From positions 124,001 to 188,000 of the forward strand of contig JADNRX010000062.1 in the NCBI GenBank assembly GCA_015501595.1: a DNA stretch of 64,000 nucleotides, in the 5' to 3' direction. The position numbers and the translations under genes were made by a program. This DNA comes from Hymenopellis radicata (Eukaryota > Basidiomycota > Agaricomycetes > Agaricales > Physalacriaceae). Position 1 is the first letter of the stretch. Each line of letters begins with the position of its first letter. The notes beneath the pieces are model-generated. The model saw nothing but the letters and a program-made list of their open reading frames with translations, did no database searches and was not told the DNA's origin. Below, piece after piece: positions 1 to 64,000 of this stretch.

Positions 1-587
1 GCTACGGCGATGTGGACCATGGAGGATGTGTAGCCGTAGCGCCTCTTCGTGGATTCGAACTGTTCCAGGGTAGGCCAAATATCTGGATGAGCCCCGCGCC
101 TAAGATCGTCGCGCGCCTTCTGCGCCTGCTCCTTCTGCCGCTCTGCCTCCTCCTGAAAACGGCGCGTGTCTTCTTCGGCCTGACGCTTCTCCTGGTCTGC
201 GGTCTCTGCCCTCTCGCGCGCTTTCCGTGCTTCTTCGGCTTGGTGGTGCGCCTCTTCCTGGAAGCGGCGTGCATGATCATCGGCCGCCTGCCTGTCCCGT
301 TCAGCCTTCTCTGCGCTTTCGCGAGCATTCCGCGCCTCTTCCTCCCGCCTGCGTGCATCCTCCTGACTTTGGCGCGCTCTCTCCTCAGCCGCCTGTCTAT
401 CGCGCTCGGCCTCCTCGGCGCGTCGGGCATTCTCAGAAGCGAGGCGCTCAGCCGCCTCTCGCTCTCGCCTGAGATGCTCATCGATGTCATTCATGGTAGG
501 GTTATCACCCATCGCGGGGTTACCGCCGAACCAACCGGCGAATAGAGAACCGAGTCCTTCGAGGGCAGCAGACCAAACTCCTCCCAT
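1..587 (-). CDS. IRG-type GTPase, copy A, N-terminal part (cut by window edge)
   Basis: This is the 5' part of a gene for a large-GTPase-like protein. The start is taken at 587, matching the starts of the two other copies (7483 and 27345). About 195 codons are visible and open to the edge. They encode a short Gly/Trp/Phe-rich N-terminus and a long Ala/Glu/Arg/Gln-rich coiled coil; the last visible codons lie just before the P-loop, so the GTPase domain is outside the window. A GT...AG segment at about 605-661 upstream of the start looks like a 5'-UTR intron, as in copy C. Together with the divergent CDK8-like gene it forms a block repeated in inverted orientation at 24.7-27.9 kb. Whether this copy is intact beyond the edge cannot be seen. 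IRG family membership is inferred from copy C. Confidence 0.8.
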   Translation of the reverse strand, partial: MGGVWSAALEGLGSLFAGWFGGNPAMGDNPTMNDIDEHLRREREAAERLASENARRAEEAERDRQAAEERARQSQEDARRREEEARNARESAEKAERDRQAADDHARRFQEEAHHQAEEARKARERAETADQEKRQAEEDTRRFQEEAERQKEQAQKARDDLRRGAHPDIWPTLEQFESTKRRYGYTSSMVHIAV

Positions 588-2016
588 CGATGAAGACGAA
601 AGAACTACAAATTCCAAACGTTATGAGAAAGACGCTTTGGCGAAAGAGAAGACACATACTTGTCGAGGTTTGTTGATCTGCACAACAGATCGACGCGATC
701 TGTAGATGTAAAGGCTGAAGCAAAGTGAACACGGAGGATAGAGATGAACGAGATGACTGACTCGTTCAGAATGCCTTCAGCAGAAATGCCAGACAGATGC
801 GAGTTTTCGAAAGGCTGTGTGGATTTGCGAAGTGATGGGGCCTGTATAAGAGGTGGCTGGAGAAAGTCGATATCTTAAGGACCTTCTGAGGCGCCTGATC
901 TTGCATGCCGGAATGTACGTGAATGCGGCGCTTTGAAAGGCGTATTTGGGAAAGGAAGTTTGTTTGGCGTCAAGCCTATACAAAGCACCGCTTCACATCA
1001 GCACCTTTCGACGCTAGAAAGACATGCACACCAATGACAGGAAGAAGAAGCTGGGATGTTCGAGACAACCCGCAGTTCCATTCAATCCCGCAACCCTAGG
1101 CCCAAGATTGCGCACTTCAGCCTTCAACGCCATAAGCTTAGCTGACGCGCGAAGCCACAGCATAGGTGGCTAACGACCACATGCCCCCAAACGAAGATGT
1201 CGTTAAGCGCCAACCAATTTAACGTGAATGGGAAGAAGCCTGCGGGTACGCAGCATGTCATCAACGATGTGAGAGGACGAAGGGTTGCCAGTTCGCCGCC
1301 TGTGGACGCGCAGTCGCCAGCCAATCATGGTGAAAAGTACACGTGGCGGTAGCAGAGTGGAATTGTAAGTGATTGATGAGCCTTCGTAAAACAGATCTAC
1401 CAGAAGGAGATTGGGTGGATTTTATCGAACCTAGCTCATCAACTGTCGACAGAAGCATGGTATGATTTCAAATTTAGATCCTAAAGAAATTTGGAAAACA
1501 GTGACAACACATTAAAAGACATCTCTTACCGAACAACATAGCGAAAGGCAAGGCTAGGCCTGCGCCACGGTCTCGCCTATGCACACAGTTAATCTCTGAG
1601 GCGATTTCTGTTTCATACTGGTTGAGCAGTTCACGGTTCGCTGAGATGAGCAGTGGCAGTCTCGTGAATTTAACCCGCCAGTATCAGTACTACACTGGGG
1701 AGTGAAGCTTGAGAAAAAGAAAATCCAGACGATTTCCAGGAGTTCTTAGAGAGAGGAATTCTGCCATCGCCGAAAGGACGTCCATGTATAGCAGACTAAG
1801 AGAGCAAGAGGAAGGGCTCGTCTGCACAGCCACTGCAAAAGCGTTCGTGTCACGTGATCCTTGCAAAGTCATCACGCCACGTTCCCTTTTCTAGCTAATG
1901 CCTCCATCTTATCGAATGTGATTGGGCCTTAACCCCAACTCTGGTGGATTTACTCTTCCACGTTGTTGTGGATATACTTTCCTGAGTGCAAACTCCTCTA
2001 CCTACTGGCCCCCGAC
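588..2016. other. Shared intergenic region between divergent IRG copy A and CDK8-like gene
   Basis: About 1.4 kb with no convincing coding sequence. It must hold the promoters of both divergent genes. The whole stretch recurs, reverse-complemented, at 25928-27344 with many small differences. Parts also recur upstream of IRG copy B (about 6.95-7.48 kb) and of the IRG relic at 31.7 kb. The short ORFs here are not conserved in frame between copies and are not called. Confidence 0.7.
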
Positions 2017-3570
2017 ATGCATGAGGAATGGTCGGCGGTGCTACAGCACGATCCCATGCGTCTCTACCGCGCAAAGCGGGACGCGGCTCACCGTTCTGTG
2101 CAGTCGAAATATACTATTCTTGGATTTATCTCCTCGGGCACCTACGGGCGCGTATACAAGGCTCATGGCCAGGGCGACGATCAACACCTATACGCAATCA
2201 AGAAATTCAAGCCGGACAAGGAGGGAGACGTAATCACCTATACTGGAATCAGCCAGAGTGCTATCCGAGAGATCGCTGTAGGTTGCCCAACGTCTACTGC
2301 TAATGTACTCGTATCTGATGCTATCTCCAGCTGAACCGCGAAATCAACCACGAGAATATCGTCATGCTCAGAGAAGTGATCCTTGAAGACAAATCAATAT
2401 ATATGGTCTTTGAATATGCTGAACACGATTTCCTTGTTTGTCCGTTCTCTTCTAGTTTTACTCCTCCTTCTGACCTTCTTACAGAAAGTCATACATCACC
2501 ACTCTCAAACACTACGCTGCTCTATATCTAGCGCTGTGCTCAAGTCCTTAATCTATCAGCTTTTCAACGGTTTGCTCTACCTCCATTCATGTCATATCCT
2601 CCATCGCGATCTAAAGCCCGCTAATATCCTTGTCACATCGGAGGGCGTGGTGAAGATTGGCGATCTGGGTCTCGCGCGTCTCGTGTACGAGCCCCTCCAG
2701 CCCTTGTTTGCTGGAGATAAAGTCGTCGTTACAATCTGGTACCGCGCCCCGGAGCTCCTCATGGGTGCCAAACATTACAACAAGGCGATTGACTGCTGGG
2801 CTGTTGGCTGTGTCATCGCCGAGCTCGCCAGTCTGCGCCCCATCTTCAAAGGCGAAGAAGCGAAGCTGGATTCAAAAAAGAACGTGCCATTCCAACGCGA
2901 CCAACTCCTCAAAATATTTGAGGTCCTTGGAACGCCAGACGGTAAGTTTGCCAGATACATCGTCGAACCGTTTTCAACTGTTTTCTTGTAGAGAAGGACT
3001 GGGCTGGGCTCCCAAGTATGCCCGAATACCAGAGCATGAAGCGCCTAGATCCGTAAGTGATGTGCTTGCTGGATCAAGACACGAATTGAACATATGTGTA
3101 GATTCCCGAATCGTCTGTATGAATGGTGTGCGAAGCGAATACAGTCCCAACAAGGATATGATCTCCTCAGACGCCTCTTCGCATACGATCCCGACCAAAG
3201 GCTGACGGCCGCGGAAGCACTACAGCACAAATGGTTCCATGAGGACCCTCTCCCCACATGGAAGTCAGTCATCGTATCCGCTTCCCAGAAACTCGAGGTA
3301 CTGACGCGACTCAACTATAGCGCATTTGAAACTGTCTCGAGTCAACAGATCCCTCCACCGCGTCGTATCACGCAAGACGACGGGCCTTCATCGATGGTGC
3401 CAATGCCTACGCTTCACGCACCGCTTGGGCCTGGTCCGGGTGCTCCCTTCCCGCAGAGTAAACCGGGAAGTAGTGCCAGTTTCGGAAGCCTGAGTGGCGG
3501 TGGTGGGGTTTATGGAGGAAACGGGAACGGGGGCAATACTCATGGACGGAAGAAAGCGCGCCTAGCATAG
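2017..3570 (+). CDS. SSN3: CDK8/Ssn3-like cyclin-dependent kinase (Mediator kinase module)
   Basis: Predicted exons are 2017-2277, 2331-2435, 2485-2941, 2992-3052 and 3102-3570, giving 450 aa. All four introns (49-53 bp) are GT...AG and keep phase. Visible kinase motifs: Gly-rich loop [11 protein letters not shown], Lys in YAIKKF, the alphaC region [19 protein letters not shown] in place of [13 protein letters not shown], then the CDK8-type stretch around [20 protein letters not shown]. The C-terminus is Pro/Gly/Ser-rich. CDK8 with cyclin C, Med12 and Med13 forms the nuclear Mediator kinase module that phosphorylates transcription factors and the RNA polymerase II CTD; that role is family knowledge. 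The start at 2017 gives the usual short N-terminus; an in-frame ATG at 1963 is possible. This is the intact member of a duplicated pair: the copy at 24685-25927 has a stop codon in exon 1. Confidence 0.9.
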
Positions 3571-4206
3571 GACCGGAGCTTTCCCTATTTGCTTGCTCAG
3601 AATGTAATAACGTCGTTATGTGCTCCCTCGCACGTTCAGTTGGATCCTTGGCGAGTGCATATATTCTCTAAGGTATGCTACAAGTCGCCATTGTGGAACT
3701 CCTTCCTCCAATGGCCCAATACTACATTATACAGCGGATATAAAAAGTTATTGAGCCCAGTGAACGATCTACGAATCACTTTCCGAGCCAATTGCAGTTC
3801 ATTAAATACGCCTTCAGCAATAACGTTATAATAAGTTATAACCACAAAGAGCTGTACTATTGTCTCAACTCGGGGATGTTGTCTGATGCTGTCCTATATT
3901 CAATTTTCACAAGTTCAAGTGCTTTACCGGTTGCTCAATCTCTGACTACCTGCTTGAGTTTCACAAACCGGGGATTTGTGTCTTATGGCGGGGTGGGACC
4001 TGGTGTGTGGGAAAGGCAAGATGTAGCATAGGAGAAGCCATCTAGGATCTGACTACCTGCTTGAGTTGAGTGTAGAGAAGGAAGAGCTAAGCTGCACAGC
4101 CACTCAGGCGCACGTCCGAATGCGGAAAACGACACATGCGTGGGAAATATGCCTTTTCTGGCGACGCGTAGGAGACTGGGCTCATCATCTTTCTCTTCCT
4201 GCCATC
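3571..4206. other. Intergenic region with a repeat shared with 21.9 kb
   Basis: No gene is supported. The segment around 4020-4105 is similar, in reverse complement, to about 21882-21945. The duplication therefore extends beyond the CDK8 gene towards CHS5, but in rearranged order. The region otherwise holds the 3' end of the kinase transcript and the CHS5 promoter. Confidence 0.55.
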
Positions 4207-5759
4207 ATGCAGAAATCCCCAGAAAGCTTCACCTTTACGGTGGGAAAGCTAGGTGAGTCGTCTTCTGCTCATATTGCCTATTTCTTACCCTGTAAACAGA
4301 TGCTGGAATGGCTGTAGGTCTCCATATCATTACACAGCGGCTGATACCAAGTTTCGGAAACAGATTCTCATTGGGGAACGGGCTCATCTCATAGAATTCC
4401 CATCTATCCTGCTTCCGCCTGGCGCGACGGCTGGCTCGATTGTCAGCATTGCTGTAAACCAAAACCACGCAGAAGAGAAACGACGCGAAACCGACTTTTG
4501 GGCATTACAAGACGAAATTTTGAGGGAATTTGGGACGGAAAAGCCGCATGCGCCCGAACTCCAGGTGTGTATACTACGTTATCTCGCTTACCTTTGAAAT
4601 AATCTATTCATTTAGCTACGGCATGTCACTCAAACATCCGTAACTTTGGAATGGCCACCTGTCGTACTCGCAACTGCCAAGCTGCGCTCTCTCGACATCT
4701 ACCGAAACAATGAACGTCTGGCTGCTATCCCTTCACCTTTAACCAACACCTCCACCAAACTCTCTGGATTGCAAACAGACGAAGAATACACCTTCCAACT
4801 CGTTCTCCGCACCTCAGCTGGCACTTTCCCCTCCAATGTAATCCGTGTTCGCACTCATACCATGCAGGACACGTCCGGTATATCCGTCTGCTTTGGTAAT
4901 GTTCAGGATGAGGTCTTGCTCGAGAATGCAAAGATGGCTTTGCGCGAAATGAAGGCTAAATGGAGCGACAAAATCCAAATTGACACGACCCACTTCATCT
5001 GCACAACACCTGCAGCGACTGCCAGTGGCGCTCAGGCTACTGGAAGTTCCGTCGGCGCGCCTGGCGTCGAATATCAGAGGGCGTTACAGCTCAGTATACC
5101 TGTTCTTTATCCGGACTGGATTATCGCATGCCACACCGAGAAGCGGTATGTGTCTCAATTTTTTATTCTATCCGCTCCCTATATACCTTTATAGGATGGT
5201 CCCCATTGGCGCATTTGATCTCAAATCCGACCGACCCGTAGCAGCGCGTTCGCAATCACTTTCCCAAGTAAACGTCAGTCGGTCCCCGACGAGCCCGGTG
5301 CACGCCAACAGGGCATCGATGCCTCCCGCCATGCGTGTCACGTCGCCCTCGTCCCCTCCTCCCGTGTCATCCACGTCGAGCTTTGTCAACCAGGGCACGC
5401 CACCGGCGACGCGGCAGACATTTGAGCCCACGCCCGAGGAGAGTGAAGAACCGGCTCCCGAGCCAACACCGTTGTCAGAGAAGCGGAAGAGCAGGTCGGG
5501 CACGATGAACAAGGAGTTTAGGTTCCCGTCGCCGGTGTCTTCACCAGTTGTGGCGGAGACGCCCGGGCGCAAGTCATCGTTACCTGTGGGAACAACGTCG
5601 CCGCCGCCCGTCCTCCAAGGCGGGATAAAGGGGGACGACACTCCAGCAAGTATAGAGGTTCCACCCCCGCCGCCGATTGAGAAGGAGCGGTCGAACAGTA
5701 CCACGACGGATGATGGCGATGATGATGTGGGTGATACTGTCGAGGTGGATTTGAATTGA
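4207..5759 (+). CDS. CHS5: Chs5-like exomer component (FN3-BRCT protein)
   Basis: Predicted exons are 4207-4252, 4300-4313 (14 bp), 4364-4564, 4616-5145 and 5195-5759, giving 451 aa. The order fits Chs5: an N-terminal dimerisation segment (FTFTVGKL...DAGMA, LIEFPSILLPPG), a fibronectin type III domain (about 85-165, with YRNNERLAAIPSPLTNTSTK), a BRCT domain (about 165-265, with WSDKIQIDTTHF and PVLYPDWIIAC) and a disordered Pro/Ser/Glu-rich tail. In yeast, Chs5 is the scaffold of exomer, a trans-Golgi coat adaptor that sends chitin synthase Chs3 and other cargo to the plasma membrane. The microexon is supported by phase and by restoring the conserved DAGMA-ILIG junction; a longer exon 2 breaks the frame. 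It is the best preserved housekeeping gene here, with no sign of damage. Confidence 0.9.
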
Positions 5760-7482
5760 GTGGTACTTTCTGCTTTTGCACCAAGTGTCTTTTGCTTTAT
5801 AGGGTGGTTAATTTATCCCAGTGCCGTGCACCGCAAGATACGAGAGTTCCTTTTTAAGGAGGCAAGAACGAAAATCCTCGCTGCTTGCGAATCCATTTTG
5901 TAACCTGGAGCCTTTTGCACGTTTCAGCTCATCAGTACAGTAACAGCTTCAACAAATCTGTGCTATCGGAGACTGGCACTCCTTGATTTGCCAACTTTCC
6001 CTTGCTCGCGTATGACTTTGATGGGTGCTTAGCGCTAGCGCTTAGCAGCTGGCCCGGCTTCGTAGGGCGTGTCCAAAACATACATAGGAGATGCTGCCAT
6101 CATAAGATCGAGTCGGTTCTTTGCGTGAGCACTGTCGACTATTCGCTTGACTGTTTTATTAGCATTACACTAATTTCCGCCCCTTCGCCGCCAGATTCAC
6201 CGTCCGATGTGCGCTTCTTTGTCAATGCAACTGGGCTCTAGCTTTCCGCCATACGGGTCCAGCAACTAGACTTTCCATTCAAACAAACCCCTCCACCCAC
6301 TTGAAAAAATGGAGCTCCGTTTCTTCCGATCATCCCCTTCCCTGCGAAGCACGAACTGCCAGAAACCGCATCAGACAGGTAGTCAGAACTTTCAAGTATG
6401 TGCCTTTCTTTTCTTGTTCCTATCTAATGGACCTTTCCCCTAGCGCCCTGCCCTTGCTAAACTTACAAGTCCCAGTGCAACCGCTCGAAAGACAAAGTGT
6501 TACATGTAACCTGGCGGAGGCCTCTCGTTGCTCTTGTGTTTTACGAAGACAAGCATTCTCACGTGTGAAGCGCTCAAAGATGCTTTTCGATGGCGTCTAC
6601 ATGGCGGTGAAACAGCCTGTCATTCATATCACACCGATGACACTGCGCAGAACACGAACATCGTTCTTCCTCTTCACGTCTAAATTTGTTGGCGCTTCAC
6701 AGCGTCCTCGTTTGATGGCTATGCTGTAACTTCGAGTCAGTCATTCCAATGGCGATGAAAGTTGAGGTGGATCCAGGACTCTGGGACTGAATGGGACTAC
6801 ACTTCGCTTCTCCTTGTCACCGGTATGTCTGCCTTCCTTGCATTATGACATTTGGGGTTCTGATGTGGCATTGCATAGGTTTGACGCCGGACCATCTTCC
6901 TTTAACAAATACACCTCATTCTCTAGCTGCCTGGCATGCTGTGACTTAGCGTCGATTAAGCTTACGGCGCCGAATGCCGACGTGCACAACCTTGGGTCTA
7001 GGGTTGCGGAATTGAATAGAACTACGGGCTATCTCGGACACCACAGCTTCGTCTTCTCATTGGTGTCCAAGTTTTCCGTATCGTGCATCGTCGAAAAGTG
7101 CTGATGTGAAGCGGTGCATTGTATAGGCTTGACGCCAAACAAACTTCCTTTCCCAAATACGCCTCTCAAAGCGCCGCATTCACGTACATTCCGGCATGCA
7201 AGATCAGGCGCCTCAGAAGGTCCTTAAGATATCGACTTTCTCCAGCCACCTCTTTTATACATGACTCATCACTTCGAAAACGCACTGGCATTCTGAAGGC
7301 ATTCTGAACGAGTCAGTGATATCGTTCATGTCTGTCCTCCGTGTTCACTTTGCTTCAGCCTTTACATAACAGGTCGCATTGATCCATTCTGCAGTTCAAC
7401 GACATCAGCAAGTATGTGTATTCTCTTTCGCCACAGAGCCTTTCTCATGGCATTTGAAATTTGTAGTTCTTGGTCTTCATCG
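5760..7482. repeat. Non-coding region with diverged copies of IRG-family upstream sequence
   Basis: No gene is supported between CHS5 and IRG copy B. About 6240-6760 resembles 22030-22430 in the same orientation (shared blocks around GAAGCGCT(C/T)AAAGATGCT and GCTGTAACTTCGAGTCAGTCA). About 6950-7480 matches the upstream DNA of IRG copy C (26820-27344) and of copy A. The retrieved unit thus includes promoter-proximal DNA, not only the coding sequence. Confidence 0.6.
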
Positions 7483-8759
7483 ATGGGGGGAATTTGGTCT
7501 TCTGTGTTCGGCGGTAAACCCAAGATGGGTGATAACCCTACGATGAAGAAGATTGATAAGCATCTCAAGCAAGAGCGAGATGCCGCTGACCGCCTCGCTT
7601 CTGAGAATGCCCAACGCGCCGAGGAGGCCGAGCGCGAGCGCCAGGCGGCTGAGGAGAACGCGCGCCAAAGTAAGGAGGATGCAGCACGCAATTGGGAGGA
7701 AGAGGCACGGAATGCCCGCGAAAGCGCAGAGAAGGCTGAAAGGGACATGCAGGCGGCTGATGATCATGCACGCCGCTTCCAGGAAGAGGCGCACCACCAA
7801 GCCGAAGAAGCACGGAAAGCGCGCGAGAGGGCAGAGACCGCAGACCAGGAGAAGCGTCTGGCCGAAGAGGATGTGCGCCTTTTCCGGGAGGAGGCAGAGC
7901 GGCAGAAGGAGCAGGCGCGGAAGGCTCGCGACGACCTCGAGCAGGGCGCTCATCCAGATATTTGGCCTACCCTGGAACAGTTCGAATCCACGAAGGCTCG
8001 CTACCGCTACACGTCCTCCATGGTGCATATCGCCGTAGCTGGTATATCCGGCTGCGGCAAGTCCTCCCTCGTCAACTCGTTCCGCGGGCTATCCCTAAGG
8101 CTTTTGGGGCTGCCCAAACCGGTATCGTCGAGACTACGAAGGAGGTCGCCTCTTACGCGGACCCCGATTCTTCCAAGCCCATCATCTGGTTTGATGTTCC
8201 GGGGGCGGGGACATTGACTGTCTCCGACTGGGACTATTTCAACCGCCAAGGACTCTTCATCTTCGACGCCATAGTCGTGGTGCTCGCGGACCGTTTCTGC
8301 GCCACCGACATCGCGATCCTCAAGGCATGCAAGAAATACTGCATCCCCGCTTACATCGTCAGGTCCAAGTCTGACCGTTACATCGAGGATATGATGAAGG
8401 AAGAAGCTATGGATGAGGAGGACGAGGGCGATGAAGACCATGTTGGCCAGAACAAGGATCATGAAGGCCATGCTGGCAGGTTTGAGCGCGTGCGCCAGGA
8501 ATACGCGGAGAAGACGCGTGGCAACGTCAGGGCTAATCTGAACGAAGCTGGGCTCCCCGACCAAGAGGTTTTCCTTGTTTCGCACTCGGCGTTGTGGGCG
8601 ATTGTCGCAAAGAAAAAGCAGAAGCCCGGTGCTATTGTACTAGATGAGGAGAAATTGTTGAAAGTGATGCTTGGCGACGGAATCAAGCGTCGCTTCAAAC
8701 CAACTCCCGCCTTGTCTTCTATTCTGAATCGGCTCGGTTTGGGTCCCATAGTATCGTAG
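7483..8759 (+). pseudogene. IRG-type GTPase, copy B, single frameshift
   Basis: The start at 7483 (MGG..) matches copy C. The reading runs through the coiled coil and the P-loop (GISGCGKSS) and then leaves frame at about 8092. Compared with copy C, one base is missing just after codons FRGLS. The rest of the G domain continues in the next frame to a stop at 8759, with DVPGAGT (G3) and RSKSD (G4) intact. Repairing that base would give about 425 residues against 434 in copy C. It sits downstream of CHS5, without a CDK8 neighbour. The single small lesion means a recent pseudogene or an assembly error; both fit the sequence. Confidence 0.8.
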
Positions 8760-9202
8760 TAACTTTCAGTACTAGTTTTTGTAACTGAGCATTTATGTGC
8801 GTAGTCGGCTTATGACATCGTTCCATCGTTTCACCGCAATTAGGTAGTTGCTGTTGCTTTTTGTAAAGTTTTAAGTGCTACGGTTCTGCTGAATTTATGA
8901 GAATGGGAGCCTCTCATTTGTCAACACTCTGTGCGTAGATGGAAGGGCGCTAGAGCGAGTTTTTTGTATCGGGGTGATCTCCTCCTCCAAAGCGGGTTAC
9001 AATCTGTTGTCCTTGAGCATGAACACGTTGGCTTCTTCCGATTTTGACGAAGTGCTAGAATCATATCTAGGGTCTCCGTTGACGACTTCCTTTCTTCACG
9101 GAGATCTTGGGATGCCGCTTTCTTTCGACTTGTTGATTCAACATAGAATATAGGATTACACTGGCGAGCGTACTTATCGTAATGATGAACGAACAAACGG
9201 TG
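8760..9202. other. Intergenic region between convergent genes
   Basis: The short 3' flanks of IRG copy B (plus) and the interrupted kinase gene (minus) converge here. I see no further coding sequence. The sequence after the IRG stop resembles that after copy C only for a short stretch. Confidence 0.5.
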
Positions 9203-10488
9203 CTAGTCTGCCATCTGGCGAATCGCTTGCAATTGCTTCTCCGCCTTACGCACATCCTTCTCCATTGATCTCCTGTCCGCTCTTCTCTTTGACTTACTAG
9301 CGTCGAAGTCAGACTTCACAGATAGGCGAATCCCGTAAATTTAACGTACGCAAGTTGTTTCGACTTGGATTTTAATGGCTTCTGACGACCGCCGGTGAGA
9401 CATGTTATGCCCGTATCGTAACAGCGCTTGCAAGTTGTGGGGTCCTTCAAGAAGTTGCAATTTGCTTTGATCTCTCGACAAAAGTTGTCGCATTTCCTGA
9501 AAAGGAACATTTCAGTTCGAATGGAAGGATAGAGTGACAATTGTCTCCTACGTCTTATACTTGCGCATTTTCTCTATATTCATGTTCCCTGAGAGCCGTA
9601 GTACAGGCTCTTCATCGCTACTGTCCAAAACAATTTCCGGCGGTGCTTCGGGAGATGGAGAGCTGTCATCGATTTCATACGGACACTCGCTGGGGACATT
9701 AGTTGAAGGAAACTCCCAGTTGGAAATATTTCCGAGAACCTGTACAACGTTCCTTGCATGGGGGCGCTGTTCGGGATCTGTCGACAAGCAGGACATCACG
9801 AGTGCCCACAGCTCGTCTGAAGGCAGTACCTCAACGGGGGGTCGAGGTGGTTTTTCGTTCGTTACCACCACCGCGGTTATGACGGCGGGATCTTTTTTTA
9901 TATTCGAGTACGGAGGCTGGCCAGTATAGATCTATGATGTCTGTTAGAATGTATAGGAAGCGAGGGACAAGACCTACTTCAATAATGGTGCAAGCAAAGG
10001 CATAGACATCGCTCGCTGCCACTGTAGCATTTTTGAAACGGCCGTAGTCAAGTATCTCTGGAGCTAGCCACCGGAGCGTGCCCTTTTCCGCCAACTCGGA
10101 ACTTGCTGGCATCATAGTTTGGCCAAAGTGGCTGAGCCCGAAGTCCGCTATGCGACAGTTCGAATGCTTATCGACAAGAATATTTGCCTTGGAGAAATCA
10201 TGACTTGGACGCAATGAAAGAATACAGCACATCCTTACTCCTTTAAGGTCTCCGTGAACCACTGGAGGATCCTCCTCGTGCAAATAGCGCATCCCTAAAG
10301 CAATCTGAAAGATCTGAAGGACTCCGTTCGGTTGTGCATTTCGTAAGGGGGAAACAACGCACTGCCTTCAAGCGATCATGATTAGGATTGTTTCGAAGGA
10401 ACGACATGATGTTGCCATTGCGCATCCACGGCGAAATCAGACATAACGGCACGCCAAAGAGAGTTTCGTCAGTGAACCCATAGAATGG
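9203..10488 (-). pseudogene. TKL-like protein kinase with cysteine cluster, 3' part of retrotransposon-split gene
   Basis: Predicted exons, minus strand: 10483-10363 (continuing exon 3), 10313-10239, 10187-9978, 9931-9561, 9496-9350 and 9296-9203. All introns are GT...AG, 46-64 bp, in phase. The kinase domain continues with HGDLKGANIL (catalytic loop), ADFGLS, LAPEIL and WALVMSCLSTDPEQRP, typical of fungal tyrosine-kinase-like kinases. After an acidic linker the protein carries six cysteines (C-x3-C-x6-C-x8-C-x2-C-x6-C), close to a fungal Zn2Cys6 cluster except for the first spacing, then a short basic helix to the stop at 9203. The LTR element abuts the codons for LPFYG. Joined to the 5' part across one target-site copy, the frame is continuous (about 514 codons). 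The split gene cannot make this protein as it stands. Confidence 0.82.
10484..10488. repeat. Target-site duplication, left copy (AATGG)
   Basis: Five bases directly before the 5' LTR, repeated at 20485-20489. Removing the element and one copy restores the kinase reading frame. Confidence 0.95.
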
Positions 10489-10820
10489 TGTGACGGACAG
10501 GAGCGAGTTACTGAATATGGACAGGATTCTCGACCCATGGACACAGCCACTCGCAGTCTAAACGCGAACGGACGCGTAATGTACTTATAGCTCGTAGCTT
10601 CTTGTAGTTTCTCTCATTGCTTTCCGTAGTATATTACCTATTTACTATTACTACTTACACAGGACTCTGGACTTGTATATAAGCTTGCAGAACTCGTGTC
10701 AGTAACACAGAACAATCTTACCACCCAACCCAATCATCTCGAACGAACCAAACAACCAACAACTTCTCCTTTTACCTCGTGTGGAACTAGACGTGTATCC
10801 TCAGTCACGCCTATCCCACA
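10489..10820 (+). repeat. 5' LTR of Gypsy element
   Basis: 332 bp, beginning TGTGACGG and ending CCCACA. A TATA-like TATATAA lies near 10677-10683, so the U3/R border probably falls shortly after it. The 3' LTR at 20153-20484 is the same sequence apart from one base near 10749. Confidence 0.96.
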
Positions 10821-11014
10821 TATTTTTGATTGACCGCGGAACTCTTTCTCGATCACCACCCTCGAGAACTCGCTACAGTTGGACAACCCCGGTCTGATCA
10901 ACCAGGACTTCCCTCGGCGACAACTCATCTCATCTATTCTCATTCACCCTTATCTTTAATCTCTGCTTATTATTAATCAGCCTCTATTCTACGAATCAAA
11001 TCTAATCTAGTAAC

Positions 11015-14000
11015 ATGTCGACTATGACACTCCGGAGTACCAGCCGCCGAAACCCGTTCGCGTCGACGAACACGGGGAACCAGAACGCGGCTCAAGGTGA
11101 GCAAACAGCTGCACCTAACCAAGTCGAAAGCATTTCCCAGGAACAACACGGGAAAATCCTCGTTCCAGATAGTGAAGTCCCCGAGACTCCTAGTCTGCGT
11201 ACCGACTCTGTCAAGATTGAGAGTCAGGGAATCCCCGAAAGGGAGACATCTGAGCCGAAGGAAGGAAACTCCTTCTCAGAGATCAGCCAGAGTGCACTCG
11301 ATGGGAGTTACTCCCTAGAGTACAACTACGATGGGCACGCACCATCAGATTATGACCCGACATCAGGTCAAATCCCTTGGACATCTGCGCAGCCACGGCG
11401 CCGACACAGCAGTTCCAACCGGTCCATGCGTAGCAGTAGTCCTGTACCTCGTAAATCTACATCAAATAGATTTAGTGTGTTGAGCCCGGAACAAGAAACC
11501 GCGGTTCACCAAGCCGAAGAGAATATGCGTCCGGAAGAACAAGAGAGAATCAACCGTCGCACTCGAAAGGTTACTATCGAGGAAGTAACCGACGAAGGTT
11601 CCGCATCCTCGAAAGAGGAAGAAGCTGGCCAGGTCAAACAACCGGAGGCAGGACCCTCAAAGGACAAAGACAAAGGAGTAGACCCACGAAACTGGGGTGC
11701 TGCTGACCTTGATGAACATGATCTTGATATTGATGGGCAGCGAGCCGCCCTCGAATCCTTCAAGATCCAGAAACAACTTGAAGTTTCTGAAGAAAGTGAT
11801 AACGAACAAGAGGATCTCGCCACGGAAATTGAGATCTCATCAGCCACTGTCAGCGACGAAGACTCCGAGCCGGTCAAACGCAAGAAGCACAAGACCAAGA
11901 AGGTGAAGAAATCTAAGAAATCTCGCCGCGAGAATTCAGAACCCATGTCGGACCTAATGGAGACCCATATTCGTGACGTCGTCCACGATCGCCCTAAGCG
12001 CACCAAAGAAAAGGCGTCGAAATCGAGTTCTGGTAAATCCAAGAGTTCGGCACCATTGGATCCAGTTAGCCAAGTCGCACCTGGCAGTCACCTTGCCCGT
12101 GTCCTGAAAGTTAAGCCGAAGATAAGCAAGCCGTCTCGTAAATCCTCGCGTAAACCATCAGACAGTTCGAGTAGTTCATCAGACAGTTCTGATGATGAGT
12201 CTGACTCGAGTTCGTCATCGTCGGATTCCAGTAGTTCAAGCTCTGATAGTGATAGCTCGGATTCTGACAGTTCGAGCTCGAGCTCATCCAGTTCATCCAG
12301 CTCGGACTCGGACTCGACTGTCCGACATAAGAAATCCCGAAGCAAGAAGCACAAACATGGAAAGAAACATCGTGGCCACAAGAGCAAGTCGTCTAGATCG
12401 AAGCACAAGCATCGTCGCGATAACCGACCTCTCTTGAAGCCGGATCCTCCTGAAAAATACAATGGGGCACCGGATCTTCGCGTGTTCATGAAGTTCATAA
12501 CGGACGGAACTGCTTACGTGCGTGATGGTCGTGTCCCAAAGAGGAATCGAGTATTAAAACTGTCCCGATTCCTAACAGGTACGGCACAAGACTTCTACGT
12601 GTCTACCGTATCGGACGACCCAAAGGGCTGGCGTCTCCGTCAGTTCTTCGTCGCGCTTTATAACTATTGTTTTCCATTAACTTTCCGACTTGATCAACGC
12701 GCTAAGTTGAGACGTGCCTTTCAGAATGACCGAACCGTTCGGCAGTACCTCGGAGAGCTTCGTGAACTCTTCAACACTGTTGGTATTGTTGACGAGCGGG
12801 AGAAGGTCCACAAGCTTTGGTCCGGATTAAACAAGAATATCCAGCAAGGCTTGTGGCGCGAAAAGTTGAATCCGGAAGTGTCTTCTTATGAAGACGTGGA
12901 ACGACAGGCAGAACTGGTTGAACTGATAGAGAACGTCGCATCTGGAAATAGCGGCCCGAAGAAGAAATCTAAGGGACTATTAGTACATGAATTAGCACCG
13001 AAAACGGATACAGCTCACCATTTCGCACGCGGTTCATCCCCGAAGACTTTCAGGACGTCGAAGAAGTTCAAATCGTACAAGAAAGGACGACCGGAATCAA
13101 GGGAACACGGCAAGAACACATATTCGTCACAAGGACAGCAGAAGAACGGATCTGGAAACAAGTTTAACAGACCTACTCAACGCGCGGAGTTATCTGAGAA
13201 GGAAAAGGAGGAACTCCGAGCAGCCGGGAAGTGTTTCCGCTGCAAGGAACCCGGACACATGGCCAGACAGTGCCCACAGGGAAAGTTCGTCTCTGGAGGC
13301 AAGGGTAACGCACCGCCGGGGATCCAGATCTCGGGTGTCAAATTTGACATGGAAGGTCTTCGCCAGATGGCCAAAGACTCCGAATCAATCGTCTTGAACT
13401 CTGTACAGTTTGATGAGAGTCTGTTCACGGACGACATATCACTCACCGTGGAACCGGACACCTCTGAGGATAACGGCACTGATTTGATGTTGCCGGATTA
13501 TCTTCTGTACGTTCTGATTAGCCTCGACTGGGACTACATGTCTCCAGACAACGACATACCTTATTGGCACCCCATTCGTCGCGCTCTGCAGGAGTATGGG
13601 ATCGATTTGCTAGAAATCGTGCAGCAAAACCTTTGGATCCTGGACGGATTTCAGCCGGTGCTACCGGACACGCTTACTACCGACACCTTGGTGGTTATAC
13701 TATCTCATATTACTGAGGAGGCCTCTATGAGTGATGAACACATAGAGACTCACCGTGATGATAGTCATTTGCCATCAGAGTACCTGGAGGTCCGGCGTTT
13801 CCTTGAAGAGTACCTGGACAGAAATCAGTTCTTCAGCGATCTCACCAACGAAATTAGCAGTGTCAGAGAACTTACCGAGCTGGAGAATCAACATGACACA
13901 TCAGACTCGGAAGACGAGGACGTCAACTCGGACTCAGACTACGATATTCCGGATCTACTTGATGGATCTGACTCAGAAGATGAGGAAGACTCACCAAAAG

Positions 14001-17000
14001 AGCACACATTTGTAGAAGACATCCAGGAGGATGCTCTTGAGCAATCAGATGAGGTCCCCGCTGGACCGTACAGTTTTAGTACTTCGTATGGTGACGGTTC
14101 ATCTGAAGTGTCAGAGGTTACCTCGGTCCTTGGACCCTATCCGAGCCATCCGAACGAGGAGATCGTCGCGTTTGTACCCAAGGACTATCCGTCGTGGGAA
14201 TCGAGGCGAGGAATCTGGCGGTATCGGAGGTTCAACGTTCGACAGTTCGGACTCTCTGATGACCCGCCGCCTCGCGCTATAGGTAACTTACTTGCAAACA
14301 CAGCGGAATACCACCTCAACAGCTGTGCACCTTACCCAGGCGAAGCGGAACCAATATTGACGAACTGGGATAGAATTATTGTCTATCGAGTATCACCAAC
14401 ACATCATGTTATAGTAGACTCATACTACTATGACACCGAGCTACCGTCCGAAATAGAAATCCGAACTAGTTGGCTTGAGACCCCGGACTTCTGTATCGTC
14501 CAGTGGTACGCAGATGAACGCGGTCGAATGAACGGGCTTACACCACATCTCGACTGGCCCGTAGGCGCACCTTGGAACGGTGCTGGCCGAATGGGCGACG
14601 CATTACTTGAATCAATTGAAGAACTTCTAATAATTCATCAGCCTTTCGCCGGTGACTATGTAACACCTCACAAACCTAATGTTCGGCGATTTGAGGTACG
14701 GCGTTCCTGGCCAGACGAAGAATACTTCGAAATCCGAGATAATCACCTAGATTTCGTTATCAAACTGGAAGTTGACCTGATGGAAAACGGACTTTTTGAT
14801 CTTGCACGATGGTACCGAGTACAACTGGCGAAAGTCTGGCGCCGGCATGACTGGGTCGATTTCTGGGAGGACATTGGTGAGGAATATGATCTGCCAATGT
14901 TCGGGTACTTAGACTGGGAAGTTGAATTTCGAGAAGAACTTTGGCTAAACTTACCTCAGTCGTTATACATCACGGCACACGCACCAGTCACGAACGGCGT
15001 GGATCACTCACCTGATCCTTCCGATGAAGAACCAGGCGCGTCAACGGGGCTTGAGGTCGGCGGGGTACAGATTCCGAGGACGATGATCCCGGCCGTTCAA
15101 CGAAACGCGTCTACAGTCAAGGACGCGGGTCGTCGCATCCCGAAGACACTCGTAATCCGCTGCTATATCAACGAGAGCCCAATTCGTGCTCTCATTGACA
15201 CTGGATCAATGGGTGACTTCCTATCAACAACAGTTGCTGATCAGCTTCGCGTTGAAAAGGAAGAGTTAGCAACACCCTTACCGTTACAGCTCGCCGTTCA
15301 AGGCTCGAGATCCAAAATCAATTCACGAGCGAAAGTACTATTTAAGTACCAAGGCATTAACGAGTCGCGATACTTCGACATCGCGAATGTGTCCAACTAT
15401 GATGCCATTCTCGGGACACCATTCCTGTTCCAGCATGCTGTCACTGTTGGATTTAATGATGCGAAGATCATCATAGGGAGCAACAGAAGCTTACCTATCA
15501 TTGGAAAGGCAGTGACTCAGCTCGCGTCGAGAGCTGCTGTCATCTATGAGGCCGGGTTAGATATGTACCGGAAGGAATTAATAGAGTACGCCCGACCTCT
15601 ATTCCTCAAGGCACACCAAACGCCGCTGCCACCACTTCGTGACATCAACCATACGATACCGCTCATCGACGAGTCGTTAATCTTGCCTTGGCGCCCGTCT
15701 CGATGTCCAGAAAAGTTTATGACCGAATGGGCAGCCAAGCGCGACGCGTACATCAAGTCAGGTCGTTGGCGGATGACCAACGCGACAAACACGGTCCCAA
15801 TGCTATTGATACCTAAGGTAACTGATAAGACAAAGTTACGCGTTGTCGTAGACTTACGCGCGCGGAACGCCAACACACGGAAGATGGCATCACCAATCCC
15901 GGTAATAGAAGGTATTCTTCGACGCGTAGCGCGCGGAAGGTATCGCTCGCTGATGGACAGCAGCGACGCGTACGAACAAGTACGCGTTGAACCCGCGCAT
16001 GTGGATAGAACCACGGTATCAACACCTGATGGCAATATGGTCAGTCTGGTGATGCAGCAGGGTGACTGCAATGCACCCGCTACGTTCCAGGCTCTGATGA
16101 ATCACATATTCTCACCTTATATAGGACGTTTTATGGACGTGTACCTTGACGACATAATAGTCTATTCAGATACCCTAGAGGATCATATGAAGCATGTTAA
16201 AATATGTATCGACGTGTTAAGAAGGGAAAAGTTCTACCTTGGGGAACACAAAGTGTTCTTCCTCGCGAAAGAAATCAAGGTACTCGGCCGCATCATCGAT
16301 AAGGACGGAATCCGGATGGATCCTGACAAGGTCGATTCAGTTCTCAAGTGGCCAACGCCGACGAATCGCGACTTGCTCAGGGGATTTCTCGGCTCCGTCG
16401 GTTATCTTGCAGATGACGCGGGAGCCGTGCGTATACCAATGGGCGTCTTGAGCGCGATTACGGGAGACACGGTTCCATTCCGTTGGGGATACACGGAACA
16501 ACGAGCCTTCCAAGATGTCAAAGATTGTATTGAGAAGGCACGAAATCATAAGCGAAAGCCACTAGATTACTCACCTGATGCGCCACCAGTTTGGATGGTC
16601 ACAGACGGATGCAGTACTGGTGTCGCAGGTTTCGTATGTCAAGGCGATGATTGGCGGAAAGCGCCTATTGCGGCGTTCTACTCTGCCAAGCTGAATTCAA
16701 GTCAGCAGAATTACACAGTTCTAGAAATTGAGATGTTAGCAGGTGTGGAGATGATGCTACGGCATCGCGACATACTACAGGGACTCCGGTTCACTTGGGT
16801 CACTGACCACAAGGCCTTGATTTACCTCCCGACACAGAAAGAACTGAAGGGACGTCAGGCGCGCTGGCTTGAGAAGATCGGCGAGTTCGACTTCACCGTA
16901 AAGTATGAACCCGGCGAGTCGAACATCGTTGCTGACGCGTTGTCTCGAATATACTCGAACGACGCGCCAGGGACTGTACGTACGCCTAGTGAATATACAT

Positions 17001-20000
17001 ATCATGATGTAGTTGATGACGACTCACTTGATAAGGATGACACGCCGGTCGTCGTTGGTCTTGAAGCCGAATCGCGTCTGCTAGATCTAAATGCAGCGCT
17101 AGTAAGCGAGACAAAATATATCAATGATATGGAACTAACCTCAATGGTCCTGAGAAGTGCCGGCAAACCCGAAACCAGTACGCAGTTTGCCCGTCGTGTT
17201 AAGGATCGTTTCGTTCTTCGAGGCCCTCGAGAACGAAAGGAGGGCGAGGGTACCGACCCGAAAACCTCAAATCCAACATCAGTACCAAGTTCGCCGCTAA
17301 AGAACGACATTACCTCGAGTCTGAAGGAACTAGAGAACGAAAATCATGAGGCTAGCGTATCAGAAGTACCTAGGCAACCGGAGATCAGCAAAATACGCGA
17401 GACAGGGCTTCACGAAAGCCTACAAGGACAAGCAACTATACCTAAAAAGGAAACTTTAAAGACGGAGAAAGATCCCGAACTTGCAGATCCTGTCGCGGAT
17501 TCCGGTTCGCTGTTTGATGTCTTGTCTGGAGGGCGCGCTGGTATCAATCTTGAGAACGAGATCCGAAACAAGTACGACTCGGATCCTGCATTTCGCGCCA
17601 TCTTGAAGAAACCCAAGGATTTCCGAAATTTTGACGTTGAAGATGGCCTTGTCTATATCCGGATGGCCGACGAGCGAAAGCTTCTATGCATTCCTGGTCT
17701 ATTCCTGAAAGAGAGAAGTATCAGGGAAATAGTGATTGATGAAGCACATTCGTTACTTGCTCACCTTGGCAGTCGGAAAACCTTGCTGTACTTGCGAGAG
17801 TACGTCTGGTGGAAAACAATGGTTAAAGACGTTGAATCGTACTGCAAATCGTGCATTACCTGCTCGAAAACGAAGTCAAGTAACCAGAAACCATATGGAC
17901 TTCTGCACCCGCTCGGTCCGCCCGTACGACCGTGGGATGTAATCGGTATCGACTTCATGGACCCGTTACCTGTGTCGACGAACAGGGATGGGTCGTTTGA
18001 CATGCTAGCCGTCATCGTTGACCACCTAACTGGCATGGTTCATCTTGTGCCGGGTCGAATAAATTACAAGGCCCGCGATGTGGCGGAACTTGTCTTCGCG
18101 GAGGTGTACAAACACCACGGCCTGCCTAAAGCAATAGTTAGCGACCGCGACACGTTGTTCACAAGTACCTTTTGGAACCACTTACACAAACTAATCGGCA
18201 CGAAACTCAAAATGTCAAGCGCGTACCATCCGGAAACTGACGGTATGACTGAGCGCGCAAACCGAACCATAGGCCAGATGTTACGGCAGTGCATACGCCC
18301 AGATCAGAAGGACTGGGTCGCGCGATTACCTGCAATTGAATTCGCAATTAATCTAGCCCGTTCAGAAACAACAGGATACTCACCGTTTTTCCTGAACTCT
18401 GGTCGAGTTCCGAGATCCATGCTGTGGGATTCGGCTAGCAAAACCGAATATCCCGCAGTCCGAGTATTCGCGCAGCGAATCAAACAGGCAGTAATGGCGG
18501 CGCACGACAGTATATTGGAAGCGCGCGTCAAGCAGACACGTGACGCGAACAGGAAAAGAATACCTGTTCCGTTCAGCGAAGGAGACTTGGTATACATATC
18601 TACAAAGAATATCACCTTCCCAAAAGGATTAGCTCGAAAATTGGTGCCCAAGTATATTGGACCTTACCAAATTTTGAAAGATTTCAAGAACTCCTCCTTC
18701 AGGATCGATATTCCTGCAATTTTGAGTAAGCGCGGCGTTCATAACGTGTTCCACGCGTCTTACCTTCGCGTACATCACCCTAACGATGATAGGCTGTTCC
18801 CTGGACGCGCCGAAAACCAAGTGGCGCCGTTCGAGGATCTCCAAGGCGAGTGGGCAGTGGATAAAATCCTAACCCATTCTGGTAAAGGCCAAAACCTTAT
18901 GTTCAAGGTTCAGTGGAAGGCCGGAGACGTGACTTGGCTCCCTGTGGCGCGAACCGAGCACCTGGATGCGCTGCAAGATTATCTTGAGGCGCTGGGAGTT
19001 TCTGATATGTCGCAATTACGAGAGACGGGCGGCGAAGATACCGCAGACGGAGAGGACGCGCAAGTGCTATACGCAAGTGGAATTACATTTAAAACATGTG
19101 ATGAAGCTGTTCGTGAATATAAATACGAGCAGGGAGAGCAATTAGAGGCAATAAACTCACCAAACGCCCTACTTAGCTCTCCAATCCCAATTTACCACCA
19201 TTCCGTCCCACTTCCTTTATCTCTTTGTCAACACATGCAGCCCCCTCGCCCACCAACGCCGTTTCCCGATGATCTCGCGACCCCGACAATGGCTCCGCCG
19301 CGCTACGCGACGGTGGAACCGGAACAGGTCGACACGGCGACACGTCCGTATGGATTTCACCACCCGGACTTCTATCGACATGGTGGCGGTTATTCACTAC
19401 GTCCTCGTGGTGATGGCGCTACTCGCGTTGTTGTTGACGACGCGGCGGTTCAGAGGTGCCTCCAGAACAACGAGGATTTAAACGCGAACGGGTATAATCC
19501 TCGCGTTCTCCTCGACGATGCCTACTTCCATTTCGCCGACACCTACAATAGTCTTAACCTGGGTGACGGATTCATTACTGTCAACTTACCTGAGGGTACT
19601 ATTAACCGTCCTCGCGTTCTCGTCGATTCCAATGCTTTCCTTCCATCCGACGACACCATGACCATCGACCTTGATACCATCCCTGAATCCGCCACAGAGT
19701 CCATCTCATCCGCTGCTGCCGTCGTTGGAGACGACGACGATGTCGGCTTTGAAATTTACTCAGCAACTGGGCGTACTCCATCTCCTCCCCGTGGTCGTCG
19801 CACCACTCGTATGCCAAATGGTCGGTTCCTCCGTCAGCAATTGGAGCGGAGAGACAGAGAGGATTCCATTAATTTCCTCCTGTGGAATGTCGTTGATCAG
19901 GCCAAGCGCGAGAAGGAATGGAAGTTGAAGTGGAAGACGAAGAGAGAAGAGAAGAAGCGTGAGAAAGCCCTGAACCGACTCGCCGGTGCTCGTGCCACTG

Positions 20001-20113
20001 CCCATGGTAGGGATGCATACTCCAAGAGGTACTTTGACGACGACGACACGTCGTCTGCTGGGGTTGCGATCGCGAGTGGGAGCGGAAGGCAGGTGCATTT
20101 CGGAGGTAATTGA
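11015..20113 (+). CDS. Gag-Pol polyprotein of Ty3/Gypsy element (3,032 aa)
   Basis: One ORF without a gag/pol frameshift. Order: a charged, Ser-rich N-terminus with poly-Ser/Asp and Lys/His runs (about 370-470); a retrotransposon gag region (about 490-650); a CCHC knuckle CFRCKEPGHMARQC (about 740); about 600 acidic residues I do not recognise; aspartic protease ALIDTGSMGDFLS (about 1395); reverse transcriptase with YLDDII (about 1710); RNase H (VTDGCSTG, about 1860); integrase HHCC (about 2240-2280) and catalytic D, D35E (GIDFMD, SDRDTLFT, MTER, about 2312-2412); and a chromodomain-like segment (WAVDKILTHS...FKVQWK, about 2610-2650). About 350 further residues follow, Pro/Asp/Arg-rich and unlike the usual end of a chromovirus Pol. 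Typical Gypsy polyproteins are about 1,300-1,700 aa, so the extra length comes from the acidic insert, the long N-terminus and the tail. Confidence 0.95.
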   Translation: MSTMTLRSTSRRNPFASTNTGNQNAAQGEQTAAPNQVESISQEQHGKILVPDSEVPETPSLRTDSVKIESQGIPERETSEPKEGNSFSEISQSALDGSYSLEYNYDGHAPSDYDPTSGQIPWTSAQPRRRHSSSNRSMRSSSPVPRKSTSNRFSVLSPEQETAVHQAEENMRPEEQERINRRTRKVTIEEVTDEGSASSKEEEAGQVKQPEAGPSKDKDKGVDPRNWGAADLDEHDLDIDGQRAALESFKIQKQLEVSEESDNEQEDLATEIEISSATVSDEDSEPVKRKKHKTKKVKKSKKSRRENSEPMSDLMETHIRDVVHDRPKRTKEKASKSSSGKSKSSAPLDPVSQVAPGSHLARVLKVKPKISKPSRKSSRKPSDSSSSSSDSSDDESDSSSSSSDSSSSSSDSDSSDSDSSSSSSSSSSSSDSDSTVRHKKSRSKKHKHGKKHRGHKSKSSRSKHKHRRDNRPLLKPDPPEKYNGAPDLRVFMKFITDGTAYVRDGRVPKRNRVLKLSRFLTGTAQDFYVSTVSDDPKGWRLRQFFVALYNYCFPLTFRLDQRAKLRRAFQNDRTVRQYLGELRELFNTVGIVDEREKVHKLWSGLNKNIQQGLWREKLNPEVSSYEDVERQAELVELIENVASGNSGPKKKSKGLLVHELAPKTDTAHHFARGSSPKTFRTSKKFKSYKKGRPESREHGKNTYSSQGQQKNGSGNKFNRPTQRAELSEKEKEELRAAGKCFRCKEPGHMARQCPQGKFVSGGKGNAPPGIQISGVKFDMEGLRQMAKDSESIVLNSVQFDESLFTDDISLTVEPDTSEDNGTDLMLPDYLLYVLISLDWDYMSPDNDIPYWHPIRRALQEYGIDLLEIVQQNLWILDGFQPVLPDTLTTDTLVVILSHITEEASMSDEHIETHRDDSHLPSEYLEVRRFLEEYLDRNQFFSDLTNEISSVRELTELENQHDTSDSEDEDVNSDSDYDIPDLLDGSDSEDEEDSPKEHTFVEDIQEDALEQSDEVPAGPYSFSTSYGDGSSEVSEVTSVLGPYPSHPNEEIVAFVPKDYPSWESRRGIWRYRRFNVRQFGLSDDPPPRAIGNLLANTAEYHLNSCAPYPGEAEPILTNWDRIIVYRVSPTHHVIVDSYYYDTELPSEIEIRTSWLETPDFCIVQWYADERGRMNGLTPHLDWPVGAPWNGAGRMGDALLESIEELLIIHQPFAGDYVTPHKPNVRRFEVRRSWPDEEYFEIRDNHLDFVIKLEVDLMENGLFDLARWYRVQLAKVWRRHDWVDFWEDIGEEYDLPMFGYLDWEVEFREELWLNLPQSLYITAHAPVTNGVDHSPDPSDEEPGASTGLEVGGVQIPRTMIPAVQRNASTVKDAGRRIPKTLVIRCYINESPIRALIDTGSMGDFLSTTVADQLRVEKEELATPLPLQLAVQGSRSKINSRAKVLFKYQGINESRYFDIANVSNYDAILGTPFLFQHAVTVGFNDAKIIIGSNRSLPIIGKAVTQLASRAAVIYEAGLDMYRKELIEYARPLFLKAHQTPLPPLRDINHTIPLIDESLILPWRPSRCPEKFMTEWAAKRDAYIKSGRWRMTNATNTVPMLLIPKVTDKTKLRVVVDLRARNANTRKMASPIPVIEGILRRVARGRYRSLMDSSDAYEQVRVEPAHVDRTTVSTPDGNMVSLVMQQGDCNAPATFQALMNHIFSPYIGRFMDVYLDDIIVYSDTLEDHMKHVKICIDVLRREKFYLGEHKVFFLAKEIKVLGRIIDKDGIRMDPDKVDSVLKWPTPTNRDLLRGFLGSVGYLADDAGAVRIPMGVLSAITGDTVPFRWGYTEQRAFQDVKDCIEKARNHKRKPLDYSPDAPPVWMVTDGCSTGVAGFVCQGDDWRKAPIAAFYSAKLNSSQQNYTVLEIEMLAGVEMMLRHRDILQGLRFTWVTDHKALIYLPTQKELKGRQARWLEKIGEFDFTVKYEPGESNIVADALSRIYSNDAPGTVRTPSEYTYHDVVDDDSLDKDDTPVVVGLEAESRLLDLNAALVSETKYINDMELTSMVLRSAGKPETSTQFARRVKDRFVLRGPRERKEGEGTDPKTSNPTSVPSSPLKNDITSSLKELENENHEASVSEVPRQPEISKIRETGLHESLQGQATIPKKETLKTEKDPELADPVADSGSLFDVLSGGRAGINLENEIRNKYDSDPAFRAILKKPKDFRNFDVEDGLVYIRMADERKLLCIPGLFLKERSIREIVIDEAHSLLAHLGSRKTLLYLREYVWWKTMVKDVESYCKSCITCSKTKSSNQKPYGLLHPLGPPVRPWDVIGIDFMDPLPVSTNRDGSFDMLAVIVDHLTGMVHLVPGRINYKARDVAELVFAEVYKHHGLPKAIVSDRDTLFTSTFWNHLHKLIGTKLKMSSAYHPETDGMTERANRTIGQMLRQCIRPDQKDWVARLPAIEFAINLARSETTGYSPFFLNSGRVPRSMLWDSASKTEYPAVRVFAQRIKQAVMAAHDSILEARVKQTRDANRKRIPVPFSEGDLVYISTKNITFPKGLARKLVPKYIGPYQILKDFKNSSFRIDIPAILSKRGVHNVFHASYLRVHHPNDDRLFPGRAENQVAPFEDLQGEWAVDKILTHSGKGQNLMFKVQWKAGDVTWLPVARTEHLDALQDYLEALGVSDMSQLRETGGEDTADGEDAQVLYASGITFKTCDEAVREYKYEQGEQLEAINSPNALLSSPIPIYHHSVPLPLSLCQHMQPPRPPTPFPDDLATPTMAPPRYATVEPEQVDTATRPYGFHHPDFYRHGGGYSLRPRGDGATRVVVDDAAVQRCLQNNEDLNANGYNPRVLLDDAYFHFADTYNSLNLGDGFITVNLPEGTINRPRVLVDSNAFLPSDDTMTIDLDTIPESATESISSAAAVVGDDDDVGFEIYSATGRTPSPPRGRRTTRMPNGRFLRQQLERRDREDSINFLLWNVVDQAKREKEWKLKWKTKREEKKREKALNRLAGARATAHGRDAYSKRYFDDDDTSSAGVAIASGSGRQVHFGGN

Positions 20114-20152
20114 AGAAGACTTCCGATCCAATCACAAGTCTTGGAGGGCGCA

Positions 20153-20484
20153 TGTGACGGACAGGAGCGAGTTACTGAATATGGACAGGATTCTCGACCC
20201 ATGGACACAGCCACTCGCAGTCTAAACGCGAACGGACGCGTAATGTACTTATAGCTCGTAGCTTCTTGTAGTTTCTCTCATTGCTTTCCGTAGTATATTA
20301 CCTATTTACTATTACTACTTACACAGGACTCTGGACTTGTATATAAGCTTGCAGAACTCGTGTCAGTAACACAGAACAATCTTACCACCCAACCCAATCA
20401 TCTCGAATGAACCAAACAACCAACAACTTCTCCTTTTACCTCGTGTGGAACTAGACGTGTATCCTCAGTCACGCCTATCCCACA
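20153..20484 (+). repeat. 3' LTR of Gypsy element
   Basis: 332 bp direct repeat of 10489-10820, with the same TG...CA ends. It is immediately followed by the second AATGG. Confidence 0.96.
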
Positions 20485-20489
20485 AATGG
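20485..20489. repeat. Target-site duplication, right copy (AATGG)
   Basis: Five bases directly after the 3' LTR, identical to 10484-10488, as expected for Ty3/Gypsy integrase. Confidence 0.95.
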
Positions 20490-21120
20490 TAGAATATGAG
20501 CATGGCTGAGCTGGCCCCAAATCAACGCTTCGGTGCCCCACGCCTGGAAAGTCAGATGAGTCATGAGACTACACTAAGTTGGAACGGTACGGCACACCTT
20601 GAGGCGTTCCGAGGAGAGACCACTGTTAATTTCGTACCGTCGCAGTACTTTAAAGCAGACGACCCGTCTCTCAAAGGTTCCTTTATAGATATCCTTCACG
20701 AATGATAGACGTTAGCAAGTCAATCCTGATAGATGTCATGGCGCTCACCGCATATCCTCCGCCCGCTATGCGCTCTTTGTTGCGGCATTCAACATCGGTT
20801 AATAAGAAGGAGGAGGGCAGAACGTCGTGATTCTTCCGCAGCTCCCTCAGGCATTTCATACACGTTGTCCGACAGGTGGGATCGGTAGACGCGTGGCGGA
20901 GCTTCTGCTCGACGTCGAATGTGATGGTTTGAGTCAAATAACTGTGGGGAGAGACGAGTAGACGCACGCTTTGGAGGGTGTCGATGATTTCCTGTGCCAC
21001 TTCCGGACAAACACGTCCTACACCCTTCCATGGCGACTCAGATGTCTGCGATAGTAACATGTCGACCTTCCGAATGACTTCTTCAAGCTCGTCCTCGGGG
21101 TTTATATTACTCCAGTCCAT
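20485..21120 (-). pseudogene. TKL-like protein kinase, 5' part of the retrotransposon-split gene
   Basis: This is the other half of the gene at 9203-10488. Exon 1 is 21120-20749 (an upstream in-frame ATG at 21159 is possible), exon 2 is 20693-20598, and exon 3 runs from 20543 to the insertion point. Exon 1 encodes a helical N-terminal region of about 110 residues and ends in the Gly-rich loop (IAGGGYA). Exon 2 opens with DIYKG and carries the ATP-binding Lys (VCFKVL). Exon 3 carries the alphaC Glu (TEALIW) and HILPF. All catalytic elements are present across the two halves, so the host gene was probably working when the element arrived. The 5 bp AATGG next to the LTR is the target duplication. 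A stub transcript from this promoter would enter the element's 3' LTR antisense. Confidence 0.82.
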
Positions 21121-21159
21121 TTGGTAGGTAGGTAGGTAGAATCGGCACAAGGTCCCCAT

Positions 21160-22699
21160 GAGGAACGGCCGTTTGTGGAAATGTTATGGCGGGCGAGACC
21201 CGATTTCCATTTGGTGGATGGGGGAGCGATGGAGCAGGAAGACCAGGCTGTTGAGGCGTGTACGGTAAGAATTGTTCTCGCACGTGTTGAGTCGAATACA
21301 ATGATCACAGAAGTGCCTTCGCAAGGTAAAAATATACCAGCTGTGGGTTGCCCGAGGTGCTGGGCTGTAGCTGTAAAAAGTCCCAGAACTGTGAGAGGGA
21401 TAGTAGGACCGTATGGTGGTGAAAATGATGAAATTATTTCGCTACAAGCACAGGAGGATAAAAGCAAAACAGCGCGCAACAGTTAGCCAGTGACGCTGTG
21501 AAATCAAGTTGAAGGTGGGAAGGAAGATACGTTCCGCATTTGGCAGGTTGCTTTTTCTTCCTTCCGTCATCATGCATCATGGCAGCCTCGACTTGGGTCC
21601 TCTACGTCGTACGGGCGCTTCAGGCGTTCAACGTTCAGGACGGGCTCCTCAAGGCCTCACATCCGGTACGTCGTCCTGCGTATCGACGATAATTTCATTT
21701 TTCGCCTCCAGGACCAATTGACAATATCTTTCGCACTACGCGACAAGGACGTATTGGAATCGGATTATCGGCGCCCATTTCCAGCTAGAGCTTCACGGAG
21801 AGGATGTCAAGTCTGCGTGGGCGATGGCGCGACGCCCTGCGAAGCAGATTAGGTGCGCTTCCCCTTAGGTGGCTGTGCAGCATTCTTCCTTCTTCTACTC
21901 AAGCAGGTAGTCAGATCCTAGATGGCTTCTCCTACTATGCTACCTCCTGGCTTTGTTTCCTTTCTCGTCTCGGACGAATCTTGCGCTTGCATTCTTTCTA
22001 GCTCATATGTGACTTTCGCTAGCTAGACCTTCCATTACCAACACGTCCGTCATCAAACCGCCCTAAAGACACCCGGAAAAAAATATGGAGCTCGGCTCAT
22101 TCTCATCATCAAAATGTTCCCCGAACGACAGAAGTAGCCTTTCGTTACTCTGCTGTCTTACGAAGGCTTCAAGCTGTTAAAGATTCTCTCACGTGCGAAG
22201 CGCTTAAAGATGCTATTGGATAAGTACATGACGGTGAGACAGCAGGAGACAGCCTGTCATTGCCCTCACATCACAGATGTCACATCATGTATTCGCACTG
22301 CGCAGAACGCGAACATGGTTCTTCCTCTTCACGCCTAAATTGATTGACGCTCCAAGCGTCTTCGTTTGATGACTATGCTGTAACTTCGAGTCAGTCAAGC
22401 CAATGGCAATGAAGGCTGACGTGCGCAAGGCTCGCATCATCTACTGTCTATCTGGCGCGGGTGCACTAGTCAGTGATTCTCAGGCATTGTTTTCCGTGAA
22501 TCTGATATCTTTCTACGCTGTTCGTCCCTAAGTCGCATTACGCTTTCTAGTAGGTAATTCCAGGATCATCGTAATTTGTTGAGTATGTCTTTACTGTTCG
22601 GCAAAAACTTTCCCCCTCATAGTGTGTTAAACTTGTAGGATTTCGTGGATGGAGCATTGCGTGGACCTTCTTCATGCCGTCATGCTAGTTCAGGTGTTC
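21160..22699. other. Intergenic / decayed duplicated DNA
   Basis: No intact gene. 21570-21830 has a short coding-looking stretch (from an ATG near 21577) with a plausible small intron, but it ends quickly and I do not recognise it. About 21882-21945 is an inverted match to 4020-4105, and 22030-22430 is a diverged copy of 6240-6760, the DNA lying upstream of IRG copy B. The region therefore consists of old pieces of the same duplication units. Confidence 0.5.
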
Positions 22700-22819
22700 C
22701 GTGCCAGAGAGAATGAGCGAGACGCCGCACTCGAACTTGTCGCTTCCGAGAATGCAGAACGTGCTGAGAGAGCCGAGCGCGCCGCACAGGCGGCTGAGGA
22801 TCGCGCAACAGCCACGTAG
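22700..22819 (+). pseudogene. IRG coiled-coil relic
   Basis: A 39-codon stretch reads as part of the N-terminal coiled coil of the IRG copies (RDAALELVASENAERAE; copy C has RDAAERVASENARRAEE) and then meets a stop. It is preceded by diverged IRG upstream sequence. There is no G domain after it, so this is an old, truncated copy. Confidence 0.7.
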
Positions 22820-22969
22820 GATTATGAGCAAGATCTGGTAGCTTGTCGTTGAGTTTACTTGTTTTACCCTGGCGCTTGATTGTCCTTTTTGAATTTATAT
22901 TCTGCGATGAAATCTGATTGTGAAGACTTGCACCTTGAGGTGATAAGAGGCTCCATTCGATCGAAGTTA

Positions 22970-23035
22970 TATGCGAAGCGACGTCCGAAGAGATCATATC
23001 CTTGTTGGCATTGTATTCGCATCACATTGGCCGAA
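22970..23035 (-). pseudogene. CDK8 exon-5 relic
   Basis: A short block similar to minus-strand CDK8 exon 5 (the stretch encoding [18 protein letters not shown]; nucleotide match around ATCATATCCTTGTTGG). Flanking coding sequence is lost. Confidence 0.55.
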
Positions 23036-23119
23036 GTTTCACCTTTACCACCGTCAGTTTTCTTTGCACATCAGACATCTTCAACCACATCATAGATTTC
23101 TTTTTCTACAACAAGAAAG

Positions 23120-24103
23120 ATATCTCTTCGTCGTCTACGCATGAACGAAGTTCTCCAGAACAACAACGAACCGGACACCCCGGCTCCCATTGGAGGTTTT
23201 TCCTGGGAAGCACGTCAGCACCGACCTTTAGATTCGTCGTCTACGCACTCAAGCGGAATGCGTACGCTCAACCATCACGTCGACTCGTGCCCTGCATGGA
23301 GCATCACCAGTGCACCTGGACGAGAGCGCGGCTACTCGTCAGGACGGCTGCGTGGGTGTCGCCTGGGACGAGTGCGTGAGTGTCAGCGAGAGTCTCCCTG
23401 CTTATTAGGACAGCCGGTGTCGTGTCACTGTGGCCGCGTCCAGAAGAGGGCAGCTCGCCAGTTAGTCGGTTGAGTGGGGTGCTGCAAGTTTATTCGTGTG
23501 GGTGGTCGGATGGGAGCCTCTGTGCGGGCTGTCACGGGCGTCGACCGGGACAGTTCGCGTCTAAGCCGTTTCTGTTTCGGTGTGAGCGAGACGCTGTAGA
23601 CTGTGGCTTCTGTCTTGAGGCAAGCGAGACATATCTGACAGTGTGCGGGGTGCGGGGGGTCCCCGCAGCCATCTTAAAAAGAACATTCAATCCGGCTTAT
23701 TGGGATGGCTGCCATGGGGTCTGGTAGTCGTCCGTCACTCATCACGCAGTGTATGCAGGCGACGGGAACTTGAGTACCCACTCAAATGTGACATTGTGTT
23801 GGTGACCGCGAGCGTGTGGCCGGGACACGTCGGCGCGGAAACACGACTGAAACTATAAAGTTACAGGAGTGTTAGCCCCAACTCATACTCATACTCATAC
23901 TTACCGTTCGCGAGCAACAAATATCAAACGCATGTTCAATCTGCATCTTGTCCAGCACGCACAAGACTTAGTAACGATTTAAAACGCTTCAGGCGTTGGC
24001 GCATACCTAAGAGACTAGTCAATACCTTCTCTATATGCATGCGGATGAGCAGTCGTTCGTCGAAGCCGTTCTAAAGACAACTTATAATTACTCCTTACGA
24101 AAA
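23120..24103. other. Unassigned region, GC-richer
   Basis: About 1 kb with overlapping short ORFs in several frames and no recognisable domain. It contains a short run of the hexamer-like repeat ACTCAT near 23881-23899. I find no gene, RNA or terminal repeats that explain it. Confidence 0.4.
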
Positions 24104-24360
24104 GTCATACATCACGAACTCCAGACACACTGCTCAATATACAGCGCCTTCATCAACTGCGTAATGTACTAGCTTTTCACCGGTGTTCTCTGCCTCCATT
24201 CATGCCATATACTCTATCGCCCGCTTGTCGCCCGCCGATAATCAAACGGCGTGTTCAGCTCGCTAGTCTCGGACTCATCTTTCAAACTAAATTCACAAAA
24301 CGTGCCGTTGTAAGGCGACTACCTGAACCGTCCGAGATCCTTGGAACGTCTGAAGGCTGA
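24104..24360 (+). pseudogene. CDK8 exon-3 relic, heavily decayed
   Basis: The sequence retains the order of CDK8 exon 3: KVIHHE, a stop where QLFNG is expected, LCLHSCHIL, then degraded sequence with indels and EILGTSEG near the end. It is far more diverged than the copy at 24685-25927 and lies in the opposite orientation, so it comes from an older duplication. Confidence 0.6.
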
Positions 24361-24684
24361 CGGAGGAACGAGAAATCACAGAGAACTCTGTGGTGGTTGT
24401 GCTGGGTATCCTTGAGATCTTACTCCATGCCGCTCCCCCGGTTCGGCTTCTCTTAGGTTAGAACATCACCGACTTGAAGCGGACTGGAAAGGTCGTTGTT
24501 GCCCATAGTTACCCTCAGCTGGGGGCTTTCTACCTCCAAGGTATTCTAGCCACAGGCCATGTTCCCGATATCATTGGCGTTCTAGGCGGCATCCCGAGGA
24601 ACACGGTCGCCCGAGGGCAGTCCGTTCCATCCATCGTCGAGTGGAGCGGGTCATCGAAAGGGGTGTGAGAGTGGTCGTCGGCGC

Positions 24685-25927
24685 CTAACTTTCATTTTCA
24701 TAGAACCATTGGTGCTGAAGTGCTTCTGCTGCCATCAGCCTTTGATCGGGATCGTATGCGAAGAGGCGTCCGAGGAGATCATATCCTTGTTGGGACTGTA
24801 TTCGCTTCGCACACCATTCATACAGGCGATTCGGGAATCTACACACATGTTCAATTCGTGTCTTGATCCAGCAAGCACTGATCAAACTTACGGGTCTAGA
24901 CGCTTCATGCTCTGGTATTCGGGCATACTGGGGAGCCCAGCCCAGTCCTTCTCTACAAGCACACAGTTGGAAACGGTTCGACGATGTATCTGGCAAACTT
25001 ACCGTCGGGCGTTCCAAGGACCTCAAATATTTTGAGGAGTTGGTCGCGTTGGAATGGCACGTTCTTTTTTGAATCCAGCTTCGCTTCTTCGCCTTTGAAG
25101 ATGGGGCGCAGACTGGCGAGCTCGGCGATGACACAGCCAACAGCCCAGCAGTCAATCGCCTTGTTGTAATGTTTGGCACCCATGAGGAGCTCCGGGGCGC
25201 GGTACCAGATTGTAACGACGACTTTATCTCCAGCAAACAAGGGCTGGAGGGGCTCGTACACGAGACGCGCAAGACCCAGATCGCCAATCTTCACCACGCC
25301 CTCCGATGTGACAAGGATATTGGCGGGCTTTAGATCCCGATGGAGGATATGACATGAATGGAGGTAGAGCAAACCGTTGAAAAGCTGATATATTAAGGAC
25401 TTGAGCACAGCACTAGATATAGAGCAGCGTAGTGTTTGAGAGTGGTGATGTATGACTTTCTGTAAGGAGGTCAGAAGGAGGAGTAAAACTAGAAGAGAAC
25501 GGACGAACAAGGAAATCGTGTTCAGCATATTCAAAGACCATATATATTGATTTGTCTTCAAGGATCACTTCTCTGAGCATGACGATATTCTCGTGGTTGA
25601 TTTCGCGGTTCAGCTGGAGATAGCATCAGATACGAGTACATTAGTAGTAGACGTTGGGCAACCTACAGCGATCTCTCGGATAGCACTCTGGCTGATTCCA
25701 GTATAGGTGATCACGTCGCCCTCCTTGTCCGGCTTGAATTTCTTGATTGCGTATAGGTGTTGATCGTCGCCCTGGCCATGAGCCTTGTATACGCGCCCGT
25801 AGGTGCCCGAGGAGATAAATCCAAGAATAGTATATTTCTACTGCACAGAACGGTGAGCCGCGTCCCGCTTTGCGCGGTAGAGACGCATGGGATCGTGCTG
25901 TAGCACCGCCGACCATTCCTCATGCAT
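24685..25927 (-). pseudogene. CDK8/Ssn3-like kinase pseudogene (second copy)
   Basis: A close inverted copy of the gene at 2017-3570, with the same four intron positions. The start codon at 25927 is kept, but codon 29 of exon 1 is changed from TCG (Ser) to TAG at 25839-25841. Exon 3 is otherwise intact, with [16 protein letters not shown] and [10 protein letters not shown]. Exon 5 keeps [16 protein letters not shown] and then ends after WFYENES at 24685, losing the roughly 120-residue C-terminal tail of the intact copy. Similarity between copies stops at about 24700 (about 3241 in the left copy), which marks the duplication breakpoint. A truncated protein from an internal ATG would lack the Gly-rich loop. 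Confidence 0.9.
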
Positions 25928-27344
25928 GTCTGGGCCAGTAGGTAGAAGAGTTCGCGCTCAGGAAAGTATATCCACAACAATGTGGAAGAGTAAAGCCACC
26001 AGAGTTGAGGTTAAAGCCCACTCACATTCGATAAGATGGAGGCATTAGCTAGAAAAGGGAACGTGGCGTGATGACTTTGCAAGGCTCACGTGACACGAAC
26101 ACTTTGCAGTGGCTGTGCAGACGAGCACTTCCTCTTGCTACTCTGCTACCATGGACGTCCTTTTGGTGATGGCAGATTTCCTCTCTCCAAGAACTCCTGG
26201 AATGTGTCTGGATTTTCTTTCCCTCAAGCTTCACTCCCCAGTGTAGTCCTGATTTGAACTTAACCCAGCCTGCCTTCTCATCTCAGCGAACCGTGAACTG
26301 CTCAACCGGTATGAAACAGCAATTGCCTCAGAGAAATTCTGTTTAAATGTGTGCATAGACGAGATCGTGGCGCAGGCCTAGTCTTGCGAAACTTCGCTAT
26401 GTTGTTCGGTAAGAGATGTCTTTTAATGTGTTGTCACTGTTTTCCAAATTTCTTTAGGATCTAAATTTGAAATCATACCATGCTTCTGTCAACAGTTTAC
26501 GAGCGAGGTTCGATAAAATTCGCCCAATCTCCTGGTAGATCTGTTTTACGAAGGCTCATCAATCACTTACAATTCTACTCTGCTGCCGCCGCGTGTACTT
26601 TTCAGCATGATTGGCTGGCGACTGCTACAGGCGGCGAACTGGCAGCCCTTCGTTCTCTCACATCGTTCAAGATGACATGCTGCGTACCCGCAGGCTTCTT
26701 CCCATTCATGTTAAATTGGTTGGCGCTTAACGACATCTTCGTTTGGGGGCATGTGGTCATTAGCCACCTATACTGTGGCTTCGCGCGTCAGCTAAGCTTA
26801 TGGCGCTGAAGGCTGAAGTGCGCAATCTTGGGCCTAGGGTTGCGGGATTGAATGGAACTGCGGGTTGTCTCGAACATCCCAGCTTCTTCTTCCTGTCATT
26901 GGTGTGCATGTCTTTCTAGCGTCGAAAGGTGCTGATGTGAAGCGGTGCTTTGTATAGGCTTGACGCCAAACAAACTTCCTTTCCCAAATACGCCTCTCAA
27001 AGTCCGCATTCACATAAACTCCGGCATGCAAGATCCGGCGCCTCAGAAGGTCCTTAAGATATCGACTTTCTCCAGCCACCTCTTATACAGGCCCCATCAC
27101 TTCGCAAATCCACACAGCCTTTCGAAAACTCGCATCTGTCTGGCATTTCTGCTGAAGGCATTCTGAACGAGTCAGTCATCTCGTTCATCTCTATCCTCCG
27201 TGTTCACTTTCCTTCAGCCTTTACATATACAGATCGCGTCGATCCGTTGTGCAGTTCAACAACCATCGACAAGTATGTGTCTTCTCTTTCGCCAAAGCGT
27301 CTTTCTCATAACGTTTGGAATTTGTAGTTCTTTCGTCTTCATCG
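25928..27344. other. Shared intergenic region between CDK8 pseudogene and IRG copy C
   Basis: The inverted counterpart of 588-2016, of similar length, with substitutions and small indels throughout. It includes a likely 5'-UTR intron of the IRG gene (27273-27327, GTATGT...TTGTAG). No separate gene is supported. Confidence 0.65.
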
Positions 27345-28649
27345 ATGGGAGGAGTCTGGTCTGCTGTCCTGGAAGGACTTGGTTCTCTATTCGGCGGTTG
27401 GTTCGGCGGTAACCCCGCGATTGGTGACAACCCTACCATGAATGACATCAATGAGCATCTCAGGCGAGAGCGAGACGCGGCTGAGCGCGTCGCTTCTGAG
27501 AATGCCCGACGCGCCGAGGAGGCCGAGCGCGATAGACAGGCGGCTGAGGAGAGAGCGCGCCAAAGTCAGGAGGATGCACGCAGGCGGGAGGAAGAGGCGC
27601 GGAATGCTCGCGAAAGCGCAGAGAAGGCCGAACGGGACAGGCAGGCGGCCGATGATCATGCACGCCGCTTCCAGGAAGAGGCGCACCACCAAGCCGAAGA
27701 AGCACGGAAAGCGCGCGAGAGGGCAGAGACCGCAGACCAGGAGAAGCGTCAGGCCGAAGAAGACACGCGCCGTTTTCAGGAGGAGGCAGAGCGGCAGAAG
27801 GAGCAGGCGCAGAAGGCGCGCGACGATCTTAGGCGCGGCGCTCATCCAGATATTTGGCCTACCCTGGAACAGTTCGAATCCACGAAGGCGCGCTACGGCT
27901 ACACGTCCTCCATGGTCCACATCGCCGTAGCTGGTATATCTGGATGTGGCAAGTCCTCCCTCGTCAACTCGTTCCGCGGGCTATCGCCTAAGGCCCCTGA
28001 GGCAGCCAAAACAGATATTGTCGAGACCACGATGGAGGTCGCTTCTTACGCGGACCCCGATCCTTCCAAGCCCATCATCTGGTTTGATGTTCCGGGGGCG
28101 GGGACGTTGAATATTTCCGACTGGGACTATTTCAACGCCCAAGGACTCTTCATCTTCGACGCCATAGTCGTGGTGCTCGCGGACCGTTTCTGCGCCACCG
28201 ATATCGCGATTCTCAAGGCATGCAAGAAATACTGCATACCCGCCTACATCGTCAGGTCCAAGTCAGACCGTTACATCGAGGATATGGTGAAGGATGAAGC
28301 TAGTGATGAGGAGGACGGGGCGGATGGAGATGAGGACGAGTACCACGAAGACAATGCTGGCAGGCTTGAGCGCGTTCGCAAGGAATACGCGGAGAAGACG
28401 CGTCGCAATGTCAAGCGTAACCTGAAGCAAGCTGGGCTCCCGGACCAACAGGTTTTCCTTGTCTCGAAGACGGCGTTGTTGTCGATTGTCGGAAAGAGAA
28501 AGCAGAAGCCCGGTGCTATTGTGCTAGATGAGGAGAAATTGTTGAAAGTGATGGTTGGCGATGGAATCAAGCGTCGCTTCAAACCAACTCCCGCCTTGTC
28601 TTCTGTTCTCAACCGGCTCGGTTTGGGCCGCATGGTAGTCCGCAATTAG
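27345..28649 (+). CDS. IRG-type (interferon-inducible GTPase-like) GTPase with coiled coil, copy C, intact
   Basis: A 434-aa single-exon CDS starting at 27345, after a probable 5'-UTR intron. Residues 1-35 are Gly/Trp/Phe-rich. About 35-175 form a long, highly charged heptad-like coiled coil. The G domain follows: P-loop GISGCGKSS (about 195), G3 DVPGAGT (about 245), G4 RSKSD (about 300); an acidic Glu/Asp loop and a C-terminal helical part complete it. This resembles the IRG family, dynamin-like GTPases that in vertebrates act in cell-autonomous defence on membranes; fungal homologues exist but their role is not known to me. Copies A and B are close paralogues. Being the only complete copy here, it may be the functional one; copy A is cut by the edge. 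Confidence 0.88.
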   Translation: MGGVWSAVLEGLGSLFGGWFGGNPAIGDNPTMNDINEHLRRERDAAERVASENARRAEEAERDRQAAEERARQSQEDARRREEEARNARESAEKAERDRQAADDHARRFQEEAHHQAEEARKARERAETADQEKRQAEEDTRRFQEEAERQKEQAQKARDDLRRGAHPDIWPTLEQFESTKARYGYTSSMVHIAVAGISGCGKSSLVNSFRGLSPKAPEAAKTDIVETTMEVASYADPDPSKPIIWFDVPGAGTLNISDWDYFNAQGLFIFDAIVVVLADRFCATDIAILKACKKYCIPAYIVRSKSDRYIEDMVKDEASDEEDGADGDEDEYHEDNAGRLERVRKEYAEKTRRNVKRNLKQAGLPDQQVFLVSKTALLSIVGKRKQKPGAIVLDEEKLLKVMVGDGIKRRFKPTPALSSVLNRLGLGRMVVRN

Positions 28650-29158
28650 GTAGATACCGTTGCTGTTGTTTTTTGTCAAGTTCCAGTACTGTTTTGCTGA
28701 ATCTATGAGTGTATTTTGATTTCTTATTCCCAAATTTAAACAAGTTCACCCTTCGCGCTCTGTCTTCGCTCTGTCATTTAGATTGAACGTTTATTTTTGA
28801 AGACCGAATGGAAGTTGAATGGAAGTCCTTCATTCGTCGACACAGTGTCCGACGGGCGTTCCCTCCTGCTGGCATGCAAATTTGACGTTCGGATCTGAAT
28901 CGACCGCAGGCGCACCCTCGCGATCTCCTGCTTGACGTGCCTTTGGTTGCAATAAATGAATTCGCCTCCGGTCTCGAACGACACCATCGTCGAGTCGAAG
29001 GAGGTACACAACCACACCATATGAAGGCTCGAGTCGAGAACGCGCCCAAGTTTTCCAGTGGAATGAAGTTGTCCATACTGCCAACAGCATTGAGAGAATT
29101 GTAGCGCGCGGGACAAGGAAAATGTTGCGTTAGTAAACCGTACATCTACGAAGTGATT
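28650..29158. other. Unassigned region downstream of IRG copy C
   Basis: Several overlapping short minus-strand ORFs (about 28780-29145) in three frames suggest former coding DNA, but none has a domain I recognise and none joins in phase to the S28 relic that follows. Confidence 0.4.
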
Positions 29159-30110
29159 TTAATCAGTAGGTAGTACAGTACTTGGTGTCCAGTCCGCCAA
29201 CCACGAATGCATATAACCCAAGACTTTCTGCTGTATGGCTCCCAATATCGGATCAAGCTCCCCATTGACCATGATTACCTCCGCATGATGGAAACCGTCC
29301 CCTACAAGCACTGGAGTGAGCGGAGTCGATTGATAGTCAATACTGTGCGAGGACACGGTGGATTCCAACCATGGGTCGTCTTGCGAGATGTATTAGTATG
29401 GAGTCGACCGCGTCGTGAGTTGGGAACTCACTGATAGCATTGACGAACACCACATGCTCAGGATGCGCATCCCAGCCTCCGAAGACAGAGTTGATCTCGT
29501 CTACACGTGGTAATGGAGGTTCGGGGAAGGTGTTGGGGAACAAGAGTTGACAGATTAGCTAGAGCGCTGTCAGTACTCTACTAAGAGACGGTAAGTTCGC
29601 CAACCTGATTGCTAGCGACATCAACATAGCGCGAGACAAGAGTGGGGTGGCCCTCGGGTGCTCCTGTCTGCTCAAAATGAGATCCAAAGCGAATAGGTGA
29701 GAGTCGGAGAAGAAGACCTGGTACCATCCGACTTCGTTACAACTAGATATGCGAGCAACTTAGTTTAAAAGCTTCATTTTGGGATGCAACATACACGATC
29801 CATAACCAGGAGCGCTCAAAATTGTCGACGGTGATGTTTGTGTACTGATCGGAAGTGCCGTCGTGAGTTCCCCAAGTTTCACTAGGAGGCTCGATTAACA
29901 ATCAAAGCAACAGCATCATACTCTTCCTTACTACCGAATTCCTCGATGAAGTATTGCCCATACGCAGAAAGTGCGTGGTCGACGCCCCAACCCTCAGCAG
30001 GTGCAGACTGGTTATTTGCGTCGACCTACAGCGCATCACAGAATTGGAAGAAAGGCGAGTTTGCTATAATCCTCATCGTTGATTGATTTTTGTCCATATA
30101 CGTCTTGTGT
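29159..30110 (-). pseudogene. Serine peptidase family S28 relic (C-terminal half)
   Basis: Minus-strand exons can be followed as the C-terminal half of a fungal S28 (prolyl-carboxypeptidase-like) peptidase: SPFFQFCDAL, ETWGTHDGTSDQYTN, CNEVGWYQ, VDEINSVFGGW, the catalytic Asp in NDPW and the catalytic His in DGFHHAE, ending at a stop at 29159. Damage: an in-frame TAG at 30026-30028 (unless it is a splice acceptor), and a phase break near 29900 where no GT...AG pair restores the frame. The half with the nucleophile Ser is absent; the sequence 5' of it is occupied by the terminal-inverted-repeat element at 30189-31203. Family S28 enzymes are secreted or vacuolar exopeptidases acting after proline. 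Confidence 0.75.
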
Positions 30111-30188
30111 GTTCGTATAAGAATTTGCCGCTTTGATATTGTCTGACCTTCTTTCAGCCTCAAAGCCTACAGATATTTTACAAATGGT

Positions 30189-31203
30189 TGGACAGTGATC
30201 GCGATCACAATAATTAAATTGAAAAAATCGAAAAATGCAGAATTCGTCAAAAAACTTTCCAGCTCGCACCACGTCAACGGATTCATCGCTCGACATAGAT
30301 ATTCATCGAAGACATCTCAAAGGTAGACTCTAGAGTGGACAGGAGGCCTCAAATGCGGACCTGCAGCGTTTGGAGAGCGGCGGTCGGCCAAATCGCGTGT
30401 TGGCTGCGCTAACGATGACAAGGGCTTCAGTGGTGTGTACAACTTTGCGGGAGCCATGGTATTGCCTTACTGATCTCTCTGCCGTTCCATACAATGGACA
30501 TAGCAAGGTCCGGATGACGACTCGAAGAATGACCTCAACATCGATAACCTCACGGAGCCACGAGCGGAATCTTGTTGCAGCAGGGCGCTGAGCGTATCAG
30601 GGCTCCGGTAATCCGACCGCATTTAGTACGCCAGATACGAGGGTAATTGGGGCGCCCGTAGGGCAAGGCCATGAGTCGGCCAGTCAGCCAGTCGCCATCA
30701 GGCCATGCCATCCCGACGGAAAGACTTGTCCGGCCACCACAATCCCCAATGCCCTCACCTCTCGAGCCGTTACCCTCTTTCCAGCCCGCTCCAGCAGTTT
30801 CCTGACCCTCAACGCAGCACTCCGCGATGCCTGCGTGGTGCGATGAGCTCTGCGCCACGTTAGTTCGCTTGGAATCGCGGCTTCCACTGCGCAGTATATA
30901 TGTTCTTATGCCTCTATCCTATCAATTCCTCCACCATCTTGTAGCCAGCCCGCCCCTCAGGCAGTGTTAATTAACATCATGATCCTCATCATCGCGAAGA
31001 CAGTAAACTTGAACCATATCGAAGCAGCGAAGCTTCCCTGCTTGCAGGATGCTTTGAGCATGTCTTACATGTATATACAAAGATTTCTACTTTCATTCTC
31101 TGGCTGCAGAACCCTTAGTGCCAGCTGGAAAGTTTTTTCGATGAATTCTGCATTTTTCGATTTTTTCAATTTAATTATGTATTGTGATCGCGATCACTGT
31201 CCA
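30189..31203. mobile_element. Non-autonomous DNA element with about 85 bp terminal inverted repeats
   Basis: The left end (30189-30269) and right end (31118-31203) are near-perfect inverted repeats. They begin TGGACAGTGATCGCGATCAC, continue through an A/T-rich block and end near CTTTCCAGCT. The 1,015 bp unit contains no ORF resembling a transposase, so it would depend on an enzyme encoded elsewhere. I see no obvious target-site duplication. The outermost bases contain the palindrome GTGATCGCGATCAC. It lies at the broken 5' side of the S28 relic. Confidence 0.75.
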
Positions 31204-31740
31204 TGTGAACCGTCATATTCGGTCAACTGCGCTTACAAGCAGTAAACCAACCTTCCTTCCTTCTCACAGCGTAGATGTCGTTTTCCGTATCCGCAGAACG
31301 GAACATGCTTCCCTTCCATTGATTTTAAATTAGCTGGCGCTAACGACACCGATGCTTAATGACTACATGTCAGTTAGACTTATGGCGCGCCTCGCCGAAG
31401 GTTGAGTTGAGCACATCACTTCACGACCAAGTTGTCTCTCAGTCCGTCTCAGCCTGGCGTTTGTAAGGGACGTTCTTGGACGAGCAAGTAATTTCCACCC
31501 GTCCTTCGTCATTCAGCTCATATCTTTGCAGTTTAGTATGTATCATACACGTTCTAAAATGGAGTGGGTATCATTAAGTAGAGTATGTCTTCTGTCTATG
31601 CCAACGCCCTTCCTCTCACAACACTGAAAACGTAGACCTTCGTCCATGAGAGGAATTGCTTCTACATTTCTCGAAGTCGTCGGTTCCCTCCTCTCCAGCT
31701 GCATAAAAAAAACCCCGACAATGACTGATATTAGGGGATA
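31204..31740. repeat. Diverged IRG-family upstream sequence
   Basis: The block around 31300-31400 (AAATTAGCTGGCGCTAACGA and following) corresponds to 26705-26810, upstream of IRG copy C. It leads into the coiled-coil relic that follows, so promoter and gene were duplicated together and decayed together. Confidence 0.55.
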
Positions 31741-32130
31741 ACTGAAGGGTGAGCGTGGCGAGGCGCAGAACGCAGAATGCGGCGAGCAGGCGGAGCACGA
31801 TGAACAGGCCGCTGAGCAGTATGCGCGCCGATATGAGGAGAATGCTCCATGGTGAAAGGAGGAGGCTCCGCAAGCCCGCGAAAGCCCAGGGCGAGCCGAG
31901 TGTGAATAGGAGGCATCTAACGATGATGATTGCCACCTTCAAGAGGAGGCGGATCAACGCGCGGAGGAAGCGCGGATGGCTCGCGAGAACGTGGAGAAAG
32001 CAGAGTATGATCTCCGTGAAGCCGAAGAGCGTGCACGCAACGTCCGGGAGGAGGCTGAGCGACAGGTTGAGGAGGAGGCGTGGAAGGCGCGCGACGACCT
32101 GACTCCGAGGCGCGCGGCTCATCCTGGCGT
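31741..32130 (+). pseudogene. IRG coiled-coil relic with stops
   Basis: One frame reads as the IRG coiled coil (EQAAEQYARRYEEN, then QRAEEARMARENVEKAEYD and RNVREEAERQVEEE) and reaches the ARDDL..AAHPG motif that precedes the G domain in the other copies. Two in-frame stops interrupt it (near 31852 and 31909). The G domain is missing. This is the fifth IRG trace in the window. Confidence 0.75.
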
Positions 32131-32429
32131 ATGACATTCCGTAGAGCATTTCGAGTGAACGCAGGAGGGCTGTGGTAGACGAAGCCGTTACTTGGCTGAT
32201 AGCGTTGATTCGATTAGTATTGTATTCCAAGTTTCTAGTTTATATAGTAGGTAGAGTACGAGTAACGGGTGAGATAGGTCTAAGACGAAGTTGGTGCGGG
32301 GCGAGTCCCTATGATAAAGTGTTCGCAAGAAGTCCGAGATGACCCGATCAGGAAACGGCGACTTTAACATATGGCTACGCCAGACATGGTTCATATCGGC
32401 GTAGCTACAGGTCTGTCATTTGTTTATTG

Positions 32430-32720
32430 CTGCAGGATGTTTCTGTCGCAAATGTCAGAGAGACGACGTCGGGAGGAGTGTTTGCGCCCTGCAGAGCTCT
32501 ATCATTGTGGGCTATCATGTGTTCTGACTGTTATTCACGCTACTAGAAGGCGGCCGCAAGTAAGACTAGGCGCGGCTGGCATGAGATAAGGACAATCAGG
32601 CTGGAGATAAACATTGACAATTGCGTCAGTCAGAACGGATGTGGCGCCAACTAATTACCAGACAGATCCGTGCAACGGCAAAACCTTTCCCCGCCGCGCG
32701 CGCGCATGGCGCATCGTTGC
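32430..32720 (+). pseudogene. MYND zinc-finger gene relic
   Basis: About 32440-32530 matches the MYND-encoding 3' region of the gene at 52485-54563 (shared CGCAAATGTCAGAGAGACGA and GGGCTATCATG), with deletions that break the finger. Following sequence (GCAAGTAAGACTAGGC..., 32550 onward) matches DNA beyond that gene at 54905-55030. The copy therefore carried the flank but lost about 770 bp between the two blocks. Confidence 0.7.
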
Positions 32721-33239
32721 ACCAGTCCGAGTCGATGTTTGAAAAAAATGGAATTATCGATGGCAAACGCGACTTGGAAGGTTTGATGTTGCCTTTTTGT
32801 CGGTACAGCTACCGTGGCCCTTGGCTATGTGGAGGTTCTGAACAAGTCGGAAGTTGATTGCCTAAATAGGATCCAGCCAATCGGTAGTCGGCGTTTGGTA
32901 GAGCACTACCATCACCGTCAATCTATTGCACCTCGACATTCCCCGACTACTGGATCCATTATGGCCGCGGCATCCGAGAGGCAGCTGACAACTTGTGCTG
33001 GCGTGTATATCCGTGATGTTCACGGTACAGTAGTGCGCTTTCAAAAGTCATTTTCGAGTTGATATGCCCTGAACTCCTTCTCAGGTGCTTAAATATGCTG
33101 CTGCCTTCAACAAGGCTCCGACTCCATCGACTGGCTTGCGCTAGTGGTGTCGCCTCGGCGCGCGATACGTGGAATACGCTGGGTCCTAGGAGCCGACAGG
33201 TACGTTGTACGCGCTCCACTCCTGTCCGAGAGTGCTTAC
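32721..33239. other. Intergenic / decayed DNA
   Basis: No gene supported. Short ORFs at 32814-33250 lie in conflicting frames. No terminal repeats noted. Confidence 0.4.
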
Positions 33240-33890
33240 ATTGGGGCTAGCGTTACCTCTTTTATCGTATCGTCCACGGCCCGTCTAGCAATCTCTGCTG
33301 CGCGTGAAGATAGTCTGTAACCTCCGCCGGCTTACCCATACCATCCGCGATCCAGCGCTGGTTTCACATCATGCGCGTCTGGTCTCTCAAGGCGGCTTGT
33401 ATGCCCTGGTAGATTTTGCTTCTACGCCCATTGAGCATTGTCTTTTAGAGAAAGACGAAGACACGAAGGATTCAATCCTCATGAACCATCCTCGACTGTC
33501 AATCTGGTGCGTCCTTCATGCCAATACTATATCGTTAAAATCTCATTCTATATTATATTAGATTCAGTCCTACATCTCATCCACTCCACAATAACCGTCG
33601 CGTTCCCAGCTCCCCCTCGCCGCCCGTATCGCCACAAGTGCTTTGTCCATCTCCTTTGGACAAAAAATATGGGACACGCTTCACAATGGCCCAGACCGCG
33701 CAGTCTTGTTATGTACATTGTATACACCGACAGCGGACCATTCAGGCGATAGGTCAAATGCCGCGGCCGGGTGACTGTACGTGCTACGGTCGACGACGAA
33801 TTCCAATGGACTAGGACGAGTCTACTGTACAATGCGCTCGCGCGTTGGGGATGGAGTTCTACCATGTTTTATAACAGAGAAACAAGATCC
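33240..33890 (+). pseudogene. Remnant of an unrecognised gene, copy 1
   Basis: Two coding-looking plus-strand blocks in different frames: 33304-33530 (with LVSHHARLVSQGGLYALVDF and SILMNHPRLSIWCVLHA) and 33560-33750 (with LHLIHSTITVAF, YRHKCFVHLLWTKNMGH and VYTDSGPFR). No splice pair with correct phase joins them, so an indel is likely. I do not know the family. A similar HLLWTK(D/N)MG block recurs at about 36140-36240, again upstream of an F-box-like gene. Confidence 0.5.
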
Positions 33891-34067
33891 AAAAGCAAAG
33901 CTAGGTGACCGTGCCACGCATATGTCTCGGATTGTGAGTGTTGCCTGAGGGTATGCCCTTCTTTTCGTCTGTGAGGCTTTGCTTCTGAATGACTTTTCCA
34001 GTTCAGGTTTTGGTTTGGCTTGTAGAAGCCGAGCGTCTCGATCGTTGATTCACCGGGCTACTGAGAC

Positions 34068-35322
34068 TTGACTGTGTCTCTCAATGTGGCAGCCCTTTGC
34101 GGAATGTCTTCGACTGCTCTCTCCTTCATCACATACATCATGGTCTTCAGCTCCATTTACAACATCTTCAACAAACTTACTCACCCTCGTCGCTCCTCTG
34201 CCTGTACCGGCCCATTCGGGCTTGTACCGCAAGAGCTCTTGGACCACATCATTTCCTACCTCGCCGATGATAGAGCCTCCCTTTTATCGAGTGCACTCGT
34301 CCACCCCACATGGACTAGCATCAGTCGGTATCATATCCCGCCTCTCACACTTGTCGTCACCTCTTCATCCCGTGCCAAGGAGCTTACGAAGCTCTTACGC
34401 TCATCGCGTGAGACGCTTTCCTCGTCTGTTAGCGGTATAATGCTCGTCGGCGACGTATCCTTTGATGACTTCCCCGCGAACACCAATGATCTCCGTGGCT
34501 GGTATTACCGCAAATTGCTGCGTGCCCTTAGAGCCAAGGGAATCATGCTTCGCTCGGGCGCTGTGGAGAATGATCCATCACTCGTCGGACTCTTCGCCTG
34601 GTATTTCCCGGCTCTCAGCGCATTCAAAGTGAGTTGCGCATCGTACCACTACATCACGAGTTTTATGTGGGCACTTTCGGGCTCTTTCCCGCACCTCGCC
34701 GCACTCAGTATCGAGCTTGCATCGCATGGGCTGGATTTACCAGACGCATCGCTATATGGGTTGGGCGACCTCAGGCTGTCTGTGCCGTGCTTACGCACTC
34801 TGCGTCTCATTGGGTGGAATAATGAGCTCGTGCGATGGTTGGGAGATAACGTCGTGGGGACGCTGGAGCGGTTGGAGCTGGAGAGTGCCAGCGTGCGGCC
34901 GACATGCCATATCGGGGAGGCGATTTCGCTGATTCAAGGAAATAAGGAAACGTTGAGGGATGTCAGGCTGAGCTTGGTCAAGCGCGATGGTCAGCGCTTA
35001 AGGGTCCCTTTTTGCAGCGATGTACTTAGTTTTTTTTTGGTTAGTGGCATTCGATTTATCGGGCTTAGTGCATTTGGAAAATTTGGAGGTTACGAGTGGG
35101 ATGGGTGATGTACAACTGGCGTTGGACGGGTGGAGGCTGTCGAGGTCGTTGAAGAGGGTATATGTACGAGATGCGCTTCGTGTGTTTGTTCGCAGTTGCG
35201 GCATGAGGAGCAGGCCTGACACGGCGGGTGAGATTCTTCTCGAGGGAGAGGAATTGCAGAGGGCGCTGGGATGTAATCAGAGTCCCTTATTGAAGTTATT
35301 AGTTGTCTGTCTATCCCTTTGA
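34068..35322 (+). CDS. F-box-like protein, copy 1
   Basis: Exons are 34068-34989 and 35045-35322; the 55 bp intron (GTCAGC...GGTTAG) is phase 1 and matches the intron of copy 2. The result is about 399 aa. In-frame ATGs at 34104 and 34140 are alternative starts; copy 2 starts near the F-box itself. An F-box-like segment (FGLVPQELLDHIISYLADDRA... to WTSISR) is followed by irregular leucine-rich sequence, as in many Agaricomycete F-box proteins that act as substrate receptors of SCF ubiquitin ligases. The role is inferred from the family. It is one of two tandem copies with a third fragment at 45.1 kb, and this one has no visible lesion. Confidence 0.72.
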
Positions 35323-35479
35323 ATCGCATTGATTCTTCTTCTTCGTCAGTCGCGATTGTGTATGAATTTCGGGACAAGACCAGCTAATCTTCTGCAAGCC
35401 GATTTCTCTTTCCTATGCTTCTCATGTACAAACGCGTTTGTCCTTTTGCCTTGCGTTTGCCAATGCGTCGGCAGTTGAT

Positions 35480-36250
35480 TGCCTAAACGGGATGTAGCGA
35501 ATCGAGACTTCCTTCTTTACATCCACCACCACCGCCGTCCATTTCAACGCCGCCGCCGCCGCCTCTTGGACCTTCTTCAGCCACTGGACACGATATGGGC
35601 ACCGTCTAAATTCTGCGCCCTTCAATGCCATATTTACGGATGCATTTACATGGTCCTCAAGACGATACGCGTTTCGAGCCGTTTCTTCATCGCTATGCCC
35701 TTAGCTCCCTCACAGCCAATGCTGGCTTGAACGATACCGCGATACAGTGGCATCGCCGCGCTACGGGATGTCAGTACTATGCTGTCCTTGCTGCGCCATT
35801 TCCTATGATGGATTCCGAAACGACTAGCTGGCACTGGAGGGGATGACAAAATGGGGGCCGCCCATGCCTGTGCAATGAATCCACGCTTTTTCAGTTATTT
35901 CGAGGTGTGTTGCACGCGTTAATTTATTGTCTTATGGTGCTCACACTGGACACAGGCTTTCCTGAAATTACGAGTTTGGATATATGGCACGACGTCTCCA
36001 TTTGAGAACGCATATAGGCTACTCGGCACCCTCCATCTGCTGCTTTTCCATACCTCTTGGGCCTAGCCTCCTTCGCGCTCGCCCCAAACCGTTGTGTTCC
36101 CTAGACCTGAAGACACGAAGCCACCACCCCCTCGTTCCCCATACCGCAGTGCCATTGTCAGTTGCTCTGGACGAAGGATATGGGGCTAACTTTTGGACGG
36201 CGTCACAGCCTGACTATGCCATCTACGCGATACGCTAAATGCTGCTGTGG
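35480..36250 (+). pseudogene. Remnant of an unrecognised gene, copy 2
   Basis: Decayed sequence between the two F-box-like genes. Blocks such as RFEPFLHRYALSSLTANAGL (from 35668) and QLLWTKDMGL (about 36155) look coding but are separated by stops. The latter block resembles the remnant at 33.6 kb. I infer that remnant plus F-box gene were duplicated as one tandem unit. The sequence near 35400-35560 also recurs at 45.2 kb. Confidence 0.45.
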
Positions 36251-36585
36251 TTGTAAGCGCTGCCGTGGATGCGAATTCGGATTGCCTGACGAGGAGCGTA
36301 CAAGTATGCGCCCTCGCACTGGTGCATCACCATAGGCCCTCAATCGCGAAATTGTGGAGAACATTTGAGTGCTGGCGCGCGCTGACGTTCTTAGACTTCT
36401 CGGACTTTTGGCGTTAGTGATGGCCTTTTGGTCTGTGCTGTACTCGTTTGGGTTTAGAAGCCGAACGTTTCGGGACGCTGGCCCCCACCACTTGAGACTA
36501 AGTCTCTAAATGACTCTCGCACGTAGCCCCTTTCCAAAGTTTTGTTTAAAGGACACCCTCGAGCTCACTCCCCCATCACTTCTAT

Positions 36586-37669
36586 CATGGCGTCCAGTAC
36601 CGGTCCATTCAGACTCTTACCGCAAGAGCTTGTTGACCTCATCATTTTCTGCCTCGACGACGATAAAGCCAGTCTTCTGTCGTGCGCCCTCGTCCACTCC
36701 TCATGGACCAACATCAGTCGCCACCATCTCCCGTATCTGATGCTCCTCGTCTCGTCCCCTTTCCGCGCCAACGAGCTTACCAATCTCGTGCGTTCGTCGC
36801 ATGAAACTCTTTCCTCGTCCATCACCGGCATTACGCTCGTCGGCGACATACCCTTTCATGGCATCCTCGCCAACGGCAAACCGCCCGTGCGCGGTCCTAT
36901 AGCAAGTTGCTCCACGTCCTTAAAGTCCAGCCTGTCATGCTTCGCTCGGGGGTGGTCGAGAATGAGCCATCACTCGTCGGACTCCTCGCGCAGTACTTCT
37001 CGGATCTTGCCAGTCTCAAAGTGATCTGCGCATCGTACCGGGACATTACGAGCTTCATGCGCGCGCTTGCCGGCTCTTTCCCGCGGCTTGTCGAACTTAC
37101 AATCGAGTTAGGTGCGGGTACATTGGATTTACCGGATGCAGCGCTATCTGGGTTGCGCAATCTGAAACTGGCTGTGCCTTGTCTACGAATGCTTCGGGTG
37201 GTCGGGTGGAATAATGAGTTTGTTCGCTGGTTGGGGGACAACATTTCGGGGACACTGGAGCGCCTGGAGTTAGATTGTACCCTGGTGCGGCCGATGTGTC
37301 GCGTCCAGGAAGCGGACGCGCTGATACAAGGGAATAAGGAAACGTTGCGGGACCTCAGACTGGGTTATGTGGAGCGCCGCGACAGTGGTTAGCGTTTTAT
37401 TGTTTTTGGGACAATGTACTGATATCATTGGTGTTTCAGTGGTATTCGATTTAACGGGTGTCAAGGGCTTGAAGAATCTCGAAGTCGTGAGTTGTATGGG
37501 TCTTATTCCGGACTTGATGTTGAATATGTGGAGGCTGCCGAGGTTGCTGGAAAGGATCTATTTACAGGATGTGTGTCGTTTGTTGGATAGTCGTTGTGGC
37601 ATGCCGGGTGACGATGGAAACGGGGGTGTTGTCATTGTAGGAGATCCAATTCAAGTTGACGTGTATTAA
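36586..37669 (+). pseudogene. F-box-like protein, copy 2, frameshifted
   Basis: The ATG at 36586 opens MASSTGPFRLLPQELVDLII, the same F-box-like motif as copy 1. The frame is lost at about 36897: the sequence after NGKPPVRG continues in another frame as SKLLHVLKVQPVMLRSG. From there the homology to copy 1 is unbroken through a phase-1 intron (about 37388-37438, GTTAGC...TTTCAG) to a stop at 37669. A single small indel explains it, so it is a recent pseudogene or a sequencing error. The upstream DNA (36410-36500) resembles the promoter of copy 1. Confidence 0.75.
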
Positions 37670-38682
37670 AAGTCTTTCACCATTCTGTTACTCATTAGTA
37701 TGCTTTCAATGGCATCCATTCATCCTTAATCCTCGGTGCAGTTGAATCAATGCTCTTTGCAACGGCGTTAACTTCCAGACATTGATAACGTTGTGCGGGG
37801 GAACTCTGATGGGATTGTGAGCGCTCTTAGTGGTATTCAGTTCGATACTTGGTGTTACCGACTTGCTTGTCCAGGTATCACTACCATCTGTATAAGCGCA
37901 GCATCCACCGTGTACTAGGCGCGTTACATGCGCGGAGGTGTTCTGCTTTCGATTTCCAATTAAATTATTCCTTGATCATTGACCCTTTCGAATTTCTTCG
38001 GGTTCCCAGAAACTACTTGCATTGGAAACATCAGCTCAGACTTCACATCTCGTGTCATGCCCAAGACCGGGTTGTCAAGTCGAAGGAATCGTGACGCCAC
38101 ACAAGTAGAATCGTTAAATGTGTGTTGTTTCTATCCCTCTATACAGGCGTATTTACGCCACCTAGGAAATGGCGAACACGTCGCTAAAGTCCAAGGCCCA
38201 GTCCACGTTACTGTCAACATAAGTATGTAGTAGATCAGCCTCGCTTCTCGTCAATATAGCGTACGGCAGAAGTCATAAATTAAGAAGACACCCAAACCCA
38301 ACAATGTATAAAGCAAGCATCAACCTCATTCCGACACAATCTTATCAACAGTATCCAAGCAGCGATCCAACCAGCTCCTCCAAAACCCATCATCGTGTTC
38401 CTTCGACTCGACCTCAGCCTGCTCAGCCATAGCCTCGAGCTCAATCAAATCAATCTCAATCCCGCGTTTCGGCTGCGGTTGAAACAAATGCAGCACCGGC
38501 TCAGGAAGAGAACACGTCGACTCGGGCGCGACGTGGCGTCTTTTAATCTGAATCCCACTCTGATTCTGCGCGCCGTGAGCGCAAGGGTCCCAGATCGAAG
38601 CCGTAGGCTGGGCTCATTTTCAAGTCGACTGGAAAGACTGGGGCGTTGTATGAGGGAGAGAACGACACGAGGTCGGATAGAT
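37670..38682. other. Intergenic region
   Basis: No supported gene; short ORFs lack domains and codon continuity. Confidence 0.45.
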
Positions 38683-39520
38683 TTAGAGAGGCGAGAGTGG
38701 GGAGCTACATCTGAGAGGATGAAGGGTAGGGTTTGGAAGGAGGGATAGGCGGTATAGAGGGATGTCTCCGTCCGGAGAAGTCATCCTCGCGTGATGGAGG
38801 AACATGCCTACAACGCGCGCCATGTCCTGGTCGTCGCAGTTACTCTGCGGTATAGGAAGGTCAAGCGTCGAGAGCTCCGTATGGAACTCAGTCCACTCTT
38901 CGTGGCTCAGCTGCGTCGTCCCCGTATACGGAGATACCGCGCTATTCGTGATGTTTTGTTTAATTTCAGAGTACTCTGCGAATTTCTTGAACCCGACGAG
39001 GTTCATTCTGTAGTAGATATGTAAATGTCAGATTCATTACACGCTGAGGAGATGAAGCGTTCGAAACTCACTTCTCTGTAAGCGTCATTCTGTCTTGGAC
39101 AGGCTCGTCGATAGACCCGCCAGTAGTTTCGAGTGCAATAATGAATAACACCCTGAGGAGGAGGATGAGCTCCTCGGCGCCTTTTGGATCCTGATTCGCG
39201 AGGTCTACAAACTCGATGTTCGAGAAGAAGCGGTCGAGGAAGATGATAGTATGGAAGAGCGCAAAGGGCGTCTGATGCGGTGATGTAACAAGGTCGTACA
39301 CGGCCTTGAAGATCATATTATAATGCGCAGAAAAAACAAAGTCGCTAAAAACAATCAGAACGCATGAAAACGAAAGAGAGCAGCTGTTACTTACAGACTC
39401 CTGTCGCTCTGGACATCAGCCCCGGAAGCTATAAACGACACCAAGGTAGTGATGAAGTTGCTCAACGCCAGAGCGCAGGTATGGCGGTCCATCATGATCG
39501 TGTACGGCGAGCAGAGTCGA
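38683..39520 (-). CDS. Hypothetical protein, at least three exons, N-terminus unresolved
   Basis: A minus-strand gene whose last exons are clear. A block about 39520-39396 (with TIMMDRHTCALALSNFITTLVSF) ends at a GTAAGT donor. A second exon from about 39346 (DFVFSAHYNMIFKAVYDLV through DPKGAEELILLLRVL) ends at about 39072 with GTGAGT. The third starts at about 39008 (MNLVGFKKFAEYSEIKQN) and ends at 38683. The sequence looks globular and helical, without signal peptide or membrane segments. I do not recognise the family. The coding region probably extends further upstream towards 39.9 kb, but splice choices there are ambiguous. Confidence 0.5.
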
Positions 39521-40015
39521 GTGGCCATTGAAGCTGAAGAGGAAGAAGACGCGTTGGGCTCCGCAGAAAAGAGCCAGTGGTCTTACATATGCGTGCCATT
39601 GTTCGCGGTCAAAGCCACCTCGACGACAATGAAAGCAGGGTCGCGAGGGGCGCGTCCACCACGAGGTGTGCTGTGGATTGTCTTTTCAAATTGGGTACAA
39701 ACGACATATAATGCAGTGCCGCTGCAGGGTCATGTTACGCTTTGACCACTTTCAGCAGGCTTTGACTCGGACTGGTGGAGGTTCTAGGAAGAAGACGACG
39801 AATGGGCCAGGTGATGAAGATGCCGGGATGAAGGACATGGTGGTACGGAACGAAGAGTCGATCGCGTTTGATGATCATCACTACCACTTGCAGACCTTGC
39901 ACAAATTCAAGTCAACCATAGAAATGCCGGCAAAGATCTTCCCATCTTTGAAAAAGGATGCTACAACTAAAATACAACATGCATCACGTTAAAAAACCAG
40001 ACTGGACTAAATCGT

Positions 40016-41776
40016 TCAAGGCCCTTGTCGATCCACAACCTTCAACCTTCGGAACACCTGCATAGATCCCAAACGTGAAAGGCCTGCTAACTGACCCCGC
40101 GGCCTAGGACATTCAACCAAGCTCGATACCGCCCACCTCTCACACGCCCTCTCGACGTACTCCTTCTCCAGTAGCCCACCGAGGTACGCCTTTCCCGCGA
40201 AATCGTGCCACACGCGATACAGGAACCCACTAACGCTCGCATCCTCAGAACACAGTTGCTTCACGATGTCGCACCAAAGAAGCCAATGCGCCTTTGAGTC
40301 GTGAGGTTGCGCAGGACATTTAGGCTCCAGCGCCTCGAATATCCGTGTAAACCCGAATTCAAGGCGGAGGATGAGGTCTGAAGGGAGGTCGAGGAGGGAC
40401 ATTCTAATTTCAATGAGCAAACATTCAAACGTGAAGGTTGAAGAGATTTACTTTTCGCCCACACTGATGGTACCTATCCGAGAACAATGCGCGTAAGCAT
40501 AAATGCAGCCCACATCAATGTACAGCGGAGCCGCTGCAGTTCAGATTGAAGGAAGGGATGCCTAACGGCTCCGAGAACAGGTTTGAGGTCGGCGCCACCA
40601 AAATGTTGAAGGTATGCAAGAGTGAGGTACAGGCTTTGCACAAGGACATCCGGACGTTGGCGGTTCCATGTAACGTAGTCGCGTACGGCTTGAGATATTT
40701 CGTGTTGTTGAGTACTAAGGAAGGGATTAGGAGTCGCGTTGAGAGAAGAAGCCGGGAACGCACAGACAGCTAGGACCTTGGTCATGGACAATCATTGTCG
40801 TAATCCAATCAACGAGCGCGTTCACTTCGGCCGCTTCGCTGGTGGCCCCGAAATCAAGGACCGTTTTCCCAGTTTGCAGTACTATATCATATCGCAAAGC
40901 TAAAGACTCTGTAGTATCGTCCACGTTTTGCGCCAGCGGCAGCGGAGCTCGTTCTTTAGGGTGCAGCAGTGCATGCGGATGCGAGGGAGGAGCGGGCAAG
41001 ATATCCTGGTCTCTACGAGGCGGCCAAGGAAGAGGTGAATCGTGTGTGAGATGTTCAGCCGCATCGTGAGTCGCCGTGGTGAGTGCTTTGCAATCAGAAC
41101 GTGCAATCGAAAGAGGACCACGAGTATGAAAAATAGGTGTCGAAGATGAAGTGGTGGACTTTGGTAAGATGCCATATCGCAAGGCTAATGATTCTGCGGT
41201 GTCGTTCCGGTCGGCAGACGACGGACTCGTTCTGGGATGAAGTAGTCCAGGTGGACGAGATGGAGTACGATTCGGAGGCGCAGGTAAGATATGGCGGTGT
41301 ACAGGCGGCCATGGAAGAGGTGTTTGTCCGGCCACATTGGAGTCGGCCGCGATTGCTCTTCGTTCGTAGCATATGGGTGCAGTAGATTCGGGATGGTGTG
41401 CATCGTTATGAGAAAGTGCGGCTTGAGTAGAATATCCGAGGCCAGGGATCGATGTGGCGGATACTATCGAGGATGGGTTGGATATGGTGGAGACTGAGGA
41501 TGCCCAGGAAATGGAGGAATCGTCGCTCCCGGTAGGTGTAGAGCATCCTTCATCGAGTTCGGCATGAGGATTGCTTCTTGCCGTGGCTACGCGACCTGGA
41601 CTAGGAGTCGACGATGGCGCCACCACCTTCTGCTGGAATGGCCGGACGATGAATGGACATCTTCGAGCCGCGGCGGCTGCGTGGATCATCTTGACAGCGT
41701 AGATAGCGAGGAATGGAAGCAGTGGCGCAAGGTGAGTTGATAATGACGGAAGTAGACAAAGACCAATGGAGTGCAT
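40016..41776 (-). CDS. Hypothetical protein with internal repeat and possible cyclin-like fold
   Basis: A long first exon (41776 to about 40770) encodes a Ser/Pro-rich protein with an imperfect internal duplication: two units each contain LPWPP, (H/D)ILPAPP, LLHP and ESLALRY. After an unresolved junction, the block 40740-40474 (RDYVTWNRQRPDVLVQSLYLTLAYLQHF... and LMWAAFMLTRIVLG) has the helix spacing of a Pho80/Pcl-type cyclin box, though sequence support is weak. A further block 40410-40016 (MSLLDLPSDLILRLEFGF...) may be the C-terminus. Junctions near 40770 and 40450 do not resolve cleanly with GT...AG rules, so this may be one gene, two genes or a damaged gene. If cyclin-like, it would partner a Pho85-type kinase; that is speculation. 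Confidence 0.45.
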
Positions 41777-42509
41777 ATGAGATAACGTTATGTGGCTCGT
41801 AAGAAGGCGTGCAGGAACTTGCGCCGGAAAATGAATTTCGGTAGTTCGCAGGTCGTCGAAGGTGAAGGCGCAAAAGAGAAGCGTCGAACAATAAAAGGGC
41901 CTTATAAATGCAGTGCTCCATCACATTTATTGTTTTCCTTATTGTGGGTGCTGTGCAGTGGTGAGTTGTTCTTGAACAAGATGTCCTCTCAGGCACACCA
42001 GGCCGGGATCTCGGGCCGATGAGACGTGTGCCAATCCGGGAAATCATGGATTTGAAGTTTGAACGTACTTATACTGGGTATGAAGATAAGACCAAGAGGC
42101 CGACAGATGATTTTTTTAAACCTTAATTCGAAGCCCAGCCTCTCCTCCTCGTGGGCGTGGTTCGCGGAGAGATACACCGTGAATCCGCCACTCTAGACAC
42201 CAGAGGTTAGGCCCTTAAGGGATTCGGAGAGAACTGCAGGTGGGCATTGAACCGAAGTAAGAAATGGATGATATTTATCTCACGTTGTTTAGTTCAGCGG
42301 GTAAACGAGGTAGCTAGTACATACCGTACTGTTGAACAATTGGCATTCCAGTCGGCTGACACTGGTACAGACGACTTCCATTGAAGTTCTATCAGGGCGT
42401 GTTGAACATTGTCCTCATCTCCGCACTGTCACGCCACCGTTGTCGCCCACTACGTCTCAGCATAACGTCGTCCACGCCGAAACAGGCGAGTACCTTCGTG
42501 CTGTTGAGG
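41777..42509. other. Intergenic region with part of a direct repeat
   Basis: No supported gene. 41991-42055 is one half of a diverged direct repeat; the other half is at 43817-43880. Confidence 0.45.
41991..42055. repeat. Direct repeat, copy 1
   Basis: The 65 bp around CACACCAGGCCGGGATCTCG recur at 43817-43880 with several mismatches. Confidence 0.7.
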
Positions 42510-42512
42510 CTA

Positions 42513-42888
42513 TTCTTCAATCCTTGGCCTTCCCGTCGTGCTTGTCCTTCTCGTCATGCTTATCGTCGCGCTTATCCTTGTCGTGCTTATCCTTATCCTT
42601 CTCCTTCTCTTCGTGCTTGTCCTTCCATATCATCCCAAGTCTGAATACGCGGGCGTTAGCCGAAACACGTCAAGCGCAAGGTTATATATGCGTACCACCC
42701 AAGTCGCCTTGTCCTTGTCTATCCTTATCGTCCTTCTCCTCGCAATTCTTGTCTTTGTCGTCCTTCTCCTTGAAGTCTCCTCTGGCCACAGCGCGCACTT
42801 TCATGCCTTGATCAAGTGGCGCCCGTACGGCCGGGGCTGCGAGAGTGATCGCGGAGAGAGCTAAGACGGAGAGGACGTCGACCAACAT
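42513..42888 (-). CDS. Small secreted Lys/Asp/Glu/His-rich protein
   Basis: The start at 42888 gives a hydrophobic signal peptide (MLVDVLSVLALSAITLAAP, then AVRAP) followed by a short mature segment with KEKDDKDKNCEEKDDKDR. The first exon reaches about 42690. Further on (about 42640-42513) the same strand encodes a near-perfect run of Lys/Asp/His/Glu (DKDKHDKDKRDDKHDEKD) and stops. The intron between (near GTACGC...ATTCAG) is plausible but the phase does not match exactly, so the junction is uncertain. Such low-complexity charged secreted proteins are common in basidiomycete secretomes; their function is not known. The underlying DNA is a short degenerate tandem repeat. Confidence 0.55.
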
Positions 42889-44217
42889 GTCTGCAGAGAA
42901 GGGAAGTCGACTTGTTGGAGGAGTGGGAAGGATGTCGACCAGACTAAAAGGTCAGTGCTTAAATACTGAGAGAAACAGCAGCTCCCTGATGACGAGAAGG
43001 TGGGCCGCACAGATGGACATTGGGCCGACTAAGGTATGAACATGAGGGCTTGGCTGCTTTCGTCAAGCCAAGGCGATGTGTTCACTTCGCGAGGCAAAGT
43101 CCAGCTACGACCCGTTTTGGCGCATGAATGCCCAGCCACGTTGAACCCAGGATGAGACTTACACCTTCATCGAGGTGGCGGATACAATGAGCCGCTGACA
43201 ATGTTTTGCGCTATTACTGTACGCGAGCAAAGAGAAGACCAAGCTGCCGGGTGTGACAGGACGGACTGAGAAGAGAACGTGGGCGCCGAGTCCTAGCATG
43301 GTTAAAGACGACACGCCGAAGACCATCGAGAGACGGGCGCTGAGGATGCTGATAGGACACGCTGCACAGACACTGGAGATAATAATCCTCGTTCACGAAG
43401 GACGTCGACATTTTTTCGACAGCGGTTGTTCTAAAACAAAATACGGGTTCGGAGGGGGATTTTTCGGATGGTAGTGGCCGGGTCACTCTGGATGGTCAAC
43501 GCGGCTTCTCGGCATTCGGGCCCGCAGAAGATGAGGATGGGAAAAACTGTCGAACGCGTTTGGCTCGGGGAGGAGAGCGTCGCTGGGAATGGACATGGCT
43601 TGCATTGCACCCTATTGCACCCTATACATATACCGTTCGTGGACTTTGTAGTTATCATTCTTCGCGTAGGCTCTTCATTGAACGGAAGAGCTGTAATCGA
43701 GTTCCACCGTGACGACAATGAAGGATTTCTGAGGAAAGAGGAGAACTCGTATATTTGGAGCGCAGGATGAGGTGACAACAGCTTTTGGCATTCAGAACCT
43801 CGCACAAGACGAGATGTGGCACACCAGGCCGGGATCTCGGGCCGACGGGCGTACGCCAATCCCGGAGATCCATGATTTCCGGACGCACCTCTTTCCATGC
43901 TACCGTCACGATCTGCTGGCACGCTCGGTAAAATCAAATTTATCGTTCAACAGCCATTTTCCAAGGTCCACCCTCCTAGGCGCTGTAAGTTGCCCAATAC
44001 TTAAACCTTGCGAAATTTATTTTCACCACTTTTCACAGTTGATAGGAAGCAGGTTGTCGTAAAATTTGTTAACGGTCAGGACGAAAAAGAGTAAGCGCGC
44101 TTTTACGACAGTAAATACTTATTGACGCGTCCTCGCAGGGATTTTATTCTGGGAATCGAGCATCAACCGCGACGGCAGCTTGCAAAGTTGGATCCGACAG
44201 AGGACAGAGACATTTAA
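42889..44217. other. Intergenic region
   Basis: About 1.3 kb. Short ORFs on both strands (43214-43937) overlap in several frames and show no domain. It includes direct-repeat copy 2. Confidence 0.45.
43817..43880. repeat. Direct repeat, copy 2
   Basis: Diverged repeat of 41991-42055; neither copy lies in a recognised gene. Confidence 0.7.
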
Positions 44218-45009
44218 ATGACTTTGGGATTGCACTATTTGCCAGTAGAAGTACGTGCTCATTTTCTTCAAGGCCTTGGCTTACCGCTTCGATAGCTGTT
44301 ATACCTCATCCAACTACTCGCCTTATCCGAACACCTCCCGTTAACCTCGCATCATCTCAAAAACGTATTCGACTCCAGTCCAAATTCATTCCGCGCGCAA
44401 TACATAACACGGAGAATTATTACAGACCCCGTTGACTGGCCGCCCAATCTATATTCCAAAGTTCTCCGATACCGCCTCTGCACACCCCCAGTCCTCGAAA
44501 TCGTATGCACCCGATGCGCTTCTGCCACGAATCTGCAAAAAACCACCGAGCTCCCCAAACACCTATTTCGACGGCTAGATGCCCGTAAACGAGCTTACAC
44601 AGACTCTGATGAGCCCTTACCATTCCTCCGCCTAATCGAGGCCAACCCAGCCATACCCCCTCTCAATGTCAACGCACACAGCGGATTCGCGTTAACGATG
44701 GCCGTACACGCTTCGTTCATTCCCCTCATATGTTACCTCCTCGAAATGGGCGCGAGCCCTGCGGCCAAGGACGCTATAGCCGTTATTGTCGCCATACGCA
44801 AGAAGGATGTCAAACTCGTGCGTATGCTCATCGAGCCTGCGCAGAAGTCTTCTTCGAAGAGACGGCGGATCCCGGATAGGATGCGGTGTAGCGAATATCC
44901 GGAGCTGCTCAAGGTCGCAATCAAGGTGGATGCCAGGGATATTGTTAATTATTTGCGCGAGAAGGGGTGTGTGCCGGATCTGGGGATGATCAAGTGGTTG
45001 TCATTTTAG
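44218..45009 (+). CDS. Ankyrin-repeat-like hypothetical protein
   Basis: Exons are 44218-44250 and 44296-45009, joined by a 45 bp GTACGT...GATAG intron in phase, giving 248 aa. It starts MTLGLHYLPVE/LLYLIQLLAL, which resembles the short F-box-like opening seen in fungal ankyrin proteins. The C-terminal half has degenerate ankyrin repeats (LNVNAHSGFALTMAVHASFI, LICYLLEMGASPAAKDAIA, LVRMLIEPA, IVNYLREKGCVPD). There is no signal peptide. Ankyrin repeats mediate protein binding; the partner is unknown. No lesions are seen. Confidence 0.68.
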
Positions 45010-45112
45010 TAGGTTCCTGTTCGGTGCTGACAGAGATCTAGGATGTGTAGCATGGACGACACCCTGCCTAAAAATACTCAATCGCGATACACTTAATATA
45101 GCACTGCTCTGC

Positions 45113-45215
45113 TAGTACTGGTCCATGCGGACTCTTACCGCAAGAGCTTCTTGATCTCATCATTTTCTGCCTCAACGACGATAAAGCCGGTCTTCTGTCG
45201 TGCGCCCTCTTTCCT
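45113..45215 (+). pseudogene. F-box-like gene fragment
   Basis: Nucleotides match the F-box start of copy 2 (CTCTTACCGCAAGAGCTT, then TCATCATTTTCTGCCTC) for about 90 bp. They then switch abruptly to sequence resembling 35410-35580, so the fragment is chimeric. Confidence 0.7.
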
Positions 45216-45469
45216 ATGCTTCGCGTTTGTGCTTTTGCCATTCATGAAGCGCCGGCAGTTACATCCACCACCGCCGCCGTCCATTGCAATGGCGCCACCG
45301 CCGCTTCGCTGCACTGGACCTTTTCCCGATAACAAGGTGCCTGCGCAACGAATCCACGCTTTTGCAGTTGTTTCAAGACTCGTGCCGTGAGATATCAGGC
45401 CGTCTGATGGAGTACGAAGCGCGATGATTATAACTACATCGTTTCAGCTTCTTCCTGGTTTCTGCTACG

Positions 45470-48400
45470 ATGATGCGACTTCACTGGGCTGGCGTGGTCG
45501 CATTCATTACATACTCTGTCCTCGAGGCCCATGCATACGACAACGAGCATCACGAAAATTTTCGACCTGGACGCGGGGCACCCGTATTCTCTCGGACAAT
45601 CGACCCAAACCTCATACCGCAAATCGACGCCGCCGTCGCTGCCACGTCAAACTTGCCACACTATTTCTGGACGGGTTTGCTGCCTCCATTCAGACCAAGA
45701 ATCGACTCTGTCGAAGTACGGGCGCGCGATGCAGCGATGCGGTTGGGTGGCACCACACTCGAAGACACTGTTGCGAATATTGCCATGCCTCCCTGGTCGC
45801 AGCAGGATCAAGATGCTCAGGACACGTGGACGTATGCGTCGGAACGCTTTGCGAACGCGTCGCGTGGTGTCGCCTATGTCTTTAGAGGAGAGCAAGTACG
45901 ACCGAGCAATGTTTTCGATACCACTGTGTGTTCTTTTCCCATTGCGATATTAATCACAATTCTCATCTGTATGGTTCGTCCCAGGAATTCGGTCTTCTGA
46001 TGCGAAACCCAGATGTTACCGGAGTATACCAAATCAACGCGCATCTGAATTACGAAGAGCAACCGGTTTTGATATATCCCGCCCAAACCCCGTCGACCAT
46101 CGAAACCATGACTGTATGTTAGTTAACATTTGTCATTTTCGTTCACTGAAGTTCGTGCAGGAATACAACGTAGCCGTCTCCTGCTCCGTATTTTCCCGCA
46201 ACGGCCTCTGGCAACACCAACATACCTCGACAACCACGAACTACGGCACTTATACGCGATATGGGTGGTTCTACGGCGGGTGCGCAAATACAGTCCATTA
46301 TAACCTTGCACAGTCTTTGAAGATATGATAGCCAAGCATCTGCAACCAACACGGGCGCATTTACCTATTCCTTCACTCCACAGGTTTCCAGGTCACGACC
46401 TGACCAGCCTACCATGGCAGCTTGGATTGCCGCCAATCCGAGCTTCGACGTCCGGTTCCCCACCACCACCTCTTGGGAACCTACTTCAGTCAACTACGGC
46501 AATGGGTGGCTTCCGTATGCCACTGCGTGCCCGTGAGCAATTTAATGCCTGCTCCATCTGACTGTCTGACGCTCAACTCGGATGTCATTTTTCAGATACG
46601 GCGCCGACATCGGCAAAATGGGGGGACTAAAACTGCGTGGACTCCCAGTGGGCGACTCCATCACCTACGGTTACCAGAGCTCCACCGGAAACGGATATCG
46701 ATACAACCTCCAGCAGGTCCTCAGGGCCCCTCCCTGGTCCTCAGGCATCGTGTCTCGACAAAGCTCGGACAACGATACCATTGTGGATTTTATTGGCTCA
46801 GTTGACTCTGGAACGATGCCTGATCCAGACAACGAGGTGAGATCGGTTCTGGTATCTTGGCACTGTAATTTTGATTCACATCCTCTGGTGTAGGGCCACT
46901 CCGGCGCAGAAATCGCGGCGATTGGTGGATACCTCCTCCCCGACCTCTCCCAAAACCCCAACGTTATCTTCCTCCTTGCGGGCACGAACGACATCAATAA
47001 CAACGACGACATTGCCGATGCCCCCACGCGATTGATGGCGGTGGTTGACAGTATTACCTCCGCCCTCCCCACCGCTGTTGTGCTCGTCGGCACCCTGCCG
47101 CTCAACGGCAACGCCGGCATCGAAACGGAAGTCGAGACTTTCAATTATAACATCACACAGAGCCTCCTCAGAAGAGCCGCAGACGGCGAGCGCGTCTACC
47201 CCGTTTCTATGGAAAATATCGGCCCGGACGATATGGCTGATGGCCTCCATCCCAAGTGCGTACCCAGATCGATGCTTCGCCCTCGTACTCATGCCTCGGT
47301 GCGACCATAGCGATCAAGGCTATGCAATAATGGCCGACTGCTGGTTCAGTGCATTGTGGCAAGTGGCCGAGTGGGGCTGGATCGAGCCTGCGACTGGCGA
47401 CCTGTCCACCGGTACTGGCAACAAGGAATTTTGCTCGACTAACCCAAGTTCGTTCGCTCGCATTTCAATCCCTCACTTCCGTATTGAATGATGTCCCCTT
47501 TGCCTTCAATCAGTTTGGTACCCGCAGGGCGAAATTGCTAATGGAGCCGGTCTGGGTCCGAACGGCGGACTGTATGACTGCCTGCTGGAGTGCGTCCTTG
47601 CTAGCCTTGCATTTCCCAGCCAACATAAATAAATCTTTCATTCAGCCCGGAAGCACAAGAGTGCGGATGCGAGTTCACGGAGCCAAACGTGCCTGAAGAG
47701 GTGTTCCCCATCCCTGCGAGCGGCCAGTGCTCGGATTTGAACGACAATAGCACCGCCGTGCGCTTCGCAGGTGAATTTTCTTTGTCTCACCCAATAACAT
47801 CCTCCATCTTCAAACCGCAGACTTGAACGGCGATGGACGCGCAGAGTACCTTTGGCTCGATACTCGCGGCGCTACCACGGCGTTTCTGAACCTCGGGTCT
47901 ACACAATCAGGTCACTTGACCAGCTTCTGTGTGGACGATGTGCTGACGTAGAAATAAATATTCAGGAATCGATGCGGCCCAAGTCAATTGGTTGCCGTCT
48001 GGGGTCATCGCGACTGGCGTCGGGGCCCCTCGATACCAGGTTCAATTTGCCGGTAGCCTTCCTCGTTCTTTTTGCAGTGCGCGGTCTAAATGAAGGGACA
48101 GATTTAAACGGCGATGGGAGAGCTGAATATCTCTGGGTCCACGACGACGGTTCTGTCGATGCGTGGTTGAATCTAGGGGGCCCCGACGATGGTCCCAATG
48201 TGCGTCCCCACGGTGGGTACATACGAAAGGCATGGATGTTGATACATTTTGCAGGCGGCCAAAGTGTCTTGGCTTCCCGCGGGGACAATCGCGACTGGGA
48301 TCGGCGAGGATGGAACGGGTATTTCAAATCCACTTGCGTTGAGAGTCGGTAATGAGTCTGACCTATCTTTCCGCTCCAGGTGTACGCTTCGCAGACCTGA

Positions 48401-49122
48401 ATGGCGATGGGCGTGCAGAATACCTCTATCTTGACGAGAACGGCGCCGTGACAGGTTCGCTCACTCCTAATGTACTCAATGTTGCTAACCGTATTATCCT
48501 CAGCGTACCTCAACCTTGGCTCCCCAGACGGTGGAGCGGGCGTGCGTATATTATTCACTCCGTTTTCTCCCTCTGCGTGCTGAACTGTGCTATGCTCCAG
48601 GCTGCCAATGTTGGATGGCTCCCGCAAGGTGTGGTTGCAACCGGGCCCGCAAACGGCGCCACGAGGGACAATGTCATTCTCGCGGATATTAACGGTGCAT
48701 TATTATTCTCCGCCGTTTTACGCTGCCCTCCCGCTGATAGGTGTACATGTAGGCGATGGCAGAGCGGACTACCTGAGTGTGTTCTTCCGTCATTTTCCAT
48801 GCGCTTTGTTCTCACACTTTGATTGTTTATCCAGCTGTCACGCACACCGGCGGTGTCGTCGAACTCTGGATTAACGGCGGCGGCCCCAACGACGGTTCCA
48901 ATGTTCGTACTTGTTCCTTTCTTTCGTCAAATCTACTTGATATTTTCTCGCGTGTAGGCTGCACAAGTGGTGTGGTACCCACAAGGCGTCATTGCGACGG
49001 GTGTCGGCACTTCGGGTGCAGGCGTGCAGTTTGCGGACCTCAATGGCGACGGACGGGCCGAGTATTTGGATGTCAACTATTTGACGAGTGCAGTGAACGC
49101 GTGGCTGAATGGGTGTGCGTAG
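45470..49122 (+). CDS. Secreted SGNH/GDSL hydrolase with FG-GAP/VCBS repeats
   Basis: Nineteen exons can be joined in phase (introns 45-89 bp, all GT...AG), giving about 872 aa. Exon ends include 45895, 46113, 46279, 46532, 46836, 47255, 47447, 47589, 47770 and 47910; the last exon is 48958-49122. A signal peptide (MMRLHWAGVVAFITYSVLEAHA) is followed by about 280 residues I do not recognise. An SGNH hydrolase domain (about 300-560) shows block I PVGDSITYG, block III AGTNDINN and the catalytic Asp/His in ADGLHPN. A Cys-rich linker (DCLLD..CGCEF) leads to five FG-GAP/VCBS-type repeats (FADLNGDGRAEYLW and variants) to the end. GDSL enzymes hydrolyse esters; the repeats probably fold as a propeller and bind carbohydrate or protein. 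The protein is probably extracellular. Two genes (a secreted protein and a hydrolase) are possible if the 46280-46331 intron is not spliced. Confidence 0.8.
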
Positions 49123-49737
49123 TCGAGCTTGTTGGTGATAAAGATAGGGATGTTCTCTGGAGTACGAGCATCACGTGCGCGCTGCTTCTTCGTTCCATAC
49201 AATATTGTTACTTACGACGCGTCCTCCATGTATCCACAAATCTGGTAGCACCCGGGGAGGTCTCTGCGATGAGATGAACACTTAGCTATCAGGAATGAAT
49301 ATGAAGACAACTTTGTTCTATGCAGGTATTTCGACAGAGCATTATAATATAAAGTGGCGGGCCCAGATAAGATTTGATGTCAGGCAGACAGCCAGTCAAC
49401 CAGGCCGACCACGGTACCTGAGGGAGAGACAAGGATGTTGACATTGTTCAGTTGTCATGGTAGAGGGTGAAGTGTGAGGGGTCGAACTCTTCCGAAGGGA
49501 CAGCGTTAACAAAATTTACGATCAACCAGTGTGACAGTGGTGAAAGGAAATTTTGGATGAAGGGAACGCGAAGGAACGAATCGCTTGATCGCTGAGCGCT
49601 TCCTTGGCGGATTACACGGTACCCATGGAGCACGGTCGAAGTCTCCTTGCTTGACAGTCATCAATCATCCGACTATACAAAGAGCACGCTGGACAACTGG
49701 TGAAAGATTGGTTGCATTGATATCAAACGGGATCGGC
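49123..49737. other. Intergenic region between convergent genes
   Basis: The 3' flanks of the hydrolase (plus) and the aldo-keto reductase (minus). No coding sequence is supported. Confidence 0.5.
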
Positions 49738-51459
49738 TTATGTGTGTCCGTACACAGCCTGAGGTGTATAAGGCTCCTCCAGATACTTTACCTCTTCCTC
49801 CGACAATCTGACCTGAATCGCATGTGTATAATCGTCAGTCATCTGCTACAACCATAGCATGACCGCTCACCGATAGCCTCCATCATGTTCTCTATCGACG
49901 TCGTCCCAACAATCGGCGCAGAGACGCCCTCCTTGCTCAAGATCCAAGCAAGCGCGACCTGAGCCATCTTCAAGCCCTTCTTCGTCGCCAGTTCCTCAAC
50001 CCTGCAGCGTTGTATCAGAATGCAGCTCGTCATCTGAGCACATATTATAGTCACCTAGAGATGACCTCGTCTTGGCTGCCATAGCCGTTGATCATCCTTT
50101 ACATACTTTCATTAGTATGTGAAGTCCAGACAGAGTGGTAGATTTACCGATCGGCGCCGGCTCTCTTCGTCACCTTCTGCTCTGCGAGCGGACGAGCAAG
50201 CTTTCCGCGTGCCAGGGGAGACCATGGGATTGATGTCACACCGAAGTGCTATACAGTACAATGAGCATGGGCACAGGGAAGGGAGCATTTAATGGACGTT
50301 ACCTTGAGAGTCGGGTACATTTCACGTTCCTCCTCCCTATAGAGTAAGCTATAATGATTCTGCATAGAAATGAAGGGCGTGAGGTTGTGTTGTGTGGCGT
50401 AGTCTGCAGCTTCATATGAGGATGGTAAGCGCAAATATAATGTAGGCGCGTACTTTGCATGACATGGACTGCGACGATGAGGTTGAGAATATTTTCGGAC
50501 ACGAGGGAAGGACCGATTCGACGTACACTGATACGCATGGCAAGATGACATCCCGAGGTAGCGAACAAAGCCGGCTTGTACGACGTCGTGTAAGGCGTGC
50601 ATCTACATTCGAGCAACAAGTTGGAATGTGCAAGGCAAAGTCTACATTGTAGATCATACTGTTTCTTCGACAGGAGTGTCGTAATCGAAGCGATGGCCTA
50701 GACGACGATGAGAACGATATTGTTTAATCATACAAGGTTGCGTACATTGAAGAACATCGATATAATCGAGTTGGAGCCTCTGCAGACTGGCCTTTACCGC
50801 GTCGAAGATATGCTGAGCAAGCAATCAACTCGGAAGTCTACCAAGCGCAGTTATTTATGGGTTCGTGCTTACCTTGCGGCTCAGCCCATGCTGGTTCACG
50901 TACCCAAGCTTATCCAAAGCATCCCCAGAAAGGTGAGATATCTGCGCGTTGGCAGTATCCGGAGAGACAGCGCAGTAAATCTAGTGTCGCATATTCAGAT
51001 ATTTCGTAACAGGCAACAAAAGTAAGCGTACCTTGGTCACGACAACAATCTTTTCGCGAACAAAATTATGTTGTTTGATAGCTTTCCCGAGGATGATTTC
51101 CGATTCGCCATGAGAGTAGGCCTACAATATAACACTCGGGTCAGACACGCGCAATGGAGACGAGAACACTTACATTAGCCGTGTCAAAGGTATTGATACC
51201 GGCGTCGTATCTGAAGAAACTTGTTAGATACAATATAAGAATCGTAAGAACAACTGCTTACGCTGCCTTGATATGCGCTATGCCTTCTTGCTCCGGGAGA
51301 ACCCACGAATACCAGTCTGGATTGCCATACGACATGCAGCCCAAGATGATCTTAGAGACTCTCAGTCCCGAGGACACAAGTCGAACTAGAAAAGTTTTAT
51401 TTAGCACTCGATGTACTCCTATGAGCCTGTAGCGTACCATATTCCATTGGGACAGGCAT
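49738..51459 (-). CDS. Aldo-keto reductase
   Basis: A minus-strand gene with about ten small exons, starting MPVPMEY at 51459. Recognisable AKR sequence: VSKIILGCMSYGNPDW, FDTAN/AYSHGESEIILGK (catalytic Asp and Tyr), VVVTK (catalytic Lys), LQLDYIDVLQ/CHRFD, GFVRYLGMSSCHAYQ, FISMQNHYSLLYREEERE and MAQVALAWILSKEGVSAPIVGTTSIENM. It is of the fungal YakC/versiconal-reductase type; these NADPH-dependent enzymes reduce aldehydes and ketones in the cytosol. Oddity: the last exon (LSEEEVKYLEEPYTPQAVYGH, stop at 49738) does not join in phase to the preceding one; without it the reading ends at 49839. An indel or an unusual splice site near 49860 is likely. Most exon borders are otherwise clean GT...AG. 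Confidence 0.82.
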
Positions 51460-52484
51460 GACACGTTGTAATATTTCAAGTGCACGGTGGAGATTGATGC
51501 TGTTCGTCGTGGCTTATATAGTAGACACAGCGCTTCCGTGGATGAAAAGGCGCGGAGTGAGATACTCGTTTTGGACGACATTTCCCAGATTCCGGCGAGC
51601 GATTGCGATGGAGGTCGGACAAATGCACGTGAGGAGGAATAGGAATCGCGCAGTCGCGCAAAGCTTCAAATACAGTACACGTTTTCCGGGCTGGATGGTG
51701 AGGTTGCAGTCTAAGTTGGGGGCTTTCCAAGTCTGCTGTTACTTGCAGGTGGTATGGCAGAAGACGGCAGATCATGTGACTCGATTTCGAGATCGCGTGT
51801 TTGGAACTCCGCTTAGCCCTTTCCACCGTCCTTCCCGCCGTCAAGGCGAAGCCGCCGTGCTTCTGGTGCACATTGTCACTGTTTCCCATTCTCCGATTAG
51901 AGCCTTATGGGCCACGACTATACAGTTTAGTTTGCAAGGAAGTCTCTCTGAAACGTGCGCTTTGCGTAAGTCAGCTTTTTTCTCTCCTTTCAAACCCTTC
52001 TTAATCAAGACACGACCTGGTAGATTTTTCTCGCGTGTTCCGTATTTCTCACTCGTGCCTCATTTGAGGACTCATAACTTTATTCAGGTATTGATCAACA
52101 ATGAACTGGCAAGTAGCCACTGCTCCCCCCACGATAACGATACAGCTTACCCAAGTTCCCTGTCAATTCACAGGAGAAACAAAGTCTGTTAGCAATTCTT
52201 ACGAGCACTTACTTATTGTTGCCAGTGTCGACATTTGGTGGAGGTTTCCTATTGGACTTTCGTTTGAAAGTGCGACGTTGAAGGATTCCCGCTAAACACG
52301 CCGAAGCTGTTCATGAGCTCAGAGTAGACATGTGGCGCGTCAAAGCGTATGGAACATACCAACACGTGTCGAGTTTCTCGACGCTTTGGGCAGCTTTGAA
52401 ATTGAAGCACGCGTTCTACCTGGTGTTTTACTTTAAAAGGATGAACGATGCTTGGCTTGCTTCTCCCTGCCTCTTCCCTCCATC
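51460..52484. other. Intergenic region between divergent genes
   Basis: About 1 kb between the reductase (minus) and the MYND gene (plus). No supported gene; pyrimidine-rich stretches near 51960-52080. Expected to hold both promoters. Confidence 0.45.
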
Positions 52485-54563
52485 ATGACGGCGCTGCATG
52501 CCCGGTCGACAATCCCTTCGACTTCGCACATTCACAATGTACCCATGTCCAACGAGCTGGACATTGAACGATTGAAGGTAAGTATGATTTCCTATCTCGT
52601 GCCTCCTTATCGACGACATGCACAGACAAAAGCGATTGCGGCGTCTACTTTTGATGCAGAGGCAGCAGAGAGCTTCAACGCCATCCTCCTCCTCGTCCAC
52701 AGTGACTGCCGCCTGTTCCACCATTTTGCGGAGGTCGCAAAGAACTGGTTCGAGCGTCCGCTCACCATGCAGGGCGGCATCTTCCACGTGCAGAGCTGGT
52801 CCGCCGGTCTTATCTACGGCCTCATCGACGGCTTTTGTGATGAGCCAACTTGGCCGGCCGACCGCCTCGTGCAGATGAAGGCGCTGTGGCCGCACCTTGG
52901 GGGCTGGATACAACGACTCTGCGAATGCTTCCTGCAATTGGAGTGTACCCTTCCTCTGGACTATTTGGATTATGCGTTCTACTACGTGTCCTCGTTCATC
53001 ACTCGCTTCATCGGTAGTCCTATGGATGTCGACTTTCGCTGTCGCTTCGACAAAGATGGACATTTCTGGCAACTCATATGTGCGCGTTCGTTCCTTGACC
53101 CGATTATCAAAGCGTGGGTTCGGTCATCGTCATCCATACGACATCGCACCATCTTCAACCTGCTGGGCGGGGTCATGAAAGCCATCGACAATTTTGGAAT
53201 TTTTACTTGCAGGCAAGGGGAGCTTGCCTTCATGCAAACTCTAGACGCGCTCGGACCTTTCACATCAGATGCTACATCTCTCATTCCTTCTCTTCAGCCT
53301 CCCATCCGTCTCTCTCCAATCCCCTCCGACTTGGACGCCGAACTCACGCTCTTATACCTGGCCCTGACCAGCCGATCTTCTCTGACCTTTCGTCGAGAAT
53401 ATCTCAGGCTGGGCTTTGTACAGCATGTCTGCGACGTATTTCTGTACGTCGTCTCAACTCTACGTGCGCCTCCCACCAGACCGAATCTCCTTCGCATCGC
53501 ACCCCCACCTTCCGGCATCGACTCTGTAACCTTCTTTCATCCCCGTGGCGCCATGCTCGTCGGCTATTGCATCCGAATTATCTCGTGTTTCCTCGAAGAG
53601 GGCCAGCGCTGGATTATCAAAGCCCTACGATCCAGCCTCCTTGAGGCCTTATGCCGACTGGAGTACTGGGCTATGCACTATCCGCGGCTCATGATGCACC
53701 ACGGTCTCATGATTGCGGCGATGTGGAGTCATATCACTTGCTACGTCGTCCACCCGCTGGTCTTCAAGGCGGTGCGCAGGAGTCTGGACAGCGCGCTGAG
53801 GGAGAGAAAGATTCCGATGGGCGTGCAGTCGCGGTGTATTGTGGACGCCATCGGTTTCTTGTGTATGGAAATGGAGCGTCTCGCGCCGGCAATGGCTGCG
53901 GTGAAGGGCAAGGTGTATTCGTGCAGTAATGAAGAGGTCTGTTATTTACTTATCGCTGAAGTGATGACACTGATGATTTCAATGAAGTGCAACCAAACGG
54001 GTGTAACCAGACGCTGCGACTGCTGCGAGCTCAACTTCTATTGTTCTCGCAAATGTCAGAGAGACGACTGGAAACGACATCGCGAGGAGTGTTCTCTCCA
54101 TGCAGAGCTTTATCGTCGTGGGCTATCATGCGTTCTCTCCCTTATTTCCTACTGATGATGTCTTTGTATAGATGCCCGCCCCGTACCGCGCATGAGTACT
54201 CGCCGAGTGCAGTACTTTGACGCCCTCTTCCAATACTTGGCCACACACGGGCCTGACAAAGACCTTTTACTTACAATCCGACGTGATTACCTACATACCT
54301 ACGATACCACGCCGAACAAGACGTCGTCCAACGGCGACGACGTCATGTACGTGCTCGACTATACCCGTCTTCCAAGACGCATTGCAATTATGCCCCTGGC
54401 ACAGGAGATGCGCTCGCACCTCACAGCCCGCAAACGAATGATGATGATGACTGAGAACCAAGTTGTTCTCCAGTGGAAAATATCCTGGAATAACGATATT
54501 TTCCAGAATACGACGCGCATCGAAATTGATGACAACGCGCCAACGCACCGGAACTTGCTATAG
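52485..54563 (+). CDS. MYND zinc-finger protein
   Basis: Exons are 52485-52577, 52626-53936, 53988-54117 and 54172-54563, giving 641 aa. The first two introns keep frame even if retained, but they have good splice sites and removing the second restores the MYND finger. Start at the first ATG (MTALHARS). The first ~450 residues are helical, armadillo-like sequence, typical of Agaricomycete MYND proteins. The finger is at about 462-502, with CSNEECNQTG, RRCDCCELNFYCSRKCQ and DDWKRHREEC, giving the Cys/His zinc pattern. A C-terminal tail of about 130 residues follows. MYND fingers bind proline-rich peptides; the target here is unknown. A decayed partial copy lies at 32430-32720. Confidence 0.82.
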
Positions 54564-55541
54564 TTGCGTTGAACGGCCACAAGCAGTTCGAGCTACAAGT
54601 TCGAATCGGGGCACAATGAAAGCAAGCTTCAAGCTCCACAGCCGCAAAGAAATGCGCGCAGTATATATTCGCCAGCGAACTTTGTTCGCGTGAGCCATGC
54701 CTTCCTCAAGCTGGCGTCACACGCCTATCCAGACTTTATATATCATGATCATAGTCTCTCCTTTACCTACCTCAGCCACGGTAGCTTTCCTTACTGTGGG
54801 TTTTATCCTCGAAGAGGTTTTCCCCAGAAGGTTTTGAGGCACCCGTTGGTTTCTTTCAAGTCAATCCAGAATGTACTGTACTTATATCAATGTTGTAGAA
54901 TGTGGCGCAAGTAAAACTAGGCATTGCTGGCCTGAAATAAGGACCCCAATGGGTAAAGGAATGCAAGGTAGATAATCGCGTCGGTTCCCAAATGGAGTCC
55001 GGTCGTGGTACCAATCAGATCCCTGCAACGACTAATCAACAGTGCAAGATCGTTTCGAGAAACAAACTGTCTGCTAACGTCTCCAACCTAACTATATGCT
55101 TGAGCCGTATGAGAGGTATACCTACCCATACCAGCAATCACTGATCAATACTCTACTCAAATTCGAACAGCACCTGCCGCAAATTGCAGTCGACGCAGGC
55201 GCATGCATGTACTCCAACTAACTACGGGAGACTACTTCACGCCTGGGTATACTAAAACAAGCAATGTGTGTAATGCAAACCAAAGATCACGTCCTCGTCC
55301 TATTATAACACACAGGACCCCTTCATCAGCCTCCGCCTCACATCATGCTCACTATCAAAATCAGCTCGCCATCCAACGTTCCCAAGAATCGAAACTCACA
55401 AAGCAATCTTCCCACTCAACCCCCGCCCCGACGCCCCCAATATCCCCACACCCCTCAACACCGGATCGGGCTGGGGCGGCAGGTCGTCGCCGCCGCCGCT
55501 ACAACACGACGCAGGCACGACGTGTCGGCAGAGGAACAGGA
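54564..55541. other. Intergenic region
   Basis: No supported gene. 54905-55030 is the flank that recurs near the MYND relic at 32.6 kb. Plus-strand ORFs near 55203-55779 are antisense to, or low-complexity extensions of, the Vps41 relic. Confidence 0.45.
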
Positions 55542-56116
55542 TCATGAGCGTCTGATGCGCTTCTTGAAGCGACCGTTACATATCGGGCATTTGCCTTTGG
55601 CTGAGAACGAACACATAAACAACCTGCGTGCGCTAGAGAAAGGACGACTTACACGTCAAGAAGAATCCACTCGTCTGGTTATTATCCAACGTCCTGGACA
55701 AGTCCGAGCTGTCGCCGTTCAAAAGCGTCTGGCAGTGACCCGTCCAAGAGGGAGATCTGCAATTGAAAGTCTTGCATGAGCGCTTCCTTGAGCCCGGGGA
55801 TCTCCAATCCGTTCTTGATTCGTCGGATTAACCGAATGGGATTGATCTCGGGGCCGACATTCTCCAGGAGGCCGCGTATAAAGGCTGTCACTTGTTGGCC
55901 AAAGAACCAAGGAAGAGTAGCGTAACGACGTACCAGGTCGACTTTCGGAATATTTCAGCAAATCTTCCCATAGATCATCATCGGCTTGTTCTTTGGCGAC
56001 TTCGATGGCCTGAAATATCAGTCAGTAGATATCAATCGCGTACGACCAAAAGGACAGACCTGTCGAACGTCGCTGAGTCTTTCAATAATGAGCGTCAACG
56101 CTTGCTTCTTTCAGAC
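55542..56116 (-). pseudogene. VPS41: Vps41-like C-terminal relic
   Basis: Minus-strand blocks in the order expected for Vps41: KKQALTLIIERLSDVRQ, then AIEVAKEQADDDLWEDLLKY, then FIRGLLENVGPEINPIRLIR and IPGLKEALMQDFQLQISLLD, then LNGDSSDLSRTLDNNQ and the start of a RING-like zinc motif (KCPICNGRF). Splice sites fit between the first three blocks. A frame change occurs after ISLLDG (about 55735), a stop precedes the first block, and the zinc motif is followed at once by a stop. Vps41 is a HOPS-complex subunit for vacuolar fusion; an essential-type gene should exist intact elsewhere. The long N-terminal WD40 part is not recognisable here. Confidence 0.72.
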
Positions 56117-58200
56117 TGGGAATCCGTTACAACAGTAGGGTCTACCTCTGGAAGACGTAGGCCGTTAGAGACCATAAAGAAGGCTGGAGAATGATCACCC
56201 ACAAGGCGGACATTTTCTGACTCAATAACGTCTGGCTGTCGCGAACCCGTCTTCCCGTCGTCGATACCCTCGAAGACGAACCACGGGGCCGGTACGGGAT
56301 GTCGGCGGCACTGCTTAGTCGGCTATAGCCCTTCGTCGTGCAGCGTTGTCCTCTATTCGCGCACACGGGCTTCGGCATTTGATGGGGTAGCGCGTCTTGG
56401 ACGGGTGATGCGAAGCCTTGTCGTCGATTTCTAACGGAAAATCAAGTCCAGATGTTGCACAGGTGGCCCCGTGGAGGAACTTGGAAGACGCTGAAGCGCG
56501 CGGGTAAGAAATCTGGGTTGTATATCTGGTGACTGCTCACCTCGTGCTTGACTTCGTATTCGACCCGGTTTCTCCTCATCGATGTCGTTTGCCTAGACAG
56601 AGATAGACGCGACCGGAGACTTCAATTTGGTTGTCCAATAGCGACTATATTGCTTCCAGGACGTCGCGGTGGTCTGTCGACAGCAACATGTTGGTGCCTC
56701 CTTTACGCGCCGTCTGGGCGGTTTCCTTGCGTATCTCTGTCTGGGCAGAGGCTGGTGTTGATTTCATCCGGGGAGACGTCGTGGTGGGAGCAAAGTAAGG
56801 TGAGCGAGTGGCTGTGTAGGCCAAGTTATCCTCTCACCGCGACAAGACCAACTGCATTCGTTTTCGCCTTCGTTCATTCCGGCGGATGCGTCGATGGTTT
56901 TCATATTGTCGGGAAATTTGACGGCCGCCACGACTAGGCATAGGTGCGTTAGAGCTGTTATTCAGGAAATTAAGGAACTCATTCAATGCAAGATGTAACT
57001 GGATGTAACCGCCTTTCACCTGCAAGTTCGGTGATATATCCTGTATTCGTCTCTTGTACCGACAGCGGCGGCAGCGACCAACCCCGCCCTGTCTGCGACA
57101 CGCGCTCTGGTAACCTTGGGATCGCCTGTTTTCGTCGCCGGATTATATGTGGTCTTCATCGTTGGTTGAATCGAGTAGGTGCCGAACGTTCAAATATCCC
57201 ACGCAAGACCTAACTTTACTTTCAGATCTCGATTATCCCTGTGTATTTGGAAACGCTCGCCTCGGACCAAGCGATTTATCGACGGGTGACGATGACGACG
57301 AGCATTCTTGACTGCATCTGACATCGTTGGAGTAGTACTACTCTATGACAGCCTTCATCACCACGGAACAGGGGAACTCTGGAAAGTCTCGGAGGTCTAT
57401 AATGGACCCGTCTACAGTATCTGCTGGTTTCGCTACACCGTCCCGCACTGAGGTGAGGTCTCCGGGTTTAATCTGATGATTCATTATAACAGTGTTGTCC
57501 TAGTATGGCTTTACCTTGTTGGAATTCCAGTGGTTGGGGCTCCCCGACTCTCCGAAGGAACGCGACGACCACTTTCAAGAGCAGAATTTCAGTCCAAATT
57601 CGAACCACGGAGGGGCTTCTCATCAGAGTAGCATTAGACCATGTCCTAGCATTTTTTGGTCCCAATGTAGAGTGCGACGTGCGACTTGATGTTCCTCATC
57701 TTCGTGTTCCGTCTCCCCACAATCATTCGTGGTTGTACTTTGCCGAGTTTGCCCAGGATCGCACTTGACGTGTCGTTCGAAGTCTCGCCGTGTAACCGCG
57801 ACATATTCGCGATGGACTTGCGCCTGGACGGACAGCTGTTGTCGGTCGACACAGATTGTCGCTGAACGGTTGTTGCCTGCAAACAGCAATATCACAGCTT
57901 CTGTCCGGGGGAGTAACAATCGCGGGAGGATAATCGTGAACTGGCGAAGTGCACTGTCTAGGACCACTGTCTCCATCTTTGACTTCCGTGAGTGATGTGC
58001 AATCTCCCGTGTATCACACTGTGTTCCGGGTTGAAGAACTCTACTTGTGATGCAAGGTGATGATGAACAAGAGCTGTCTTGACTGTGCTCCGATTTCCTC
58101 ATCTTCTTAAGATCAATATGATGCATAGAGAGGGATATAAAGACTGAGAGGTACTTACAGATATTCATTCACTCACTCCTTATCAATTCTCCTCTCTATT
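56117..58200. other. Unassigned region with decayed coding-like DNA
   Basis: Many short ORFs on both strands (56548-56937 plus; 56834-57025 and 57468-58168 minus) but no motif I can name and no consistent exon chain. It may hold remains of the N-terminal part of the Vps41 copy or another gene. Confidence 0.35.
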
Positions 58201-58827
58201 ATGTCCTCTGCTGCACAACACTTTGGCATGTCAGATGATGAGGTCATTCAGATCATCAGATTCATCACTGCTATCCTCAACTATCACATTATTCAAATTT
58301 TTACCTATAGCCTCTACACTATGGTTTTTGTTTCTGCTATGCATCAGATAGGTATATATTTTTATTTTTATTATGCTTTCTAGCAGATGCTCATAGTGGT
58401 GCCAATAAATGGCCTTCTCAACGAATTGCATTGATCATTATCATTTGTGTCATATGGGCACTGGCAACTTTACATATGGGAATGTCTTGGAATGGCCTAG
58501 TTTCCATCTATGTCACCCATGGACAGTCACAGAACTCTGTGCTAGCCTATATTATGGTTTATGGAGATGGAAATTGGTCAAAGAAACGACTGATTCTGGA
58601 TGTCTTTGCTGATTCGGTAATTGCACTCAATGCAATTCTTGCGGAGCTTATTAATGTATGAATCAATTTTTTAAAATATTATTATGCTGATAAATTCATA
58701 GGTTTGGAGATGTTGGAAGATCTATAATCAGAACTATCTAATTGTCAGCCTTCTATTGCTATGTGTGCTATGTGGATTAAGTGAGCACCAAGGGGGTTCC
58801 GGACTTAGAGTCCGATACACCCGGTAG
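58201..58827 (+). CDS. Multi-pass membrane protein of Agaricomycete type, 3'-truncated
   Basis: Exons are 58201-58351, 58384-58655 and 58702-58827, joined in phase (182 aa). The first intron is only 32 bp, unusually short. At least four hydrophobic segments are visible (around IIQIFTYSLYTMVFVSA; RIALIIIICVIWALATLHMG; VFADSVIALNAILAELIN; YLIVSLLLLCVLCGL), and ADS..(N)VWRCW resembles the conserved core of a large Agaricomycete family of seven-helix proteins of unknown function. After SEHQGG the reading runs into unrelated DNA and stops at 58827. The usual last three helices are missing, so the gene appears cut by whatever inserted at about 58780. Confidence 0.6.
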
Positions 58828-59151
58828 GTAGGTAGGGTCAACACGGAGGTCTGAAAAAAGTTTTTTGTACCACCTCAAATATGACTATAGAGGACACTTA
58901 AACAAGTCTTAGGACTCCAATTGAGTCTTTAACTAGTGAAAATACTATACACGTTATCACACTAGAAAATTTAAATGTAAATTCTCTAGCACAGAGGTTG
59001 CTGGAACTTTATGTAGGACGAGCTAGTCTGTTTGTTCGGGGTTAATATCAAATACTCTTTCGATATCTCTATCTGAGTAGGGGAAATCTAGGCTGTTAGT
59101 AGAGTCTTAGTAGGTCTGGTCCTACTGTAAGTTGTCCACGTGAATGCTGTA

Positions 59152-59431
59152 GAAGTGGCTTATCGAATGCACTTCGGTTGACACAAGCGGTATTGTGTCT
59201 ACGTATCTGTTTCTGTCTTGATTACTGAGGAAGCGACTTATCGATGCACTTCGGTTGACACAAGCGGTATTGTGTCTACGTATCTGTTTCGGTCTTGATT
59301 ACTGAGGAAGTGACTTATCGATGCACTTCGGTTGACACAAGCGGTATTGTGTCTACGTATCTGTTTCGGTCTTGATTACTGAGGAAGTGACTTATCGATG
59401 CACTTCAGTTGACACAAGCGGTATTGTGTTT
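59152..59431. repeat. Tandem repeat, 77-78 bp unit, about 3.6 copies
   Basis: Copies start at 59152, 59230, 59307 and 59384 and are nearly identical (GACTTATCGATGCACTTCGG, then ACACAAGCGGTATTGTGTC). Each unit contains the small palindrome GACACAAGCGGTATTGTGTC. The last copy is interrupted. It lies between the truncated membrane gene and the second Gypsy element and may be part of that element's non-coding end. Confidence 0.85.
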
Positions 59432-59697
59432 CGGTTAATGATACAAACGTTCTTGTATCTACGTATTCGATCTGATCTTCTGAATTTAACTCTGTATCTG
59501 ACAGAGTTACCTAAACGAGTTGCTGTTGACTGGGTTCTTCTAGTTTCGTACTAGAAGGAAAACTGAATATAAGCTTGATTTTAGCTAAGGTTCACACGAA
59601 AGTGATTGTAAAACTGGGTAGATTGATTGATTCATTGTCTAGTATCGCTCGCCTTATATACTAAAATTCTACCTACTTCTATAAGGGGAAATTCCTT

Positions 59698-59880
59698 CTG
59701 CACAGTCGATGGCACAGTCCGCACAGTCGATGGCACAGTCTGCACAGTCTGCACAGTCGATGGCACAGTTCGCACAGTCCGTACGGTTGATGGCACAGTC
59801 TGCACGGTTGATAGCACAGTTTGCACAGTCAATGGCACAGTTTGCAACGTCTGCACAATCGATGCATATCTTGCACAGCC
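59698..59880. repeat. Minisatellite built from GCACAGTC-type units
   Basis: About 180 bp of imperfect short repeats (GCACAGTC followed by GATG or similar) in 9 and 12 bp spacing. Both strands stay open in several frames because of the repeat, so the ORFs here are not genes. Confidence 0.85.
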
Positions 59881-59917
59881 TCTCTAATCATTAAATGTAT
59901 TCTTGTCAGATAATCAT

Positions 59918-60006
59918 GGCTCTCTGGTGTAGTGGGCATACCTGCGTTTCGGCTTTACGCGTGGCTGAAACAGAGGAGGTCGTAAGTTCGATTCTTACGA
60001 GAGCTA
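59918..60006 (+). tRNA. tRNA-like gene (possible intron, anticodon unclear)
   Basis: An acceptor stem (GGCTCTC with GAGAGCT), a D arm with a Pol III A box (GTGTAGTGGGC), and a perfect T arm (GTAAG-TTCGATT-CTTAC) are all present. The anticodon region is too long and folds in more than one way, so it may contain an intron or be decayed. I do not assign an amino acid. Confidence 0.5.
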
Positions 60007-60065
60007 GTACATGGTCAACCCATAACTCTGTTTTGATTCTTGAACCTGTGTGCCTTAATCATATA

Positions 60066-60161
60066 GGCCTTGTAGTGTAGTGGTCAACACGCTTGGTATA
60101 TGTGTCCGTACGAATAAATTTCACATGATCAAGAGTTACGAGTTCGACTCTCGTCAAGGAA
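60066..60161 (+). tRNA. tRNA-like gene (probable intron, anticodon unclear)
   Basis: The D arm (GTGT-AGTGGTCA-ACAC) and T arm (ACGAG-TTCGACT-CTCGT) are complete. The anticodon stem CTTGG/TCAAG encloses about 32 nt, suggesting an intron of roughly 25 nt. The acceptor stem pairs at five of seven positions. It may be a gene or a pseudogene; amino acid not assigned. Confidence 0.5.
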
Positions 60162-60299
60162 CCTCTTTCATAGCAACACGCTAATCTTTTCTGTTATTCC
60201 TCAGAAAATATTAGGAACCATTTTATATGCGTGACATATTCGCGGGGAACAGAGAAATTTCAACTGTCCTCAGTTGTGGAACAACAGAAAAGATTGGAA

Positions 60300-61043
60300 C
60301 TATCGACTACAAGCGTAATTTGGCAAAACAGTATGACGACTGATAGAATATGGAATCCTACAAATTTCTACTCCGGGGTGCGTCTGGAAATGATAGTAAT
60401 ACCAATGTCGAAGGCGATAAATAAAAGGCATCTCGAAATCATCGACAGGGACGAGACAAACCATGGAGGATAAGCGCAAAGTGGGGTTAAGAAGGTAAGG
60501 GTCATCTGGTCCGTTATAAAAAATGACTCGAAGTCGTGCATACCGGCCAGCAAAACCTAAGAATGATCGGACGAACCCATGACCATACTCATCTCCATCC
60601 CACACATAGTCCAGTACTCGCACTTTCCTTCCACGTGAAGCACTGCGAGCCTGCGGTCTCATTAGAGGAAATACGACTCGCGTAGTGAGCTCGTGTCGAA
60701 TGAATGCCTCCAAGAAGTGTACGTGGACGCAAGATGTTGTATAGTTCTTGGGGAATGCGAGATGGGGAGCAGCCACGAATGACTGAGTGTCGACTCGACC
60801 AAATAGGGGATCATCCTCTGGATGAATGGCTGCAGTGGTACCTGCATATCGCTCATTGCCAGAAGGGCCCACTGTCAGGAAGGCGTCGTTGGAGGATAGG
60901 GGAAAACCGTATTGCGTCGGTCGAGGTTCCGGAAATTGATAAAAAGAACGAAATTTGGCCAATAAGGCCTCAAGGAGGAAAGTGAATATGGATAGAATTG
61001 ACTGATAACGTGAGTCTAGGTGCTCGTCAGACATGTAGAGCAC
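60300..61043 (-). CDS. ORF of unknown function downstream of Gypsy pol
   Basis: An uninterrupted 247-codon ORF on the same strand as the neighbouring pol, starting 157 bp after its stop. I recognise no domain. It is rich in Tyr/Phe/Arg, contains RKVRVLDYVWDGDEYGHGF, and has no signal peptide or transmembrane segment, so it does not look like an envelope protein. It could be an extra ORF of the retroelement, part of a captured host gene, or a host gene fragment. Retroelement ownership is inferred from position only. Confidence 0.45.
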   Translation of the reverse strand: MLYMSDEHLDSRYQSILSIFTFLLEALLAKFRSFYQFPEPRPTQYGFPLSSNDAFLTVGPSGNERYAGTTAAIHPEDDPLFGRVDTQSFVAAPHLAFPKNYTTSCVHVHFLEAFIRHELTTRVVFPLMRPQARSASRGRKVRVLDYVWDGDEYGHGFVRSFLGFAGRYARLRVIFYNGPDDPYLLNPTLRLSSMVCLVPVDDFEMPFIYRLRHWYYYHFQTHPGVEICRIPYSISRHTVLPNYACSR

Positions 61044-61199
61044 TCACTTCGAGAAATAGATTGAAATTCATGAAGGATACGAATGTGGTCTGACGAGTGG
61101 AGTGTCGCGGTTACGGTGATAAAAGTGAATTACGTTGATAAGTCTGGACTTGTCGTGCTTCCGTACTTTTTGAAAGAGTGATAACGTTAGAGTTGCGGA

Positions 61200-64000
61200 T
61201 CAGACTTCCTCATCAGAAGTCTCTGTATCCTCTTGGTACTCCACTTCTAATTCAATTCTATCATCTATTTGCTGATTGCCTAGACTTTGAGTACCCTTAT
61301 TACTCATCACTCCGTGCTCTCGGCTAATATAAGGAATGACCTGGTAGGCGGCATATGTCTGACGGAGGGTAGTATTGTTCATTTCTGCTAACACATAATT
61401 TCCACGTGTGGTGCGTTTGATAATCTGGTAAGGTCCTTTATATCGGTCCGTAGTTTTGAACTGGTTAAGGTTCATCTCTACTGCGGAGTTACGTACTAGG
61501 ACTAGATTGCCGGGTTCATATGTCTCCAATTGAATCTTGTGCTGAAAACGTCTGAGAAACTGCTCCTTTGATCGGAATCGCGACTGCCGAAGGATGTCAG
61601 CAGCGTTGGCTAAGTCATGATTACGCTTTTGAAGTTGACGCATGTGTAATGACAGAAGATCTGTGCTGCTCATGCCTGGCTTGAATCCTCGGACCAGAAA
61701 TGTCGATTCAAATAAATCAAAGGGAAGAAGAGGTTCGATCCCATGTAGTAAAAAATAAGGAGAATAACCTGTAACATGCGAAACTGTGATTCGGTCTGCA
61801 AATACGGCTATAGGGACATGTTTATGCCAATTGACGGCTCGACCATCTGCTGTTTTCTCACTCGACAAGACAATAGCTTCACGTAGTATAGCATGTCCTC
61901 GTTCGACCACACCATTTGCATGCTTGTTATAGGGAAGAATTCGGACATGAGGTATTCCCAGTCTCTCGACCAGTAGTTTAAAAGCTCCCTTCACTTCAGG
62001 GCCATTATCTGTTGTGACTTGTTCCACAGCTCCATATCTACAGTAGATCTCTTCCCAGAAAAACTTCTTAAGAGTCTGAGCATTATTATGTCTAATAGCT
62101 CGAGCTTCAAGGACTCCCGTCAGATCGTCTTTACAACAGACAATAAAAGAGTATCCTCCTGATGGGGGCATGTTCATTACATCAATATATACTTTCTGAA
62201 AGGGACGTTGTGGGGCAGATACTACTGGAGGCATCTCTAACCGGACTTTGGATCGAAGCTGACATCGGACACATGAGGCTAGATGAAAATGGACATCCGC
62301 TCTCATATATGGCCAATAGAAACGTGTACAGAGAAGTTCAAAGACTACTTGCTCGCCTTTATGACCTAGTCTATCATGTGCTTGAGTGATGACCTGCACT
62401 TTCTTTAGTGAGTCCTCAATCACAAGTAATGGATTTCCTGGTGAATTTCGTCGAAACATTCTTCCATCCGTTGGGTCAATATAAAACTGAGCAGCCTTTT
62501 TCAGAAATTGTTTCTTAGCTTGCTTGCTCTTAAATCCTTCCACTGGGAACTCAAGATTTTCAAGGAATTTATGAACTTTAAGCAGTGTCTCGTTCTCTTT
62601 TCCTTGACGCATATTAGAGGATGAAAAAGTCTTAGAATGAAATACATTAATTTCTCGAGGATTCTTATCTGTCGGCTGTCGTGGGTATGGTGAATTCATG
62701 ACTAGGAAAATGCTGTCAGCCCAGGAATCATCGTCTTCCTTAAACTCAGATGAAGAAGCAGGCTGACGTCTTGAAAGGCCGTCAGGACCTTTAAAATCCA
62801 CTCCTGGTACATGTATAAGTTCGAAATCGAACATTAAAATTCCTTGTATCCATCGATTCATAGCTGCGTTAGGCTGAAGGTCAGGCTCATTAAGCATGCC
62901 TTTAATATACTTCGCATCTACCTCAATTTTTAGATTTTTAATTCCAAAAATATGAAGCCGCCAATGACGTAGTGCACGATACAGTCCGTATAGTTCTAGT
63001 TTGGGCTGCGAATATCTTGCCTCTCGTTCATTCATAGGCAGGGAGCCATAGCGTGCAGGACGTCTCCTTCCATCTTCATCCTCCTGAGAAAGTATAAATC
63101 CTGTCGCAATATGACTAGTATCGACTGAAAGATAACAAGGTCTGTTTGAAGTATAATCTATAGGATGGAGAGCAGGTGCAGTAGTGATAATTTTCTTGAG
63201 CTCATCAAATCTTTCTCGATGCTCCGAGGTCCATTCAAACTCAATATCCTTTTGTAATAATTTTGCAATAGGTCGAATAATTTTGGAATAATTTGGAATC
63301 CATATTCGGACTGTCCCACAAATTCCTAAAAATCCTCTCACATCTGTGACTGTCTTTGGTATGGGCCAGTTTATAATCTTCTCTATTCTGTCCTCATCAG
63401 GCTCCCTTCCCAGAGAGGTGCATTTCTGACCGACTATGACGATACTGGGTCTGCATATAAAAGTCTTTTTAGCAGAAAAGGAGGCTCCGGAACATTTAAT
63501 ACGATGCATAATTCGATGAACATCTTGCGCATGTTCCCAGATAAATCGTCGAATACCTGGGTTTTCTACAAGGGTCTCTGGTCTTCCATTAGCATCCGGA
63601 TATATAGTATTAGGTCCTTTAATAGGAAGGTCATCAATAAAGACATTAGCTTTGTGTGGAATTTCGTCTTTAATAATAAAAGCCATACAGTTCTGAAATT
63701 CTGCAGGGGAATTTGTGTATCCTTGGGGAAGGCAAGTTAACCGAAATAGTCCTAAGGGTGTATAAAAGGCTGTCAGATCCCTTGATCGTACGTCTAGGAT
63801 ACGTGCATCAAAACCCGAAAATAAGTCAAAAGCAGAGTAGCACTGATGTCCGGCAAATGCTTCCACAAAGTCATCTATTATCGGGAGCTGAGTAGCATCT
63901 CGAATGCTGACTCTGTTCAGAGGTTGAAGATCATGGACTATACGTAATGCACCACTTTTCTTTAAAACGCAAAACCACTTACATCGATAAGAAGATTGAC
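61200..64000 (-). mobile_element. Second Ty3/Gypsy retrotransposon, pol region (runs off right edge)
   Basis: An open reading frame on the minus strand continues to the window end (over 930 codons visible); the first in-frame Met is at 63866 but coding sequence extends upstream (VHDLQPLNRVSIRDATQLP). Visible domains: reverse transcriptase with FIDD in place of the common YxDD (VFIDDLPIKG); RNase H (YLSVDTSHIATG); integrase zinc region (HDRLGHKG, C-x2-C in SCVRCQ); catalytic Asp (YIDVMN), Asp (TTDNGP) and Glu (VVERGH); and a C-terminal GPYQI segment. There is no chromodomain, and it differs clearly from the element at 10.5-20.5 kb, so it is another lineage. The ORF ends at 61200 with an acidic tail and shows no lesion. 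No LTR pair can be defined because one end is outside the window. Confidence 0.9.

Follow-up and report, generated by a model that had tools for sequence, protein, structure and literature searches.

A Ty3/Gypsy retrotransposon within a kinase gene of Hymenopellis radicata, and an empty copy of the insertion site in the same assembly

In a stretch of 64,000 nucleotides of the Hymenopellis radicata assembly GCA_015501595.1 (the window, which is part of the 195,760-bp contig C985), we found a kinase gene that is split in exon 3 by a 9,996-bp Ty3/Gypsy LTR retrotransposon, and on another contig, C119, we found an uninterrupted copy of the same gene. We regard it as very probable that the element inserted on one haplotype after the two haplotypes had diverged, making that allele null and leaving the other allele still encoding a kinase domain. 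An earlier note, made from the window alone, had read the two gene halves as one kinase gene split by a recent Gypsy insertion with AATGG on both sides, and had proposed that other strains may carry the empty site; the reading was borne out, and the empty site is present in the very same assembly (75.5 Mb in 1,405 contigs), with a single AATGG.

The element and the interrupted gene

The coordinates of the element and of the gene are given in Table 1. Both LTRs begin with TG and end with CA, and their sole mismatch is at LTR position 256 (C/T). The short target-site duplication typical of Ty3/Gypsy elements flanks the element in the window, and one copy of it is found in C119. Within the long open reading frame, Pfam matches place reverse transcriptase (RT) at residues 1599-1759, RNase H at 1858-1958 and the integrase H2C2 domain at 2234-2288, so that the integrase lies downstream of RT and RNase H. 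A match to the rve core at residues 2311-2406 scored 17.3 bits, under the Pfam cut-off of 32.6, and a stretch at the integrase C-terminus looks chromodomain-like by eye, although Pfam Chromo gave no hit there at E 0.1. With TG...CA LTRs, a 5-bp duplication and the order protease-RT-RNase H-integrase, the element showed every defining feature of the Ty3/Gypsy group (Metaviridae) that we tested. The LTR pair, the 5-bp duplication and a continuous empty copy together are far beyond chance, and they speak against misassembly, so we set both aside.

Table 1. Features of the split kinase gene and of the retrotransposon, in window positions
Feature	Position	Strand	Remarks
Ty3/Gypsy LTR retrotransposon	10489..20484	+	9,996 bp, antisense to kinase gene; based on LTRs, duplication, protein domains, absence from C119
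5' LTR	10489..10820	+	332 bp; 1/332 differences from 3' LTR
3' LTR	20153..20484	+	332 bp
Gag-Pol-like open frame, single, 3,032 codons	11015..20113	+	Zinc knuckle, protease, RT, RNase H, integrase H2C2; observed only
Target-site duplication AATGG, left	10484..10488		Sequence
Target-site duplication AATGG, right	20485..20489		Sequence
Kinase exon 1	20749..21120	-	ATG at 21120; C119 match starts at window 21047, remainder 5' off contig C119
Kinase exon 2	20598..20693	-	Splice model
Kinase exon 3, upstream part (3a)	20485..20543	-	Reading on into the LTR gives F-V-G, then stop
Kinase exon 3, downstream part (3b)	10363..10488	-	Splice model
Kinase exon 4	10239..10313	-	Ends in HGDLKG
Kinase exon 5	9978..10187	-	DFG, APE
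Kinase exon 6	9561..9931	-	Unspliced stop is TAG 9550-9548, as in GenBank protein P0001
Possible kinase exon 7	9350..9496	-	Cysteine-rich tail
Possible kinase exon 8 (earlier note's model)	9203..9296	-	Absent from C119
Window-only segment, no counterpart in C119	9022..9374		About 353 bp; CAT common to the C119 junction

The six introns over the two gene halves are all GT...AG, 46-64 nt long and in phase. The alignment of C119, 95.4% identical over window positions 21047-20479 and 92.9% over 10489-9375, is continuous, and CCATT occurs once where the two parts meet. Exons 1-6 of C119 have the same structure as the window halves with no joining needed, exon 1 being cut by the contig end. That the halves form one gene when the element is removed is also seen in the homologs: all eight aligned proteins that reach the junction, out of 120 listed among 2,360 hits, run straight through it, and none is broken there (five are from other species and three are H. 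radicata paralogs; a ninth aligned protein is P0001, the truncated annotation itself).

The insertion lies within the L-P-F-Y-G codons, past the N-lobe lysine and ahead of the catalytic loop. The element's integrase would have made a 5-bp staggered cut inside these codons, duplicating AATGG and interrupting the N-lobe before the catalytic loop. A host transcript running on into the antisense LTR would meet a stop after three codons, so that the protein expected from it has about 178 residues and lacks the catalytic loop. The filled allele would thus probably be null, and the other allele would still encode a kinase domain. The knock-out that had been claimed from the window stands as to the broken exon 3 and the read-through stop; loss of function is what these features predict.

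In GenBank the 3' half stands by itself as a 'kinase-like protein, partial' of 266 residues (P0001). The edge of the LTR encodes residues 1 and 2 of this protein, and over 261 residues, up to M-R-K, it matches the 3' half in the window exactly. The 'partial' gene is what came of an insertion lying beside an unpurged second haplotype. In favour of a split gene that is still expressed, with the element removed from transcripts or with an LTR promoter driving the 3' half, there is this annotation. We give that reading very little credence: the entry appears to be no more than a gene prediction, sense read-through stops after three codons, nothing points to splicing across the element, and an isolated kinase C-lobe is without the ATP-binding lysine.

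The protein encoded on C119 and the 3' half in the window both score above the curated Pfam cut-off for a kinase (PF07714/PF00069; E 6.4e-43 and, for the 3' half alone, E 1.2e-35), and the 5' half alone has no Pfam match at E 0.1. The kinase motifs are a GGGYAD glycine loop, the K in VCFKVL, HGDLKGAN replacing HRD, DFG and APE. Every kinase motif is thus present, as had been stated, but some are variants. Comparison with solved structures confirmed a TKL/TK-like kinase fold and nothing further. The AARN motif of tyrosine kinases is absent, with HGDLKGAN in both copies. Judged by its sequence, the gene resembles the FslK kinases, which PMC3937382 describes as fungi-specific and expanded in Agaricomycetes; the likeness is that of a PF07714-type agaricomycete kinase without the AARN of true tyrosine kinases.

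A second haplotype and the relative age of the insertion

Stretches of C119 match the neighbours of the kinase gene in the window, which are genes resembling an interferon-inducible GTPase, CHS5 and a CDK kinase. Only C985 and C119 carry the CHS5-like gene in full, an 86-bp fragment being the one further match in the assembly, and C119 is therefore most plausibly the other haplotype. The kinase 3' half is likewise found at two places. Each of three other loci that we tested has a partner contig at 96-99%; among them, window positions 43793-49287 have theirs on contig C115 at 96.3 and 96.6%. The two full places of the CHS5-like gene and the C115 partner of another part of the window suggest that both haplotypes are represented in the assembly. 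The simplest reading is that these are the two haplotypes of a dikaryon, and we infer that the strain is one; the main text of PMC8480192 is without the term 'dikaryo'.

If C119 were instead a paralog lying in the same nucleus as the window's contig, only one of the two gene copies would carry the insertion, which could then be homozygous. The window does hold a 95% inverted duplication of neighbouring genes, the CHS5-like block is inverted in C119, the identity over the kinase stretch (93-95%) is below that of the partners at other loci, and window positions 21048-24600 are matched elsewhere by repeats and fragments only, the longest being 610 bp at 100% on C457. We nevertheless consider a paralog quite improbable, in that the CHS5-like gene is full in two places only and the kinase is in two, the same neighbour genes are on both contigs, and the three other loci also have their partners at 96-99%.

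The insertion can be ordered in time against the divergence of the two copies. The LTRs differ at 1/332 positions and the introns of the two alleles at 14/319 (Fisher p 3.6e-4); synonymous sites show about 26 (26.5)/282 differences (p 1.3e-8 against the LTRs). With the LTR divergence far below both the intron and the synonymous divergence, the insertion is therefore much younger than the split of the copies; LTR identity can also persist through gene conversion. Between the alleles, dN/dS is 0.37 over 411 codons of exons 1-6, with dN below dS (p 4.5e-4), which therefore indicates constraint on the gene for most of the copies' separation. Taken together, these comparisons of sequence indicate that the insertion hit a constrained gene after the haplotypes had diverged.

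In years, a rate of 1.3e-8 would give 0.12 My (0.003-0.65). With a rate of 1.05e-9, quoted in PMC4905642, the estimate is 1.4 My (0.04-8.0). Between them the two rates allow absolute ages from 0.003 to 8 My, and we rely on the relative age alone. The description of the insertion as very recent holds relative to the haplotype split, and is not secure in absolute years.

The empty allele, the 3' end of the gene and known parallels

The empty allele on C119 is not plainly ancestral, because it lacks the 353 bp listed in Table 1 and Arg replaces Gly at the start of its glycine loop. A gene that was already decaying, in which the insertion would be neutral debris, would also show copies that differ near the 3' end, and the dN/dS of 0.37 is not very low. 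We counted 143 exon-level matches to PF07714 in the assembly (138 of 414 candidates were scored, and the figure takes in kinases of other types as well as the two haplotypes), and redundancy is therefore likely. Prior decay is nonetheless unlikely in our view, as exons 1-6 are free of stops and frameshifts in either half and in C119, and dN is significantly below dS. More speculatively, the strain may be compound heterozygous, with one haplotype destroyed by the Gypsy element and the other carrying lesions of its own (the 353-bp 3' loss and the Gly-to-Arg change), so that no fully ancestral copy of a previously constrained kinase is left, with the family being pruned one haplotype at a time by an element family that still moves; we offer this only as a doubtful extension of the insertion on one haplotype.

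The 3' end of the kinase gene, exons 7-8, is uncertain. A model of eight exons and about 514 codons had been proposed from the window. Its exons 1-6 agree with C119, and its total is reproduced arithmetically if exon 7 ends at the donor GTACGT, followed by a 53-nt intron and exon 8 (a 36-nt intron 7 was rejected, since it breaks the frame). Exon 8 is unproven: the segment that would hold it is missing from C119, and this ending is one among many possible 3' ends, GenBank P0001 stopping instead at the exon-6 TAG. Over 39 homologous codons of exon 7, dN is 0.067 and dS 0.138 (ratio 0.49), and the two length differences in the exon 7 region are both multiples of three, so exon 7 fits a coding tail, unproven as that is. 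We found the exon 7 tail at no other place in the genome (two matches, which are the two copies themselves, with four candidates scored), and it is absent from the eight aligned homologs.

Two other readings of the tail were dropped. An apparently fast-evolving tail (dN 0.22 over 44 codons) was an artefact of residues aligned past the 353-bp break. The cysteine spacing in C119 looked right by eye for a Zn2Cys6 domain, and neither the C119 nor the window protein has a Pfam Zn_clus match at E 0.1.

Pleurotus ostreatus PC15 and PC9 are reportedly the two nuclei of one dikaryon. PMC4905642 reports that up to 50% of transposable element (TE) insertions are polymorphic between the two, and that 21 genes are silent in the allele with a TE no more than 1 kb away but active in the allele that lacks it, nearly all of them beside Gypsy elements; two of the 21, beside Gypsy elements, are described as protein kinases. 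Nucleus-specific Gypsy insertions with silenced neighbours are thus already documented in a mushroom, and the H. radicata locus is a well-resolved new example. It differs in the place of the insertion, since the P. ostreatus survey counted elements up to 1 kb from a gene, whereas the H. radicata element lies inside a coding exon. Paired monokaryon genomes are also available for Phlebopus portentosus (PMC12411881), where the comparison is genome-wide.

H. radicata (Physalacriaceae) is described in PMC8480192, which deposited strain IJFM A160, as a degrader of decayed wood, and GCA_015501595.1, of that strain, served as the reference for 18 re-sequenced strains in PMC10847261. No report on retrotransposons of this species was found in the literature searched, and the locus is therefore probably undescribed there. 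It is a clean knock-out of natural origin for which a single public assembly supplies both the filled and the empty copy, and it can be used as a heterozygous marker and as a test of dosage or dispensability for a kinase of a kind that is expanded in mushrooms. The kinase insertion leaves general understanding unchanged.

Other copies of the element and the surrounding window

A search of the assembly found the LTR at least five times at no fewer than three loci, so the family is low-copy. A second full-length copy, at G000:C962:245721-255707, has LTRs with 0/332 differences and the duplication GCCTT. Its left flank has a 98% partner on C1325, where its two flanks adjoin and overlap by 5 bp, as they would at an empty site; each of the two full-length copies found thus appears to be present on one haplotype only. 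Compared with the window copy in 500-bp bins, the body of the C962 element is a mosaic of about 88-100% identity, which suggests recombination between element copies. A third copy, on C526, is 5'-truncated and covers element positions 7800-9996. Homology between C526 and C577 reaches to about 1 base from the LTR edge of this copy, and its other flank has no match within the 10 kb of C577 that were compared. At three LTR positions, both LTRs of the window copy differ from the LTRs of C962 and C526.

We observed other, possibly mobile, sequence in the window. A second Gypsy-like pol frame is on the minus strand at 61200-63866, in an AT-richer stretch at the window end. Positions 23292-23901 (610 bp) are 100% identical to G000:C457:37896-38505, in a repeat region with many weaker copies, and are perhaps another recently moved element.

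Positions 1-3242 and 24698-27931 form an inverted duplication at 95.2% that holds a CDK-like kinase segment and part of an interferon-inducible-GTPase-like gene. Frames that match Pfam IIGP (interferon-inducible GTPase) at 7414-8759 and 27315-28649 (E 8e-16 and 2.1e-25) are duplicated around the kinase, in a mushroom. The CHS5-like block (CHS5_N, fn3_2 and BRCT; window 4028-5871 against L007 4333-6175) is inverted relative to its neighbours in C119, which is either an inversion between haplotypes or an assembly error. Where positions 43793-49497 align to C115, the latter has about 1.66 kb extra near window 45810, and positions 49556-52400 match C115 at 94% in the opposite orientation. Further on, there is a long open frame with a MYND zinc finger at its end (52452-54155) and a tandem array with a repeat unit of roughly 78 bp (59152-59429).
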